Source of the DNA: Rugalucina vietnamica
Lineage: Eukaryota > Mollusca > Bivalvia > Lucinida > Lucinidae
Direction: 5' to 3'
Assembly (NCBI GenBank): GCA_964017185.1
Contig: OZ024876.1
Location: forward strand, 35,950,406-36,014,405
DNA: 64,000 bases
The translations under genes and the position numbers were made by a program. Below the pieces are notes generated by a model. The model made no database searches. It saw only the letters and a program-made list of their open reading frames with translations, and was not told where the DNA came from. Positions 1 to 64,000 of the stretch are shown here, in pieces (within the stretch, counting starts at the first letter, position 1; each line of letters begins with the position of its first letter).

Positions 1-412
1 TATGAAGGATGTAATAAAAAGCAAAGCTGATTTGTTGATTAAATAAATATTCTTTTAATATAACATCTATCTTAATCCCCTATATTTACAATTTGGCTAA
101 AAGGAACCATTTCAGTCATCGGATATGTCTTTCCAAACTACCTGCGCATTTCAATTTGTTCTCATACATGGAAACCGTCCTGCGCTATAGCTGGGGGCTA
201 TGTTAGTGCAATTTCCATGATGAAATACCTCATATGCATAATGACTCATATATGTGCCTGATACCAATGATTAGGTATCAGTGCAAACTTAATTGTTAGG
301 CACCAGCAAGGTCACAGATTGTGACAATGCCTGGCACTATATGTCAAGTGTTGTGATCAGCAAGGGACACAGCCTAGTTGATGTAGGCAATGCACCTGTG
401 ACATAGTCCCAA
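1..412. other. Unassigned AT-rich sequence
   Basis: No coding exon, RNA gene or clear repeat boundary was seen here. It may belong to a long 5' intron of KATNAL2 or to intergenic DNA; the sequence does not decide. Confidence 0.4.
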
Positions 413-795
413 TGCTCGCGCGAATGGCAGCGAACAGTCCTTGCTCGCGCGAATGGCAGCGAACAGTTGTAGACAGGGGACATACCCAGTAGTTGTGGGC
501 ATGCATGTTGTCCTACGTCGTGCTGATCTGGTTAAGTGGTACAAAGTTCAGTGGTTTGGACAGTGTACCAGTGACATAGTACCCCTGTTTGCGCGAATGG
601 CAGCAAACAGCCCTGTTTGCGCGGATGGCAGTGAACAGATGTGGTATGGGCGTACCCCTGTTTGCGCGAATGGCAGCAAAACAGCCCTGCTCACGCGAAT
701 GGCAGCGAACAGATGTGGTTTGGGCATACCCCTGTTTGCGCGAATGGCAGCAAACAGCCCTGCTCGGGCCAATGGCAGCAAACAGATGTGGTTTG
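413..795. repeat. Minisatellite-like array with a hairpin unit
   Basis: About ten copies of a box close to GCGCGAATGGCAGCAAACAG are spaced irregularly. Many are preceded by CCTGTTT, so a unit can fold as CTGTTTGC...GCAAACAG. Open frames on both strands here come from the repeats. Confidence 0.75.
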
Positions 796-1159
796 GGCGG
801 CATGAGACTTTAAACATAAGATGTGTTATAGAAGCTAGTCTGGAAATTGCTAATAAGACCACACTAATGCTACATTTGCTTGGGGAAAATTTAATGATTT
901 TGTCGCAAAATCAGTATTTAAATGCCCAAAGATTGAAGGAGTAGAATGATAATGATATGACTGAATGGTCCCCAAGGTTGATAAATTTCATATGAAATGA
1001 CCATGAGTGTAAGATTTGTTTTATCATATGACTTCTTAAATACAAGTTTATCGCCTTTAAAGTGAACATATGTCCAATGAAAATTATCATTGTTGTTACG
1101 GACCTCTTCAATGATGTTACATATTTTCGCGAAAGTGTTAATACATGTGTGGTCATAAC
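796..1159. other. Unassigned sequence
   Basis: Nothing with recognisable coding, RNA or repeat character was seen in this stretch. Confidence 0.4.
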
Positions 1160-2520
1160 ACTTTTATTATGCCCCCAACTTTGAAAAAGTTGGAAGGGCA
1201 TATTGCTTTCGGCTTGTCTGTCCCCAACTTTGAAAAAGTTGGAAGGGCATATTGCTTTCGGCTTGTCTGTCTGTCTGTCTGTCTGTGCGTCTGTTAACTT
1301 CTGAATGGTGCATGCTAGGGATTTGAAATTTCATATATGTATTCCTCATGAAAAAATAATTGACCCGTATTTTTTTTCATGTCCGAATTATGCCCCTTTT
1401 CTGAGTTATGTCCCTTTGAAAACAAAATTTGAAAATCTTGTGTGCAAGATATCTCAAAAAGTATTTGAGCTAGTAAGTAAGTAAGTAAGTAAGTAAAGAC
1501 TTTATTTAAAGAGGGTAACTACATTTAGCATATACATATACAAATGAGAATACATGCAATAGCTAATCTTCCATGAGGCCCTCTAGAGCCTTCATATTTA
1601 GCATACAGGTTAGGACTGAGGAGTAGATGACCTGATCAACTGAGAACTTTCTGTCAAATTTTGAAAAAATATGGCATTTTGAAAATTTGATTGATTTTTC
1701 CACTTTTTCAGTGAAATTTGAAACTTTTGAATGGTGAATGCGAGGGTTTTGAAATTTCATATACATATTTCTCATGAAAAAATGGTTGACCAGTATTTTT
1801 TTCATGTCCGAGTTATGCCCCTTTTTAGAATTATGTCCCTTTGAAAAACCGAATTTGAAAATCTTGTGTGCAAGATATCTCAAAAAGTATTTGAGCTAGA
1901 GCCTTCATATTTGGCATACAGGTTAGGGCTGCAGAGTAGATGACCTGATTAACTTTTGAAAACTTTCTGTCAAATTTTGACAAAAATATTCAATTTTGAA
2001 ATTTTGATTGATTTTTCCACGTTTCAGCAAAATTTGAAACTTTTGAACGACGAATGCTACTGTTTAGAAATTACACATACAAATTCCTCATGAAATAATA
2101 GTTGACCCATATTTTTTCAAATCCGAGTTATGCCCCTTTTTGGAGTTAATGTCCCTTTGAAATCAAAATTTGAAAATCATGTGTACAAGATATCTCAAAA
2201 AGTATTTGAGCGAGAGCTTTCATATTTGGTATACTGTTTGGGGCTAAGAGGAAGACCACCTGATTAACTTTTGAGGACTTTCCATCTAATGTTGGTAAAA
2301 TAACTCTTTTTTTTTTCTTTTTTTTTTTAATTTTTACTCCATTTCTAACTTGTCTGCCAAAAGCTTACATTCTGTTTCAGGATCAAGGTCAAAACAGAGG
2401 CAGTCGAACAGCTTTTTCAGGAAATTATTATTTTTTTTTTTCATTTGAATGAAATTAATGGTTCATACAAACTGCCAGTTTAGGGACAAGCATACAGTTG
2501 GGGGCATAGTGTTTTACAAA
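1160..2520. mobile_element. Inverted-repeat DNA element with TATGCCCCCAAC ends
   Basis: Both ends carry TATGCCCCCAAC in inverted orientation (near 1168 and 2497-2508). The first ~50 bp are duplicated in tandem and followed by a CTGT microsatellite. Inside are three diverged direct repeats (near 1320, 1750 and 2060) containing a stretch like TTGTGTGCAAGATATCTC. No transposase frame is visible, so it is probably non-autonomous. A LINE or SINE tail is inserted at about 1473-1583, and a second copy of the element lies at 23,630-25,470. Confidence 0.65.
1473..1583 (-). mobile_element. 3' tail of a LINE or SINE, reverse orientation
   Basis: On the - strand this reads as a short unique stretch ending in ACCCTCTTTAAATAAAGTC and then a (TTAC)n tail, the usual end of a retroposed element. 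The flanking CTAG on both sides is a possible short target duplication. Comparison with the other internal repeats of the host element shows where it broke the sequence. Confidence 0.55.
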
Positions 2521-3021
2521 CACGCATTTCTAGTTACATGATGTTAACCATTGGAAAACAGCGACATCATATGATAAATAGATTTAATACACCCTCGGAC
2601 AACTTGAAAGTACCGTCTTATGTTACATCCTGCTGTAGCTTTATCTAGATTTTTAGATAATAAAATCATGTGTCATTTTAATTGTAAAGGTTAAACAATG
2701 TTGGGCTGGTCCCACAAATGAACCTATAAAAGAAACTCCCACCGAATCCCAAAACAGTATCATGAAGGTACACTCACCAAATTCATAACCATAATGAAGA
2801 GTCACTAACATTTAAAGTTTTTTGGGGTTTTTTTTTGTTTTTTTTTTTTTAGTTTGTTATGGGTACTCATTAGGATTGTTTGCACAATGCATGTCTTATG
2901 AGCATCTGTAACAAACATTTCAACGGAAATATACAAACAAATTCACCATTATGATATAAACAAAAATTGTGCTGTTTTATTGTATACCTAACTCCACAAC
3001 AGGCATGGGTCAATTTGTACC
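2521..3021. other. Unassigned sequence with T-runs
   Basis: Apart from poly-T tracts near 2830-2850, nothing coding or repeat-bounded was recognised. Confidence 0.4.
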
Positions 3022-5135
3022 ATACATGAGTCAATGTCAAAATTCGTCAAAATTCTTGTCTTCTCAATATTTTATGAAAACCACGTACCAGATCGTGATT
3101 TGCATTTTTTCATATGATACTACTAATCATGCTTAATAATAGTAAATGATAAAACAGTATTTGTTTGGTGTAGAAATACCTTTTTTCCAGATTTAAAACC
3201 TCATTTTTCATAATTTTTGCCTGTCCCTCGAAAAAAATTGAAGATTCAGCACAACTTTTGCAAGTCGCTGTAAATATTTGGGTAGTTTTGACTGGTTGTA
3301 TCAAAAAGAACATTATTAAGGTAAATATAAGAGGTTTCAAAATGGGATATTTTGTTTTATTTTTCATATTTTTTGGCAATAATAAATCCGTCCCTGGATT
3401 TATGTCCTTACCCTAACGCAGTGATAAATCGACAAAATAATATAGGATCCCGTATGTTGGCAAATCTGGTTATCTGTCATGCTCACTGGGCACTTTCTAT
3501 TTACAAGCATTGCATGTGTTTTGAAATGCTGCTACTGAACTGCTCAAGGAAAATACTGTTTCAGTGTGTAAGCCCAGAAGAGTATATTTTTTGTGTGTCC
3601 ACTGACCGTAACGAGATATAAGCACAGTGAATACTTTGAAAAAGGTCTGATTCTGACATATTGATCCAATTACATTTCTCAATAGCAAACCACTTTTGCT
3701 ACCATGTTTTAATGCATTACTATAATTTAAGATAGAAATTACTTAAAATATGTCCTTACCGTAACAGTCCTTACCGTAACAAAATAAAATGTTATGGTAA
3801 GGACTCGTATTGTTACGGTATGGACATCAACTGAAATTAACCTGTGTGTTATTTATGTAGATATATTTGCTATGAGAAACTGTACCTTGTTTCAATTAGA
3901 GTAATAGGATTATTAAAACCCAATTTTATAAATGAAATTTTAGACAAATACGTTCATAGGAATTATTCCGTTACGGTAAAGACATTTTGGTGAAATACCA
4001 TGCCTTTTTGGAAAATCATTTGGAAATCGAAACTAGAAGCAATACAATTGTATGTCATGTAAAATATATTATTTTATTGAAAAAGAAAGCTATCAGGATT
4101 ATGATTGAGAACAATTATTTCCTACAAAATGTGTTATGTCCATACCGTAACATGCTGGTCCATACCGTAATGATATCTCAGAATGTTTAACTGTACCAGA
4201 AAACTAACAAAACTTATTAGACTTAAATCACCATAGAAGATACCAAAAGATTAAATACTTGTTATATCATTCAATCATACTTGCCTGTATTGCTGTCAAA
4301 AAGGCAAGCATTGATATTTATTCTAAAAATGTCCATACCATAACGATTTTATCAATATAAGATCTTGTCCATACCGTAACAGAGAATGTCCATACCGTAA
4401 CAACATAAGAAAAGAATATACTGTGTAACATTTTATTAGTTGCTTTTCTATGTTTACATTCTTTTGCATTCACACTAAGAGGATTTATCTTTGAAAATAA
4501 ATAAACATCTTTCTTAATCACTGTCTTCATTTAGCAACATATTAGTGCCCAAAGTCAAAAATGTCCATACCGTAACTTGCATCTTGTCCAGTAACGTAAC
4601 GGTACTAAATTTCTGAAAATAAGTTCTTTATAAAGACTTCATGTGGATCATTACCACAAAATCAATATTATCAAGATGAATAAATTGTCTGCAGTATTGT
4701 TGTTGTATAGCAACATGCTTTTTAAAAATGTTATTTAAAGCGGAAAACATCTAAAATCTGTAAAAAGTCGTTTTTGCTTGTATGATCACTGTTTTTTTTC
4801 TACTATCATTACAGATGTAGATTTCTTTTCTTCAGTACATGTGTAGAAATAATCTGTTTATTAGATTGCATACATCAGAAATAAAAAGTTGTTGCATATT
4901 TAAAAGAAAAACACAATTTAAAATTTGTTACGGTATGGACATTTTTCCTGGTCATGTGACTTTTGACGATCTATTTAAGCAATCTGATTGGTTGTTAAGA
5001 TTACCTTTAGTATGTTTTGATTACTTTAGGGTTAGCTTGTTACTTTCACACAAAATAAAATTTAACTTTCTTTCAGGTGCTTTTTATTTTTTCCCACATT
5101 CAAAATTTGACGAATTTTGACATTGACTCACGTAT
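3022..5135. mobile_element. 2.1-kb inverted-repeat element carrying GTCCATACCGTAAC boxes
   Basis: The outer ends match in inverted orientation over about 30 bp beginning TGAGTCAATGTC (3027 onward, and the complement ending at 5130). Between them the 14-bp box GTCCATACCGTAAC, or close variants, occurs about 14 times in both orientations, for example near 3751, 3770, 3815, 4139, 4162, 4369, 4388, 4561 and 4927. No long protein frame is visible. Dispersed internal binding-site-like repeats plus terminal inverted repeats suggest a non-autonomous DNA transposon of unrecognised superfamily. No target duplication could be fixed. Confidence 0.6.
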
Positions 5136-5408
5136 AAGGAAAACATGTCCATGCAATGTATATCCCCTTAAACCCCACTTTTATATAGTAAAACTGGGGT
5201 ATGCAGGGGTAAACCTATTTTTCTTATTTTTTAACCCAAAACATAGATTGTGGGTACTCGTTAGAACCACCTCGCCGAGGCCGTTCTCACGTGTACCCAC
5301 AATCTATGTTTTGAGCAAAATTGTTGAAAACATAAAAAAAATTTCCAATGGAAATTTTTATTTTTTACAAATCATGAATCTTTGTATATTGCGTGGGCAT
5401 GTTTTCAT
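5135..5408. mobile_element. MITE-B copy
   Basis: This is a full-length copy. Its ends resemble AGGAAAACATGTCC inverted. The centre is a strong hairpin in which GGTACTCGTTAGAACC pairs with its complement around CGCCGAGGC. It abuts the end of the 2.1-kb element. Further MITE-B copies are listed below with only their differences. Confidence 0.8.
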
Positions 5409-5755
5409 ATTGACTGAAAAATAGCCCTGACAGGCAACTTTGGACAAGCTATATGCATTTTTCACATCCTTTGACGGTGATAGAATTCTTTCCTTTGCCT
5501 GTTCTGCTATCGGTATACCAAATTTGTTTGTTGAGCTGTGACTCTTCACTTTCACTCTTGTGGAATGCGCCGTTGTTGCTCGGATTTATATTGTAGGCTC
5601 CAGTCATGATTGGTTTGAATTTCAAAATGCTGATCCGGGGCTAAACATTTAGGTTGAAAGCTAAGAAAGTCAGTTGTTATGATAATGAAATGATAGAACT
5701 ACACTAAATAAAATTTATATTTAGTAAAAGCAATACCTGTTTGCTGGTTTGCACT
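5409..5755. other. Unassigned sequence with an inverted match to 6290-6370
   Basis: About 65 bp near 5560-5630 match, in inverted orientation and imperfectly, sequence at 6290-6380. This hints at an old inverted-repeat element around 5.5-6.4 kb, but its ends are unclear. Confidence 0.3.
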
Positions 5756-5756
5756 A

Positions 5757-6140
5757 AGAAACATAGACATAGACATAGAAATTTTATTTTTTGTTGAATA
5801 TTCACAAACATGTAACATAAGCCCAGTAGGGCTTTTATTTCGACAAACAAGAGTAAAACAACATGCAAAAAATATCACAGCATGCAATAGAAATACAATA
5901 CGTACAATGAACAAATTAAGAGAAAAAATACAGAATATGAGGTATATCACAGCATGCAATTTTGTACATAAAATATGTCTTTTTAAAATAATTGAAAAGA
6001 AACTCTGTACATGATATCAGTACCGATGCTGATGCCTTTCCCTGCTGTACGGGCAGTCCACACGAGCCTGGGAACAAAGTACAGGCGCAAAATACAGCTA
6101 AATTCTGACTGCATTCAATTTTGTGTGTCATGGGCATAGT
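5757..6140 (-). mobile_element. LINE or SINE 3' region, reverse orientation
   Basis: The left edge is a (GACATA) microsatellite followed by AATTTTATT. On the - strand this reads as an AATAAAATT signal followed by a simple tail, typical of retroposed non-LTR elements. The body has no conserved protein frame. Confidence 0.4.
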
Positions 6141-6461
6141 AGATATGTTAAAAAATATTTCGCAAACATCATAGATATGTTAAAAAATATTATGCTAAAA
6201 TTAACAAAAGGATTTATTGTCCGGATATCTTACTTCGTATGAGAAATTATGTGAGCATATCTGATTTATTTGTATCCAATCCTTTTGAGGAGGTGTAAAC
6301 AAACTTGCGTCTAATGGTCGCCATCTTATCTTGAAACTCGAACCAATCATGGTTCTCACTGGGGCCTATATTATATACAAATCCAAGCATCAGGGAGCTT
6401 TCGACAACAGTGACTTTGATTACTCTAATTTGCATGCCTTTGTTACACCTGTGACAAGTAG

Positions 6462-6693
6462 ATTTGAGCCACCCCATGGGAAAACCAACAATCTGCATAT
6501 GCGAAAACAAAGGCGCAGATCAGCTTCGCGGTAACCGCAAAGCTGATCAGCGCCTTTGTTTTCGCTACTCGGATAGTACAATTCCTACTTAACTCCAAAA
6601 TTTCAAGCTTCTAGCCTGCTTATATAGCTGTACAGGCCGGTTTATGTCAGACCTGTTCGGAAACCACATTGTTGGTTTTCCCACGAGGTGGCT
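6462..6693. mobile_element. MITE-A copy
   Basis: The inverted ends are of the form TGAGCCACCCCATGGGAAAA, here diverged at the left. Next to one end is a second hairpin in which GCGAAAACAAAGGCGC and the GATCAGCTTCGCGG stretch fold back. No coding potential. Twenty or so further copies are listed by their differences. Confidence 0.85.
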
Positions 6694-6776
6694 CATTTTT
6701 ATAACTTGCATGCCATGCCAAAAAGAAACACTAAAGTTTGTATCCTTGTCAATAGAATTTTCTACTATTAGATAAT

Positions 6777-7012
6777 TGAGCCGCCTCGTGGGAAAACCAA
6801 CAATGTGGTTTCCGAACAGGTCCGACACAAACCAACCTGTACAAGCACAGAAAAGTGCTAGAAGCTTGAAATTTCGGATTTAAGTAGAAGAGGAATTGCA
6901 CTATCCAAGTAGCGAAAACAAAGGCGCTGATCAGCTTCTCGGTTACCTCGAAGCTGATCTGTGTCTTTGTTTTTGCCAATGCAGATTGTTGATTTTCCCA
7001 CGAGGCGGCTCA
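6777..7012. mobile_element. MITE-A copy
   Basis: Whole copy with both ends kept; the internal AGCTGATC hairpin lies near the right end. Confidence 0.85.
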
Positions 7013-7107
7013 TATATTCATTCAATTTCAAATAAGATATCCTCAAGTTGACAATTGATTCGTTTTTTTCGAGAGTAACAACTATGTGTATGTGACAAAT
7101 AAATGTT

Positions 7108-7312
7108 TTTTGAGCTGCTGCATAAGAAAAGCAACAACATCTATAGGCAAAAAACAAAGCCGCAGATCAGCTACACAGCTAGTACAGTGCCTCTTCTTCT
7201 TAAGTCTGAAATTTCGAGCTTCTATTATAATAAGCCTGCTTCTATGACTGTACAGGCTGGTTTGTATTGGACCTGGTCGAAAACCAGTTTTTTTTCCTAA
7301 TGCGAAGCTTCA
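7108..7312. mobile_element. MITE-A copy, diverged
   Basis: The left arm of the internal hairpin is shortened and the ends are worn (GAGCTGCTGCATAAG on the left), which suggests an older insertion. Confidence 0.6.
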
Positions 7313-7496
7313 TTTAGCTATTGAAGTTGCGAGCCCAACAGTCTGTTAATTACAAGATTATTTTGACTCGGATAATAAAAATACTGCATGTCTTGTCCAG
7401 ATGATATCCCTTCATAGTTTTAAGCCTGTTTTCCTTCATAAATGATTTTGAAACTGGCCTCATCTCTTCTAACTTGCATTTCTTGTCCACATTGTT

Positions 7497-7730
7497 TGAG
7501 CTGCATGTTGAGAAAATCAACAATGTTGTTTTTGAACAGGTGCGACACAAACTGGTCTGTACCGTCAAAGAAGATAACTAGAAGCTTGAATTTTGGATTT
7601 AGAAAGTTAAGGAATTGCACTATCCGTGTAGCGAAAACAAAGGCAATGATCAGCTTCGTGGTAACTGCGAAGCTGATCTGCACCTTTGTTTTCGCATATG
7701 CAGAATGTTGGTTTTCTCATGATGCGGATC
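7497..7730. mobile_element. MITE-A copy
   Basis: Whole but diverged copy. The ends read GAGCTGCATGTTGAG and its inverted partner GATGCGGATCA. Confidence 0.75.
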
Positions 7731-7997
7731 ATTTCATTTTATGTATTTATGCCTATTTTCCTTTATAGAAAGAAGATTTTGATTCTAGTTTAGCCTGTAT
7801 GAGATCTACCCTTAAAAATTTAATATTTTATATATATTCAGCCATTTTTTGCCTTAGAATACCCATTTACAAAACAGAAATTTAGCAGACCCTATTGTAC
7901 ACCAAAGTTTTTGTGTTTGCATGTGTGTGGAATTGACAGATTAACAGAACAATTGTAAACAGAAATAGAGTTCATAATGTAGACAACCTTGTTTGTT

Positions 7998-9985
7998 AGC
8001 TCACCTGAGCCGTTAGGCTCACAAGGTGAGCTTATAGGATGGCCATGATCCGGCGTCCGTCCGTCCGTCCGTCCGTCGTCGTCCGTCCGTCGTCCGTCCA
8101 CAATTTCAAAGATCTTCTCCTCTGAAACCACTTGGCCAATCAAAGCCAAATTTTATATGAAGCATCTATAGGAAGGGGGAACCAATGTGTATATAAATAA
8201 TCCAGGTCACATGACCAAGATGGCCGCCATGCCCATATATGGTAAAAACCCTTCAAAAATCTTCTTCTCCAGAACCGGTGGACTGATTTCAACGAAACTT
8301 GGCATGAAGCATCGATGGCTCAAGCGCTACAATGTATATATAAATCATGACCCTGTGATGACCTTGACCTATTTTACGGCAAGGTCAACATGGGTCGCCA
8401 ATGCATTTGAATGGGGAAAACTTTTAAAATGCCATTTAAAGTGAAAGTCTTGCAGGAAATGGGCAGTAGGACTGAATATTAATGATTCTGAAAAAAATTG
8501 GACCCCAGGGGCTCATATGCCCCCACCCCGGGGCAATATACATGTACATTACCATAATATTCAAACATCATCTCCTCTGAAACCGCTTGGCCAATCACAG
8601 CCAAATTTTATGTGAAGCATCAATAGGAAGGGGTAATCAATGTGTATATAAATAATCCAGGTCACATGACCAAGATGGCCGCAATGCCCATATATGGTAA
8701 AAACCCTTCAAAAATCTTCTTCTCCAGAACCGGTGGATCGATTTCAAAGAAACTTGGCATGAAGCATCGATGGCTCAAGCACTACAATGTGTATATAAAT
8801 CATGACCCTGTGATGACCTTGACCTTTTTTTTATGGCAAGGTCAACATAGGTAGCCAATGCATTTGAATAGGGAAAACTTTTAAAATGTCATTTAAAGTG
8901 AAAGTCTTGCAGGAAATGGGCAGTAGGACTGAATATTAATGATTCTGAAAAACAATGGACCCCAGGGGCTCATCTGCCTCCACCCCGGGGCAATATACAT
9001 GTATATTACCATAATATTCAAACATCTTCTCCTCTGAAACCGCTTGGCGAATCAAAGCCAAATTTTATGTGAAGCATCTATGGAATGTGGGAATTAATGT
9101 GTATATAGATTATCTAGTTCACATGACCAAGATGGCTGCTATGCCCATATAAGGTAAAAACCCTTCAAAAATCTTCTTCTCCGAATCTGGTGGACCAATT
9201 TCAAAGAAACTGGGCATGAAGCACCAATGGCTGAAGTACTACAATGTGTATATAAAATATGACCCTGTGGTGACCTTGACCTATTTTAGGACAAGGTCAA
9301 CATAGGTCGCCAATGCATTGGAATGGGGAAAACTTTTAAAAAGTCATTTGAGGTGAAAATCTTGCAGAAAATGGGTAGTAGGACTAAATATTAATGATTC
9401 TGAAAAAAAAAAATGGACCTAAGGGCTCATATGCCCACACCCCGGGGCAATATACATGTATATTACCATAATATTCAAACATCTTCTCTAAAACCACTTG
9501 GCCAATTGAAGCCAAATTTTATGTGAAGCATCTATAGGATGGGGGAACCAATGTATATATTAATAATCTAGGTCACATGACCAAGATGGCCGCCATGCCC
9601 ATATATGGTAAAAACCCTTCAAATATCTTCTTCTCTGAAACCAATAGATTGACTTCAATGAAACTTGGCGTGAAGCATCCATGGCTATAGTACTACAATG
9701 TATATATAAATCATGACCCTGTGATGACCTTGACCAAGTTTATTGCAAGGTCAACATGGGTTGCCCATGCATATGAATGGGAAAAACTGTTAAAATGTCA
9801 TTTGAAGGGAAAAGCCAGCAAGAAATTGGCAAATGGACAGAATATTGATTATTCTGAAAAAAGAAAACGGCCCAAGGGCTTCACCTGCCCCTGCACTGGG
9901 GTTAAATACCATAATATTCAAACATGTTTATTGGTATATGCAGCAGACTCAGGTGAGCGTTTACAGGACCATTGGTCCTCTGGTT
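7998..9985 (+). mobile_element. HINE-1 copy, four core units
   Basis: The left end begins AGCTCACCTGAGC, folds on itself through AGGTGAGCTT, and runs into a (CGTC)n microsatellite. Four tandem cores of about 455 bp follow. The right end holds CAGGTGAGCG (inverted partner of the left end), then the hairpin AGGACCATTGGTCCT and CTGGTT. Left end with subterminal inverted repeat, microsatellite, tandem core and 3' hairpin is the plan of Helentron-associated non-autonomous elements, such as the bivalve 'pearl' repeats. The family match is from architecture, not from a search. Open frames inside are repeat artefacts. Confidence 0.8.
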
Positions 9986-10022
9986 AAAATTAGCACTAAA
10001 AGCAATACTTTTCTTTATTAAT

Positions 10023-10223
10023 CAGGTCTTGATCATCTCAGAAAATCGCGATTGAAATTATTGCGCAGATGCACGATGGCTCCATGTATTTACCGGCAGT
10101 ACATTTTGTTTCATTATTTAGTCAAAAATAGTGGTTTGGAGTGATTCCTCTTGATAAGGGGAATTAATACCGCACATATATGTGATAATTTCGATCGCGA
10201 TTTTCCGAGATGATCCAGACCTG
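10023..10223. mobile_element. 201-bp MITE with TTAAT flanks
   Basis: The ends are inverted over ~38 bp, starting CAGGTCTTGATCATCTC and ending in its near complement. TTAAT occurs directly on both sides (10,018-10,022 and 10,224-10,228). Either a 5-bp TTAAT duplication or a 4-bp TTAA (piggyBac-like) is possible. Confidence 0.7.
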
Positions 10224-10228
10224 TTAAT

Positions 10229-10556
10229 ATTTTTATTCCTTATAGCCTCTCTCTCAAAGATCTGTTTATTTCAATCATTTTTACCCTTATCATATATCCT
10301 ATTTAACATACACATATTTATTTTACTGCCTGATATTATAATAAATTTCAAAGTTTATCAAGAATTTTGAGATAAACCAAATTAAACAAAAAATATATAC
10401 AGCTATTTTAACTGTAAAATCTTATTATCTTGAAGAAATAATGATAGAGTTAAAGGGTGTATTTGAGAGGCAGAATATTACTCATCTTTGCAAGCTTCGT
10501 TACTAAAATATCCATCAATCATTCTGATCTGTGACATATTGTTACGAGACTGCATT
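10229..10556. other. Unassigned AT-rich sequence
   Basis: Nothing coding or repeat-bounded was recognised. Confidence 0.4.
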
Positions 10557-10745
10557 ACGAAAACTTGCTCATGCAATATACATAGAATTTTTTCATCAGT
10601 AAAAACTGAAATTTTCATTTAGAAAATTTTGATATTTTTAATATTTTTGCTCAAAACATAGATTGTGGGTACATGTTAGAACCATTTGCCAAGGCGGTTC
10701 TAACGACTACCCACAAACTCTGTTTTGGACCAAAATTGAGAAATT
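10557..10745. mobile_element. MITE-B copy, cut short at the right
   Basis: The left end and central hairpin are present. The right arm is replaced by half of a MITE-A copy. Confidence 0.7.
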
Positions 10746-10757
10746 AAAATAGTATAC

Positions 10758-10912
10758 CCAGCACCTTTGTTTTCGCTACACAGATAGTACAATCCCTCTT
10801 CTACTTAAATCCGGAATTTCATGCTTCTAGACTGCTTCTGAGAGAGTACAGCCTGGTTTCTGTCAGACCTGGTTGGAACCCAAATTGTTGGTTTTCTCAC
10901 ACTAATGCTCAT
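10758..10912. mobile_element. MITE-A half copy
   Basis: Only the right part is present, from the CCTTTGTTTTCGCTAC arm to TTGGTTTTCTCAC. Confidence 0.65.
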
Positions 10913-10983
10913 TTCATTTGCTTTGGACGTTTGTCTATGGATACTCGGTGTGTGTAATAGACGTAACTTTCTGCTCGTTTCAG

Positions 10984-11070
10984 CCTGGTCAGATCATTGA
11001 TATTCGTGCCATGATAAACGAAGCCACAAGAATGAATGTAGAAGAAGGTGCTCAAGACAGTCAATATAAC
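10984..11070 (+). CDS. KATNAL2: KATNAL2 exon, pre-ATPase linker
   Basis: KATNAL2 is a LisH-containing, katanin p60-like AAA ATPase linked to microtubule severing and ciliary or spermatid cytoskeleton remodelling. This 29-codon exon begins PGQIIDIRAM and matches the RGQIIDFQGL stretch that precedes the ATPase domain in vertebrate KATNAL2. It is preceded by a TTTCAG acceptor and followed by a GTAGGT donor, both in phase 0. Upstream exons with the LisH domain were looked for in the first 10.9 kb and not seen, so the gene starts outside the window or its short exons were missed. A MITE-A starts 37 bp after the donor. Confidence 0.8.
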
Positions 11071-11106
11071 GTAGGTATATTTTCCTTTGATAATCAGTCT
11101 TTAATT

Positions 11107-11271
11107 GAGCCGCCGCATCATAAAACATACACTCTGCATGTGGGAAAGTACAATCCCTCCTCATCTGAAAATCTAAATTTCAAGGTTGTAGTCTATATCT
11201 TCAAATACGCAGGCTGGTTTGTGTCGGACCTGGTTGGAAACCAAGATTGTTTTTTCTCATACGAAACCTCA
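11107..11271. mobile_element. MITE-A copy without the internal hairpin
   Basis: Both ends are recognisable, but the AGCTGATC hairpin region is missing. Confidence 0.6.
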
Positions 11272-11359
11272 AATAGAAGAAATCCCAGCGGTAAACGTTT
11301 CTATGCTGTCACAAATAAGGGCCCATGGCAATATGCAGAGATTTTTGTAAAACTTTTCA

Positions 11360-11700
11360 TTTCAACATTGATTAAATTTTCATTATTTTACCAAAAAAAA
11401 GAAAGTGGATACACATTAGAACATTATAATGAGTACCCACAATCAATGTTTCGAAGCAAAAGTAAGAAAGACATGTAACAGTATTCCGCTGGGTATATAC
11501 AGAAGCCTCCCTGGCGCAGTGGTAATGTCATTCGCCTTGTGGCTTCACCAGTCTGTCGGATGAGACTATAAACCAAGGTCCCGTCAGCATATGAACTTAG
11601 CTGTTGGTGGGACCAACCAACCAACCCTGGGTTTACCCCAGTTTTACTGCATAAAAGTAGGGTGTAAAGGGTATACATTACATGGACATGTTAACTGCGG
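11360..11700. mobile_element. MITE-B copy split by a SINE
   Basis: The central hairpin lies at 11,405-11,455. The outer arm CCCCAGTTTTAC...CATGGACATG resumes after the SINE at about 11,630. Confidence 0.65.
11503..11628 (+). mobile_element. tRNA-derived SINE
   Basis: CCTGGCGCAGTGGTAATG matches a tRNA A-box (TGGCGCAGTGG). The downstream part includes CGGATGAGACTATAAACC and AGGTCCCGT, a stretch shared by many molluscan SINEs, and the copy ends in a CCAA repeat. It interrupts a MITE-B copy and so is younger than it. Confidence 0.6.
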
Positions 11701-11808
11701 CCAAACAAAGGTGGTGATCAGCTGGGTGGTAACCACTGCATCTGTTTTTGCATACTTACAAGAATTATCAGTTAACTCATTTAAGCCTGGCGTCCCTTTT
11801 GTGGGACA

Positions 11809-11874
11809 TATGCAAACAGTATAGCCCCAGATGGGACGCCGCAGCGTCCCATCTGGGGCTATTCTGTTTGCATA
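11809..11874. repeat. Perfect-type hairpin with CGCA loop
   Basis: Arms of about 31 bp (TATGCAAACAG...ATGGGACGC and its complement) surround a 4-bp centre. It may be a small foldback element or the core of a larger repeat; GGCGTCCC also occurs just upstream. Confidence 0.6.
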
Positions 11875-11934
11875 CAGGAATTTTTTAAAATCACACCTGC
11901 GGCCCATAAAATGAAAGTAGACTCGCCCAATTGA

Positions 11935-12085
11935 AATAGGGAGCACAGAAAATCATGAAATTATTTTTACAGATTTTGCCACAGCGAAAAATCTTAAGTA
12001 AATAGGTGAAAATAAGTTGGGTTACAGTACCTCAGGTTTCATGTAAACAAAGATAAAAGCTATAAATGGGGTTTCAAAGTGGACT
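11935..12085. repeat. ~150-bp repeat, uninterrupted copy
   Basis: This stretch recurs at 13,017-13,080 and 15,316-15,403, where a MITE-B splits it. It is therefore a natural empty site for that insertion. Its own class is unknown. Confidence 0.65.
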
Positions 12086-12150
12086 CGCCCAATTGATAAT
12101 GATGGTAGAATACGACATTCGTCATATATGGGTTAAGCATATGAAACATA

Positions 12151-12391
12151 TATGAGCCGCATCGTGAGAAAACCGGATTTTTGCCTAGGCGAAAACAAAG
12201 GCGCAGATCAGCTTCGCGGTAACCGCGAAGCTGATCAGTGCCTTTGTTTTCGCTACTCGGATAGTATAATTCCTCTTCTACTCATAGCCAAAATTTCAAG
12301 TATCTAACCTGCTCCTGTGACTGTACAGACCGATTTGTGTCGCACCTGGTCGGAAACCCCGAAGACCGGTTTTCTCACGATGCGGCTCATA
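12151..12391. mobile_element. MITE-A copy touching an exon
   Basis: A whole copy whose right end (GATGCGGCTCAT) is nine bases before the start of the next KATNAL2 exon, so it supplies most of the sequence upstream of that splice acceptor. Confidence 0.85.
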
Positions 12392-12400
12392 TATTTTCAG

Positions 12401-12478
12401 GATAAATTACTAAAACCTTTAGGAGGCTATGTAGGCTATAACACAGAATGGAGGGAACTGGCTCAAAATATTAGTAGA
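12401..12478 (+). CDS. KATNAL2: KATNAL2 exon, linker to ATPase
   Basis: Twenty-six codons beginning DKLLKPLGGYVG and ending RELAQNISR correspond to the ERLLKPLSAFIG...RELAAVVSR segment of vertebrate KATNAL2, just before the AAA domain. The acceptor is ATATTTTCAG and the donor GTAAGT; both ends are phase 0, so it joins its neighbours without a frame change. The acceptor region is unusual in lying almost wholly within a MITE-A end. Confidence 0.85.
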
Positions 12479-12609
12479 GTAAGTATATATATAGTGATGT
12501 TCAAAATTTTTATGTAAATTTTCTTCAAACAGAATAAATTCTGTAATTTTCCTTTCTTTTCTTGTCTTACCCTAACTTCTAGTCATCACTCTTGATAATT
12601 CATCTGCAT

Positions 12610-12855
12610 TACGAAAACTTACCCATGCAATAAACAGAGATTTTTTTTCTGCTGTAAAAATCGAATCTTTCTTTGGAAGAAATTTGATATTTTTAATATT
12701 TTCGCTCCAAACATTGATTGTGGGTATACAGCGATGAGGCGGTTCTAAAGAGTATCCACAATCTATGTTTTGGAGCAAAAATAAGAAAAATTGCATACCT
12801 CTGCATACCCCAGTTTTACAAAATAAAAGTGGGATTTAAAGGGGTATTTATTTAC
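12610..12855. mobile_element. MITE-B copy
   Basis: Full-length but diverged, with a worn hairpin centre. It is followed directly by a MITE-A fragment (12,857-12,921). Confidence 0.7.
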
Positions 12856-12856
12856 T

Positions 12857-12921
12857 TCACAGCTGATCTGTGCCTTTGTTTTTCCATAGGCTAAAATCCG
12901 GTTGTCTCATGGTGCAGCTCA
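12857..12921. mobile_element. MITE-A fragment
   Basis: Only the right end is present, AGCTGATCTGTGCC through TTGTCTCATGGTGCAGC. Confidence 0.55.
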
Positions 12922-13016
12922 GATGTTGTATGACACAAGTGTTCAAATGCTAATTAATTCAAAAAAGAAAAAATATCGAAATGAGGTGCTTCACATCAAA
13001 TATTAGAAGCAATTTT

Positions 13017-13080
13017 GTGTTAGGGAGCACGGAAAATCATGACATTATTTTTACAGATTTTGCCACCGCGAAAAAATCTA
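13017..13080. repeat. ~150-bp repeat, left half of a split copy
   Basis: It matches 11,935-11,996. The right half resumes at 15,316-15,403 after a MITE-B that itself holds a HINE-1. Confidence 0.65.
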
Positions 13081-15315
13081 TTAGGAAATGCGCCCATGTT
13101 ATATACAGATTTTTCTTAAGTTGTAAAAATTGAAAATTTTCATTTGAAAAATTTGGATGTTTTTGATATTTTAGCTCAAAACATACATTGTGGGTACACG
13201 TTAGAACCGCCTCACTGAGGCGGTTCTAACGAGTACCTACAATGTATGTTTTGGATCAAAAATAAGAAAATTAAGTATACCCCTGCAAGCCCCAGTTTTT
13301 AGCTCACCTGAGCCGTTAGGCTCACAAGGTGAGCTTATAGGATGGCCATGATCCGGCGTCCGTCCGTCCGTCCGTCCACAATTTCAAAGATCTTCTCCTC
13401 TGAAACCACTTGGCCAATCAAAGCCAAATTTTATATGAAGCATCAATAGGAAGGGGGGACCAATGTGTATATAAGAAATCCTGGTCACATGACCAAGATG
13501 GCCGCCATGCCCATATATGGTAAAAACACTTCAAAAATCTTCTTCTCTAGAACTGGTGGACCGATTTCAAGGAAACTTGGCATGAAGCATCAATGGCTCA
13601 AGCACTACAATGTATATATAAATCATGACCCTGTGATGACCTTGACCTATTTTACGGCAAGGTCAACATAGGTCGCCAATGCATTTGAATGGGGAAAACT
13701 TTTAAAATGTCATTTAAAGTGAAAGTCTTGCAGGAAATGGGCAGTAGGACTGAAAATTAATGATTCTGAAAAAAATTGGACCCCAGGGGCTCATGTGCCC
13801 CCACCCCGGGGCAATATACATGTATATCTCCATAATATTCAAACGTCTTCTCCTCTGAAACCACTTGGCCAATCCTAAGCCAAATTTTATGTGAAGCATT
13901 AATAGGAAGGGGTAACAAATATGTAGATAAAAAATCCAGGTCACATGACCAAGATGGCCGCCATGCCCATATATGGTAAAAAACCTTCAAACATCTTCTT
14001 CTCCAGAACCGGTTGACCGATTTCAACGAAACTTGGCATGAAGCATCGATGGCGCAAACACTACAATGTATATATAAATCATGACCCTGTGATGACCTTG
14101 ACCTATTTTACGGCAAGGTCAACATAGGTCGCCAATGCATTTGAATGGGGAAAACTTTTAAAATGTCATTTAAAGTAAAAGTCTTGCAGGAAATGGGCAG
14201 TAGGACTGAAAATTAATGATTCTGAAAAAAATTGGACCCCAGGGGCTCATGTGCCCCCACCCCGGAGCAATGTACATGTATATCTCCATAATATTCAAAC
14301 GTCTTCTCCTCTGAAACCACTTGGCCAATCAAAGCCAAATTTTATGTAAAGCATTAATAGGAAGGGGTAACAAATATGTAGATAAAAAATCCAGGTCACA
14401 TGACCAAGATGGCCGCCATGCCCATATATGGTCAAATCCCTTCAAAAATCTTTTTCTCCAGAACCAGTTGACCGATTTCAACGAAACTTGGCATGAAGCA
14501 TCAATGGCTCAAGCACTACAATGTATATATAAATCATGACCCTGTGATGACCTTGACCTATTTTACGGCAAGGTCAACATAGGTCGCCAATGCATTTGAA
14601 TGGGGAAAACTATTAAAATGTCATTTAAAGTGAAAGTCTTGCAGGAAATGGGCAGTAGGACTGAAAATTAATGATTCTGAAAAAAATTGGACCCCAGGGG
14701 CTCATGTGCCCCCACCCCGGGGCAATATACATGTATATTTCCATAATATTCAAACGTCTTCTCCTCTGAAACCGCTTGGCCAATCAGCCAAATTTTATGT
14801 GATGCATCTATAAAATTGGGGAATCAATGTGTATATAAATAATCTAGGTCACATGACAAAGATGGTCGCCATGCCCATATATGGTAAAAACCCATCAAAA
14901 TTCTTCTTCTCTGAAACCAATAAACTGATTTCAAGGAAACTTGGCGTGAAGCATCGATGGCTAAAGTACTCCAATGTATATATAAGTCAAGACCCTGTGA
15001 TGACCTTGACCAAGTTTATGGCAAGGTCAACATGGGTTGCCTATGCATTTGAATTGGGAAAACTGTTAAAATGTCATTTGAAGGGAAATGCCAGCAGGAA
15101 ATTGGCAAATGGACAGAATATTGTCTGAAGAAAGAAAATGGCCCAAGGGCTTCATCTGCCCCTGCCCTGGAGTTAAATACCATAATATTCAAACATGTTT
15201 ATTGGTATATGCAGCAGATCTCAGGTGAGCGTTTACAGGACCATTGGTCCTCTGGTTCTATATAAAAGTGGGATTTAATGGGGTATATATTGCACGGACA
15301 TGTTTTCCTAATGTC
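13081..15315. mobile_element. MITE-B copy split by a HINE-1
   Basis: The left part with hairpin is at 13,081-13,300 and the right arm at 15,258-15,315. The ends TTAGGAAAT and TTTCCTAA are fixed by comparison with the empty site at 11,996. Confidence 0.8.
13301..15257 (+). mobile_element. HINE-1 copy, four core units
   Basis: It is inserted in the T-run of a MITE-B arm (CCCAGTTTTT on the left, CTATATAAAAG on the right). The microsatellite is short. The first three cores are very alike and the fourth is the diverged terminal type that also ends the 7998 copy. Confidence 0.8.
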
Positions 15316-15557
<242 letters not shown>

Positions 15558-15587
15558 TAAATAAAAAAAAAAAAAAAATAATAATAA

Positions 15588-15838
15588 TATGAAAACTTAC
15601 CCATGCAATGTACAGAGATTTTTTCAGCTGTAAAAAATGGAAATTTCATTAGAAAAAACATTTTAATATTTTTTGCTCAAAACATTGATACACGTTAGAA
15701 CCGCCTCGACGAGGTGGTTCTAACAAGTTGCCACAGTCTAAGTTTCTGATGAAAAAATAAGAACAATGTTCTCCTCTGCACACCCCAGTTTTACTTTATA
15801 AAAGTTGGGTGTAATGTGGGTATTCATTACGCAGAACT
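15588..15838. mobile_element. MITE-B copy
   Basis: The full length is recognisable; the right end is worn (GTATTCATTACGC). Confidence 0.7.
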
Positions 15839-15990
15839 GTTTGTGTGATGATAGGGATTTCTTGTTTGTTTTATTTTGATGCTTTACATCCCAGTCAACA
15901 TTTATGGTCATGTCAGGATATTACCCCCCACTTTATAAGACTCCTTCCCAACACAGGGATCGCCTGACATCTGAAATGTGCTATAAGAAT

Positions 15991-16225
15991 TGAGCCGCCT
16001 CATGGGAAAACTAAAAGTGTGGTTTCCGAACAGATCTGACATAAATCAGGCTGTACAGTCACAGAAGATGACTAGAGGCTTGAAATTTTGGATTTAAGAA
16101 GAAGAGGAAGTGTACTATCCATATAGCGAAAACAAAGGCGCTGATCAACTTCGCGGTTACCGCGAAGCTGATCTGTGTCTTTGTTTTCTCCTATGCAGAT
16201 TGTTGGTTTTCCCATGAGGCGGCTC
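15991..16225. mobile_element. MITE-A copy
   Basis: Whole copy with near-consensus ends and an intact GCTTCGCGG...CCGCGAAGC foldback. Confidence 0.85.
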
Positions 16226-16386
16226 ATATATAACCACTCAAGTAAGCAGCTAAAGCTTGTATGTATGAATGGTTTGACTATTAAAAAGACACATTATATT
16301 ATCAATGCCTTTGTTTTTTATCTCCTTGTGTAAGATTACTTTGTGTTTGGAAACATGTGAAGTGTTCAAGAAGAAATTGCTCAATC

Positions 16387-16662
16387 ACGAAAACTCGCCC
16401 ATGCACTATTTAGAGAATTTTTGGCTTTGAAAATGAAAAAAATCAGTTCAATCTTTTGAACATTTTCCGTTATTTTGCTCAAAGCATTGATTGTGAGTAC
16501 ATGTTAGAATCGCCTCGGATAGGGGGTTCTAACTAGTACACACAATCTATGTTTTAGATTGAAAATTCAAAAAAAAAAGTTGTAAAACCCTTCACACTCA
16601 AGGTTTACTATATGAAATGGGGGTTCAAGGGGGTACACTTTTCATTGACATGTTTCCTAATG
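16387..16662. mobile_element. MITE-B copy
   Basis: Whole copy. The right end GACATGTTTCCTAATG agrees with the ends inferred from the empty-site comparison. Confidence 0.75.
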
Positions 16663-16774
16663 TCCATAATATGTTGACTGGATGATAATATTTCATCTCC
16701 AAACTATAGCATTGGTGGTTCTTGGTGAGTATTGTAAAGGATTCTGATATTCAGACAATAAACAAAAAAGGTAA

Positions 16775-18873
<2,099 letters not shown>

Positions 18874-18879
18874 TGTACA

Positions 18880-19100
18880 GCCAGCTAGGTACATACATGT
18901 GATTTCTCCTTATTTCAGAGGGATTTCCCTAGTTAAGAAAAGAATGTCAGATTTTCCTGACAGACCTTATTTATCTCATCTCCTTATTTGGAATTTCAGA
19001 TCTCTCTACGAAAAATGAATTTCTTTCTTTCTTTGATTATTCTCCATATTTGGAAAGGGAAATCTCCCTATTTGGCTTACCAGATGTATCTGATGGATGG
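18880..19100. other. Unassigned intron sequence
   Basis: Some self-similar ATCTCCTTATTT stretches occur. Nothing else is recognised. Confidence 0.35.
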
Positions 19101-19102
19101 AT

Positions 19103-19168
19103 ACCAGTAAAATAATGCTGGCCAAGGCAATAGCTATGAAATGCGATACATTTTTCAAATCTCAGGTG
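19103..19168 (+). pseudogene. Decayed partial copy of the KATNAL2 Walker A exon
   Basis: About 65 bp repeat the middle of the exon at 16,925-17,107. The frame reads KIMLAKAIAMKCDTFF against [17 protein letters not shown] in the real exon, and the run ATGCTGGCCAAGGCAATAGC differs by one base. The copy has lost the glycine-rich Walker A loop (TSK replaces GTGK), part of the C-terminal half, and proper splice sites, so it cannot act as an exon. It lies in the intron after the intact exon, as expected from local duplication followed by decay. Retroposition is unlikely because no neighbouring exon is joined to it. Confidence 0.75.
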
Positions 19169-19545
19169 ATTCCAAATGTTTGTTTTTAGCATTATTCACA
19201 CACTGGTTTTGAGTGTGTCTGATCTGTTTGGTTGTTAGCTTGATGTGTATAGATTAAGTTATAATCAGAGTTTTCTTGATGAAATGTCTATAAATGGTGC
19301 ATATTTGGTTTAAACAATATTTTATTCAAATATAATTCTACACATACAATTTACATGGTTTATGGTACAGGATTTGATAAAAAGCTAAAAGCTTAAAGAC
19401 ATCATCTCCTGCATATTTAGTGGCAAAGTGCACAAACACAGACCCAATTAATAGCAGTTTTCTGATCAGGGTATTCACTTATTTTGTTGTTTGAAAAGCC
19501 CTGAAGTTTTGAAAACCACACAGTAGCTTGTAATCATTTAAGGAA
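19169..19545. other. Unassigned intron sequence
   Basis: Nothing coding or repeat-bounded was recognised. Confidence 0.4.
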
Positions 19546-19685
19546 TGAAATTCAGATTTTAGCTTTCACTGGATGATGAAAAACATTAGGCTGTTTTAAT
19601 GTCTGTGAAGCCCGAAGGGCTTCTCGGAGACATTAAAACAGCTAATGTTTTTCATCATCCAGTGAAAGCTAAAACCTGAATTTCA
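19546..19685. mobile_element. 140-bp perfect-type foldback
   Basis: Arms of about 62 bp (TGAAATTCAG...TTTAATGTCT and complement) surround a short GAAGCCCGAAGGGCTTC centre. Probably a foldback or MITE family; no target duplication was identified. Confidence 0.7.
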
Positions 19686-19960
19686 ATACTTATATTTACA
19701 TTTTATATTATCAATCAAGTATCAGATTTTTAATTGCCCATATCACTGTTCATATTTATGTTATTTGACATTAAATCCCACTTAACGTAATTTTGGAACA
19801 GCCAAAGCGTCAAATTTTCGCGCCTAACGTCATGGCGATACGCGACCAACGTCACAACAACAAGAGTAAACAAACAACGTCACTGGATGTGTTTTGACGT
19901 CCCCCCGCCCATAGGCATGGGGTCTAGATCACGTGACTTAATGTTTTTCATTGGGAAATG
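19686..19960. other. CpG-containing stretch with ACGTCA boxes
   Basis: Between 19,800 and 19,905 ACGTCA, TGACGT or close forms occur about five times (AACGTCATGG, CAACGTCACA, AACGTCACT, TTGACGTCC), followed by CACGTGAC near 19,931. A similar stretch occurs at 60,550-60,640, so this is probably part of a repeat family. Confidence 0.4.
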
Positions 19961-20119
19961 AAGAACATCAAAAAAGATACTTTCATCAAGGGCGATTGCA
20001 ATAAAAATGTTAATATTCTACAATGCATGTACATGTATTTGGAAATTCACAGTCATCACACACTCATTTTTTTTCTCATTAAATCAAAACTGGATGGTCT
20101 TCTTTTATTTAAATTTCAG

Positions 20120-20214
20120 GTATTATTTGAGATGGCAAGATTTTATGCCCCTTCAACAATATTTTTAGATGAGCTAGAGGCTATAATGAGTCAGCGGGGG
20201 TCAACAGGGGGAGC
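20120..20214 (+). CDS. KATNAL2: KATNAL2 exon with Walker B
   Basis: The exon encodes [20 protein letters not shown] followed by [20 protein letters not shown] is the Walker B segment (DE pair for magnesium and ATP hydrolysis). Katanin p60 has FIDEID here, and the FLDELE form is characteristic of KATNAL2. The acceptor is AATTTCAG; the GTAAGT donor splits an alanine codon after its second base. A MITE-B begins about 5 bp downstream. Confidence 0.92.
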
Positions 20215-20218
20215 GTAA

Positions 20219-20558
20219 GTGAAAAAAACATGCCTTTGCAATATACATGTAGTCATTTTTCTGCTGTGAAAAAAAAAAAATTTATAATTGTCAGTTGCAA
20301 AATTTTGATATTGTTCTTACTTTTTGCTCCAAAAATAGATTGTGTATATATCTTAGAACCATCTCACCAAGGCGGTTCTAACGCACCATCTATGTTTCAA
20401 ATCAAAAATAAGAAAATTGTTTACCACTGTATACCTCAATTTGACTAAGTACCCACCATCTATTTTTCGGATCAAAAATAAGAAAATCGTTTACCACTAC
20501 CTCAATTTTACTAAGTGGGGTTAAAGGGGGTATACATTTCATGGACATGTTGTCTTGG
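20219..20558. mobile_element. MITE-B copy with a short internal duplication
   Basis: The arm after the hairpin is partly duplicated (AAGAAAATYGTTTACCACT appears twice near 20,405 and 20,475). Confidence 0.65.
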
Positions 20559-20717
20559 TTAAAACATCTTCAGGGGTTACTGACATAAGGTCAGACACAA
20601 ACTGGATTGCACAGTAAATTAAATGCTGTTTGAAATTTTGGATGAAGAAAGAAGAAAAGGTTCAATAAGCATTGGTCAGAAACTGATGCAATCAGAACTA
20701 AAGTCCCACCCTAAAAA

Positions 20718-20957
20718 TGAGCCCCCACGTCAAAAAAAAAAACGAAAAACTGCATATGCAAAAACAAAGGTGCAGATCAGCTGTGCAATAATTGCACAGC
20801 TGATCAGCGCCTTTGTTTTCGCAACACGGATAGTACAACCCCTCTTTTTTTTAAATCCGAAATTTCAAGCTTGTAGCCTTATTCTGTGGCTGTACAGGCG
20901 GGTTTGTGTCGGACCTGGTTGGATTCACAAACTGTTGGTTTTCTCATGCAAAGGCTC
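20718..20957. mobile_element. MITE-A copy, diverged
   Basis: The left end is worn (TGAGCCCCCACG). The internal foldback is AGCTGTGCAATAATTGCAC-type and nearly perfect. Confidence 0.65.
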
Positions 20958-20992
20958 AATGCTAATGGGAAACTACCAAAACAACAATTAGA

Positions 20993-21275
20993 TCATTATG
21001 AAAACACGCACATGCAATATACAGAGATTTTTAAAGTTAAAAAAAATAAAAATTTTCCGTAAATTTTTTTTGTAATTTTTCTTATTTTTGCTGAAAACAT
21101 AGATTGTATGTACACGTTAGAACCGCCTCGGCGAGGCAGTTCTAATGAGTACCCACAATCTATGTTTGAAAGCAAAAATAAGAAAAATAGGTATACCCCT
21201 GTATACCCACATTCTGCTAGATAAAAGTGGGTTTCAAGGGGGTATACATTACACTGACATGTTATCCTGATATTC
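20993..21275. mobile_element. MITE-B copy
   Basis: Whole copy with the strong central hairpin AGAACCGCCTCGGCGAGGC. Confidence 0.8.
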
Positions 21276-21357
21276 TGATAAAAAGAATGAAAGGTAAGTG
21301 GAGTGAGCAGCTTTTTTCCCAAAGGTGTCCGTTTGGTTACCTAAACTCAACTAAATT

Positions 21358-21585
21358 TGAGCCATGACGCAAGAAAATTGGGATTTCCGACCAGGTCTGA
21401 CACAAACCAGCCTGTACAGTCAGAGAAAGGCTAGCAGCTTGAAATTTCGGATATAAGAAGAAGAGGGATTGTACTATCCGTGTAGCAAAAACAAAGGCTC
21501 TGATCAGCTTTGCAGCAACTGTGAAGCTGATTTGCGCCTTTGTTTTTGCACAGGCAAAATTACGGTTTTCTCATGATGCGGCTCA
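21358..21585. mobile_element. MITE-A copy
   Basis: Whole but diverged copy (left end TGAGCCATGACGC, right end GATGCGGCTCA). Confidence 0.75.
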
Positions 21586-21826
21586 TATGGGAATACCCAC
21601 ATTAAAGGTGCAACAGTACAAAAATCAACACCCTAACAAAAAAGGTGTAGAACCACAATAGAAGTAGTGAACCAGTTGGAAATGCTGTTTTTGAACATGC
21701 CTCCAGATTTATTTCATGTGTTGTGTTAAATTACAGTGTGTGCTAATATGCATGATTTCTCTGTAGTTTTGAATGCAACTATGAAAAACCTAAGCAGTCA
21801 GTACAATAAAAGAGAAAGAATACGAT
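21586..21826. other. Unassigned intron sequence
   Basis: Nothing recognised. Confidence 0.4.
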
Positions 21827-22140
<314 letters not shown>

Positions 22141-22163
22141 TAGGTCAGGCAGAAACTTGACAT

Positions 22164-22400
22164 TTTAGCCGCCTCGTGGGAAAACCAACAATGTGGTTTC
22201 CGAACAGGTCCAACACAAACCAACCTATACAAGCACAGAAAAGAGCTAGAAGCTTGAAATTTCGGATTTAAGTAGAAGAGGAATTGTACTATCCGAATAG
22301 CAAAAACAAAGGCGCTGATCAGCTTCGCGGTTACCGGGAAGCTGATCTGCGTCTTTGTTTTTGCCTATGCAGATTGTTGGTTTTCCCATGAGGCGGCTCA
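22164..22400. mobile_element. MITE-A copy
   Basis: Whole copy starting 25 bp after the exon donor. Confidence 0.85.
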
Positions 22401-22554
22401 TTTCAGTCCTTTTAAGAAATACTTGTCAATGATTTTACATGGACCCAATCTAAATTGTGAAGCCTTAAGTAGAAACAAGATTGTATCTTGAAAGTTTGTA
22501 TACATCCTTAAGGGCTCTATTTTTGTGCTACTAGTTGGTGTAGAGGTAGATATT

Positions 22555-22690
22555 TCAGAGGTGAAAATAGTAAATTTTCATTTTTTTTTGCTCAAAACAT
22601 AGATTGTGGGATTGGTGTGTGGTTCTAACATGTGCCCACAATCAATGTTTTGAACACAAAAACAAGAAAACATCAACATTTTTCGTTAAA
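22555..22690. mobile_element. MITE-B core
   Basis: Only the hairpin core (GCTCAAAACATAGATTGTGG and partner) with short flanks is recognisable. Confidence 0.55.
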
Positions 22691-22778
22691 TCATCATTTT
22701 TCTCAAATGAAAAAATTTCTGGAAATTGCATATGCGTTTTTTCTTGTTGAAAAGTATTGATTACATTGTTTATTTAAG

Positions 22779-22947
22779 GGAATTAGACCATGCTATGTTA
22801 CGTCGCCTTGAGAAGAGAATATTGGTTGACTTGCCGACATTTGATGCCCGTAAGGCCATGTTTAAACACCATCTGCCTCGGATAGTGAATCCAAGCGAGG
22901 GCGGACTAGAGCTATTGTCAGACCTTGATTATGATCTCCTAGCTTTA
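22779..22947 (+). CDS. KATNAL2: KATNAL2 exon, arginine fingers and small AAA subdomain
   Basis: The exon starts by completing the tryptophan codon and encodes ELDHAMLRRLEKRILVDLP, then FDARKAMFKHHLP and a tail ending DLDYDLLAL. MLRRLEKR carries the arginine-finger pair that senses ATP in the neighbouring subunit of the hexamer. The GTAAGT donor is phase 0, and a MITE-A begins five bases into the intron, so the element makes up almost everything beyond the core donor. Confidence 0.92.
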
Positions 22948-22951
22948 GTAA

Positions 22952-23090
22952 GTGAGCCTGTGTGAGAAAAGCAACAATTTGGGTTTGGACCAGGACTGAT
23001 GCAAACCGGCCTGTACAGTCACAGAAGATGGTTTGAGGCTTGAGATTTTGGATTTATGAAGAGCATTGTACACAAGAAAACTGGTTTTCA
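22952..23090. mobile_element. MITE-A partial copy at a splice donor
   Basis: It begins TGAGCCTGTGTGAGAAAAGC directly after the donor core; the distal half is lost. Related but worn sequence continues to about 23,180. Confidence 0.6.
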
Positions 23091-23192
23091 GGGTTTCCAA
23101 CAAGATCTGACACACCACCAGCCTGTGCACTGACAGAAAATGGATAGAAATATGAAATTTTGGATTAAAAAAGAAGAGGAAGTAGGGAAAAC

Positions 23193-23286
23193 AATTTGGC
23201 ATCACTTGACAGTGCCTGGTGATGAGAAACATTGATGTTTGGATAGATTTGCCTATCCATACCTCACACACAGGAAAGATTCTTAT
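23193..23286. repeat. Worn copy of the ATACCTGACAC-type foldback
   Basis: TTTGGCATCAC...GCCTATCCATACCTCACAC and AAAGATTCTTA match the better copy at 60,697-60,841 in order. Confidence 0.5.
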
Positions 23287-23400
23287 ATGAGCCGATTCAT
23301 GAGAAAACTGGACTTTTGGCTATGTGAAAACAAAGTCACAGATCAGATGAGCGGTATATGCTCGGCTGATTAATGGCTTTTTTCACATAGGCAAAAGTCC
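23287..23400. mobile_element. MITE-A fragment
   Basis: Left end TGAGCCGATTCATGAGAAAA and a hairpin AAAAGTCCAGTT; the rest is missing. Confidence 0.5.
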
Positions 23401-23404
23401 AGTT

Positions 23405-23590
23405 ACTTAACTGGTTCCACCAGTGTAATGGTTTGAGGTTCGCTTCAGGAGCGAGAGGACCCGGTTTCGATCAGGGAATGTGTCATACCAAAGATATTAT
23501 AAATGGTACTAGTGGCTACCTTGCTTGGCGCTCAGCATTATAAAGCTAGCACTGGGACCTGCCTGTCATACAACTAATGTTCATCCTGAC
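23405..23590 (+). mobile_element. tRNA-derived SINE, second type
   Basis: GGTTTCGATCAGG resembles a B-box (GGTTCGANNCC with one extra T). About 45 bp upstream, GTGTAATGGTTTGAGG could be a worn A-box. The body runs to the CTGCCTGTCATAC region. It follows directly on a MITE-A end. Confidence 0.45.
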
Positions 23591-23629
23591 ACTCATACTA
23601 AAACCTTAAATAATCATAGGAAATCGTTG

Positions 23630-25470
23630 CAAAAGTTGGAAGGACATATTGCTTTGGGCTTGTCTGTGGGTCTGACTGTCAGTTAGTCTTTTCTTTTTAA
23701 CTTTTGAATGGTGCATGCTATGGTTTTGAAATTTCATACATGTATTCCTCATGAAAATATAGTTGACCGATATTTTTTTCATGTCCAAGTCATGCCCCTT
23801 TTCAGTGTTATGTCCCTTAGAAACCAAAATTTGAAAATCTTGTGTGCAAGGTATCTCAAAATGTATTTATCTACAGTCTTCATATTTGGTATACTGATTG
23901 GGGCTGAGGAGTAGATCACCTGATCAACTTTTGAGGTTTCTGTCAAATGTTAGCAGAATTACAGACTTTTTACTCCATTTTTAGCTCACCTGAGCTGAAG
24001 GCACACAAGGTGAGCTTATAGAATGGCCATGCTCTGTTGTCTGTCGTCTTCCATAATTTCAAAGATCTTCTCCTCTGAAACCGCTTGGCCAATCAAAGCC
24101 AAACTTCATGTGGAGCATCCTTAAGAAGGGGGAATGAAAGTTTATATAAATGGTCCAGGTCACATGACCAAGATGGCCACCATGGCTATAAAATAACAAA
24201 CTTTTAATCTTTCCCAAAACCAGAAAGCCTATGATTTTGAAACTTGGCATGAAGCATCAGGTAGAGGAGCTATACAAAGTTTATATAAATCATGACCCTG
24301 GGATGACCTTGACCTATTTTATGTCAAGGTCAATGTATGTTGCCCATGCATTTGAATGGGGAAAATTGGCAAAATGTCATTTGAAGGGAAAAACTTATAG
24401 AAAGTGGGCAAATGGACTGAAGATTTATGATTCTGACCCTAAGGGCTCGTCTGCCCCTTCCCCAGGGCGATATACATGTATTGTCATAATACATGTATTC
24501 AAATATCATCTTCTCTGAGACCACTTGGCAAATTAAAGCCAAACTTGATATGGAGCCTCCTTAGGAAAGGGGAACAAAAGTTTGCATAAATGGTCTAGGT
24601 CACGTCACCAAGATGGCCGCCATGGCTATAAATAGCAAAAACCTTTAAGAACCTTCTTCTTCAGAACCAGAAGGCCTATGATTTTGAAACTTGATATGAA
24701 GCATCAGGGAGAGGGGCTCTACAAAATTTTAAAAAATCATGACCCTGGGATGACCTTGAACTATTTTATGTCAAGGTTAACATAGGTGGCCCATGCATTT
24801 GAATGGGGAAAATTGTCATTTTGAAGAGAAAAACTTGAAAGGAATGGGCAAATGGACTGAAAATTTATGATTGTGAAAAAATTGGACCCCATTGGCTGGT
24901 CTGCTACCACCTTGGGGCAATAAACATGTATATCATCATGTATATCACCATAATACTCAAAGGTCTACTCTGAAACTGCTTGGCCAATCAAAGCCAATTT
25001 TGATATGAAGCATCTATAAGTAAGTGGAACCATTATGTACATAAATAATCCAGGTCACATGACCCAGGTGGCCGCCATGTCCATATATGGTAAAAACCCT
25101 TAAAAAATCTTCTTCGGAACCGGTGGACCAATTTCAACAAAATGTGGCATGTAGCATTGTGGACTAGAGTACTACAATGTATACATAAATTATGACCCTG
25201 TGATGACCTTGACATATTTTATGGCAATGTCAATATAGGTCGCCCATGACCATAATAGGCAAACAAGTTTATTGGTATATATCCCAGCATTTATATATAA
25301 AGCCTGCATTCTGCTTCTGGATCGAGGTCAAATCAGAGACAACCTAGCAGCTACACCAGGAAATGAAATTTCACTTCATTCAAATGAAATAAATAAATCA
25401 TACAAACTGTGCCAGGTTAGGGGCAAACATACAGTTGGGTGCATTGTGTTTTACAAACACACATGTCTTG
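23630..25470. mobile_element. Second copy of the CCCCCAAC-ended element, split by a HINE-1
   Basis: The left part (23,630-23,982) starts GTTGGAAGGACATATTGC, and the right part (25,300-25,470) ends in CATACAGTTGGGTGCATTGTG. Both match the 1160-2520 copy in order. Confidence 0.65.
23983..25290 (+). mobile_element. HINE-1 copy, diverged, right end missing
   Basis: The left end starts in a T-run (ATTTTTAGCTCACC). The cores belong to a separate sub-type (TTGGAGCAT...AGGAACAAAAGTTT). The terminal hairpin is absent and the host element resumes after TTATTGGTATAT. Confidence 0.65.
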
Positions 25471-25635
25471 TTATATGTATTCTTTAACCATTTTTCATGT
25501 AGATGTGTGCTTATTAGAATCATTTACAATATCTCAAAGATCTTGACTGTGCTTATAAAAGCAGATTAGCTTGCTACAATGAATACATTAAAATATCTAC
25601 ATATTTTTAAGCATGCTCACAAAATGTCTTTACAG

Positions 25636-25744
25636 AAAACAGAAGGTTACTCTGGTTCGGACATCAAGTTAGTGTGTAAAGAGGCAGCTATGAGGCCTGT
25701 TAGAAAGATATTTGATGCCTTAGAAAACCAAACACATACCGAAG
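25636..25744 (+). CDS. KATNAL2: KATNAL2 exon, end of small AAA subdomain
   Basis: [20 protein letters not shown] then [12 protein letters not shown] matches the sensor 2 region and helix of KATNAL2 ([19 protein letters not shown] in vertebrates). The acceptor TTTACAG is phase 0; the GTAACA donor splits a glycine codon after its first base. A MITE-B starts 12 bp downstream. The intron that follows is about 6 kb, the largest seen in the gene, because it holds the 4.3-kb element and two HINE-1 copies. Confidence 0.92.
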
Positions 25745-25756
25745 GTAACAAACACA

Positions 25757-25844
25757 TCAGGAAAACATGTTCCTGAAATGAATACCCCCTTATACTCCAC
25801 TTTTATATTGTAAAACTGGGGTTTGCAGGGATATACCTATTTTT
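25757..25844. mobile_element. MITE-B left arm, cut by a HINE-1
   Basis: CAGGAAAACATGTTCC to ATACCTATTTTT is present; the remainder does not reappear after the HINE-1. Confidence 0.65.
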
Positions 25845-26661
25845 AGCTCACCTGAGCCAAAGGGTCACAAGGAGAGCTTTTAGATGGCCATGCTCTGGCG
25901 TGGGTCCGTCGTCCATCCGTCCACAATTTCAAAGATCTTCAAGATGGCCACCATGCCCATATATGGTAGAAACCCTTTAAAATCTTTTTCTTCGGAATTG
26001 GTGGATTGATTTAAAGGAATTTGGGCATGAAGCATTGATGACTCAAGTACTGCAATGTGTGTATAAATCATGACCCTGTCATGACCTTGACATATTTTTC
26101 AGCAAGGTCAACATACGTCATCTTTGCATTTGAATTGGGAAAACTGTTAAAATGTCTGTCTGTCCACAATTTCAAAGATTTTCTTCTCTGAAACTGCTTG
26201 GCCAATCAAAGCCAAATTTTATATGAAATATCTACAGGAAAGGGGACCCATTGTGTATATAAGTAATTCAATAAGTAATTCAGGTCACATGACCAAGATG
26301 GCCGCCATGCCCATATATGGTAAAAACCAGTCAAAAGTCTTCTTCTCTGGAACTGGTTTACCTATTTCAATGAAACTTAGCATGAAGCATCTATGACGCA
26401 AGTACTACAATGTATACATAAATCATGACCCTGTGATGACCTTGACCTACTTTACGGCAAGGTCAACATGAGTCGCCTATGCATTTAAATGGATAAAACT
26501 GTTAAAATGTCATTTAACAGGATATTGATTATTCTGAAAAAAAATGGCCCCGGGGCTGCATCTGCCCCTTTATTGGGGCTATTTTCCATAATATTCAAAC
26601 ATGTTTATTGGTGTATACAGCAGATCTCAGGTGAGCGTTAACAGGACCATTGGTCCTCTGG
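25845..26661 (+). mobile_element. HINE-1 copy, two short cores
   Basis: Complete ends (AGCTCACCTGAGCC; right hairpin and CTGG). The first core is shortened internally. It sits in a T-run of a MITE-B. Confidence 0.75.
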
Positions 26662-28436
26662 CTAGCTCTCCTGATTCCCTTAAAAAAAGAAATTCAGCAT
26701 ATTTAGCTCACCTTAGGCGAAGTTAGTTGTCGTTAGTTGTTCAAAATTTTCAAAGATCTCCTGAAACTGCATGGCCAGTTGAAGCCAAATTTCTTGTGGA
26801 GCCTCAATGGTAAGGGGGAACCAAAGTATATGTAATTGGTCCAAGTCACATGACCAAGATTGCTGCCATGCCTATGATAAAAACCTTTAAAAATCTTCTG
26901 CATAACCCAAAGACCTAGGATCTTGAAACTTGGCATGTAGCCCCTGGGACTTGAGCTCAACAAAAGTTATAGAGGAGATGGTGGGTAGGGAAATTTTTCG
27001 TTTCGCACAACACCCTCCACATACTAGGTTTGATGCTATGGGTGGCTTCTTTGATCAATATAAAGAGCTTCTAGGCACGTTGTCGCCCTGTGATATGGTG
27101 CATTTGTCCTCCAGAAGCCGTTACGTATGTTACCCATTCAAACCAGAAATGTGCTCTAAGTTCGTAAAATACACTATGAATCTCTAATCTAAATTCCAAA
27201 CCAAAATTTATCAATATCGTTTGATGAAAGAATGTTACGTGCACATATATTGATATATTTAATCATTTTCATGCATCGATGGTGTTACGTATGTTACATT
27301 CACGAAACAGCCTGTGTAAATGTTAATTACAGAACAGTAAGCTATTTTAATATACTTCTCTTTGCGAATTTCACTTTTAATACACTACGGGTGGCTTCGT
27401 TGAACAATATAAAGATTTTCTATGCACGTTGTCGCCCAATGGTATGGTACATTTGCCCTCCAGAAGCCGTTACGCGCGTAGTATGTTACCCATTCAAAAC
27501 AGAAATATACTCTAAGTTTGAAAAATGCACTATGAATCTCTAAAATAAATTCCAAACCTAAATATATTAATGTCATGTGACGAAAGAATGTTACTGGCAC
27601 ATGTGTTGATATTTTTAATCACATATATGCATCGATGGTGTTACGTATGTTACATTTTCAAAACAGACTGTTCAGAGTTTAATTACAGAACAGTAATCTA
27701 TTTAAAAATACTTTTCTTTGCACATTTATATTTTAGATACACTTGTCTAAAAGACACTTATTCCTTTTTTTTTACAAACCTGAAAGAAACTAATGATCAT
27801 GTCAATCTTTAGTCGAAAGGTATTGCATATATTTCACAGTAACTCACTTCAGATTATGAAAGAATAAAGTGTTCAAAGTCAACTTTGAACAGACACGTTT
27901 GAAGAAAAGAAGAAAAAATGTACAATCATCTTGTTGTAGATCAATAACATTATGCCTTCTTTAAGTTGAATGCTCACTGCTTTGCCAGAAATGTGTACTT
28001 TTGATTGGTAAACATTGTAATGTATGTAACACATAATTATTAAATATCAAAAATCAGTATTAATGATTGTAATGCCGATAAAATGCTCATCGCTGTATGT
28101 AATTATGATTTAGCACTAATTTAGAAATCATATAGGATATAGCAAATATTCAAGAGTGTAATCTGGTTGTCAGTGAACTTAAAGCGCGCACACCCAAACC
28201 GCAAAATCCCAAAGCATGTTTTACACAATTGTTAGTATCCAGTGTTATGAAATGACATTATCAACACCATCGGTCACTATTTCTATAGTTACCTGTCTCA
28301 AAGCTTGTCATTATTAGTAAGCAAATATCAATGCGGATGACGGGCGATTTAATGGTAACGTATGTAACACATTTTTCACTTTTTAGGTGTTAAAACCTTA
28401 GGAAACAAATAGAAATAAACTATAATAATCGTCACC

Positions 28437-28680
28437 TTAAGATTGTTTTCCGATTTCCTGATTATGAAATGACTCGCCGGCCATACAAAAGCACAACTCT
28501 TCGCATGCTAGTTCATTTTGTCTCAGTTCGGGGCACATGTGAGACAAGCCAAGTTCTGCTTGCGCGTGTGCCAGGTGTTTTTTTCTCGGGGTTCTCCCGT
28601 TTTCACCCCACCTACAGGTTGGCCCGTCTCATATGAGCTGAAATAATATTGAAAGGGACGTTAAACGGAACAAAAATTGT
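28437..28680 (+). mobile_element. SINE-like fragment
   Basis: GGTTCTCCCGTTTTCACC, GGCCCGTCTCATATGAGC and the end AAAGGGACGTTAAACGGAAC form a tail often seen at the end of molluscan SINEs. The 5' part is too worn to show A and B boxes. It lies inside the 4.3-kb element. Confidence 0.4.
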
Positions 28681-30340
28681 TCAGTCCTTGGTCATGAGCA
28701 CTGCTTCAATATAAGTACCATTGATGTTCCAGACACTTACTGATGCGGTTGTTTTGTTTGAATTCGAGTTGACGCTTAACAGCCTAGTCAACAGCTTTGT
28801 CATATTGAGACGTTGACTCCATTCTGTTGGAATTTTGCCCGAAAATCGGATGCCATGACATCCAAACTAAATATATCCACCCAAGTAAGCCACTACGGCT
28901 TATACATATGTATGGTTTGATTTTAAAACACTTTTCCTGGTCAGGCTCAGACCTGAGCGGTTAACCAGTAATGAGATGGTCAGTAAGTAGCGTATAAGCT
29001 ATGCCTGGAGGCAAAAGAAGCCCACCTATTTCTTAAGGACCCGATGAGCGGGGCCCATATTCCCACCCGACCAACCGTCTGAGGGATTCTGCTTAGGCTG
29101 ATACGGTTGAGTGTTTCTGCTAAAGCTGAAAACATGTTTTGGAAGTTTTCGCGTTATAAATGTGTCATCAAACAATCATGCTTTGGTGGTACATTTTCAT
29201 TTGTGTAGCGCTAATGGCAACAGAACAAGTGACGGACACTATTTACACTTGAACAAGATTGCCCAGCAAATGAACAGAATCGGCAAATGGTTTTTCGTAC
29301 ACCTTATGTGCTGTGGGGAGTGTTATCGTCTGTTTGCACAAGATAGTTTGTGATTGATCGCTTTTCTCAGCAACATTCCAAGCTTTCGGTTTTACAATGC
29401 CAATGTGTGGAGTCTCACATAAACTGCCTTATTGTATAGTCATAACTTCTATTTTCTTGAAGATATGGAATGGTCGAGAGTCTCGCCAGGACATCAAGGC
29501 TTGCTCAAAACGACAGACTGCTAGCATCGTGCTTTTTCAGGATTTCCAGCGTGGAACCATAATGTATTGCAATCATTTGGCTAGAATAGACAGCAGCATA
29601 AAACCAAGATATCTGATTCAGATGATTGTACCGTCAGAAGCATCGTGGTTGTTATGAAAATTCGCGTGTCTTCATTGTCTAAAGTGCAGTTACGTCATCC
29701 CTGGCAAGAAACTGTAAAAACGGATTACACTTTGTTTGCACATCCTGTTCTATGTTCGGATTTCACACCTCAAGAAATTCACATTTTGTGTTATTACTGC
29801 TTTACATTGGATTTTGTCACTCCCGGGGAACTGGTGTCGCAGGGCTAGATAATGTCCTTCTTTCTCGTTCATCCGATTTGATGGATTTACTCTATAGGTA
29901 TATGTCAAACCAATAGTTTCGAAAGGCGCACACAAGCTGTAAGGAATACCACATATAGTATAAAAAAATAAATCCAGGAGTTTGAGGATAATATCCACAT
30001 CTAGTTGGATGCGACTGTCAGTGTGATATTTGCGAAGTCTTTGTCTTCCTAAGTCATTAAGTTCTCACATGTGAAAGATTCATCGTGGATCATGGATCTT
30101 GTTCAAGGACACAACATGGCACCGAAGAGGTCGAACAACACAAACTCGCAATCAGGAGCGGACGCTTTAACGATGGGTCACCAACTCATAATATATACCT
30201 TACAGTGCCCTATATGAAAAAGGTGTTACATACGTTACCATGAGCATACTGACAAGTCACCAGTGGGTCAACATATTCCATACACCTTACTGCATTCTAT
30301 GCGAAAACCTTTGCAGATAATTATGAGAGACCACTTTCAC
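28681..30340. other. Interior of the 4.3-kb element, no recognised gene
   Basis: Short open frames exist near 29,111-29,850, but none shows a known transposase motif or keeps a frame for more than ~90 codons. It may be a decayed coding region or unrelated sequence. Confidence 0.35.
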
Positions 30341-30538
30341 GTGAGCCGCAGCGCGCGAAAACCCCTCTTCCGACAATATTCCTCCTACACAGTCACAGAA
30401 TTTAGACGCTTGAAATTTCGGATTTAAGAAGAAGTTTGAATTATCTGTGTAGAGTAAACAAGTATGCTGATCAGCTGTGCAGTAACTGCATCTTTGTTTT
30501 CATATAGGAAGAATCTGGTTTTCGCATGAAGCGGCTCA
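30341..30538. mobile_element. MITE-A copy inside the 4.3-kb element
   Basis: The ends are GTGAGCCGCAGCGCGCG and GAAGCGGCTCA. It is younger than the element it sits in. Confidence 0.7.
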
Positions 30539-31742
30539 CTATATATACATTTATAATCACCAAAATGAAATCTACCCATGTTTGAACATTAAGGTGTTAC
30601 ATACGTCACCATGAGCATACTTGCAAGTCACAGGCTGTGTTTTAGCACACTTAACATGTTTTTATCATAGGGTGTGTAAAATAGAACTAAATAATTTACA
30701 CAAACATATAACAGTTATTCATTTTGATATTTTTGTTGAAACACCTACTTTTCAAATGTTACAGCATACGGCGGTGCCCTTAGGAAATGTTAAATTATTT
30801 GAAAAGAATAAATTAAATTTAATATAAATATATGATTTTGTGTAATAGCCAAGTTAAACTATTGGTCAGAAAGAAATGACCTATCGTTTTTGGAATATGA
30901 AGAAAGAAATGCCAAAAACAAAAACGTTTTTGAACCCAAACCCCAATTTTCACGCCACAGATGTAGAAGTAACGTTTGTAACACCGTGTAATGTCTAATT
31001 TCAACTTTTAAAAGTCATAAAGCATGTCCGTTGAATTGTTATAGTACGTGATATAATTAGTGTTGTTGCATGATTAAAGTGGGTGGAGCATAGTAGGTTT
31101 CGCTATTTTGTTGGTACAAATATATTTTGAACATGTAACTTATGTAACGAGCTACAGAAATATTGTGCACCACTTGCCGGGGCGACAACGTGCCTTGAAC
31201 TCATCTAGGATGACCAATGGACCAATTGCATACTGCAAACAAAGTATGTGGAGGGTGTTGTGCGATTTCGTTAAATACGGTAGATACAGAATCTAGCGTC
31301 TCGCCTATTATATAAATCATGACCTTTGGATGACCTTGACCTATTTTACAGCAAGGACAGCTTAGGTTGCTTATGAATTTGAGTGGGGAAAATTGATAAA
31401 ATTGTCATCAAATGGTGTAAAACGAGCTTTGAATAGGAAAATGGACAGAAGATTTATATTTATTGAAAAAATAGCCACAGGGTGCTGTCTGCCCCTGTCC
31501 CTTGGCTAAATATATAAATAAAACCATAAAATTCAAAAATTCAAAAACCTTCTCCTCCAAAACCTGAAGGGTTAAGTTACATAGGTCCTGTCCCCGTGAT
31601 GACCTTGACCTATTAAATCACCAATTATTACAGACCTCAGGTCTGATGAGCACTTCAGAACCCATGGTCCTCTGGTTCGTTTGTCTGGAGATTACCAAAG
31701 GATTAAAAAATCATCTGAATATTTTTTTGCTTTGTTTTTCAG

Positions 31743-31876
31743 GTAAAGATCTTCACATTCGTCTGGACACCATCATAACATCAGATGTCCTTAAAGCTAT
31801 AGACAGGACCAAGCCTTCAGGGCGTTCTATGAAAGACAAATATGCTGCATGGCAGCGGGAGTATGAGTCTGTATGA
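31743..31876 (+). CDS. KATNAL2: KATNAL2 last coding exon and stop
   Basis: After completing the split glycine codon, the exon encodes KDLHIRLDTIITSDVLKAID, then RTKPSGRSMKDKYAAWQREY and ESV before TGA. This is the VPS4-type C-terminal helix that stabilises the hexamer; vertebrate KATNAL2 also ends in YSDWQREFESV. The acceptor is TTTTTCAG. A MITE-A begins 21 bp after the stop, so it forms the start of the 3' UTR. No confident poly(A) signal was assigned; an AATAAA lies near 32,662. Confidence 0.93.
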
Positions 31877-31897
31877 GACTTGTACTTCTGTGATATT

Positions 31898-32124
31898 TGA
31901 ACTGCGATGCGAGAAAACCTGTCTTTGGGGTTTCTGAATAGGCCTGACACAAACCGGGCTGTACAGTCTCAGAAGAGGGTTCCAGACTTGAAAGTTTGGA
32001 TATAAGTGGAAGAAGAGTTGTACTATCCTTGTAGCGAAAACAAAGGTGCAGATAGTAAGTGCACAGCTGATCTGCATCTTTGTTTTCGCATAGGCAAAAA
32101 CTGGTTTTCTCATGACGAGGCTTA
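31898..32124. mobile_element. MITE-A copy in the KATNAL2 3' UTR
   Basis: Whole but diverged copy. If transcribed, its hairpin would lie just after the stop codon. Confidence 0.75.
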
Positions 32125-32210
32125 TTATATTATTATCTGTGATAACAAGAGGAACAAATAATTGTGTGAATTTGACGATAATTGAAAGATGATTTGAGCT
32201 GCATTGGAAA

Positions 32211-32446
32211 CCCGAGGTTATAAAACTTTTTTCATGCTCAACTCAGCTGAGACTAAAATTTATCCTGCTCATTAATGCTAAAATGCCAACAATTGTTGGC
32301 ATTTTAACATTTATGAGCAGGATAAATTACCACTTTTTGAGTTTTGAACTGGAATTTTCCACTTATTTTCACTGTTTCAACATTTATGAGCAGTTGAAAT
32401 TTCATGCTCAGCTGAGCTGAGCTTGAAAAAAGTTTTATAACTCGGG
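32211..32446. mobile_element. 236-bp foldback MITE
   Basis: Inverted arms CCCGAGGTTATAAAACTTTT and complement are followed by CAGCTGAG and GCTCATWAATG stretches in both arms, and the centre ATGCCAACAATTGTTGGCAT is itself a palindrome. It is inserted in a MITE-A. Confidence 0.75.
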
Positions 32447-32535
32447 CCAAGGTTCAATACAATCAAGACTATACAATGACAGAGGAAGAGAAGCTTAAAA
32501 TTTTGGGTTCAAGAAGAGGAGGGATTGTGCTATGC

Positions 32536-32747
32536 TAATCCGCGACATTTCATCGAAAATTACATTTGTTACATTTGTCGAAAATGTCCCCATGCCCAGA
32601 CCTTCACCCTAACCCTAGTGGTTGGTGGCTCAAAATGTGGACCTGTAGGCTAGTCTTCTACGGAATAAATCTCAAAATTTTGCGGTGAATATTCTTGAAG
32701 TTACAAAATTTTCGACAAAACACATTTTCGATGAAATGTCATGCATT
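32536..32747. mobile_element. 212-bp MITE with 10-bp flanking repeat
   Basis: Inverted ends contain GACATTTCATCGAAAAT. TGTGCTATGC occurs directly on both sides (32,526-32,535 and 32,748-32,757). Duplications of 8-11 bp are typical of Mutator-like elements, which is the likely class. Confidence 0.7.
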
Positions 32748-32852
32748 TGTGCTATGCATTAAGTGAAAAAGTTGCTGATCAGCTGTTCATTTTACTGCAC
32801 AGCTGATCCCCATCTTTGTTTTCACATTTGTTAGAAGCAAGTTTTCTCAAAA

Positions 32853-33320
32853 TGCATTATTCTGAAAAAAGTATGTTGTATTGCAATGACTGAGTCTATT
32901 TCTAATCAGCCCCCACAACACAGGATTTTAACATTGATGGTGCATTGCTAATATAGGAATCAAACATGATTTTCCATTATCGCTAGGTCCCAAGCCATTA
33001 TCGCTACGCCCTCAGTTTTCAACACTGCCGGAGGGACCTAGCGAATGTTAATGAAAGACAATATCATTTTTGAATGCTATGATTGCATAAATTCTGCAAA
33101 AACAAAAGAAATAATGGTGCACGATATTTTACAGCCTTGTCACATTTTCATACGCTTAAAAGCATTCATTCTTATGCTCCTTCCGGTCGGAGTTCAGTTT
33201 CTCATAAGCACATGTTTTGCATGGCCCCCCCGGTAACGAGCATAAATAAAACCCAAGTATTAACAGCACGTGCACACGAGAATTGCTATATTAATACATG
33301 TATTTCCTTTCATTAATATA
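32853..33320. other. Unassigned sequence with one small hairpin
   Basis: CGCTAGGTCCC (near 32,980) pairs with GGGACCTAGCG (near 33,030). No gene was seen. Confidence 0.4.
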
Positions 33321-33555
33321 TGAGCCGCCTCATGGGAAAACCAACAATGTGGTTTCCGACCAGGTCTGACACAAACCGGCCTGTACAGCTACAGAAAAGA
33401 GCTAGAAACTTGAAATTTCGGATTTAAGTAGGAGAGGAATTGTACTATCCGAGTAGCGAAAACAAAGGCGCTGATCAGCTTCGCGGTTACCTCGAAGCTG
33501 ATCTGCGTCTTTGTTTTCGCCTATGCAGATTGTTGGTTTTCCCACGAGGCGGCTC
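33321..33555. mobile_element. MITE-A copy, near consensus
   Basis: Both ends are intact and the copy is very like the one at 22,164-22,400, suggesting a recent burst. Confidence 0.88.
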
Positions 33556-33783
33556 ATATGGCTGTTAATATCGTGTGACACAGGTATTTATGCAATAATG
33601 AGCATTCATATCATGGTTATTGTTTAGTCAGCAAAATTATCCATTGATTGTGATCAAATATACCCGTTATCTGTACCTCTTAATTAAACGATCTGTGATT
33701 CAGACTCAACACTTGCTGAACATAATTTATTATATTATTTATTATATCCCATCACACAGCTTACATGTCGCACACATCTTGAT
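33556..33783. other. Unassigned sequence
   Basis: Nothing recognised. Confidence 0.4.
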
Positions 33784-33845
33784 CAGGACAACATGTCCGT
33801 GAAATGTATACCCCCCTTACAACCCATTTTCCAAGTTGTATGTTG
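33784..33845. mobile_element. MITE-B fragment
   Basis: Left end only (CAGGACAACATGTCCGTGAA to AACCCATTTTCC). Confidence 0.5.
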
Positions 33846-33854
33846 ATTTTTACT

Positions 33855-33883
33855 TCACGGCTCACCAGATGAGCTTACAGTAT

Positions 33884-33917
<34 letters not shown>

Positions 33918-35256
33918 CAATATACATGTACATGTATATTTATGGAACATGTATATTTATGTATATTATCATAATATTCAAACATTGCCTCTGAAATGGC
34001 TTGGCCAATCAAAGTCAAATTTTATATGAAGCATCTATAGGAAGTAGGGAGCAGTATGTACATGTATGTAAAAAAAGTCCAGGACCATGATGGCCGTCAT
34101 ACCCATACAATGTAAAAAACCCAACTACTTTTCTTTTATCCAGTGACTGTACATCCTGACCCAGGCGAGCAATCGTTGCCCTTTGGGCTACTCGTTAGCT
34201 TACCTGAGACAAAGGCTCATGGAGTGCTTACAGGATGGGCATGCTCTGGCATTTTCATCGTTCACAATGTTCAAACGTCTTCTCCTCTGAAACTGCTTGG
34301 ACCGCCAAACTTCACTTGGAGCATCCGTAGGGAGGGGGAACAAAAGTTTGTATAAATGGTCCTAGTCACATGACCAAGATGGCTGCTAGGGCTATAAATA
34401 GCCAAAACCTTCTAAAATCTTCTTCAGAACCAAAAGGCCCAGGGAACGTAGCATGTAGAACCAGGTTCTCCAGCTCTACAAAAGTTTATATAAATCATGA
34501 CCCTGGGATGACCATGATTTATATGTAAATCACCATCAATGATTTTAAAACCATTATCTTGATTAGCAGTTACTTCCTTGACCAGGCCATTTTAACTTAC
34601 TGTATATCTAATCTGTAAATATTTAGTAAGCAATGGGAGCAAAATTGAACCCATTTAACAGAAAGGTTAACTTAGGTCACCTATGAATATTGGTAAAATG
34701 GCATTAAAGGGGTGGGGGGGGGGGGGAACTTGCTGGAAAGTGTATAAATGTTTGTTAGAATAATTTGGCCAGGGGCAAAATCTATGTATATGGTCAGCTG
34801 TATTTTAAATATCTCTAAAACCACTTGACAAATCAAAATCAAAATTCATAAGTAGCCTTCTTATGGCCTAGGGAGAATGAATCTTTATATAAATGATCTA
34901 GGTCACATGACCATAATCGCTGCCAGTGCTATAAATAGCAAAATACTTCTTCTCCAAAGCCAGAGGGCCCATGAATTTGAAATTTGGCATGAAGCATCAA
35001 TGAATGAAGCTGTACAAAGTTCTGTAAATCATGACCTTTACCTATTTTAAGGCAAGGTCAGCGTAGGTCATCTATGCATTTGAATACGGGGAAATGATAA
35101 AAAAGCTATTATGGAGGAACATTGCAGAAATAGGCAAACAGATAGAAGATTGTAAGTTCTCTGCCCAAGGTTGACTCAGGGCTATTGCACAGGGACATGG
35201 ATTTGAGTATATTGTAGATCTCAGGTGATCGTTTACAGGACCATTGGTCCTCTGGT
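33855..35256 (+). mobile_element. HINE-1 copy, old and diverged
   Basis: The left end is worn (GGCTCACCAGATGAGC) and the microsatellite position holds a 30-bp poly-C run (33,886-33,915). The cores are recognisable by GGTCACATGACC and CATGACCCTGGGATGACC. The right end CAGGTGATCG plus hairpin AGGACCATTGGTCCT is intact. Confidence 0.6.
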
Positions 35257-35407
35257 CACATATAATGCTATTTTGTAAACATGTCATGTCAAAGATCACT
35301 TCTGGTTCCATGTTCAGGTAGATGGGACAATGCAGGTCTAGAGGAGATGGCAGTAAACAATTCAAGGATTATTCAAGGTTTATCTGTTGATAAACAATGC
35401 AAAATCA

Positions 35408-35605
35408 CTGGCCCAGTCTTGGGAGTTTCCGACTAGGTCTGACACAAGCTGAACTGTGGAGCCTCAGACAAAGGGTAACTGCTCGAAAGTTTGGATATAA
35501 GAAGAGGGATAATACTATCCATTAAGTGAAAACAAGCGTTGATCTGTGTCTTTGTATTTGCATATGTAAAAATAAAAAGCAGTTTTTCTTGTGATGCTGC
35601 TCATA
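35408..35605. mobile_element. MITE-A copy, diverged
   Basis: Recognised by GGTCTGACACAAGC, AGTGAAAACAAGCG and GTGATGCTGCTCA; the left end is worn. Confidence 0.5.
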
Positions 35606-35801
35606 TGAAAAAAAAAATGTCAAATAGACTTTCACTTCAGTGTCACAAAGGCAAACCAACTACCTACTGTTTGTAAAGAAATTAAAGAAAATCTATGATG
35701 AAATGTGTTTTTGAATTCTACATGTACCCCAACCGACTCGATGGCATGGGCCCTGGGGTCACATGCACTGAAATGAAAGCTAGACTTTCAGTGATCTGTG
35801 C

Positions 35802-38175
35802 CACCATGTGGAATAAGAGCTGTCGCAGGACAGCGTGCTCGACTGCTTCTGACCTTTGTCAAACATAAGGTCAAACCCGACCAGTAACCCAAAGCATTAT
35901 GCTCATACATCTTTTTGCCTTGATGCAATAAGGCAAAATCACTGAACTATGAAAGTTAACTATAACTACCTAAGATTTAGAGGTCTCATTCATATTGTGA
36001 AAGAAGTGTGTTCATATACCAACTGAGTGCCAAGACACAAGGCAAAATCAGTGAACCGTGAAATAAGGTCACACTGACCTATAAGTATTTCAGGGTCGAA
36101 GGTCTAGTGATACTTACTCATAATGTGAAAGAAATATGATCATATACCCATTCAGTGTTGAGATATAAAGCAAAATCACTGAACCATAAAATTAGGTCAT
36201 AGTGACCTATAAGTATGTTTCGGTTAAAGGTCTGGTCATACTCATTCATAATCAGAAAGAAGTATGAAAAAATACCAACTGAGTGTCGAGATATAAGGCA
36301 AAATCACTGAACCATGAAATTAGGTCATAGTGACCCAGGAATACTTTATGGTCAAAGGTCTTGTCATACTCATACATATCGTGAAAGAAGTATGTCCATA
36401 TACCAATTGAGTGCCGAGATATAAAAAAATCACTAAACTGTGAAATTAGGTCATATTGACCTAGGACTACTTTAGGGTCAAAGGTCTTGTCATACGCAAA
36501 CATAGTGTGAAAGAAGTATGTTCATAAACCACTTGAGTGCTGAGATATAAGGCAAAGTCACTGAACCGTGAAATTAGATCACAGTGACCTATAAGTATAT
36601 TGGGGTCAAAGGTCTGGTCATACTCACTCATAATCTGTAAAAAGTACGAAAATATACTAATTGAGTGTCGAGATATAAGGCAAAATCACTGAACCGTGAA
36701 ATTAGGTCACAATGACCTAGGATTACTTCAGGGTCAAAGGTCTTGTCATACGCAAACATACTTTGAAAGAAGTTTGTTCATAAACCATTTGAGTACCGAG
36801 ATATAAGGCAAAATCACTGAACCGTGAAATTAGGTCACAGTGACCTATATTGGGGTCAAAGGTCTGGTCATACTCATAATCTGAAAAAAAATGAAAATAT
36901 ACTAATTGAGTGTCAAGATATAAGGCAAAATCACTGAACCGTGAAATTAGGTCACAGTGACCTATAAGTATATTGGGGTCAAAGGCCTGGTCGTACTCAC
37001 TCATAATCTGAAAGAAGTAAGAAAATATACTAATTGAGTGTCAAGATATAAGGCAAAATCACTGAACCATGAAAAGTAGGTCAAACGACCCTTACCGTCA
37101 TGACACACAAGTCAGTGTCACAAAGTCAAAAGATGAATGACCAACCATCTTCCTAAGTTGTTTCTATTAAGAAATAAAAAGAAAAAAGAATTTGGGGAGT
37201 TCTAGATTTTGACCTCTAGCCCCGCCCCCCTGACTCCGACCCAGAGGTCCGATGTCATGGAACCTAAAGTGTATGAAGTATGAATGCTTTATGATAAGTT
37301 GTTGTCAAGATATGGACTCCTTGTAAAAGTTACGCAGCAGTACATCTATTTTTACAGTGTTCTAGTTTTTAACCTCCAGCCCCACCCCCCAGGCATGGAC
37401 CCAGAGATCCGATGCCATGAAATGAAACTCAACCCTACAGGGTACCTATGGTTCGAGTATGAAAGCCCTCTGACAAAAAGTTTTCAAGATATAGACTTCT
37501 AGAATACTATATCACAGAAAAGCCATTATTATTAATGGTGTTCTAGATTTTAACCTCTAGCCCCACCCCCTGGCATGGACCCAGGGATCTGATGCCATGG
37601 AATGAAAGCTGACCATACAGGGTGTCAATGGCCCAAGTATCAATGCTTTCTGGTGAGTGGTTGTCAAGATATGGACTTCTAGAAAACATTAACAAGAATT
37701 GCCATTTTTGAAGGTGTTCTAGATTTTAACCTCCAGCTCCACCCCCTGGCCTGGACCCAGGGGCCCGATGCCATGGAATGAAAGCTAACCCTGCAGGAAA
37801 TATGAATGCTTTCTGATGAGTGGTTGTCAAGATATGGACTTCTAGAAAACTTTAACGCAAGTGTGACGCGCACGGGAACGGGAACGCACACGGGAACGGG
37901 AACGTGGACGACCGGGGTGACTGCAATAGCTCTAGGCACTTCGTGCAGTCGAGCTAAAAACCAACAATGTGGTTTCTGAACAGGTCTGACACAAACCGGC
38001 CTGTACAAGCACAGAAGACAGCTAGAAGCTTGAAATTTCGGATTTAAGTAGAAGAGGAATTGTACTATCCGAGTAGCGAAAACAAAGGCGCTGATCAGCT
38101 TCGCGGTTACCGCGAAGCTGATCTGCGTCTTTGTTTTCGCCTATGCAGATTGTTGGTTTTCCCATGTGGCGGCTC
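35802..38175. mobile_element. MITE-A copy split by a HINE-2
   Basis: The left tip (TGCCACCATGTGGAA) is at 35,802-35,817 and the rest at 37,965-38,175; the two fit together around the HINE-2. The right end is GTGGCGGCTCA. Confidence 0.65.
35818..37964 (-). mobile_element. HINE-2, second Helentron-like family, reverse orientation
   Basis: Read on the - strand it starts in a T-run with AGCTCGACTGCACG, then a CGTTCC-type microsatellite (37,862-37,905), about four cores of ~178 bp (37,190-37,850), and about nine cores of ~126 bp (35,920-37,090). It ends with GCAGTCGAGCACG (inverted partner of its start) and the hairpin GCTGTCCTGCGACAGC. The layout copies HINE-1 with different sequence. The ~126-bp cores carry AGGTCACAGTGACCT-type palindromes and GGGTCAAAGGTC. 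Confidence 0.65.
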
Positions 38176-38200
38176 ATCTATTAGTAAAGTTCAGATGATC

Positions 38201-38430
38201 TGGTTGAGCCACAACGTGAGAAAACAGGTCTTCAAGGTTTCCGACCAGCTCTGACACAAACCGGCCTGTACAGCCACAGAAGAATGCTAGGAGCTTAAAA
38301 TTTCGGATTCAAATAGGAGAGCGATTGATCTGAGAAGCGTAAAAAGAGGCCCTGAGCAGCTGTGCAGTTACTGCACTGCTGATCTGCGCCTTTGTTTTCG
38401 CTTCTGAAAAAATCCCATATACTCATGGCC
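38201..38430. mobile_element. MITE-A copy, right end worn
   Basis: Begins TGAGCCACAACGTGAGAAAA and keeps the AGCTGTGCAGTTACTGCAC foldback; the distal end is unclear. Confidence 0.6.
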
Positions 38431-38534
38431 CAGCCGAGTTGATATCAAAATATTGCCTATGAGATTTTTGCATATGAAATACAAGATTTTAACCTTGAAC
38501 CATGGAGAGAAAGAGTAAAAGCCTACCGTATAGC

Positions 38535-38652
38535 ATGGGTGGTAATCACTGGAATGAGCTCCAAAAATAGGTACATGTACCATTTGAACAAAACACGGAG
38601 TTCATGTACCTCTTTTAGGAGCAGAGCTTGTTCGAATGTTTACCACCCATGT
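38535..38652. mobile_element. ~118-bp foldback MITE
   Basis: CATGGGTGGTAA and AGGTACATG occur in both arms in inverted order. Confidence 0.6.
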
Positions 38653-38933
38653 AGGTACAGGATACCTTTGATGTATGAATGCTGTCTGGTAAGTGGTTGT
38701 ATAGAATTCTAGAACACGCTTAAATATTTATTAGTAATTGATGGTGTTCTAGATTTTAACCTCTAGTAACATCCCCAGGCATGGACCCGGGTTCATAGAC
38801 AGGATGTTTCCGTCGGTGTTTTGTGATACCTTCACACCTTGAAGTAGGAACCAGGTACCAAAGTGGAGCAGAGTGAAGCCAGCTGATCTAAGCGGTTCAA
38901 TGCCATGTAATCTAAGCAAGGAGTTTTTCGCGA

Positions 38934-39205
38934 TGACTTTGATTTTGATATAGTAAATTTTCCGTTTTTGGATGGTGACGTTCCTCGTCGTGTTTCCTAT
39001 GGTGTATACTTTGATTTTGATATAGTAAATTTTCCGTTTTTGGATGGTGACGTTCCTCGTCGTGCTTCTTATGGTGTCTACATTTCACAACTTATTAGGT
39101 TTGCTAGTCTGCAATCATGTTACAGACTTCAACGCCCGAAATATATGTTTAACGGCCAAACTTCTCCAACAGGGCTATCGGTATCATAAACTTCGAAAAA
39201 CCTTT
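38934..39205 (+). pseudogene. Decayed retroelement ORF fragment with tandem duplication
   Basis: Stretches such as NFPFLDGDVPRR, SYGVYISQLIRFA and LTAKLLQQGYRYHKLRK resemble a conserved C-terminal block found in predicted reverse-transcriptase proteins of many aquatic invertebrates; the exact clade was not determined. The first ~71 bp are present twice in tandem (38,934-39,004 and 39,005-39,076). It is a relic and no function is suggested. A HINE-1 follows at 39,208. Confidence 0.5.
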
Positions 39206-39207
39206 TT

Positions 39208-39624
39208 AGCTCACCTGAGCCGAAGGCTCACAAGAAGAGCTTATAGGATGGCCATGATCCGGCGTCCGTCCGTCCGTCGTCGTCCACAATTTCAACATCT
39301 TCTTCTCTGAAACCGCTTGGCCGATCTAGTTGAAATTTTATGTCGAGCTTCCTTGGGTAGTGGCATTGAAATTTTATACCTGATATCTTGGTCACATGAC
39401 CATTATGGCCGCCACGCCCATATATGGTAAAAACCCTTCAAAAATCTTCTTCTCCAGAACCGGTGAGCCGATTTCCACTAAACTTGGTATGTAGCATTGG
39501 GGACTCCAGCCCATCATAGTTTGATAAAATGATGACCCTTGGATGACCTTGACCTATTTTACGGCAAGGTCAAATTTGGAAACATAGGCTTTTACATGGG
39601 AAAAAGTGAAAACTATGGATTTTT
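39208..39624 (+). mobile_element. HINE-1 copy, one core, cut by the next HINE-1
   Basis: Left end and microsatellite are present. It stops at ACTATGGATTTTT, where another HINE-1 begins; the 63.3-kb region shows how this core normally continues (GGATTTTTTGAAAAC). Confidence 0.7.
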
Positions 39625-39919
39625 AGCTCACCTGAGCCAAAAGCTCACAAGGTGAGCTTATAGGATGGCCATGATCCGGCGTCTGTCCGTCCGTCGTCCG
39701 TCGTCCACAATTTCAAAGATCTTCTTCTCTGAAACCGCTTGGCCGATCTAGCTGAAATTTTATGTGGATCGTCCTTCTTAAGTGGCATTTCAAGTTTGAT
39801 CGCGAAATCCAGGTCACATGACCAAGATGGCCGCCACGCCCATATATGGTAAAAACATTTCAAAAATCTTCTTCTCCAGATGGTCCATGAGCCAATACCG
39901 TAAATTTTGGAGGTCGGTA

Positions 39920-40185
39920 AGTAGTAATGGATGCCACTATAGCCCAAAACTTATAGCCCAAAACTTATAGCCCAAAACTTATAGCCCAAAACTTATGGCC
40001 CAATTTCAAATAAGCGCAGCGCCTGAAATTGGGCCATAAGTTTTGGGCTATAAGTTTTGGGCTATAAGTTTTGGGCTATAAGTTTTGGGCTATAGGTGCG
40101 CACCCTGGGTCTCAGTTTCTTAACTAGCTAAGTTGCATGTGTAGGTAAGTATCCTTGAGTTAAGACAGGGATTTTAAGTAATGTG
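39920..40185 (+). repeat. Polinton left terminal inverted repeat
   Basis: Begins AGTAGTAATGGATGCC. Most of it is a large palindrome: four TATAGCCCAAAACT units, a ~40-bp centre (GGCCCAATTTCAAATAAGCG and beyond), then four inverted units AGTTTTGGGCTATA. A unique stretch GTGCGCACCCTGGGTCTCAG follows. Confidence 0.95.
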
Positions 40186-40189
40186 CAAA

Positions 40190-40217
40190 TAAAGGTTATC
40201 TTTCAGGAATAGTTGGT
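40190..40217 (-). promoter_or_regulatory. Possible histone downstream element of the 40,260 gene
   Basis: On the - strand the stem-loop is followed by ACCAACTATTCC and then TGAAAGATAACC. A GAAAGA core about 13 bases after the hairpin matches the position and sequence of the U7-binding element of animal histone pre-mRNAs. Confidence 0.5.
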
Positions 40218-40233
40218 AGCCCTGAAAAGGGCT
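40218..40233 (-). terminator. Histone-type 3' stem-loop, gene at 40,260
   Basis: On the - strand it reads AGCCCTTTTCAGGGCT: a 6-bp stem with the TTTC loop of replication-dependent histone mRNAs, ending 42 bases after the stop codon, flanked by CAAAC and ACCA. A possible AATAAA overlaps the stop codon as an alternative signal. Confidence 0.7.
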
Positions 40234-40259
40234 GTTTGAGTATTTTGTGAAGTCTGAAT

Positions 40260-40682
40260 TTATTTTGTAGTCTTCTTTCGCTTGGTTGCTTGTATTTCTT
40301 TCTTAGCTATGCCTAATCCTACAGCTGGAGATGATGTAGCCGGTTGGTCGGTATTGATGATGTCTAATCTGATAGGCATTCTGATCGCAGGGAACTGTAT
40401 GCTTGGCATCTGAGCTTGTCGCTGTACTTCTTCTTCCAGTTGTTTGACTTTGGATTTCAACTCATTGAGTTCTTTAACCAAGACATCTATTATCTGTGTT
40501 CTTTGCAGTTGTTGCTGCAACTGTGATGTCTGTTGCTGGTACTGAGAAGTCGCTTGTACTGGTTGTTGATAGTACTGCTGTTGTGTAGTTGCCGTGTCAT
40601 TAGTAAAGACTTCATTACATGCTTGCAGTAATATGTCTGGGTTGTTAATCATATCGTCGAAGCTGATTTGATTCGAAGCCAT
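40260..40682 (-). CDS. Polinton left-arm protein, Q-rich coiled coil
   Basis: A 140-residue protein of unknown function. After an N-terminal MASNQISFDDMINNPD, residues ~34-60 are rich in glutamine. A predicted coiled coil (VKELNELKSKVKQLEEEVQR, ~69-88) follows, and a lysine-rich end KRKKTTK could be a nuclear signal. Its TATA box is at 40,721-40,730 and it is divergent from the gene at 40,902. It ends in a histone-like stem-loop. I do not recognise a family; the layout suggests a small self-associating protein, perhaps a DNA- or virion-associated accessory (inference). Confidence 0.75.
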   Translation of the reverse strand: MASNQISFDDMINNPDILLQACNEVFTNDTATTQQQYYQQPVQATSQYQQQTSQLQQQLQRTQIIDVLVKELNELKSKVKQLEEEVQRQAQMPSIQFPAIRMPIRLDIINTDQPATSSPAVGLGIAKKEIQATKRKKTTK

Positions 40683-40720
40683 GACTGAACATGTATGTAA
40701 AACTTGGACTGTTGAGCTAA

Positions 40721-40753
40721 GCTTTTATACTCACTGAGAGGATTGACCTACTT
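40721..40753 (-). promoter_or_regulatory. Promoter module of the 40,260 gene
   Basis: On the - strand: AAGTAGGTCAATCC, 9 bases, then GTATAAAAGC, about 40 bp before the ATG. The same module precedes the next two genes. Confidence 0.7.
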
Positions 40754-40810
40754 TCTGTCTCATGTTTGTAAAGTCGGCTGTGATTTGTTACTTATACTGG
40801 ACCTTCTGAT

Positions 40811-40857
40811 TGGTTTGAAGTTTAAAGTAGGTCAATCCCCCCAGAGAGTATAAAAGC
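40811..40857 (+). promoter_or_regulatory. Promoter module of the 40,902 gene
   Basis: GATTGGTTT (inverse CCAAT box), AAGTAGGTCAATCC and GTATAAAAGC in order, 45 bp before the chosen ATG. Because transcription should begin ~25-30 bp after the TATA box, the in-frame start at 40,902 fits and an earlier frame opening at 40,860 does not. Confidence 0.7.
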
Positions 40858-40901
40858 AATTGCATTTTGCAGTTCTGTACACTTTCTTCGTGTACAACAA
40901 A

Positions 40902-41348
40902 ATGGCAAAACAGTTTGACTGTGAATGCTACTTGAGGGGTTTGGAGGAGCAGGCAGACAGTATTGGTGGGGCGGCTACTAGCATGTTGGAAGCTATCAAC
41001 ACTTTCAAGAACAGCGCTGAGTCCTTGCAGCGGACTGTGGAGAATCTGAAGACCATGATTGGTATGACAAGAAGTGCTATGAATTTAGCACATGGAGGAC
41101 GGGTTGAAGAGAAGACGGAGATAAAGAGGGAGGCGTTGTCGCCAATTGTATCTGAGGAAGACTGGGATGATGACAGACCCAGTCATAACTACAGTGATCA
41201 GACTGAAGATTGGGGCGCCGAGGCTAACGAGCCGTCCTATAGTTTTGAAGGCAGGAATCTTTCGATTCCTGCCTACAGAACGGTCAAGTTCGATCGTTGG
41301 GGACAGCGCTGTCCTGCCTGTGGGAGTAGATACTGTGCCTGCTCCTAA
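40902..41348 (+). CDS. Polinton left-arm protein with coiled coil and C-terminal Cys cluster
   Basis: A 148-residue protein starting MAKQFDCECY. Residues ~10-70 look helical and coiled (LEEQADSIGG, NTFKNSAESLQRTVENLK). The middle is acidic (SEEDWDDDRPS). The end CPACGSRYCACS has four cysteines in CxxC...CxC spacing, a plausible zinc site. Start chosen from the TATA position. It ends in a perfect histone-type stem-loop 25 bases after the stop. The function is unknown; with its two neighbours it forms a group sharing promoter and 3' end signals. Confidence 0.75.
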   Translation: MAKQFDCECYLRGLEEQADSIGGAATSMLEAINTFKNSAESLQRTVENLKTMIGMTRSAMNLAHGGRVEEKTEIKREALSPIVSEEDWDDDRPSHNYSDQTEDWGAEANEPSYSFEGRNLSIPAYRTVKFDRWGQRCPACGSRYCACS

Positions 41349-41373
41349 TCTGTGGAACATAAATCCACCCAAC

Positions 41374-41389
41374 GGCCCTTTTCAGGGCC
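41374..41389 (+). terminator. Histone-type 3' stem-loop, gene at 40,902
   Basis: GGCCCTTTTCAGGGCC matches the animal histone consensus GGYYCTTTTCARRRCC at every position. It is flanked by CCACCCAAC upstream and CCACA downstream. The downstream purine box is weaker here (GATTGAAATAAC). Confidence 0.75.
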
Positions 41390-41527
41390 CCACATTTCTT
41401 TCCGATTGAAATAACTTTTATTAATGTATTTATGTTGTATGTATGTTGTCTTACGAATATGGTGTGATCTTTGTGGCGTGATCGTATGTGAACTTCTCAT
41501 TGGCTCTGATCAAAACGCATTTGATTG

Positions 41528-41570
41528 GTTCTGATTAAAAGTAGGTCAATCCTAGTCATTGACTATATAA
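41528..41570 (+). promoter_or_regulatory. Promoter module of the 41,607 gene
   Basis: GATTGGTTC, AAGTAGGTCAATCC (41,539-41,552) and TATATAA (41,564-41,570), 36 bp before the ATG. Confidence 0.7.
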
Positions 41571-41606
41571 CATCGTGTTCCGTGCCTCTCTGTACATTCT
41601 GGAACT

Positions 41607-41783
41607 ATGGGGTTCTTTGAAAAATTCAGCTTGAGGAAATTGTGTGCTGCTTTTCACAAAAAAGATTATCGGGAAATTGAGAGGCAACAAAACAAGATGG
41701 GGATACAGATTTTTTTGGCTAGAAGAGGTATTGGTTACTGCAAACCAGTAGCCATTGTAAGACCAATGCCTCGAAAACCTTAG
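41607..41783 (+). CDS. Polinton left-arm small basic protein (58 aa)
   Basis: A short gene of 58 codons starting MGFFEKFSLRKLCAAFHKKD and ending VRPMPRKP. It is basic, with a helical N-terminus. Support is the position rather than homology: it carries the same CCAAT/AGGTCA/TATA module as its neighbours, a good start, and a histone-type stem-loop 26 bases after its stop. A longer open frame on the other strand across the same bases (41,556-41,807) lacks such signals and is judged a shadow. The role is unknown; MGFFEKF could be a myristoylation-type start (G2), which is only a suggestion. Confidence 0.65.
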   Translation: MGFFEKFSLRKLCAAFHKKDYREIERQQNKMGIQIFLARRGIGYCKPVAIVRPMPRKP

Positions 41784-41809
41784 GAATCTCTTGTCTCTCA
41801 TGACCAAAC

Positions 41810-41825
41810 AGTCCTTTTCAGGACT
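41810..41825 (+). terminator. Histone-type 3' stem-loop, gene at 41,607
   Basis: AGTCCTTTTCAGGACT has a 6-bp stem and TTTC loop, preceded by ACCAAAC and followed by ACCAAATCTTCAGAAAGAA. The stem bases differ from the other two hairpins in a pair-conserving way. Confidence 0.75.
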
Positions 41826-42180
41826 ACCAAATCTTCAGAAAGAATACCTTTGTAATATTGGTACTGACCAAATCTTCAGATAGAATATCTTTGTAATAAT
41901 GTTACTGACCATGTCTTCAGGAAGAATATGTTTGAAAGAAATTTACTGACCAAATCTTCAGAAAGAATATCTTTTTTAGAAAAATTGCTGACCAAATCTT
42001 CAGATAGAATATCTTTGTAAGACATTTGCTGACCATATCTTCAGAAAGAAAATGTTTGTAAGAAATTTGCTGACCATTTCTTCAGAAAGAATATCTTTGT
42101 AATTATGTTACTAACTTGTATAATGACCAATATTTCATGACTACCAAATCTCCAGAAAGAATACCATTGTAAGAAACAAC
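41826..42180 (+). repeat. 41-bp tandem repeat carrying a CAGAAAGAATA box
   Basis: About seven units of TGACCAAATCTTCAGAAAGA...ATCTTTGTAAG type begin directly after the third stem-loop. Each repeats the GAAAGA-type box that follows the hairpin. The array lies between two genes that converge. Confidence 0.8.
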
Positions 42181-42327
42181 TAACACAATAAAACATTTTT
42201 TTTCAATTTTAATTTGTACAAACAATTTTTAAGTAAACACATTTGAATAATATAGTCTCTAGAATTATTTGACTAATACAGTCTCTTAGAATATTTTGAC
42301 AACAGTCACAGCTCATAACTTAAAAAA

Positions 42328-43095
42328 TCAGTTCAATGTCAATTTACTCAGTGATTTCTTCAGCTCTTCTTCTGGATCAAGAACAATTTCTTCACAGTTC
42401 TTAGCATTATGAGTCTTTGATTTACAGATGAAGCAATATTTCCTCTTAGGAATTCTTCGTTTCGTCTTCTTTGGCTCAGCTGTCTTCTCTACTTTTCGCT
42501 GCTTGCTTGGAGTCGGCTCTGACACATCTTCATTCTCATCGCTATCAGAATAATCTACCAGTCGCCGTTTGTTTGTCTTTTCTACCACTGCAGTTGATTC
42601 AGTTGATGTTGAAATTTTCTCTGCTTTTGTCTCATCTTTCTGTGGACACTTTGAAGCCCAGTGATCGAACGAACCGCACTTGAAACATTGTCCATGTGCT
42701 GGTTTTCCATCTGGTTGTTCTCTAGCAAGCTTTAGTTTCAAACAATCGCTGGCCCAGTGTGTTGTTTCTTTACAGTAGTAACATTGTCCAAAAGGTGGAA
42801 CAAGTTTTCCTTGTGCCTTCAGCATATCTTCTAATGGTTTTAGCTGTTGAACTTCATCTGTAGTGAGAAGTTTCTTCAAAGATATGAAGTGGTAGTAGAT
42901 ACTCTTAGTCTCACTGCTCATAGTTGAATCCATGTTTACTCTTTGACGATTTGAAGTAGAATGATTCTGTGAGTCTGTGTCGTCGACTTTATACCCTGGC
43001 GCAGCATGCGTAAAGGTACCTTTCATCAATGATCTTTGTTGATAGTAGATACTCTTTGGGTCATTGAATTTTTCTTTTCTTGGATCTTGTGACAT
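42328..43095 (-). CDS. Polinton left-arm protein with three CCHC zinc knuckles
   Basis: A 255-residue protein. Three CX2CX4HX4C knuckles are visible: CYYCKETTHWASDC (~101-114), CFKCGSFDHWASKC (~137-150) and CFICKSKTHNAKNC (~221-234), a fold that binds single-stranded nucleic acid. The stretch NKRRLVDYSDSDENED (~179-194), a basic signal followed by an acidic serine-rich tract, also occurs at the start of the polymerase of this element. It ends SKLTLN, an ending shared with the next gene upstream. TATA-like ATATAAAAAAC lies at 43,141-43,152. Likely a nucleic-acid-binding accessory protein (inference). Confidence 0.8.
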   Translation of the reverse strand: MSQDPRKEKFNDPKSIYYQQRSLMKGTFTHAAPGYKVDDTDSQNHSTSNRQRVNMDSTMSSETKSIYYHFISLKKLLTTDEVQQLKPLEDMLKAQGKLVPPFGQCYYCKETTHWASDCLKLKLAREQPDGKPAHGQCFKCGSFDHWASKCPQKDETKAEKISTSTESTAVVEKTNKRRLVDYSDSDENEDVSEPTPSKQRKVEKTAEPKKTKRRIPKRKYCFICKSKTHNAKNCEEIVLDPEEELKKSLSKLTLN

Positions 43096-43140
43096 GTTGC
43101 TTGTTCAGATTTGAAATGATAATGTGAGTCTGTTCTCCCA

Positions 43141-43152
43141 GTTTTTTATATG
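43141..43152 (-). promoter_or_regulatory. TATA-like box of the zinc-knuckle gene
   Basis: On the - strand CATATAAAAAAC, about 46 bp before the ATG and directly after the end of the preceding gene. Confidence 0.5.
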
Positions 43153-43153
43153 T

Positions 43154-43540
43154 TCAGTTCAGTGTCAGTTTGTCGATTGCAGAAATGAGATCTTCATATT
43201 CCATATCTTCCTCCTCACAATCTCTTCGAATATCTGTCAGTATAGATTCTAGATGAGAAATCACGCCGTCGTTATTGGCAACGTGAGTTAGCCAGTGGAG
43301 ATAAGTTATCGGACTGTCATCAATGAGTCTCCACATTTCATTTGCAATTTTTCTGCACCAATATTTGAAAGTCCCAAATGTTTCCAATCTGTTCAACCAC
43401 ATATTGATACCTTCTCTTGTTTTCAAAAATTCAGCATCTGTTGGTTCTAATGACAAAGTGTGTTGCAAAGCACACTTGTACACGTCAAACTGTAAGATCT
43501 GATCCAAACATACGGGTAGACTCTTTGTAATGCTGTTCAT
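43154..43540 (-). CDS. Polinton left-arm protein, second of an overlapping pair
   Basis: 128 codons starting MNSITKSLPVCLDQILQFD and ending in EEEDMEYEDLISAIDKLTLN. Its ATG overlaps the stop of the preceding gene as ATGA, which argues for coupled translation of two separate genes. Rich in helix-forming and aromatic residues (WLNRLETFGTFKYW), acidic at the end. The last residues KLTLN recur at the end of the zinc-knuckle protein. Family unknown. Confidence 0.65.
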   Translation of the reverse strand: MNSITKSLPVCLDQILQFDVYKCALQHTLSLEPTDAEFLKTREGINMWLNRLETFGTFKYWCRKIANEMWRLIDDSPITYLHWLTHVANNDGVISHLESILTDIRRDCEEEDMEYEDLISAIDKLTLN

Positions 43541-44241
43541 GATGTATATCCGAGCAGGTATCTGGAATAACTTGTTGGATACTGCAGCGTCACTTGATTG
43601 TCTGCTTGTGTCTCGAACAACTTCCAGTTTCCAAATGATACCATGTCTCCATCTTCTTGCTTTATATTGTCTAACAGTCTCCAATTCAAGCAAAGTTCAC
43701 TCGCAGGTCTAATATGAAATGTTGATTTGGTTATTCCTAACATTCTAAGGCATAATAAATGCGGTCGACATAATAATTTATGGACTTGGCATCTGTTCAT
43801 TTCATGATTTAGTAAGACATATCCATGGTACGTACTCCCTTCTGCAGAAATATATCCTATCATGAAATGGTCCTTTAAGCCGTGATGAAGTATTGGTTCA
43901 AATCCCAGATCACGATAAAATGACCATGTTATTCTCCACAGCTTGGTTGATGTCAACGTAAATATATTACGTTTATGTAAGTCATAAATTGCCGTGTGGA
44001 ACTTCGTTCTCATTTCATCTGTCAGGTTTGGCAATTGATCTATGTCCAGTAACATTCGCACCAATTCTCTGTGATAAGTTTCCCGAGATCTTGTAGACAA
44101 AGCTCTCTGTAGTCTGGGGAAGTTGACTTTAAACCACGCCTCTTGTATGTTCCATTTGAATGCGAGTCCTTTTGCAGATGAATGCATCAAGTAGCTGAAA
44201 ATATTTTCTTGGATTTCTGGTGGTATGTAGACTTGAGCCAT
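43537..44241 (-). CDS. Polinton left-arm protein with F-box-like start
   Basis: A 234-residue protein starting MAQVYIPPEIQENIFSYLMH. The PPEIQENIFSYL stretch has the spacing of an F-box first helix (LPxE-x4-IFSYL), the part that binds Skp1 in ubiquitin ligases. The rest (AWFKVNFPRLQRAL, LWRITWSFYRDLGF and so on) is not recognised. F-box proteins are known in several large DNA viruses, so host protein targeting is conceivable; with only one helix visible this is tentative. TATA at 44,271-44,280. Confidence 0.6.
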   Translation of the reverse strand: MAQVYIPPEIQENIFSYLMHSSAKGLAFKWNIQEAWFKVNFPRLQRALSTRSRETYHRELVRMLLDIDQLPNLTDEMRTKFHTAIYDLHKRNIFTLTSTKLWRITWSFYRDLGFEPILHHGLKDHFMIGYISAEGSTYHGYVLLNHEMNRCQVHKLLCRPHLLCLRMLGITKSTFHIRPASELCLNWRLLDNIKQEDGDMVSFGNWKLFETQADNQVTLQYPTSYSRYLLGYTS

Positions 44242-44270
44242 GATTCTACAAAATGAATAGTGTGAAATTG

Positions 44271-44280
44271 TCTTATATAG
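44271..44280 (-). promoter_or_regulatory. TATA box of the F-box-like gene
   Basis: On the - strand CTATATAAGA, about 30 bp before the ATG. Confidence 0.55.
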
Positions 44281-45233
44281 CAGTAATAATACTTATGCAT
44301 ACGTTTGCGCATGCGCAATACGTAATAATTATTTTCAAGATATGAACGTTACGAAATACTGAAACATATGCAGAAAGAATTTCGAGAATCGATCAAGTCA
44401 TTATAAAGTTACTGTAAATTTTAATTTCTAGATTTTACTTTTCTATTTTGCGCATGCGCAGTAGAACAAAATTTTATTTTGAAATTAAACGTACTTGAGA
44501 TATCCTACCATATGCAAAAATAATTATGTTAATCGGATCAGTACTTTAGAAGTTAGGTTTTTTAAAAGCTAATACTTGTTATTTTCAGTTTTTACACAGT
44601 TGTTACCCTTGTAAACGTTATATGTCAATATTAACTTTAGTACCTTAATAGCTTTACCATTTGACTGTGTATCAACATGAAATGTTTTGTAACATGTTTT
44701 AAACTTATTGTCATATTTATTTTTATGTAAATTATCATAGCTGTTGACTTACTTTAGTAGAAAAAATATGTTTAACTTGTCCATGCAAATACTCAAACCC
44801 AATTTTACTACGTAGGACAAAGTGATCCCTATATATAGTTTTTCACAACTTCTCAAAATTAGCTCAGCTCAGAGTTACCAGTTATTTGGAAGGTTATACC
44901 GCTTCAGCCCGTAGATATGAAGATATTGAACAAGCATTTAGAGGCAGGGGTGTGGAATGATATATCAGGCCACATCTAAGGGCGCTAGCTTGGCTAGAGA
45001 ATTGTAATAGGCCCCGCCTCAGAAACGGTCCGGTGCATGGTTCACATTCGGGTGTTTCACTTGCAGTGGATATCTTCATCTCGCCAGGGATTCTGAAGTG
45101 CAGGGTAATCCCAATATGATAGCTGGGGATTTGTGGTAGACCAACAAGGTCGATCAGTTGTGAGACTGGCCATATTTCTTGCAGTCAGGCGAGACAACAT
45201 TTTATTAAAAATTTGTCATGTCGCGTTCCTAGG
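44281..45233. promoter_or_regulatory. Divergent intergenic region with two NRF-1-type palindromes
   Basis: TGCGCATGCGCA occurs at 44,306-44,317 and 44,449-44,460, matching the NRF-1 consensus YGCGCAYGCGCR. No convincing gene was seen in the remaining ~770 bp. The region separates the leftward accessory genes from the rightward polymerase. Confidence 0.5.
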
Positions 45234-45242
45234 TATATAAAG
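45234..45242 (+). promoter_or_regulatory. TATA box of the polymerase gene
   Basis: TATATAAAG, 56 bp before the chosen ATG. Confidence 0.6.
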
Positions 45243-45297
45243 CTGAGACAATCTGGTATTCTGAATTCATTCATTGAATAAACTTCGAAGATTCAAC

Positions 45298-45928
45298 ATG
45301 GCAAATAAACGAAGACTGGTAGATTATTCTGATAGCGAGGAGAGTGAAGATGAGATGATGAGGTCACCACCCGGTAAAAGGCAGAAAGTGTCTGATGACA
45401 AATATTTTGATATCAAGCTGAAGAGAGAGACTGAATCGAGATTGTTCAGATCGAAAGCCAGAATTTACGAAGTGGATGTGAAGAAATTTCCCGAAGATGT
45501 GTCACCACTAGAGTTTGTTCCAAAGCTGTTTGATGACTTGGTGGAAGCTATCAAGATACAGTGTAAAGTGGCGGGCGATGACAAAATCCGTATGACTGTC
45601 AACCATCCAGGCCTGAAGTTGGGAGTATTTGTGACATGGCGTGATGTGTCCTCGTTGACTGGAGAAATCATCCTACAAGAAATTGAGAAAGTGATGCAAT
45701 CCAATGACAATTTCAAGATCAACGATGGACAGATGAGAATTGATGTGACAACATGTAGTCTCCCTACTGGTGCTGGAAGAAAACCACTTCACCATGGACT
45801 GTATTTCGAGTCAGAGACCATGAGACAGAACAAACGAAGTATTGTCCAGATCAACAATACAGACGACGTGATGTGTATGGCCAGAGCTGTGGTGGTGGGG
45901 AAATGTAATGCTGACAAAGATGATTCAG
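45298..45928 (+). CDS. Polinton DNA polymerase B, N-terminal exon
   Basis: About 210 codons starting MANKRRLVDYSDSEESEDEM. The start carries a basic-acidic motif shared with the zinc-knuckle protein. The remainder (VDVKKFPEDVSPLEFVPKLF, KLGVFVTWRDVSSLTGEI, VMCMARAVVVGKC) resembles the N-terminal region that precedes the polymerase in Polinton pPolB proteins, where the terminal-protein function is thought to lie. The block ends at a GT donor and is separated by about 170 bp, ending in a pyrimidine-rich tract and AG, from the main block; introns are known in this gene in some Polintons. The ATG was preferred over an upstream TTG. Confidence 0.8.
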
Positions 45929-46095
45929 GTTAGGTTCTTGTAAAAAACTACTTTAAACTTTTTTACATGTTTATATGTTTGCATCTTATGTACGCTTTCA
46001 TAATTTTTGATGACTGAGACCTATTGAAAAAATATCCAAAACATATGTTTCCTTAGTACTTGATTGTTTAGTTCTTTTCCAATTTCCATTTTCAG

Positions 46096-49000
46096 ATAGT
46101 TGGAAGAAAAACTGGAAGTATATCAGAGATTCTGATCGTCCGATGCAGACTCGGGAAGCAAAGAAGTTACTGGATCAAGCTAAGATTCCTCACGACAAAG
46201 TCTGTGGTATTGAGGAATACAAGAAGATCCAAGATGTTCTAGCTCCAGACTACCTGATCAAAGTCCATTCACAACATCCTAAGGATGGACTGATCTTTCC
46301 ACTACAGTTCAAGAAACAACGAGAGACGAAAGTCATTCATCTGTACTGGAATGGGGACAAACACTACGATACAGTAACCAAGGTGACGGGGCTAATGGGC
46401 TGTCAGTACTACTGTGAGTATTGCGATGTCGGCTACACTAACAGAGGAGCTCACCGATGCAATGATGGTTGTGATGGTTGCTATAGTGACATTCCATGTA
46501 TACCTGGACAGAAAGTCAAATGTGTTGATTGTAAGAGAACTTTTAAAAGTCAAAGTTGTTTTGATAATCATAAGGCAATTAAGGGTAATCAGAAGAAATC
46601 TATTTGTCAACTTGTATACAATTGTGAAAAGTGTTCACGTCGTATCATAGGTAACAAAAAGAATCATGTATGTCCTGGTAATAGAAAGTGTAAGATCTGT
46701 AAGGAAATTGTAGGTCCAAATCATCAATGCTACATTCAGAAGTATGTATCAAAGAAAAATGTATCTAAGACAGCAGATTCAGAGTCTGAGGAAAGCGAAG
46801 ATGAAGAGAAATCAACAACTGGTCCGAAATTCGTCTTCTTCGATTTCGAGTCATCTCAAGAAACTGGAGAACATCAAGTCAACTTTTGCGTGGCACAAAG
46901 AGCTTGCGATTACTGCATAGATCTACCCAGCGATGAACACTGTCCAGGCTGCAGTGCGTTACCAGGGGGACGAGAAGTTATCTTTGAGGGAACAGATACG
47001 CTATCTAGATTTTGCGCTTGGATACTGGGAGACGATAACAAAGGAGTGACATGCATTGCTCATAACTTTGGTGGATACGATGGACAGTTCATCTTGAGAC
47101 ACATCTTGGAAAATGGGACAATGAAACCTGACGTGATCATGAATGGAAATACTATTATGAGAATGAGAATAGGCAAAGTGACTTTTCTGGATTCCTACTT
47201 GTTCCTGCACATGAGACTTGCCAATTTCCCAAAGACATTTGGATTGAAAGAAATGAAGAAAGGCTACTTTCCTCATCTTGCCAATACAGAAGCCAATCAG
47301 GACTATGTAGGACCTTACTTCCCTGCAGAGATGTACATGCCAGGACAGATGTCAGAAAAGGATAGGACCGAATTTTACAAATGGTACAACGAAAAGGTAG
47401 AGTCTGGAACGATCTTTGACTTTAGACGAGAGATGGAAGAATATTGTCGGAGTGATGTGGATATATTGAGACGTGGATGCGGGAGTTTCAGAAAGATCCT
47501 GAAAGATATCAGTGGTTTAGATCCTTTGATGGAATCCTGTACGATTGCCCAAGCCTGTTCCAAAGTCTGGAGAAAGAACTACATGCCAGAAAACTGTGTG
47601 GCCATCATTCCTCCAGAAGGATATCCAAACCAGAAAAACTACTCGATCAAAGCAGTGAGATGGATTCAAAGTATAGCAAAGGAACAAGGGGTAGAGATAC
47701 AGCATGCATTGAATGGAGGAGAAGCTAGGATTTGTGGACACTGCGTGGATGGTTATCACAGAGAATCTAGAACTATCTACGAGTTCCATGGATGTTATTG
47801 GCATGGTTGTCCAACACATTTCCCAGATAGAGAGACGATTCACAAACAAAGCTGTCAGACGATGGGACAACTGTATACTAACACCAACTACCTGATGCAG
47901 AAATTCAAAGACAATGGATACCTCGTGATCGAGATGTGGGAATGTGAATATGACAAAAGGTACAAAGAGGATGAAGAATTCAGAAAGACTGTGGACTCTC
48001 ACTTTACCAACTTAGATCCATTGAGACCAAGAGATGCTTTGTTTGGTGGGCGGACCAATTCAACAAAACTCTACCATGAAATCGACGAGACGTCACAGGA
48101 TGAAATCAAGTACATTGATGTTTGTTCCCTGTATCCAACCGTATGCAAGTATGGACTGTTTCCCTTGGGTCATCCAACCATCCTATCTCAAGAAAATGTG
48201 GACAAAGACAATATTGAGCAATATGAAGGACTGATCAAATGTAAGGTATTGCCTCCTAGAGACTTGTTTCATCCTGTACTTCCTTACAAATGTAACAATA
48301 AACTCATGTTTCCCTTGTGCAGAACTTGTGCAGAAAGATGTGATCCCTCACAAAAGTGTACACATTCAGAAGACGATGAAAGGGCACTAGTAGGGACTTG
48401 GGTTAGCATTGAGTTAAAGGCTGCATTAGAAAAAGGATATGAATTACTGGACGTGTATGAAGTGTGGCATTTCCCGGAGACGACACAGTATGACAAGAAA
48501 ATTGGCGAGGGTGGTATCTTCACGAAGTACATCGATGTCTTCTTGAAAGTCAAGCAAGAATCGAGTGGCTATCCCGAATGGTGCAAGACCGAAGCTGACA
48601 AGGAAAAATTCATACGTGATTACTTTGAAGCAGAAGGAATCTCATTAGAAGAAGTAGAGAAAAATCCCGGACTGAGAGCTATAGCCAAGATTATGTTGAA
48701 CAGTTTGTGGGGTAAGCTGGCACAGCGTGAAAAAATGACAAAGACTGATTACATATCTGACCCAGCCAAATATTTTGAACTGATAACAAATCCATCTAAG
48801 ATCGTGAAGAATGTAGACATATACGGAGAAAGATTTGTACACGTGAACTGGGAAGAAACAGACAATCTTGTTGAACCTCACACTTGTAGCAATGTGATTG
48901 TAGGTGCATTTGTGACGGCACAAGCTAGGTTGAGATTGTACGATAAGTTAGATAAACTGGGATCAAGAGTATTGTACTTTGACACGGACTCAATCATCTA

Positions 49001-49400
49001 CGTTCACGAACCAGACGAATGGAATCCAGAAATTGGGGATCGTCTTGGTGAATGGACTGATGAAGTACCAGATGCAAGAATTGTGAAATTTGTTGGTATG
49101 GGGCCTAAGAACTATGGGTATGAGTATGTGGAGAAAGATGGACAGAGGAAATCTACATGTAAAGTGAAAGGATTGACACTGGACTATAACACGTCTCAGC
49201 TGATACATTTCCATCAGATGTTAGAATGGTCAAAGTCTGAAAGTAGGAACTTTTCAGTAACTGCCAAGTACAATAGAATCAAAAAGCACAGTGATAGGAA
49301 AGTGACAACTGAGGAACAAACAAAGACTTATAAATTCACGTACAATAAACGCGTGGTTCTCGTTAAAGGATACACGGTACCCTATGGATATGATTTGTAA
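46096..49400 (+). CDS. Polinton protein-primed DNA polymerase B, main block
   Basis: About 1,100 codons that copy the element by protein priming. Counting from an internal Met at 46,143: Cys/His-rich clusters (~80-200); the 3'-5' exonuclease with FFDFES (~231), HNFGGYDGQF (~305) and YCRSDVDIL (~434); polymerase motif A DVCSLYP (~659), motif B KIMLNSLWGK (~849) and motif C FDTDSI (~945), with KVKGLTLDY after it. All catalytic aspartates are present. The length and the Cys-rich N-terminal part fit Polinton rather than host PolB. It is first in the rightward gene set. Confidence 0.93.
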
Positions 49401-49695
49401 GAGACTGAACAAATATGAACTGAACAAAAGTTGAACAGAATGATATGACTTGAACACACAAAGTATACAAGTTGACAAAAAGGTTTTTTTGTCGAAGTTT
49501 TTTTTTTTTGCAAATGTTAAATAATGTTTCACAAAATTGTTTCCACAAAAGTTTTTTGCAATTGTTTGATGTTAATTTAAAAAAATATTGTTAGGTGACA
49601 AGTTGTAAATTTTTTTAGCAAAAACTTTTTCTAGGTTGTCAAAAGTTGTCAATTTTTTTTGCAGACATTTGTTTTGTCATGCAATTAAAAAAACA
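49401..49695. other. Intergenic region, T-rich
   Basis: Low-complexity sequence with repeated TTTTTTGCAAA, AGTTGTMAATTTTTTT and similar; no gene seen. Confidence 0.5.
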
Positions 49696-49702
49696 TATAA
49701 AA
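49696..49702 (+). promoter_or_regulatory. TATA box of the ATPase gene
   Basis: TATAAAA, 57 bp before the ATG. Confidence 0.5.
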
Positions 49703-49758
49703 ACACATGTCTTTCTTGTTCTTTCATCAGTTTGTTACACAGTTAAACAGTCACGGTC

Positions 49759-50448
49759 ATGTCGGCTATACAAGTTTTACAACAAGATATTGGTAGTTTG
49801 TTCTTCAAACATACTGCCAATATCTTTATATCTGGTCCTAGTGGTTCTGGAAAAACGGAATTTGTTAAGAAAATGATTGAATACAAAGAAGATTTGTTTG
49901 ACATTCAACCACAACAAATTGTGTGGTGTTACAAAGAATGGCAATCTGCCTACAATATCCTGCAAGAACGTGAAGGATCAAACATAAAATTCATTCTCGG
50001 CATCCTAGATGACGAGGATGACATCGTCACTGATGTCAGTGTACCACACTTAGTCATCTTTGACGATATGTTGGGAGACAAAGATGAAGAAAAAATTAAG
50101 TTATGGTTTACGAGAAAAGGACATCATAGAAATGCGAGTTTGGTCTACATCACACAAAACTTATTTCAACAAAGCAAATCATCCCGCACGATTAGTTTGA
50201 ATGCTCATTATCTGGTTTTGTTCCAAAGTCCAAGGGACAAAATGCAGATCAAAGTTCTTTCCAATCAACTGCAAACACCACATATGATTCCTGCCTTTAA
50301 CGATGCAACATCAAAACCTCATGGTTACTTACTGGTCGATTTGAAACCAACCACACCAAATTACTTGAGATTGAGAACAAATATTTTTCAACACTGGTTT
50401 ACAAAATCAGATCAATCGGGACCAGTGGTTTATTTTCCAAGCGTATAA
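49759..50448 (+). CDS. Polinton genome-packaging ATPase (FtsK/HerA type)
   Basis: A 229-residue protein expected to pump DNA into capsids. Walker A GPSGSGKT (~25-32), Walker B HLVIFDDM (~97-104) and a polar TQNLF sensor stretch (~135) are in the order of A32-like packaging ATPases. The length is normal for Polintons. Its last codons GTA TAA lie in the sequence GCGTATAAAAGGG, so the stop codon falls within the TATA box of the next gene. Confidence 0.93.
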   Translation: MSAIQVLQQDIGSLFFKHTANIFISGPSGSGKTEFVKKMIEYKEDLFDIQPQQIVWCYKEWQSAYNILQEREGSNIKFILGILDDEDDIVTDVSVPHLVIFDDMLGDKDEEKIKLWFTRKGHHRNASLVYITQNLFQQSKSSRTISLNAHYLVLFQSPRDKMQIKVLSNQLQTPHMIPAFNDATSKPHGYLLVDLKPTTPNYLRLRTNIFQHWFTKSDQSGPVVYFPSV

Positions 50449-50451
50449 AAG
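50444..50451 (+). promoter_or_regulatory. TATA box overlapping the ATPase stop codon
   Basis: TATAAAAG; the TAA stop (50,446-50,448) lies within it. It is 37 bp before the next ATG. Confidence 0.6.
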
Positions 50452-50487
50452 GGTGTGTTTGGTTTGACATTGATCAGTTTAGTCATC

Positions 50488-51285
50488 ATGGCTGTAGGGA
50501 AAACATCTGCTAACTTGATTCGTGCACTTTACAATTTGAGCAAAGAACACGATGCTCAAAAACGAAAAACTTTGCTTAATGCAGGTTTAGCTGAAATGAT
50601 CAAATGGTTTTCATTAGCAGCTCGTAAAATCATTGAGGGAAAAATGAAATTGCCTAAACAAACTAAAAACTTCATGGATAGACATAAAGATGATGTTAGA
50701 AAATTAGCAAGTGCAATGACAGATCCAGAAGTGAAACGTAGTATCATTCTAAAACCAGGCGGTGGTGGTTTCTTTGGTGGTGTAATTATCAGAAGTTTGA
50801 TTCGATGGGATGGTACTAAACTCTTAAGACGTAAAAGATCAACTCCCAAGAAATCTAAATCTAAAAAAAGGCCTGCCAAAAAATCCAAAAAACGTATCAA
50901 TGATAAATTTGTGACTAAAAGAAGAAATAAAAAAAGTAAATCTGTAAGTCCTAATTCACCAGCAGTAGGTACAAGTTGGCAAAATCTAGGAATGTCTTCA
51001 CCTGATGCCAATGCAAGACGAATGTCTTTGTCAGTTGCAAGATTTTCACCACTTAGAATTTCACCAAAACCAATTGTTTCACCTCTGAATTCAAAACAAC
51101 GTTACATCATGCAAAACAGTCCTACATTTCAGAAACGACACGGAACTATTCCATACATGCACTTGTTAGATCCAAAAGAGTTTGTCATGAATGATCAAAC
51201 TGCATTTCCTTCTGATGTTGAAAGAATAAAAAGAGCAAAACAAGAACTTGTAAGAAGAACTGCTAAGAAACGACTTTTATTTTGA
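50488..51285 (+). CDS. Polinton basic protein, longer paralogue
   Basis: A 265-residue protein starting MAVGKTSANLIRALYN. The N-terminal ~110 residues are helical and end in the block KRSIILKPGGGGFFGGVIIR, resembling the basic, glycine-rich capsid-core peptides (adenovirus pX-like) of Polintons. The middle is a long run of Lys/Arg/Ser, as in DNA-condensing proteins, and the end is again basic. The N-terminal half has the same plan as the next gene, suggesting duplication. The ATG is set by the TATA box; an upstream GTG in frame is disregarded. Probably packed with DNA in virions (inference). Confidence 0.75.
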   Translation: MAVGKTSANLIRALYNLSKEHDAQKRKTLLNAGLAEMIKWFSLAARKIIEGKMKLPKQTKNFMDRHKDDVRKLASAMTDPEVKRSIILKPGGGGFFGGVIIRSLIRWDGTKLLRRKRSTPKKSKSKKRPAKKSKKRINDKFVTKRRNKKSKSVSPNSPAVGTSWQNLGMSSPDANARRMSLSVARFSPLRISPKPIVSPLNSKQRYIMQNSPTFQKRHGTIPYMHLLDPKEFVMNDQTAFPSDVERIKRAKQELVRRTAKKRLLF

Positions 51286-51295
51286 AAAACAAAAC

Positions 51296-51303
51296 TATAA
51301 AAG
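51296..51303 (+). promoter_or_regulatory. TATA box
   Basis: TATAAAAG, 47 bp before the ATG of the shorter paralogue. Confidence 0.55.
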
Positions 51304-51349
51304 CTCAATGTCAACTAAATTTTGACACAGTTTGCAAAATTGCATCAGC

Positions 51350-51754
51350 ATGGCAGCTACTAAAACAAAGCGTCGTACTAGAAAAATATTAAAGAAAAAA
51401 AGTTTAATCAAATCGTATGGTTCTTTTCTTGAAGGACTGACTCATTTACCACCTAGATGTCGTCAAAAAATGATCAATGATTCACCTAAAGAAGTCATCG
51501 ACTCAGTCGGTGAATGTTGCCTGAACATTATAAAAGGCAATGTCCGTTTGACAAAAGCTCAAAAACAAAAATTGCAAGCTCGACAACGTCACATACGTTT
51601 ACTGAGTTCAAAGCAAGTGTCTGTGCCAGATAAAAAGAAAATTATCAATCAGAAAGGAGGTGCACTGCTCGGTTTATTACTAAAACCTTTGCTTGCTCCC
51701 ATTGTTGGTTCAGTACTTGGAAGTCTCCTCAATTCTCATCATGGAAGGGCGTAA
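51350..51754 (+). CDS. Polinton basic protein, shorter paralogue (pX-like)
   Basis: A 134-residue protein starting MAATKTKRRTRKILKKK. A helical region (SFLEGLTHLPPRCRQKM) and VRLTKAQKQKLQARQRHIR lead to KKKIINQKGGALLGLLLKPL and a hydrophobic end LAPIVGSVLGSLL. Basic stretch, GG and hydrophobic tail form the pattern of Polinton and adenovirus small core or membrane-active peptides. The last 14 nt overlap the start of the next gene in another frame. Confidence 0.78.
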   Translation: MAATKTKRRTRKILKKKSLIKSYGSFLEGLTHLPPRCRQKMINDSPKEVIDSVGECCLNIIKGNVRLTKAQKQKLQARQRHIRLLSSKQVSVPDKKKIINQKGGALLGLLLKPLLAPIVGSVLGSLLNSHHGRA

Positions 51755-52580
51755 AATGGCCATTGTTCCATTTAAACTTTGGGAAGACATGAAACGCTGG
51801 AAAGAAGAACAAATTCAAAAACCTAGATTACCACCTAATCCAAATGTGTCTGCCACAGCAAGTCTTCAGAGAGACTTATCTTCGGTCATGGCTGACGAAG
51901 ACATGTCCGAAGCTGAAAAAGCTCAATTATTTGGTGAAACTTTACACAAATTTCAATCGGCTCACAAAAAAGCTTTGCAAGATCAATCTTTAAAATTACC
52001 AAGTGTAATATCCAGTTCCTCTAGAATGAACCAACTTGTATTAGATAGTGTACCTAGCACGATGAAACGAAAAGCACAACTTTTACTTAACATTTTAAAA
52101 GATAATCCAAACATGACTTGGGATGATGATGGTACCGTAAAACTTTATGGTAAAGCTATTGAAGGATCTAATATCATTGACTTGGTCAATGATGTTTTAA
52201 GACATAGAAAAGGCAGTGAACCCACGGGATGGCAACCGTTTGCTGAAGGGTTAAGAGAAATGAATATTCCTCAAGATGTAATTGGAAATAGGGAAAGATG
52301 GGAGTGGATGCATCGGGGCGTATCTCCTAGAACTCCAGATGACAATTATGTCACACCAGCCCAAAAACGTGTTTCGACAGCACGTAAACGTGCAAGTCGT
52401 ATTCCCGTTTCTAAGAAAACAACTAAAAGAAAAGTCAAATCAGAATTTACACCGTCCGAGCTAGCAAAAATTAAAAAACAGTTGTATTCTCCTTTGTCTG
52501 CCACAAAAAGTTATATAAAAGAAGAAATGTCTACGCCAAAGTTCCAACCCAAACAGTGGCTCACTTACGATGATCAATAA
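51741..52580 (+). CDS. Conserved Polinton protein of unknown function
   Basis: A 279-residue protein starting MEGRKMAIVPFKLWEDMKRW. The central block (STMKRKAQLLLNILKDNPNM, GSNIIDLVNDVLR, PTGWQPFAEGLREMNIPQDV) is a pattern I associate with a conserved Polinton protein found near the integrase. The C-terminal third is basic (RVSTARKRASRIPVSKKTTK). Start chosen at the first ATG; its stop codon overlaps the next start as TAATG. It may act with capsid-core proteins, but nothing in it shows a reaction. Confidence 0.75.
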   Translation: MEGRKMAIVPFKLWEDMKRWKEEQIQKPRLPPNPNVSATASLQRDLSSVMADEDMSEAEKAQLFGETLHKFQSAHKKALQDQSLKLPSVISSSSRMNQLVLDSVPSTMKRKAQLLLNILKDNPNMTWDDDGTVKLYGKAIEGSNIIDLVNDVLRHRKGSEPTGWQPFAEGLREMNIPQDVIGNRERWEWMHRGVSPRTPDDNYVTPAQKRVSTARKRASRIPVSKKTTKRKVKSEFTPSELAKIKKQLYSPLSATKSYIKEEMSTPKFQPKQWLTYDDQ

Positions 52581-53650
52581 TGAATTTCGACAAATTGTAT
52601 TATGATCCAAAAAGTCCTGCAGGTTATGCTGGTGAACAAGCTTTGTACACGCTTGCTAGAAAATCTTCTAAAAATGTCAAATTGAAAGATGTCAGAAATT
52701 GGTTGAAAAAACAACAGACCTATACTTTACATAAACCTATCAGAAGAAAATTTTTACGTCGTAAGACTGTGGTTGCAGGAATTGATCATCAATGGCAAGC
52801 CGATCTAGCAGACATGTCAAAAATGTCAAAGTCCAATGATAAGTTTAGATATCTGCTTTGCATTATCGATGTGTTTTCAAAATTTGCATGGGTTGTACCC
52901 ATTGCAGACAAGACGGGAAAAACTTTAGTAAATGCATTTAAACTTGTGTTGAAAAATGGGCGTCAACCAAAAAGTTTGCAAACTGACAAAGGTACAGAAT
53001 TCAAAAACAGAGACTTTCAAGGTTTTTTAAAATCTAAGAAAATTCATTTCTTCACAACTGAAAACCCAGAAACAAAAGCAAGTATTGTTGAAAGATTCCA
53101 AAGAACTTTGAAAAGTCGCATGTGGAAGTATTTCACGCACAATCGCACTTTGCGATATGTCGATGTTCTTCCAAAATTAGTCGAAGGTTACAATCATGCA
53201 TATCACAGAAGCATCAAACGTGCACCTGTTTCTGTGACAAAAGAGAATGAACCTCAAGTGTCTGAAATTCTTTTTGGCAAACCTAAAAAACTGCAAAAAC
53301 AAACTAAAATCAAAGTAGGTGATTATGTTAGGATCAATAAAACTAAACGCACATTTGACAAAGGATATCTGCCAAATTGGACACAGGAATTGTTTCAGAT
53401 TTCTGATGTGGTGAAAACGCAGTTTCCCACCACCTATAAAATAAGAGATCTCGATGGTGAATCTGTCAGTGGTACATTCTACTCTCAAGAGTTACAACGT
53501 GTCGAAAAAGATCAGATTTTTGAAATCGATTCGGTCCTAGCTCACAGAAAACGCAAAGTTGGAAAAAAGTGGGTTAAAGAAATCAAAGTACACTGGAAAG
53601 GATATCCATCTAAATTTGACAGTTGGATTCTAGAGTCTGATCTTGTATAA
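52580..53650 (+). CDS. Polinton integrase (RVE) with chromodomain
   Basis: A 356-residue enzyme that inserts the element and makes the 6-bp duplication. The catalytic triad D75 (WQADLAD), D136 (LQTDKGTE) and E171 (SIVERFQ) gives the D,D35E spacing exactly. The N-terminal part has a possible small domain, and the C-terminal ~50 residues (FEIDSVLAHRKRK...IKVHWKGYPSKFDSWILESD) are a chromodomain with the aromatic cage positions, as in chromointegrases that bind histone tails. The end GTA TAA again lies in a TATAAAAG sequence. Confidence 0.95.
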   Translation: MNFDKLYYDPKSPAGYAGEQALYTLARKSSKNVKLKDVRNWLKKQQTYTLHKPIRRKFLRRKTVVAGIDHQWQADLADMSKMSKSNDKFRYLLCIIDVFSKFAWVVPIADKTGKTLVNAFKLVLKNGRQPKSLQTDKGTEFKNRDFQGFLKSKKIHFFTTENPETKASIVERFQRTLKSRMWKYFTHNRTLRYVDVLPKLVEGYNHAYHRSIKRAPVSVTKENEPQVSEILFGKPKKLQKQTKIKVGDYVRINKTKRTFDKGYLPNWTQELFQISDVVKTQFPTTYKIRDLDGESVSGTFYSQELQRVEKDQIFEIDSVLAHRKRKVGKKWVKEIKVHWKGYPSKFDSWILESDLV

Positions 53651-53653
53651 AAG
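53646..53653 (+). promoter_or_regulatory. TATA-like sequence overlapping the integrase stop codon
   Basis: TATAAAAG with the TAA stop inside it. Only one base separates it from the next ATG, so a start ~30 bp downstream would miss that ATG; it may serve a later start, or be chance. Confidence 0.35.
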
Positions 53654-53654
53654 C

Positions 53655-53960
53655 ATGAAAATGGATTTTAGAAGTTCATTCAATCGCAGTGGTGATAACA
53701 CTTCTGTGCAATCATCTGCAGACAGTAAAACCAAAATAGCTAAAAATCCTTTAACATTTTTCACTCAGATCATTGTAGTATACATGATAATCATCACATC
53801 TCTAGTTCACATCAGTTTGAGAAGTCCAGATAAAGAATTGTGGTTGATTTTACTCAGCAGTTCGATAGGGTACATTTTGCCATCACCTGGCCTCAAATTC
53901 AGAAAACAACAATCTCTGTCTTCTTCTAGTGACGAACTTTCAAAAGAAGTAAAACCATGA
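53655..53960 (+). CDS. Polinton small two-helix membrane protein
   Basis: A 101-residue protein starting MKMDFRSSFNRSGDN. Two hydrophobic segments (FFTQIIVVYMIIITSLVHIS, ~36-55, and LWLILLSSSIGYILPS, ~63-78) predict two membrane spans with a polar, serine-rich tail. A short hydrophobic protein directly before the minor capsid gene is common in Polintons; its role is unknown. Its TGA stop overlaps the next ATG as ATGA. Confidence 0.7.
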   Translation: MKMDFRSSFNRSGDNTSVQSSADSKTKIAKNPLTFFTQIIVVYMIIITSLVHISLRSPDKELWLILLSSSIGYILPSPGLKFRKQQSLSSSSDELSKEVKP

Positions 53961-54802
53961 AAGATTTTTACTTGACATTACTCAGCGATAGTTGTTTGAA
54001 CACTTTTCCAAGTAACAAACAATCCAACTTTACGGTACGTTTAGATCATCCAATACAAATTGACAAAGAAAATTGGGAAGTTGCTCTTGCAGAAATTATC
54101 ACTCCTGCAGAAATTTTAAATATTTCGGATGCCAACAATTTTTTCTTTCTGAGATTAACCGAACAAGCTGCAAAGAGACTCAAATTGTCCAGTGATGAAA
54201 CAGAAGTATGCACGGAAAAAGATTTATGTGTAGAATATCGACTACAAATTCCAAATTCTAATTACACCTCTGCACATCACTTAATCCACGAGATGCAAAA
54301 AGTGATCGATGCTAGTTTCAAAACTGCATTGGACACAGCTAATCACTCAGTCACTCTGTCATATGGAAATAATAGCAAACGTACAAAAGTACGTTTCGTG
54401 GGAGAATATAAAAATGAAATGCATTTGATGTTTCCACAACCTTTGGCAGAAATTCTAGGCGTGGATAAAACATTCTTTGGCAAACCCATAGGAAACGATA
54501 AGTATCAGTTCAAATATGGTGTAGATTTAAATACACATAGCAATCGTTTCTATGTATACTCAGATGTGGCAAACTACACTTACATCGGAGACGTTACTGC
54601 ACCTATACTTAGAGTTATTCCTTTCAAATACATCCAAGGAGAAATTCATTTTCATCAAGAGTTTTTGAATTTGCATTATGTGCCTGTTGCAAAATCTTAC
54701 ATTGATCAAGTTCACATTAGTATAAAAGGCGATACAGGTGAAGATATTCCATTCATTACTGGAAAGACGTTGATCAAGTTACATTTCAGACCCAAAGAAT
54801 AA
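53957..54802 (+). CDS. Polinton minor capsid protein (penton, single jelly roll)
   Basis: A 281-residue protein starting MKDFYLTLLSDSCLNTFPSN. The N-terminal pattern, a short strand then FPSNKQSNFTVRLDHPIQ and ENWEVALAEIITP, is the signature of the Polinton penton protein, which fills the five-fold vertices of the capsid. It lies just before the core peptide and major capsid genes, as is usual. The length is normal. Confidence 0.9.
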   Translation: MKDFYLTLLSDSCLNTFPSNKQSNFTVRLDHPIQIDKENWEVALAEIITPAEILNISDANNFFFLRLTEQAAKRLKLSSDETEVCTEKDLCVEYRLQIPNSNYTSAHHLIHEMQKVIDASFKTALDTANHSVTLSYGNNSKRTKVRFVGEYKNEMHLMFPQPLAEILGVDKTFFGKPIGNDKYQFKYGVDLNTHSNRFYVYSDVANYTYIGDVTAPILRVIPFKYIQGEIHFHQEFLNLHYVPVAKSYIDQVHISIKGDTGEDIPFITGKTLIKLHFRPKE

Positions 54803-54810
54803 TAAAAAAA

Positions 54811-55245
54811 ATGCGTACGCGTGGAACAATTTGTCAATATGGGTCGGGATTCAACGATTATCCCGTCTATCGTGGTGTTTCAAGACAATATGGAAATGGT
54901 TTAGGATCAATCTTTAAAGCTGCTTTGAGAACAGTTACTCCAATTTTAAAACCTTTAGCAAAAGTTGGCATACAGAGTGCAAAAAAAGTAGCAAAAGATC
55001 ATGGAATTAAAGCTTTGAGAGAAATTGTTAAAGGTCAGAATGTCAAACAAGTTTTAAAACATAGAGGAAAATCAGCATTGAAATCTTTTGGTCAGTCTAC
55101 AATCGATCAGTTCTCAGAGGGTATAAAATCAAATCAGAAATCCAAAAAGCCTCAGTCCAAATCTAGACATCGACCTGTTCACAAAGGCAGGAGAACACTT
55201 ACAAGAAAAAATCTTAGATTTCCACCAGATTTTTTAAGTAAATAA
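54811..55245 (+). CDS. Polinton protein VI-like or core protein
   Basis: A 144-residue basic protein starting MRTRGTICQYGSGFND. After a Gly/Tyr-rich start comes a helix with alternating character (GLGSIFKAALRTVTPILKPL, ~30-49), then KKVAKDHGIKALREIVKG and a long basic tail. This resembles the capsid-interior, membrane-active proteins placed between penton and major capsid in adenoviruses and Polintons (adenovirus protein VI position). The resemblance is by pattern only. Confidence 0.7.
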   Translation: MRTRGTICQYGSGFNDYPVYRGVSRQYGNGLGSIFKAALRTVTPILKPLAKVGIQSAKKVAKDHGIKALREIVKGQNVKQVLKHRGKSALKSFGQSTIDQFSEGIKSNQKSKKPQSKSRHRPVHKGRRTLTRKNLRFPPDFLSK

Positions 55246-55251
55246 AACAAA

Positions 55252-56556
55252 ATGATTCAAATTGGTTCTTGTGACTGTAGTAAAACCGAAATAGAAATGG
55301 AATCAGTTCCTCCAACCATGACAACCATGGAGGATACTCAGTGGACAGATTATCATCCTATTGCTTCATTGGACAGTCATCATGCACCCATTGAATTTGT
55401 AATTCCACCTCAGACAGAAAATTATACAGATTTATCTCAGACGTATCTCTATCTGAGGTGTCGCATTTTGCAATCTGGTGTTGGAAATGATCTTGAAGCA
55501 AACAAGAAAGTAGCCCCTGTGAATAATTTCTTTCATAGCATGTTTAGCAGTATCGATTTGTATTTGAATAACAAACTTGTGACAAGCAATATGGATACTT
55601 ATCCATACAGAGCATATCTTGAAAACTTGTTTTCATTTGGTTCTGATGTAAAACAAAATCAACTGAAAGCTGGGGAATTTTGGTACCAAGATGAAACTAC
55701 AAAATTTACAAATTGGGAATCTAAAGCAATCAAAGCTCGCATGGCAGTTGTGGCAGAAAGTAAATCTTTTGAACTTATGGGACGATTACACTTGGATCTT
55801 GCCATGCAAGAAAAATATTTGCCAAATGGAATTGAAATCAGACTCAGATTGAATCGAGCTTCACCTCAGTTTTGTCTCATGGTAGGTGAAGATGATGCCT
55901 ATCCCTCGGTAGTAAAAATTGATGTTGCTAAAGTCTCTGTGAGAACGGTACAACTTCTACCAGCAATCACAAATGATTTGAATCAGACCATAGCTCAGAA
56001 ACAAGCAAAGTTTCCTATCAGAAGAGTCGAAGTAAAAACATTTACGATAAACGCTGGATTGAGATCCAAAATTGAAGATCATTTGTTTCAAGGCCAACTT
56101 CCAAAACGTCTGTTTATTGGTATGGTCACAAATGAAGAATTCAATGGAAGTTATGCAAGCAATCCTTTCAAATTCCAACATTTCAGACTAAGTAAACTGG
56201 ATGTCACGTGTGATGGACACAATATATATGGCAGACCATTCGAACCAAACTTCAATGACGATCAGTATCTGAGATCATACATGTCACTATATCAAGCACT
56301 GAGCAGTCAGAATCAAGTTCAGAACTGTAACATCAGTCTTCAAGACTATAAAGACGGATACTGCTTCTGGGGATTCGATTTGACACCAGACCAAGGAGCT
56401 GACCAGAACCATCTGCATCCTTTAAAAACGGGAAACCTGAGACTAGAGCTTCAGTTTGCCAGACCACTTGACTACACACTCAACGTCATTGTCTACGCAG
56501 AGTTTGACAATCTGATAGAAATAAACGGACTGAGAGAAGTGACCACAGATTATTAA
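55252..56556 (+). CDS. Polinton major capsid protein (double jelly roll)
   Basis: A 434-residue protein. Visible family features include the early YHPIASLDSHHAPIEFVIPP strand region, TDLSQTYLYLRCRI, NNFFHSMFSSIDLYLNNKLV (where the first barrel is most conserved), YPYRAYLENLFSFG, and near the end YCFWGFDLTPDQG and NLRLELQFARPL. These match the Polinton and adintovirus capsid family, which forms hexon-like trimers. Flanking gene order (penton, core peptide, this gene) agrees. Confidence 0.93.
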   Translation: MIQIGSCDCSKTEIEMESVPPTMTTMEDTQWTDYHPIASLDSHHAPIEFVIPPQTENYTDLSQTYLYLRCRILQSGVGNDLEANKKVAPVNNFFHSMFSSIDLYLNNKLVTSNMDTYPYRAYLENLFSFGSDVKQNQLKAGEFWYQDETTKFTNWESKAIKARMAVVAESKSFELMGRLHLDLAMQEKYLPNGIEIRLRLNRASPQFCLMVGEDDAYPSVVKIDVAKVSVRTVQLLPAITNDLNQTIAQKQAKFPIRRVEVKTFTINAGLRSKIEDHLFQGQLPKRLFIGMVTNEEFNGSYASNPFKFQHFRLSKLDVTCDGHNIYGRPFEPNFNDDQYLRSYMSLYQALSSQNQVQNCNISLQDYKDGYCFWGFDLTPDQGADQNHLHPLKTGNLRLELQFARPLDYTLNVIVYAEFDNLIEINGLREVTTDY

Positions 56557-56560
56557 GAAG

Positions 56561-57178
56561 ATGCATCAGGGCTATTACATTGAGAAAGACCTGGAATACC
56601 AAGCAGACGTATACAGACAGACATTCTCGTCACATAAATCCGACGAACTAAGTGCCTTACAGAAAGAAGTGGAAGGACAAGATGTGAAAAGAGAAAACTT
56701 TCTCGTCAAAGCTGTATTGATGAATCTGAGAGAAGGTGTCAGAGACTATGTTCGACATGAATGTCAGGGATGTAGAATTGACCATCCAAGTCAGAAATAC
56801 CACGATATGTGTCTATGGACCACTGCAGAAGAATGGATCACTGACTACAAGTACCATGAACCAGCTTTAGAATGCCTCAACATCTTCGATGTCCTCGAGG
56901 ATTTTGATGATCTCATGTGGGAACACATGATGGGATCACAGAGAAAGTCCATAGAAGCTGTCCATTTACTAACTCCAGAACTCACCAATGAAGTATATAA
57001 AGACTGGCAGTATTTCAAAAACAATCAGAGAGACATGACAGATCAGTGGAAGACATTCTGGGCCAATAAACTGTTAGAATCATTCCAAGAAGCAACAGCA
57101 GCTGAAGAAGAAAGAACAGCTGAAGAAAACAACAAAGAACAAGATTGTCCAGAATCATCTCCACCAACAGAAAATTGA
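56561..57178 (+). CDS. Polinton protein with a Cys/His cluster, unknown function
   Basis: A 205-residue protein starting MHQGYYIEKDLEYQAD. The centre CQGCRIDHPSQKYHDMC has two Cys, two His and a Cys at spacing able to hold zinc. The end is acidic and low in complexity (EERTAEENNKEQ). It lies between the major capsid and protease genes, five bases after the capsid stop and two before the protease ATG, so it is probably co-expressed with them. I do not recognise a named family. Confidence 0.75.
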   Translation: MHQGYYIEKDLEYQADVYRQTFSSHKSDELSALQKEVEGQDVKRENFLVKAVLMNLREGVRDYVRHECQGCRIDHPSQKYHDMCLWTTAEEWITDYKYHEPALECLNIFDVLEDFDDLMWEHMMGSQRKSIEAVHLLTPELTNEVYKDWQYFKNNQRDMTDQWKTFWANKLLESFQEATAAEEERTAEENNKEQDCPESSPPTEN

Positions 57179-57180
57179 AA

Positions 57181-57759
57181 ATGGATACTATACAACTCAG
57201 CAGAATATTGAACAATATGCCAGTGAAAGGAGAAGTGTGTGCTAAAGACTTATTACCAGATAGAAAACCACTGCACACAAAAGCATACATAGTAAACACA
57301 GACTTGTCAGATGATCCAGGAGAACATTGGACAGCAGTGTACTTCAGAGACGATAGAGTGATCTACTTTGATTCCTATGGTTTGCCACCAGATGAAGATT
57401 ACATCCTACCATTTATCAAACGAAATTCAACTGGATGGATACAGAACACACAAGTGTTACAAGATCCATGGAGTAACACTTGTGGAATGTGGTGTATCTA
57501 TATCATCTACCAGCTCAACAGAGGACATGATCTGAAAGCAGCTATTCACAAAGAGCTCAAAGGCACAGGAGAAGACTTATCTCAAAATGACAGAGACATT
57601 GACATGTGGTTCAGAAAGAACTATGGAACATTTATCAAAGACAGTACAATGTGCAAGACAATTCCAGACATCCTTTTAAAACAAAGAGTACAAACTTGCA
57701 GATGTCTGCATAAAACACATTGTCTTTCAAAACAGTATCCCATGTACAGATTATTGTAA
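57181..57759 (+). CDS. Polinton adenain-like cysteine protease
   Basis: A 192-residue capsid-maturation protease of the Ulp1/adenain family. The catalytic set is visible in order: H49 (GEHWTAVY), D64 (YFDSYG), Q94 (VLQDPWSN, oxyanion) and C101 (NTCGMWC). The conserved context WTAVYF...YFDSYG...CGMWCIY is typical. The ATG was preferred over an upstream TTG in the same frame. The Cys-rich tail (CRCLHKTHCL) is unusual and could bind metal or DNA. Confidence 0.93.
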   Translation: MDTIQLSRILNNMPVKGEVCAKDLLPDRKPLHTKAYIVNTDLSDDPGEHWTAVYFRDDRVIYFDSYGLPPDEDYILPFIKRNSTGWIQNTQVLQDPWSNTCGMWCIYIIYQLNRGHDLKAAIHKELKGTGEDLSQNDRDIDMWFRKNYGTFIKDSTMCKTIPDILLKQRVQTCRCLHKTHCLSKQYPMYRLL

Positions 57760-57794
57760 ATATGTTGTTGTTAAGAGTTACATTGTAAACGAGA

Positions 57795-57855
57795 ACAGAG
57801 GGACGGTCCTAATCCTCTGTTTCATCGTGCATTCACAGTTAGCGGGACAAATAAA
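57795..57855 (+). terminator. 3' end region of the rightward genes
   Basis: A hairpin AACAGAGG...CCTCTGTT (57,795-57,822) is followed by AATAAA at 57,850-57,855, with a GT-rich stretch beyond. This looks like an ordinary poly(A) site, unlike the histone-type ends of the left arm. Confidence 0.55.
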
Positions 57856-57960
57856 ATTGTTGAAAATGTTAGTCAGTCTTTGGTTTTCATTTCTCCTCTC
57901 AGGAGGTGGTAGTAAAGGGTTTAAAGTTTGACAATAACTAGCTGAGTTTTTGACGCTAAT

Positions 57961-58152
57961 CAATGTTCTCGAGATACGAGAACATTGAAAAGCCTCAATA
58001 TATTAGGAAGACGCTATAAAGTTATGCCTTTTGACTAGTTGAGGTCTTGAGATACAAGACCAAGAAACATTGAAACGCATACCACTTTAAAGCCTCTAAG
58101 GAAGCTATAGAGTCATGCCTCAAACAGAGTTGAAGTCTTGAGATACAAGACT
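57961..58152. repeat. Three hairpins with AGATA loops
   Basis: CAATGTTCTCG-AGATA-CGAGAACATTG (57,961-57,987), GGTCTTG-AGATA-CAAGACC (58,042-58,060) and AGTCTTG-AGATA-CAAGACT (58,134-58,152) are spaced ~85 bp within a worn tandem repeat. The stem pairs differ in compensating ways while the loop is constant. Confidence 0.7.
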
Positions 58153-58263
58153 AAGACACTCTTCAGACGCATTCAGCTGTATAGCAACAGAAACTTCTAC
58201 ATACCCACACGACTGCCCAGACAAGTCCAGCAAGTGGCACAATGTGACAAGTCTACCCAGAAA

Positions 58264-58527
58264 CACATTACTTAAAGTCCCTGTCTTAACTCAAGGATAC
58301 TTACCTACATGCAACTTAGCTAGTTCATAAACTGAGACCCAGGGTGCGCACCTATAGCCCAAAACTTATAGCCCAAAACTTATAGCCCAAAACTTATAGC
58401 CCAAAACTTATGGCCCAATTTCAGGCGCTGCGCTTATTTGAAATTGGGCCATAAGTTTTGGGCTATAAGTTTTGGGCTATAAGTTTTGGGCTATAAGTTT
58501 TGGGCTATAGTGGCATCCATTACTACT
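58264..58527 (-). repeat. Polinton right terminal inverted repeat
   Basis: Near-identical inverted copy of 39,920-40,185; three substitutions and one 2-bp length difference were counted. Confidence 0.95.
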
Positions 58528-58533
58528 TCGGTA

Positions 58534-59390
58534 CCATCTGGCCTGAACAAATCCCCTTATGCTTTTCATGTAGGACTAAGTTTGTAGACTTGTAAAAAAT
58601 CGGGGGGACTTGCATTGCTGGTAGCTTTAATGGTGAAACGACAAGTTATTTACGATACACCATAATTAAAAAAACGTCATTTTAGCACAAAAACGGTAGG
58701 GAATAGTCTTCTTGCTATACATATCCCCCTTTCCTCCCCAAGGGAAATTTCTACACTATTATTCTCTAAAAGTACATTGAAAAAGCTATCAAATCCTGTT
58801 TTCTGCCATCTGAAAATCGAGGCGTTTGCGTTTTACGCTATGTTTTATTCATGAATTACTCTAAATATTCATTTTTTGCGTCAATAATGGGGGTACACAT
58901 AGAAAATTGAAAATATCTCAATTGTTTTTTATCCTAGACCATTGAACTTGGTCTCATTTTAAAGCTTAGACATATCCCTTTTATCCTATGATAAGTAATG
59001 GAAATTATCTCACATGCATATTCATTAAAACATTAAAATGAAAAAAAAGAAAATCAAATATCCCATAAAAACTAATTTCAGGCCTAAACTATCATTGTGG
59101 CTCCTTGTTGTTGTATCAATTATTCTATTTGACAAATTTGTTGATGCCATGGGCCTAAATGAAAATCATTGCATTTTCATGAATATTAATAAAAATGACG
59201 AAAATCAGTATTTACAAAGGGAAAATAATTATATTGCCATTTGAAGGGTTTGGTTTGGGTTTTAGGATGTAACCCTTAGAACAAAAACTCAAGGGTGCCA
59301 GTTTGGTCAGAGGATCACTTTAATGCCCATTTGTGTCACCTAAAATCACAGAGTGTTCAACACCACCCCTAATAAGCGCAGATAGTAAGG
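58534..59390. other. Left unique part of the 4.6-kb element
   Basis: Non-coding, AT-rich, with the inner part of the terminal repeat (to about 58,625). A 68-codon frame at 59,038-59,244 is AT-driven and not believed. Confidence 0.5.
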
Positions 59391-60426
59391 TGGTACACCT
59401 ATATTACCACATGTATCTTGGCTCATGATAGACCTAGAAAGCAGAAAAAGGTATCAAATGATTGCTTTTGCAATGCTATATAACTATGTAATAAGATAAA
59501 ATTATCAAACTGACTTCCTGGTGTTCGAATATTAATGAAAACTTTATGTATCGACTAAAATCACAGAAAATAGAGAATACCAGCACAGTTGTTGCTATGA
59601 CAATGCTCTATAACCATATAGTAAGATATATAAACAAGCTGGCTATCTTAATGATCAAATATTAAAAAGAACGTCAGATATTAGAGAAAAATAACAGATA
59701 AACAAAGGGGAAAAATCAACGAAATTCTGATATCTCAGCAACCAAAAACTCCAAAGACTTGAAATTTGTATTAAATAATTGTTATGATAATATTCTATAT
59801 TAATGTGAAAAAATACAGAATGATTTTGACCTTCTTGGTGTTCAAATATTGATGAGAACTTTCAATTATAGAGACAAATCATAGACAAATGTAGGGGGTA
59901 TACCTACAGAAACGTTTATAGCTCAGTAGCCAAAAGCCATAGAGAGCTGAAGTTTGTAACAAATGAATGCTATGATAACATTCTAAAACGACATAATAAG
60001 ATACATTAATAGTCAGACTTTTGTGCTGTTCAAATATTGAGGAAACTTTAAATATTAGAGAAAAATCACAGAAAATGGAGGGGGTATACCTACGGAAACG
60101 TGTATTTCTCAGGAACCAAAAGTCAAAAAGAACAGAAATTGGTATCAAATGATTGCTATAACAATATTTTATAATCATACAATTAGATATACCAATAAGC
60201 TGACTCTCTTGTAGCGCAAATACTTAAGAGAACTTCAGATATAGGAGAAAAATCACTGGCAAACTAAGGGGGTATATAAATAAAACTGCTGATATCTCAG
60301 TGACCAAAAGCGCTAGAGAGCTAAAATTAGAATCAAATGATTGTTAGAAGTATGTTCTATAATCATAAGATAAGAAACTTAATTAATTTGACTTTCTCAA
60401 TGTTAGAATATAGATGAGAACTTTAA

Positions 60427-60695
60427 TTCTTGCACACCAGATAGAGAAATCCTCTGTTTTAACCCATGTGAGAAATTCTTATCTCACCCTCGTTATCTCA
60501 CCCCGGTCGCACTATGCGTTCAAGTGTTCTTTTTTAACATTGGTTGTATAGGACGTCACGTAATTTCGTCGCTATGCACACACGTCACAATGGCGTCAAA
60601 ACGTTTTAATTCAAAATGGCGGACGCCGCGATTGTATCATTTTAATTGTAAATAGTATGAAAATCAAGCTTCGCCGCATTAAGGCGTGCAAGAAA
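60427..60695. mobile_element. Insertion with TTCTTGCACRCC ends
   Basis: CTTGCACACC at the left and GGCGTGCAAG at the right form short inverted ends. The middle is CpG-rich with ACGTCA and AAATGGCGGAC boxes, like 19,795-19,905. It breaks a satellite unit. Confidence 0.5.
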
Positions 60696-60696
60696 A

Positions 60697-60841
60697 AGAA
60701 TCTTACATGCGTGTCAGGTATGGATAGACAAATCTGTCCCTCGGGTCACAGTTTGGCATCACTCGGCGAGCCTCGTGATGCCAAAATGTGACCCTCGGGA
60801 CATATTTGTCTATCCATACCTGACACTCATGTAAGATTCTT
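60697..60841. mobile_element. 145-bp foldback
   Basis: Arms of ~67 bp (AAGAATCTTACATG...TTTGGCATCAC) surround a 12-bp centre. It adjoins the previous insertion, and the two may be one compound element. Confidence 0.7.
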
Positions 60842-63800
60842 ATAATATTAGATAAAAATCTCAGAAAATTATGGGGGGTATACCAAAGGAAACGTATATA
60901 TCTCAGCAACCAAAAGTCCTAGACAGCTGAAATTGGTATCAAATGATTGCTATAACAATATTCTATGACCATATAAAGCGTATATAAATAAAATGTCTTT
61001 CTTGTTTCTCGAATATTTAAGAGAACTTAAGCTATAGAAGAAAAAAAAACATTTGCAAACGAAGGGGGTATACCAATAAAACTGCTGATATATCAATGAC
61101 CCAAAGCTCTAGAGAGCTAAAATTGGTATCAAATGATTGCAGGAATAATGTTCTATAATCATAAGATAAAGAACATAAATAATTTGACTTTCTCATTGTT
61201 GGAATATAGATGAAAACTTTAAATATTAGATAAAAAATCTCAGAAAAATATAGGGTGTATACCAACGGAAACGTATATTTCAGAAACTCCAGAAATTCTC
61301 AACAACCAAAAGTCCTAGACAGCTGAAATTGGTATCAAATGATTGCTATGACAATATTCTATAACCATGTAAAGGGTATATAAACAAAATTATTTTTTGT
61401 TTCTCGAATATTTAAGATAACTTAAGCTACAGGAGAAAAAAACATTGGCAAACGAAGTGGGTATACCAAGAAAACTGCTAATATATCAGTGACCAAAAGA
61501 TCTAGAGAGCTTAAATTGGTATCAAATGATTGCTCGAATAACTTTCTTTAATCATGTGATAAAAACATAAATAATTTGACTTTCTCATTGATGAAATAGT
61601 GATGAGAACTTTAAAAATTAGATAAAAAATCTCAGAAAAATATAGGGGGTATACCAACGGAAACGTATATATCTCAATGACCAAAAGTTCTAGAGACTGA
61701 AAATGCTATAATATGATTGCTTTGACAATATTCTATAACCTTGTAACAAGTATATAACAAGCTGACTTTCTTGTTGCTCAAATACTTAAAAGAACTTAAG
61801 ATATAAGAGAAAAATCACTTGCAAACGAAGGGTGTATACCAATAAAACTGCTAATATCTCATCGACAAAAAGCCCCAGAAAGCTGAAATTGGTATCAAAT
61901 GAATGCTAAATTAATGCTTTAAAACCACTGGGTAAGTCACTTAAACAATCTGACTTACTTTTTTTGAAAATTGATAAAAACTTTAAATATTAGAGAAAAA
62001 TCACAGAAAAACGGAGGGGGTATACCACCAAAAACCTTATTACGTCAGCAACCAAAAAAATACAGAAGGCTTAAATTGGTATCAAATAATTGCTATGGTA
62101 ATGTTCTATAAGCATAAGATAAGAATTATGAAAAATTAGACTTTCTAAGTGTTTGAATATTGATGAAAACTTAAAATATTAGATAAAAAATCACAGAAAA
62201 ATATAGGGGGTATATCAATAAAACTGCTGATATCTCAGTTACCAAAGGCTCTACAGAGCTGAAATTGCTATAAAATGATTGCTATGACAATATTCTATAA
62301 CCATGCAACAAGTATATAAACTAGCTGACTTTCTTGTTTCTCAAATATTTAAAAGAACTTAAGATATAAGAGAAAAATCACTTGCAAACGAAGGGGGTAT
62401 ACCAATAAAACTGCTACTATCTCAATGACAAACAGCTCTAGAAAGCTGAAATTGGTATCAAATAATTGCTAAGATAATGTTCTAAAACCACGTGGTAAGA
62501 CACACAAACAACCTGACTTACTTTTTTTCGAATATTGATAAAAACTATAAATATTAGAGAAAAATCACAGAAAAAAAGTGGAGGGGTTTTACCCCCAAAA
62601 CATCTTTATAACTCGGCAACCAAACGTTATAGAGAGCCGAAATTGGTATCAAATAATTGCTATGGTATTGCTCTATAATCATAGGATAAGATTTATGAAA
62701 AACTAGGCTTTCTTAGTGTTGAATATTGATGAGAACTTAAAATATTAGATAAAAAAATAGAGGGGGTATATCAACAGAAACGTTTATATCTCAGCAGCCA
62801 AAAGTCATAGAGAGCTAAAATTGGTATCAAATGATTGATATGGCAATAATTGATAGCCATGTTATATAATAAGACATATGAACAAGCTGATTATCTTGTT
62901 CCAAAAATTGAAGAAAACTTAAGATATAAGAGAAAAACACAGACAAATGAAGGGGGTATACTAGAATAAACTCGAAGATTTTAATCATAAAGTTACCACC
63001 TAGAAAGGTCCCCCCGATTTTATCTAATTCTATACATGCCAAAATTGTCAAAAAGTGCGGGGGGATCTGTTCAGGTCAGGTGGTACCGACATCTTAAATA
63101 GCTCATGGACCAAGAACCGGTGGGTCGATTTCCACGAAACTTGGTATGTAGCATCCGGGACTTCAGCCCATCATAGTTTGATCAAATGATGACCCTTGGA
63201 TGACCTTGACCTATTTTACGGCAAGGTCAAATTTGGAAACATAGGCTTTTACATGGGAAAAAAAGGAAAACTATGGATTTTTTGAAAACTATTGCAGCCT
63301 GAGGCCTGAAAAGTGGTAGATGCAAACAACTAATGGAGTAGATGAAGGTATATGATTAATATAGGTCAAGGTCATCTCTTGACCTTGGCCAGTCTGTTGT
63401 CCATACACACTTTTCAAAGATCTTCTTCTCTGAAACTGCTAAGCCAATCGAAGTGAAATTTTATGTGGAGCATCCATGGGTAGGGTAGACGAAAGTTTGA
63501 TCGAGAAATTCAGGTCACATGACCAAGATGGCCGCCATGCCCATATATGGTAAAAACCACTCAAAAATCTTCTTCTCCAGAAGCGGTAGGCCGATTTCCA
63601 CGAAACTTGGTATGTAGCATCAAGGACCTCAGCCCATCATAGTTTGATAAAATGATGACCCTTGGATGACCTTGATCTATTTTACGGCAAGGTCAAATTT
63701 GGAAAAATAGGCTTTTACATAGGAAAAAGTGAAAACTAAGGAATTTTTTGAAAACTGTTGCAGCCTGAGGCCTGAAAAAGGGTAGATGCAAACAAATAAT

Positions 63801-64000
63801 GGAGTAGATGAATGTATGTGATTAATATAGGTCAAGGTCATCTCTTGAGCTTGGCCAGTCTGTTGTCCATACACATTTTTCAAAGATCTTCTTCTCTGAG
63901 ACTGCGCAGCCAATCAAATGGAAATTTTATGTGGAGCATCAATGGGTAGGGGAGACGAAAGTTTGATCACGAAATCCAGGTCACATGACCAAGATGGCCG

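Follow-up and report, generated by a model that had tools for sequence, protein, structure and literature searches.

The left arm of a Polinton in the bivalve Rugalucina vietnamica contains three small genes with histone-gene-type signals at both ends, and sequence comparison with the host histone genes and with sister copies of the element shows that these signals are conserved among copies. The promoter element AAAGTAGGTCAATCC and the 3' hairpins are both shared with the host, so that the three genes copy histone-gene signals at their start as well as at their end. We consider it very likely, with a probability of about 85%, that these left-arm genes follow the regulatory plan of the host replication-dependent histone genes, through SLBP/U7 3'-end processing and expression limited to S phase. 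As both the start and the end signals match those of host histone genes, the three genes are probably switched on while DNA is being copied.

The Polinton and its left-arm genes

The window, meaning the whole 64-kb stretch of DNA analysed (C8:35950406-36014405), comes from a genome of 1.09 Gb in 47 contigs. An earlier note on this DNA had placed the three genes in a Polinton, and they do lie in an 18.6-kb element bounded by terminal inverted repeats (TIRs) and a 6-bp target duplication (Table 1). The inverted repeats comprise 222 nt (99%) and an additional 46-nt pair, the 26-nt termini are identical, and TCGGTA is duplicated at 39914-39919 and 58528-58533. Genes for a type B polymerase, rve integrase, ATPase, protease and capsid were all identified. 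Pfam matches above the cut-offs were obtained for the type B DNA polymerase (DNA_pol_B_2, 166.4 bits), the integrase (rve, 49.3 bits, with a chromodomain, Chromo, 29.6 bits) and the A32-like ATPase (Pox_A32, 24 bits; cut-off 22.8), while the adenain-like (adenovirus-like) protease matched Peptidase_C5 at 18.4 bits, below the cut-off of 21.3. For the capsid gene Pfam gave no match, and the name rests on relatives annotated 'F54H12.2-like' in the bivalves Mercenaria, Saccostrea, Ostrea and Crassostrea, a name that we take to be a mark of Polinton capsids. With Polintons/Mavericks and adintoviruses the element thus shares a type B polymerase, an rve integrase with chromodomain, an A32-like ATPase, a capsid gene, TIRs and a 6-bp duplication, as well as an adenovirus-like protease, for which the match here is the one below the cut-off.

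Two further features of the element were observed. Each terminal repeat holds a palindrome (39937-40095 and 58352-58510) with perfect 72-nt arms and a 15-nt spacer, built mostly from 14-nt units; the Rfam matches to miRNA families at these positions are the palindrome itself. In addition, a 51-nt stretch in the zinc-knuckle gene (42525-42575) recurs inverted, at 90%, in a 211-aa gene (45302-45352), and the similar peptide in both genes suggests a duplicated segment.

Genes 1-3 are small, with a single ORF each. Genes 1 and 2 are divergent, with an inverted pair of AAAGTAGGTCAATCC between them. The gene 1 product has no Pfam family above its cut-off, and a protein search returned 35 proteins, its own cluster counted in. 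Gene 2 has 57 protein relatives, and its predicted structure is one long N-terminal helix, with low confidence in the middle and at the end (pLDDT 59.8). No histone family is present among the Pfam matches (E <= 0.1) of the three products, in line with the view of the earlier note that none resembles a histone. Our guess is that they are early proteins for the replication phase of the element.

Table 1. Position of the Polinton, its left-arm genes and their putative regulatory signals in the window.
Feature	Position	Strand	Basis or remark
Polinton/Maverick element, 18,608 bp	39920..58527	.	inverted repeats, target duplication, core genes
Terminal inverted repeats of the Polinton	left ~39920-40185; right ~58264-58527		inverted repeats I1 and I13
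GAAAGA, histone-downstream-element-like box of gene 1	40199..40204	-	seen also behind gene 1 hairpins of sister copies
Histone-type stem-loop of gene 1, AGCCCT TTTC AGGGCT; CAAAC before, ACCA after	40218..40233	-	Rfam Histone3, 33.3 bits
Gene 1, 140 aa, Q-rich, probably coiled coil, basic tail, no known family	40260..40682	-	ORF
AAAGTAGGTCAATCC promoter element of gene 1	40740..40754	-	same 15-mer as host H2A/H2B; TATAAAA 40723-40729
AAAGTAGGTCAATCC promoter element of gene 2	40824..40838	+	same 15-mer as host H2A/H2B; TATAAAA 40849-40855
Gene 2, 148 aa, long N-terminal helix (residues 8-63), C-terminal cysteine cluster	40902..41348	+	ORF
Histone-type stem-loop of gene 2, GGCCCT TTTC AGGGCC	41374..41389	+	Rfam Histone3, 27.6 bits
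AAAGTAGGTCAATCC promoter element of gene 3	41538..41552	+	same 15-mer as host H2A/H2B; TATATAA 41564-41570
Gene 3, 58 aa, basic, no known family	41607..41783	+	ORF
Histone-type stem-loop of gene 3, AGTCCT TTTC AGGACT	41810..41825	+	Rfam Histone3, 29.1 bits
41-nt tandem unit, 6.7 copies, repeats flank and box (ACCAAATCTTCAGAAAGAAT)	41826..42102	+	repeat finder
GAAAGA, histone-downstream-element-like box of gene 3	41838..41843	+	sequence match

Histone-type signals at both ends of the genes

In the histone 3'-end pathway, SLBP and U7 direct processing, and the mRNAs have no poly(A) tail and are limited to S phase. The consensus form of the stem-loop (RF00032) is a 6-bp stem with a G-C second pair, a U-A closing pair and a 4-nt loop starting with U. 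The hairpins behind genes 1, 2 and 3 all have this form. They lie 26, 25 and 26 nt after the respective stop codons, each on the sense strand of its own gene, and the differences between the three stems are paired, with the loop and the T-A closing pair constant. At genes 1 and 3 the hairpin is followed by ACCA and, 12-13 nt further on, by the purine-rich box GAAAGA; gene 2 lacks GAAAGA and has GATTGAAA. These results confirm the description in the earlier note, which had placed the hairpins about 25-27 bases past the stops and had claimed paired stem changes around a fixed loop and T-A closing, and ACCA followed by GAAAGA 12-13 bases on at two of them. The 3' flank of the gene 2 hairpin reads CCACA in the window copy and ACACA in 17 close copies, and the 41-nt tandem array begins at the first base after stem-loop 3.

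Chance hardly accounts for such hairpins in the window: perfect hairpins with a 6-bp stem and a 4-nt loop number 44 in the 64 kb (simulated mean 24.3), of which exactly three are of the form T[TTTC]A, all at genes 1-3, against a mean of 0.17 and a maximum of 2 in 60 Markov-1 simulations. They are also the sole matches to Rfam Histone3 in the window, with E-values of 8.6e-6, 3.2e-4 and 1.2e-3 over 4227 families (from the best to the weakest score), so the claimed resemblance to histone 3' ends stands, though all three score below the gathering score of RF00032 (34 bits) and a default Rfam search therefore lists none of them. The folding-energy z values (-2.05, -2.66 and -0.77) are unremarkable taken alone. 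Since these values are modest, energy by itself does not single out the histone pathway, and the hairpins could instead be DNA or generic RNA structures, such as replication, packaging or termination signals, that do not depend on SLBP and U7; the equally strong conservation of further noncoding sequence in the left arm (see below) would also fit. We give this explanation very little credence, because the orientation of the hairpin tracks that of the gene in all three cases, because the loop start, closing pair, flanks and downstream box match those of host histones, and because a structural role does not predict a common histone promoter element.

As at the 3' ends of replication-dependent histone genes, no poly(A) signal was found near the stops. 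AATAAA does not occur within 400 nt of the stop codon in any of the three genes; ATTAAA is found 186 nt past the gene 2 stop and AATAAA 404 nt past the gene 3 stop, and gene 1 has neither motif in 600 nt. The two more distant signals would be expected if the histone-type elements were inert relics of old captured histone flanking DNA and the genes were really polyadenylated downstream. We regard this as improbable: gene 1 has no such signal in 600 nt, and inert relics would hardly have retained promoter and 3' end alike in all three genes.

The promoter side, on which the earlier note had not remarked, is the second line of evidence for the histone-type plan. AAAGTAGGTCAATCC occurs exactly three times in the window, each time 5' of the TATA box of one of the three genes, and is absent from the 45 kb of the window beyond the Polinton; a CCAAT/ATTGG box is likewise present at each gene. 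In the host, H2A and H2B each have this same 15-mer, again just 5' of the TATA box. Upstream of host H4 there is a partial reverse core, TGACCTACTTT, and the upstream regions of H3 and H1 in the histone repeat examined contain no AAAGTAGGTCAATCC. The element did not occur once in the 211,351 bases of further host sequence compared, much of which is one tandem array. It is likely to be a cis element of the H2A/H2B genes in the host animal.

Given the identity of this element with that of H2A/H2B, genes 1-3 might be thought to be host genes hit by an insertion or very recently picked up, with wiring that is simply that of the host, and the sister copies, known from 1.7-kb pieces and not from complete Polintons, would agree with this. 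We judge it extremely unlikely. The genes lie within the terminal repeats in the window, and gene 2 has 53 matches in its own genome, spread over many contigs and some of them decayed (~40-60% identity). Moreover, when the left arm and the histone repeat were compared by short words, AAAGTAGGTCAATCC and the hairpins were the strongest matches and all others were <= 14 nt. Because the similarity is limited to the elements themselves, the origin of the histone-type signals leans towards convergence or old capture.

The host histone genes provide the reference for these comparisons. A family search located tandem histone repeats on contig C29 and more units on contigs C9 and C10. A 6.7-kb stretch (L074) contains five histone genes, all five with a Histone3 match (35.2-37.2 bits) and none with AATAAA or ATTAAA within 300 nt of the stop, and the RF00032 form given above fits all of them. 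Their loops are TTTT (H2A, H2B, H3), TATT (H4) and TTTC (H1), so that the Polinton loop is that of host H1 and differs from the TTTT or TATT of the other four. The first stem pair is G-C in all five host genes, in contrast to the A-U of Polinton genes 1 and 3. Host H2A, like gene 2, is without GAAAGA. In loop start, closing pair, AAC and ACC/ACA flanks and downstream box, the Polinton hairpins agree with the host histone genes.

Conservation of genes and signals among sister copies

Among the 53 genomic matches of gene 2, 33 are full-length and free of stops, the window copy included. The sample consisted of 1.7-kb pieces of 17 of the 32 other full-length copies, together with three distant, decayed copies. 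Hairpin 1 is identical in 15 of the 17 close copies (L059 and L064 both have a TATC loop), hairpin 2 in 16 (the loop is TTTT in L054) and hairpin 3 in 15; L056 has one stem change in hairpin 3 that breaks a pair, and the alignment of the L060 piece ends after gene 2, with no hairpin 3 seen. Among the distant copies, hairpin 2 is retained in L065, where its loop is TTTT, and hairpins 2 and 3 are both unchanged in L067. The single hairpin of L066 has a TTTA loop, a mismatched first pair and a stem unlike that of hairpin 3; the remaining hairpins of these three were not found or are decayed. The earlier note had named absence of the hairpins from related Polintons as evidence against its reading, and within this genome the outcome is divided: the 17 close copies keep them, and the three distant ones have lost some. 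Histone3 matches in 8 of 20 sister pieces scanned number 18, ranging from 22.3 to 34.6 bits. Sixteen of these are below the Rfam cut-off; the other two, one hairpin each in two of the eight copies, are gene 2 hairpins in L064 (34.6 bits) and L065 (34.5 bits, TTTT loop). As to the promoter element, 16 of the 17 close copies have an exact AAAGTAGGTCAATCC at both gene 1 and gene 2. At gene 3, 2 copies match it exactly, 12 differ by one change and 3 gave no match; one copy (L055) has no exact AAAGTAGGTCAATCC at any of the three genes.

Divergence was calculated as the mean pairwise value in an alignment of 18 copies. It is 0.013 for stem-loop 1, 0.007 for stem-loop 2 and 0.008 for the 27 nt past stem-loop 2, compared with 0.10, 0.13 and 0.25 for the stop-to-hairpin spacers of genes 1, 2 and 3 and a median of 0.066 for 570 noncoding 16-mers. 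Relative to the adjoining spacers, divergence is thus lower by a factor of 8 in hairpin 1 and of 18 in hairpin 2. Stem-loop 3 has a value of 0.069, which we attribute to misaligned copies with indels. Some noncoding sequence is more conserved than the hairpins: the promoter region that genes 1 and 2 share contains several invariant 16-mers. In gene 2 the divergence is 0.23 at codon position 3 versus 0.068 and 0.043 at the other positions, and all three genes are most variable at third codon positions. From the contrast between hairpins and spacers and between codon positions, we conclude that the proteins and the regulatory signals have both been under selection.

The altered loops of stem-loop 1 (two copies) and stem-loop 2 (one), the broken pair of stem-loop 3 (one) and the hairpins lost from the distant copies are what decaying remnants of captured histone DNA might be expected to look like. 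Against this, hairpins 1 and 2 have each changed far less among copies than the spacers beside them, and an altered loop is tolerated in the host histones themselves (TATT in H4).

Other collections yielded little for comparison. Searches of a viral contig collection with the polymerase, gene 2, a gene 2 alignment and a capsid alignment returned no Polinton. Two gene 2 matches there were rejected, one with phage-like ORFs (L001) and one dropped alongside as the same match (L002), and neither has an Rfam match; two hits to the hairpin pattern (L003 and L004) both lie within ORFs of unrelated proteins and were taken as chance. A genome contig collection gave a decayed piece of a mussel Polinton (L036) in a record labelled as the MAG of a Bathymodiolus bacterial symbiont, where it is presumably host contamination. 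It has no left-arm genes recognised among its ORFs and no Histone3 match, and is uninformative either way.

Relation to known systems and proposed regulation

The Polinton genes share with metazoan replication-dependent histone genes (RF00032) the 6-bp stem, the 4-nt loop, the flanks, a short ORF and a TATA box, and in addition the lack of AATAAA nearby, a purine-rich box (in two of the three genes) and the promoter element of host H2A/H2B. They differ in that their products are non-histone and that they reside in a mobile element. To our knowledge, 3' ends of the histone type are considered almost confined to histone mRNAs. PMC5011920 describes the stem-loop with the HDE as the hallmark of histone mRNAs. 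We found no description of histone-type ends or histone promoter elements in Polintons or adintoviruses in a literature search that covered subscription papers thinly, and neither 'stem-loop' nor 'polyadenyl' occurs (0 occurrences each) in the main text of PMC11071296.

Two other histone-type ends were observed in the host genome. Histone3 matches on contig C5 were considered as a host histone cluster, and this was rejected on translation, which gave a non-histone array. The array (~38.078-38.24 Mb; sites L005:1154-1474, L008:2639-2959 and L040-L043) consists of tandem units of ~1.39 kb encoding a 106-aa non-histone protein without a Pfam family, and in the loci examined a histone-type stem-loop and a AAGAAAGA box lie 3' of the ORF. 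Like the Polinton genes, its units have a non-histone ORF, a TATA-like box and a histone stem-loop, the box in this case being AAGAAAGA. Unlike them, the units are near-identical host units, AAAGTAGGTCAATCC does not occur in the array loci examined, and 28 of the 29 loci examined carry a C-A mismatch in the stem. A histone-type 3' end on a non-histone gene of the host would be striking on its own. Separately, an isolated histone stem-loop (32.2 bits) with a CAAGAAAGAATAACC box is located on contig C3 (L006/L035 ~4561-4606; C3:43574560-43574605, - strand); no histone ORF was recognised nearby, and it is preceded by the end of a short acidic ORF.

By analogy with histone mRNAs, we infer that the mRNAs of genes 1-3 are non-polyadenylated and coupled to S phase. 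In the proposed mechanism, host SLBP would bind the stem-loops of the transcripts, U7 snRNP would pair with the downstream box, and the pre-mRNA would be cut 4-5 nt past the stem and receive no poly(A) tail. Acting jointly, promoter and 3' end would restrict the mRNAs to S phase, with decay when replication stops, and the products would be timed to when the DNA polymerase of the Polinton can use the replication conditions of the cell. It is quite probable that this bivalve Polinton lineage has a three-gene S-phase regulon that mimics host H2A/H2B at promoter and 3' end, and it would be the first virus-like element known to express non-histone genes by the histone mRNA pathway. If this is true, poly(A)-selected RNA-seq would miss genes 1-3, expression of the element would be synchronised with host DNA replication, and an integrated DNA element would follow the S phase of its host without a regulator of its own.
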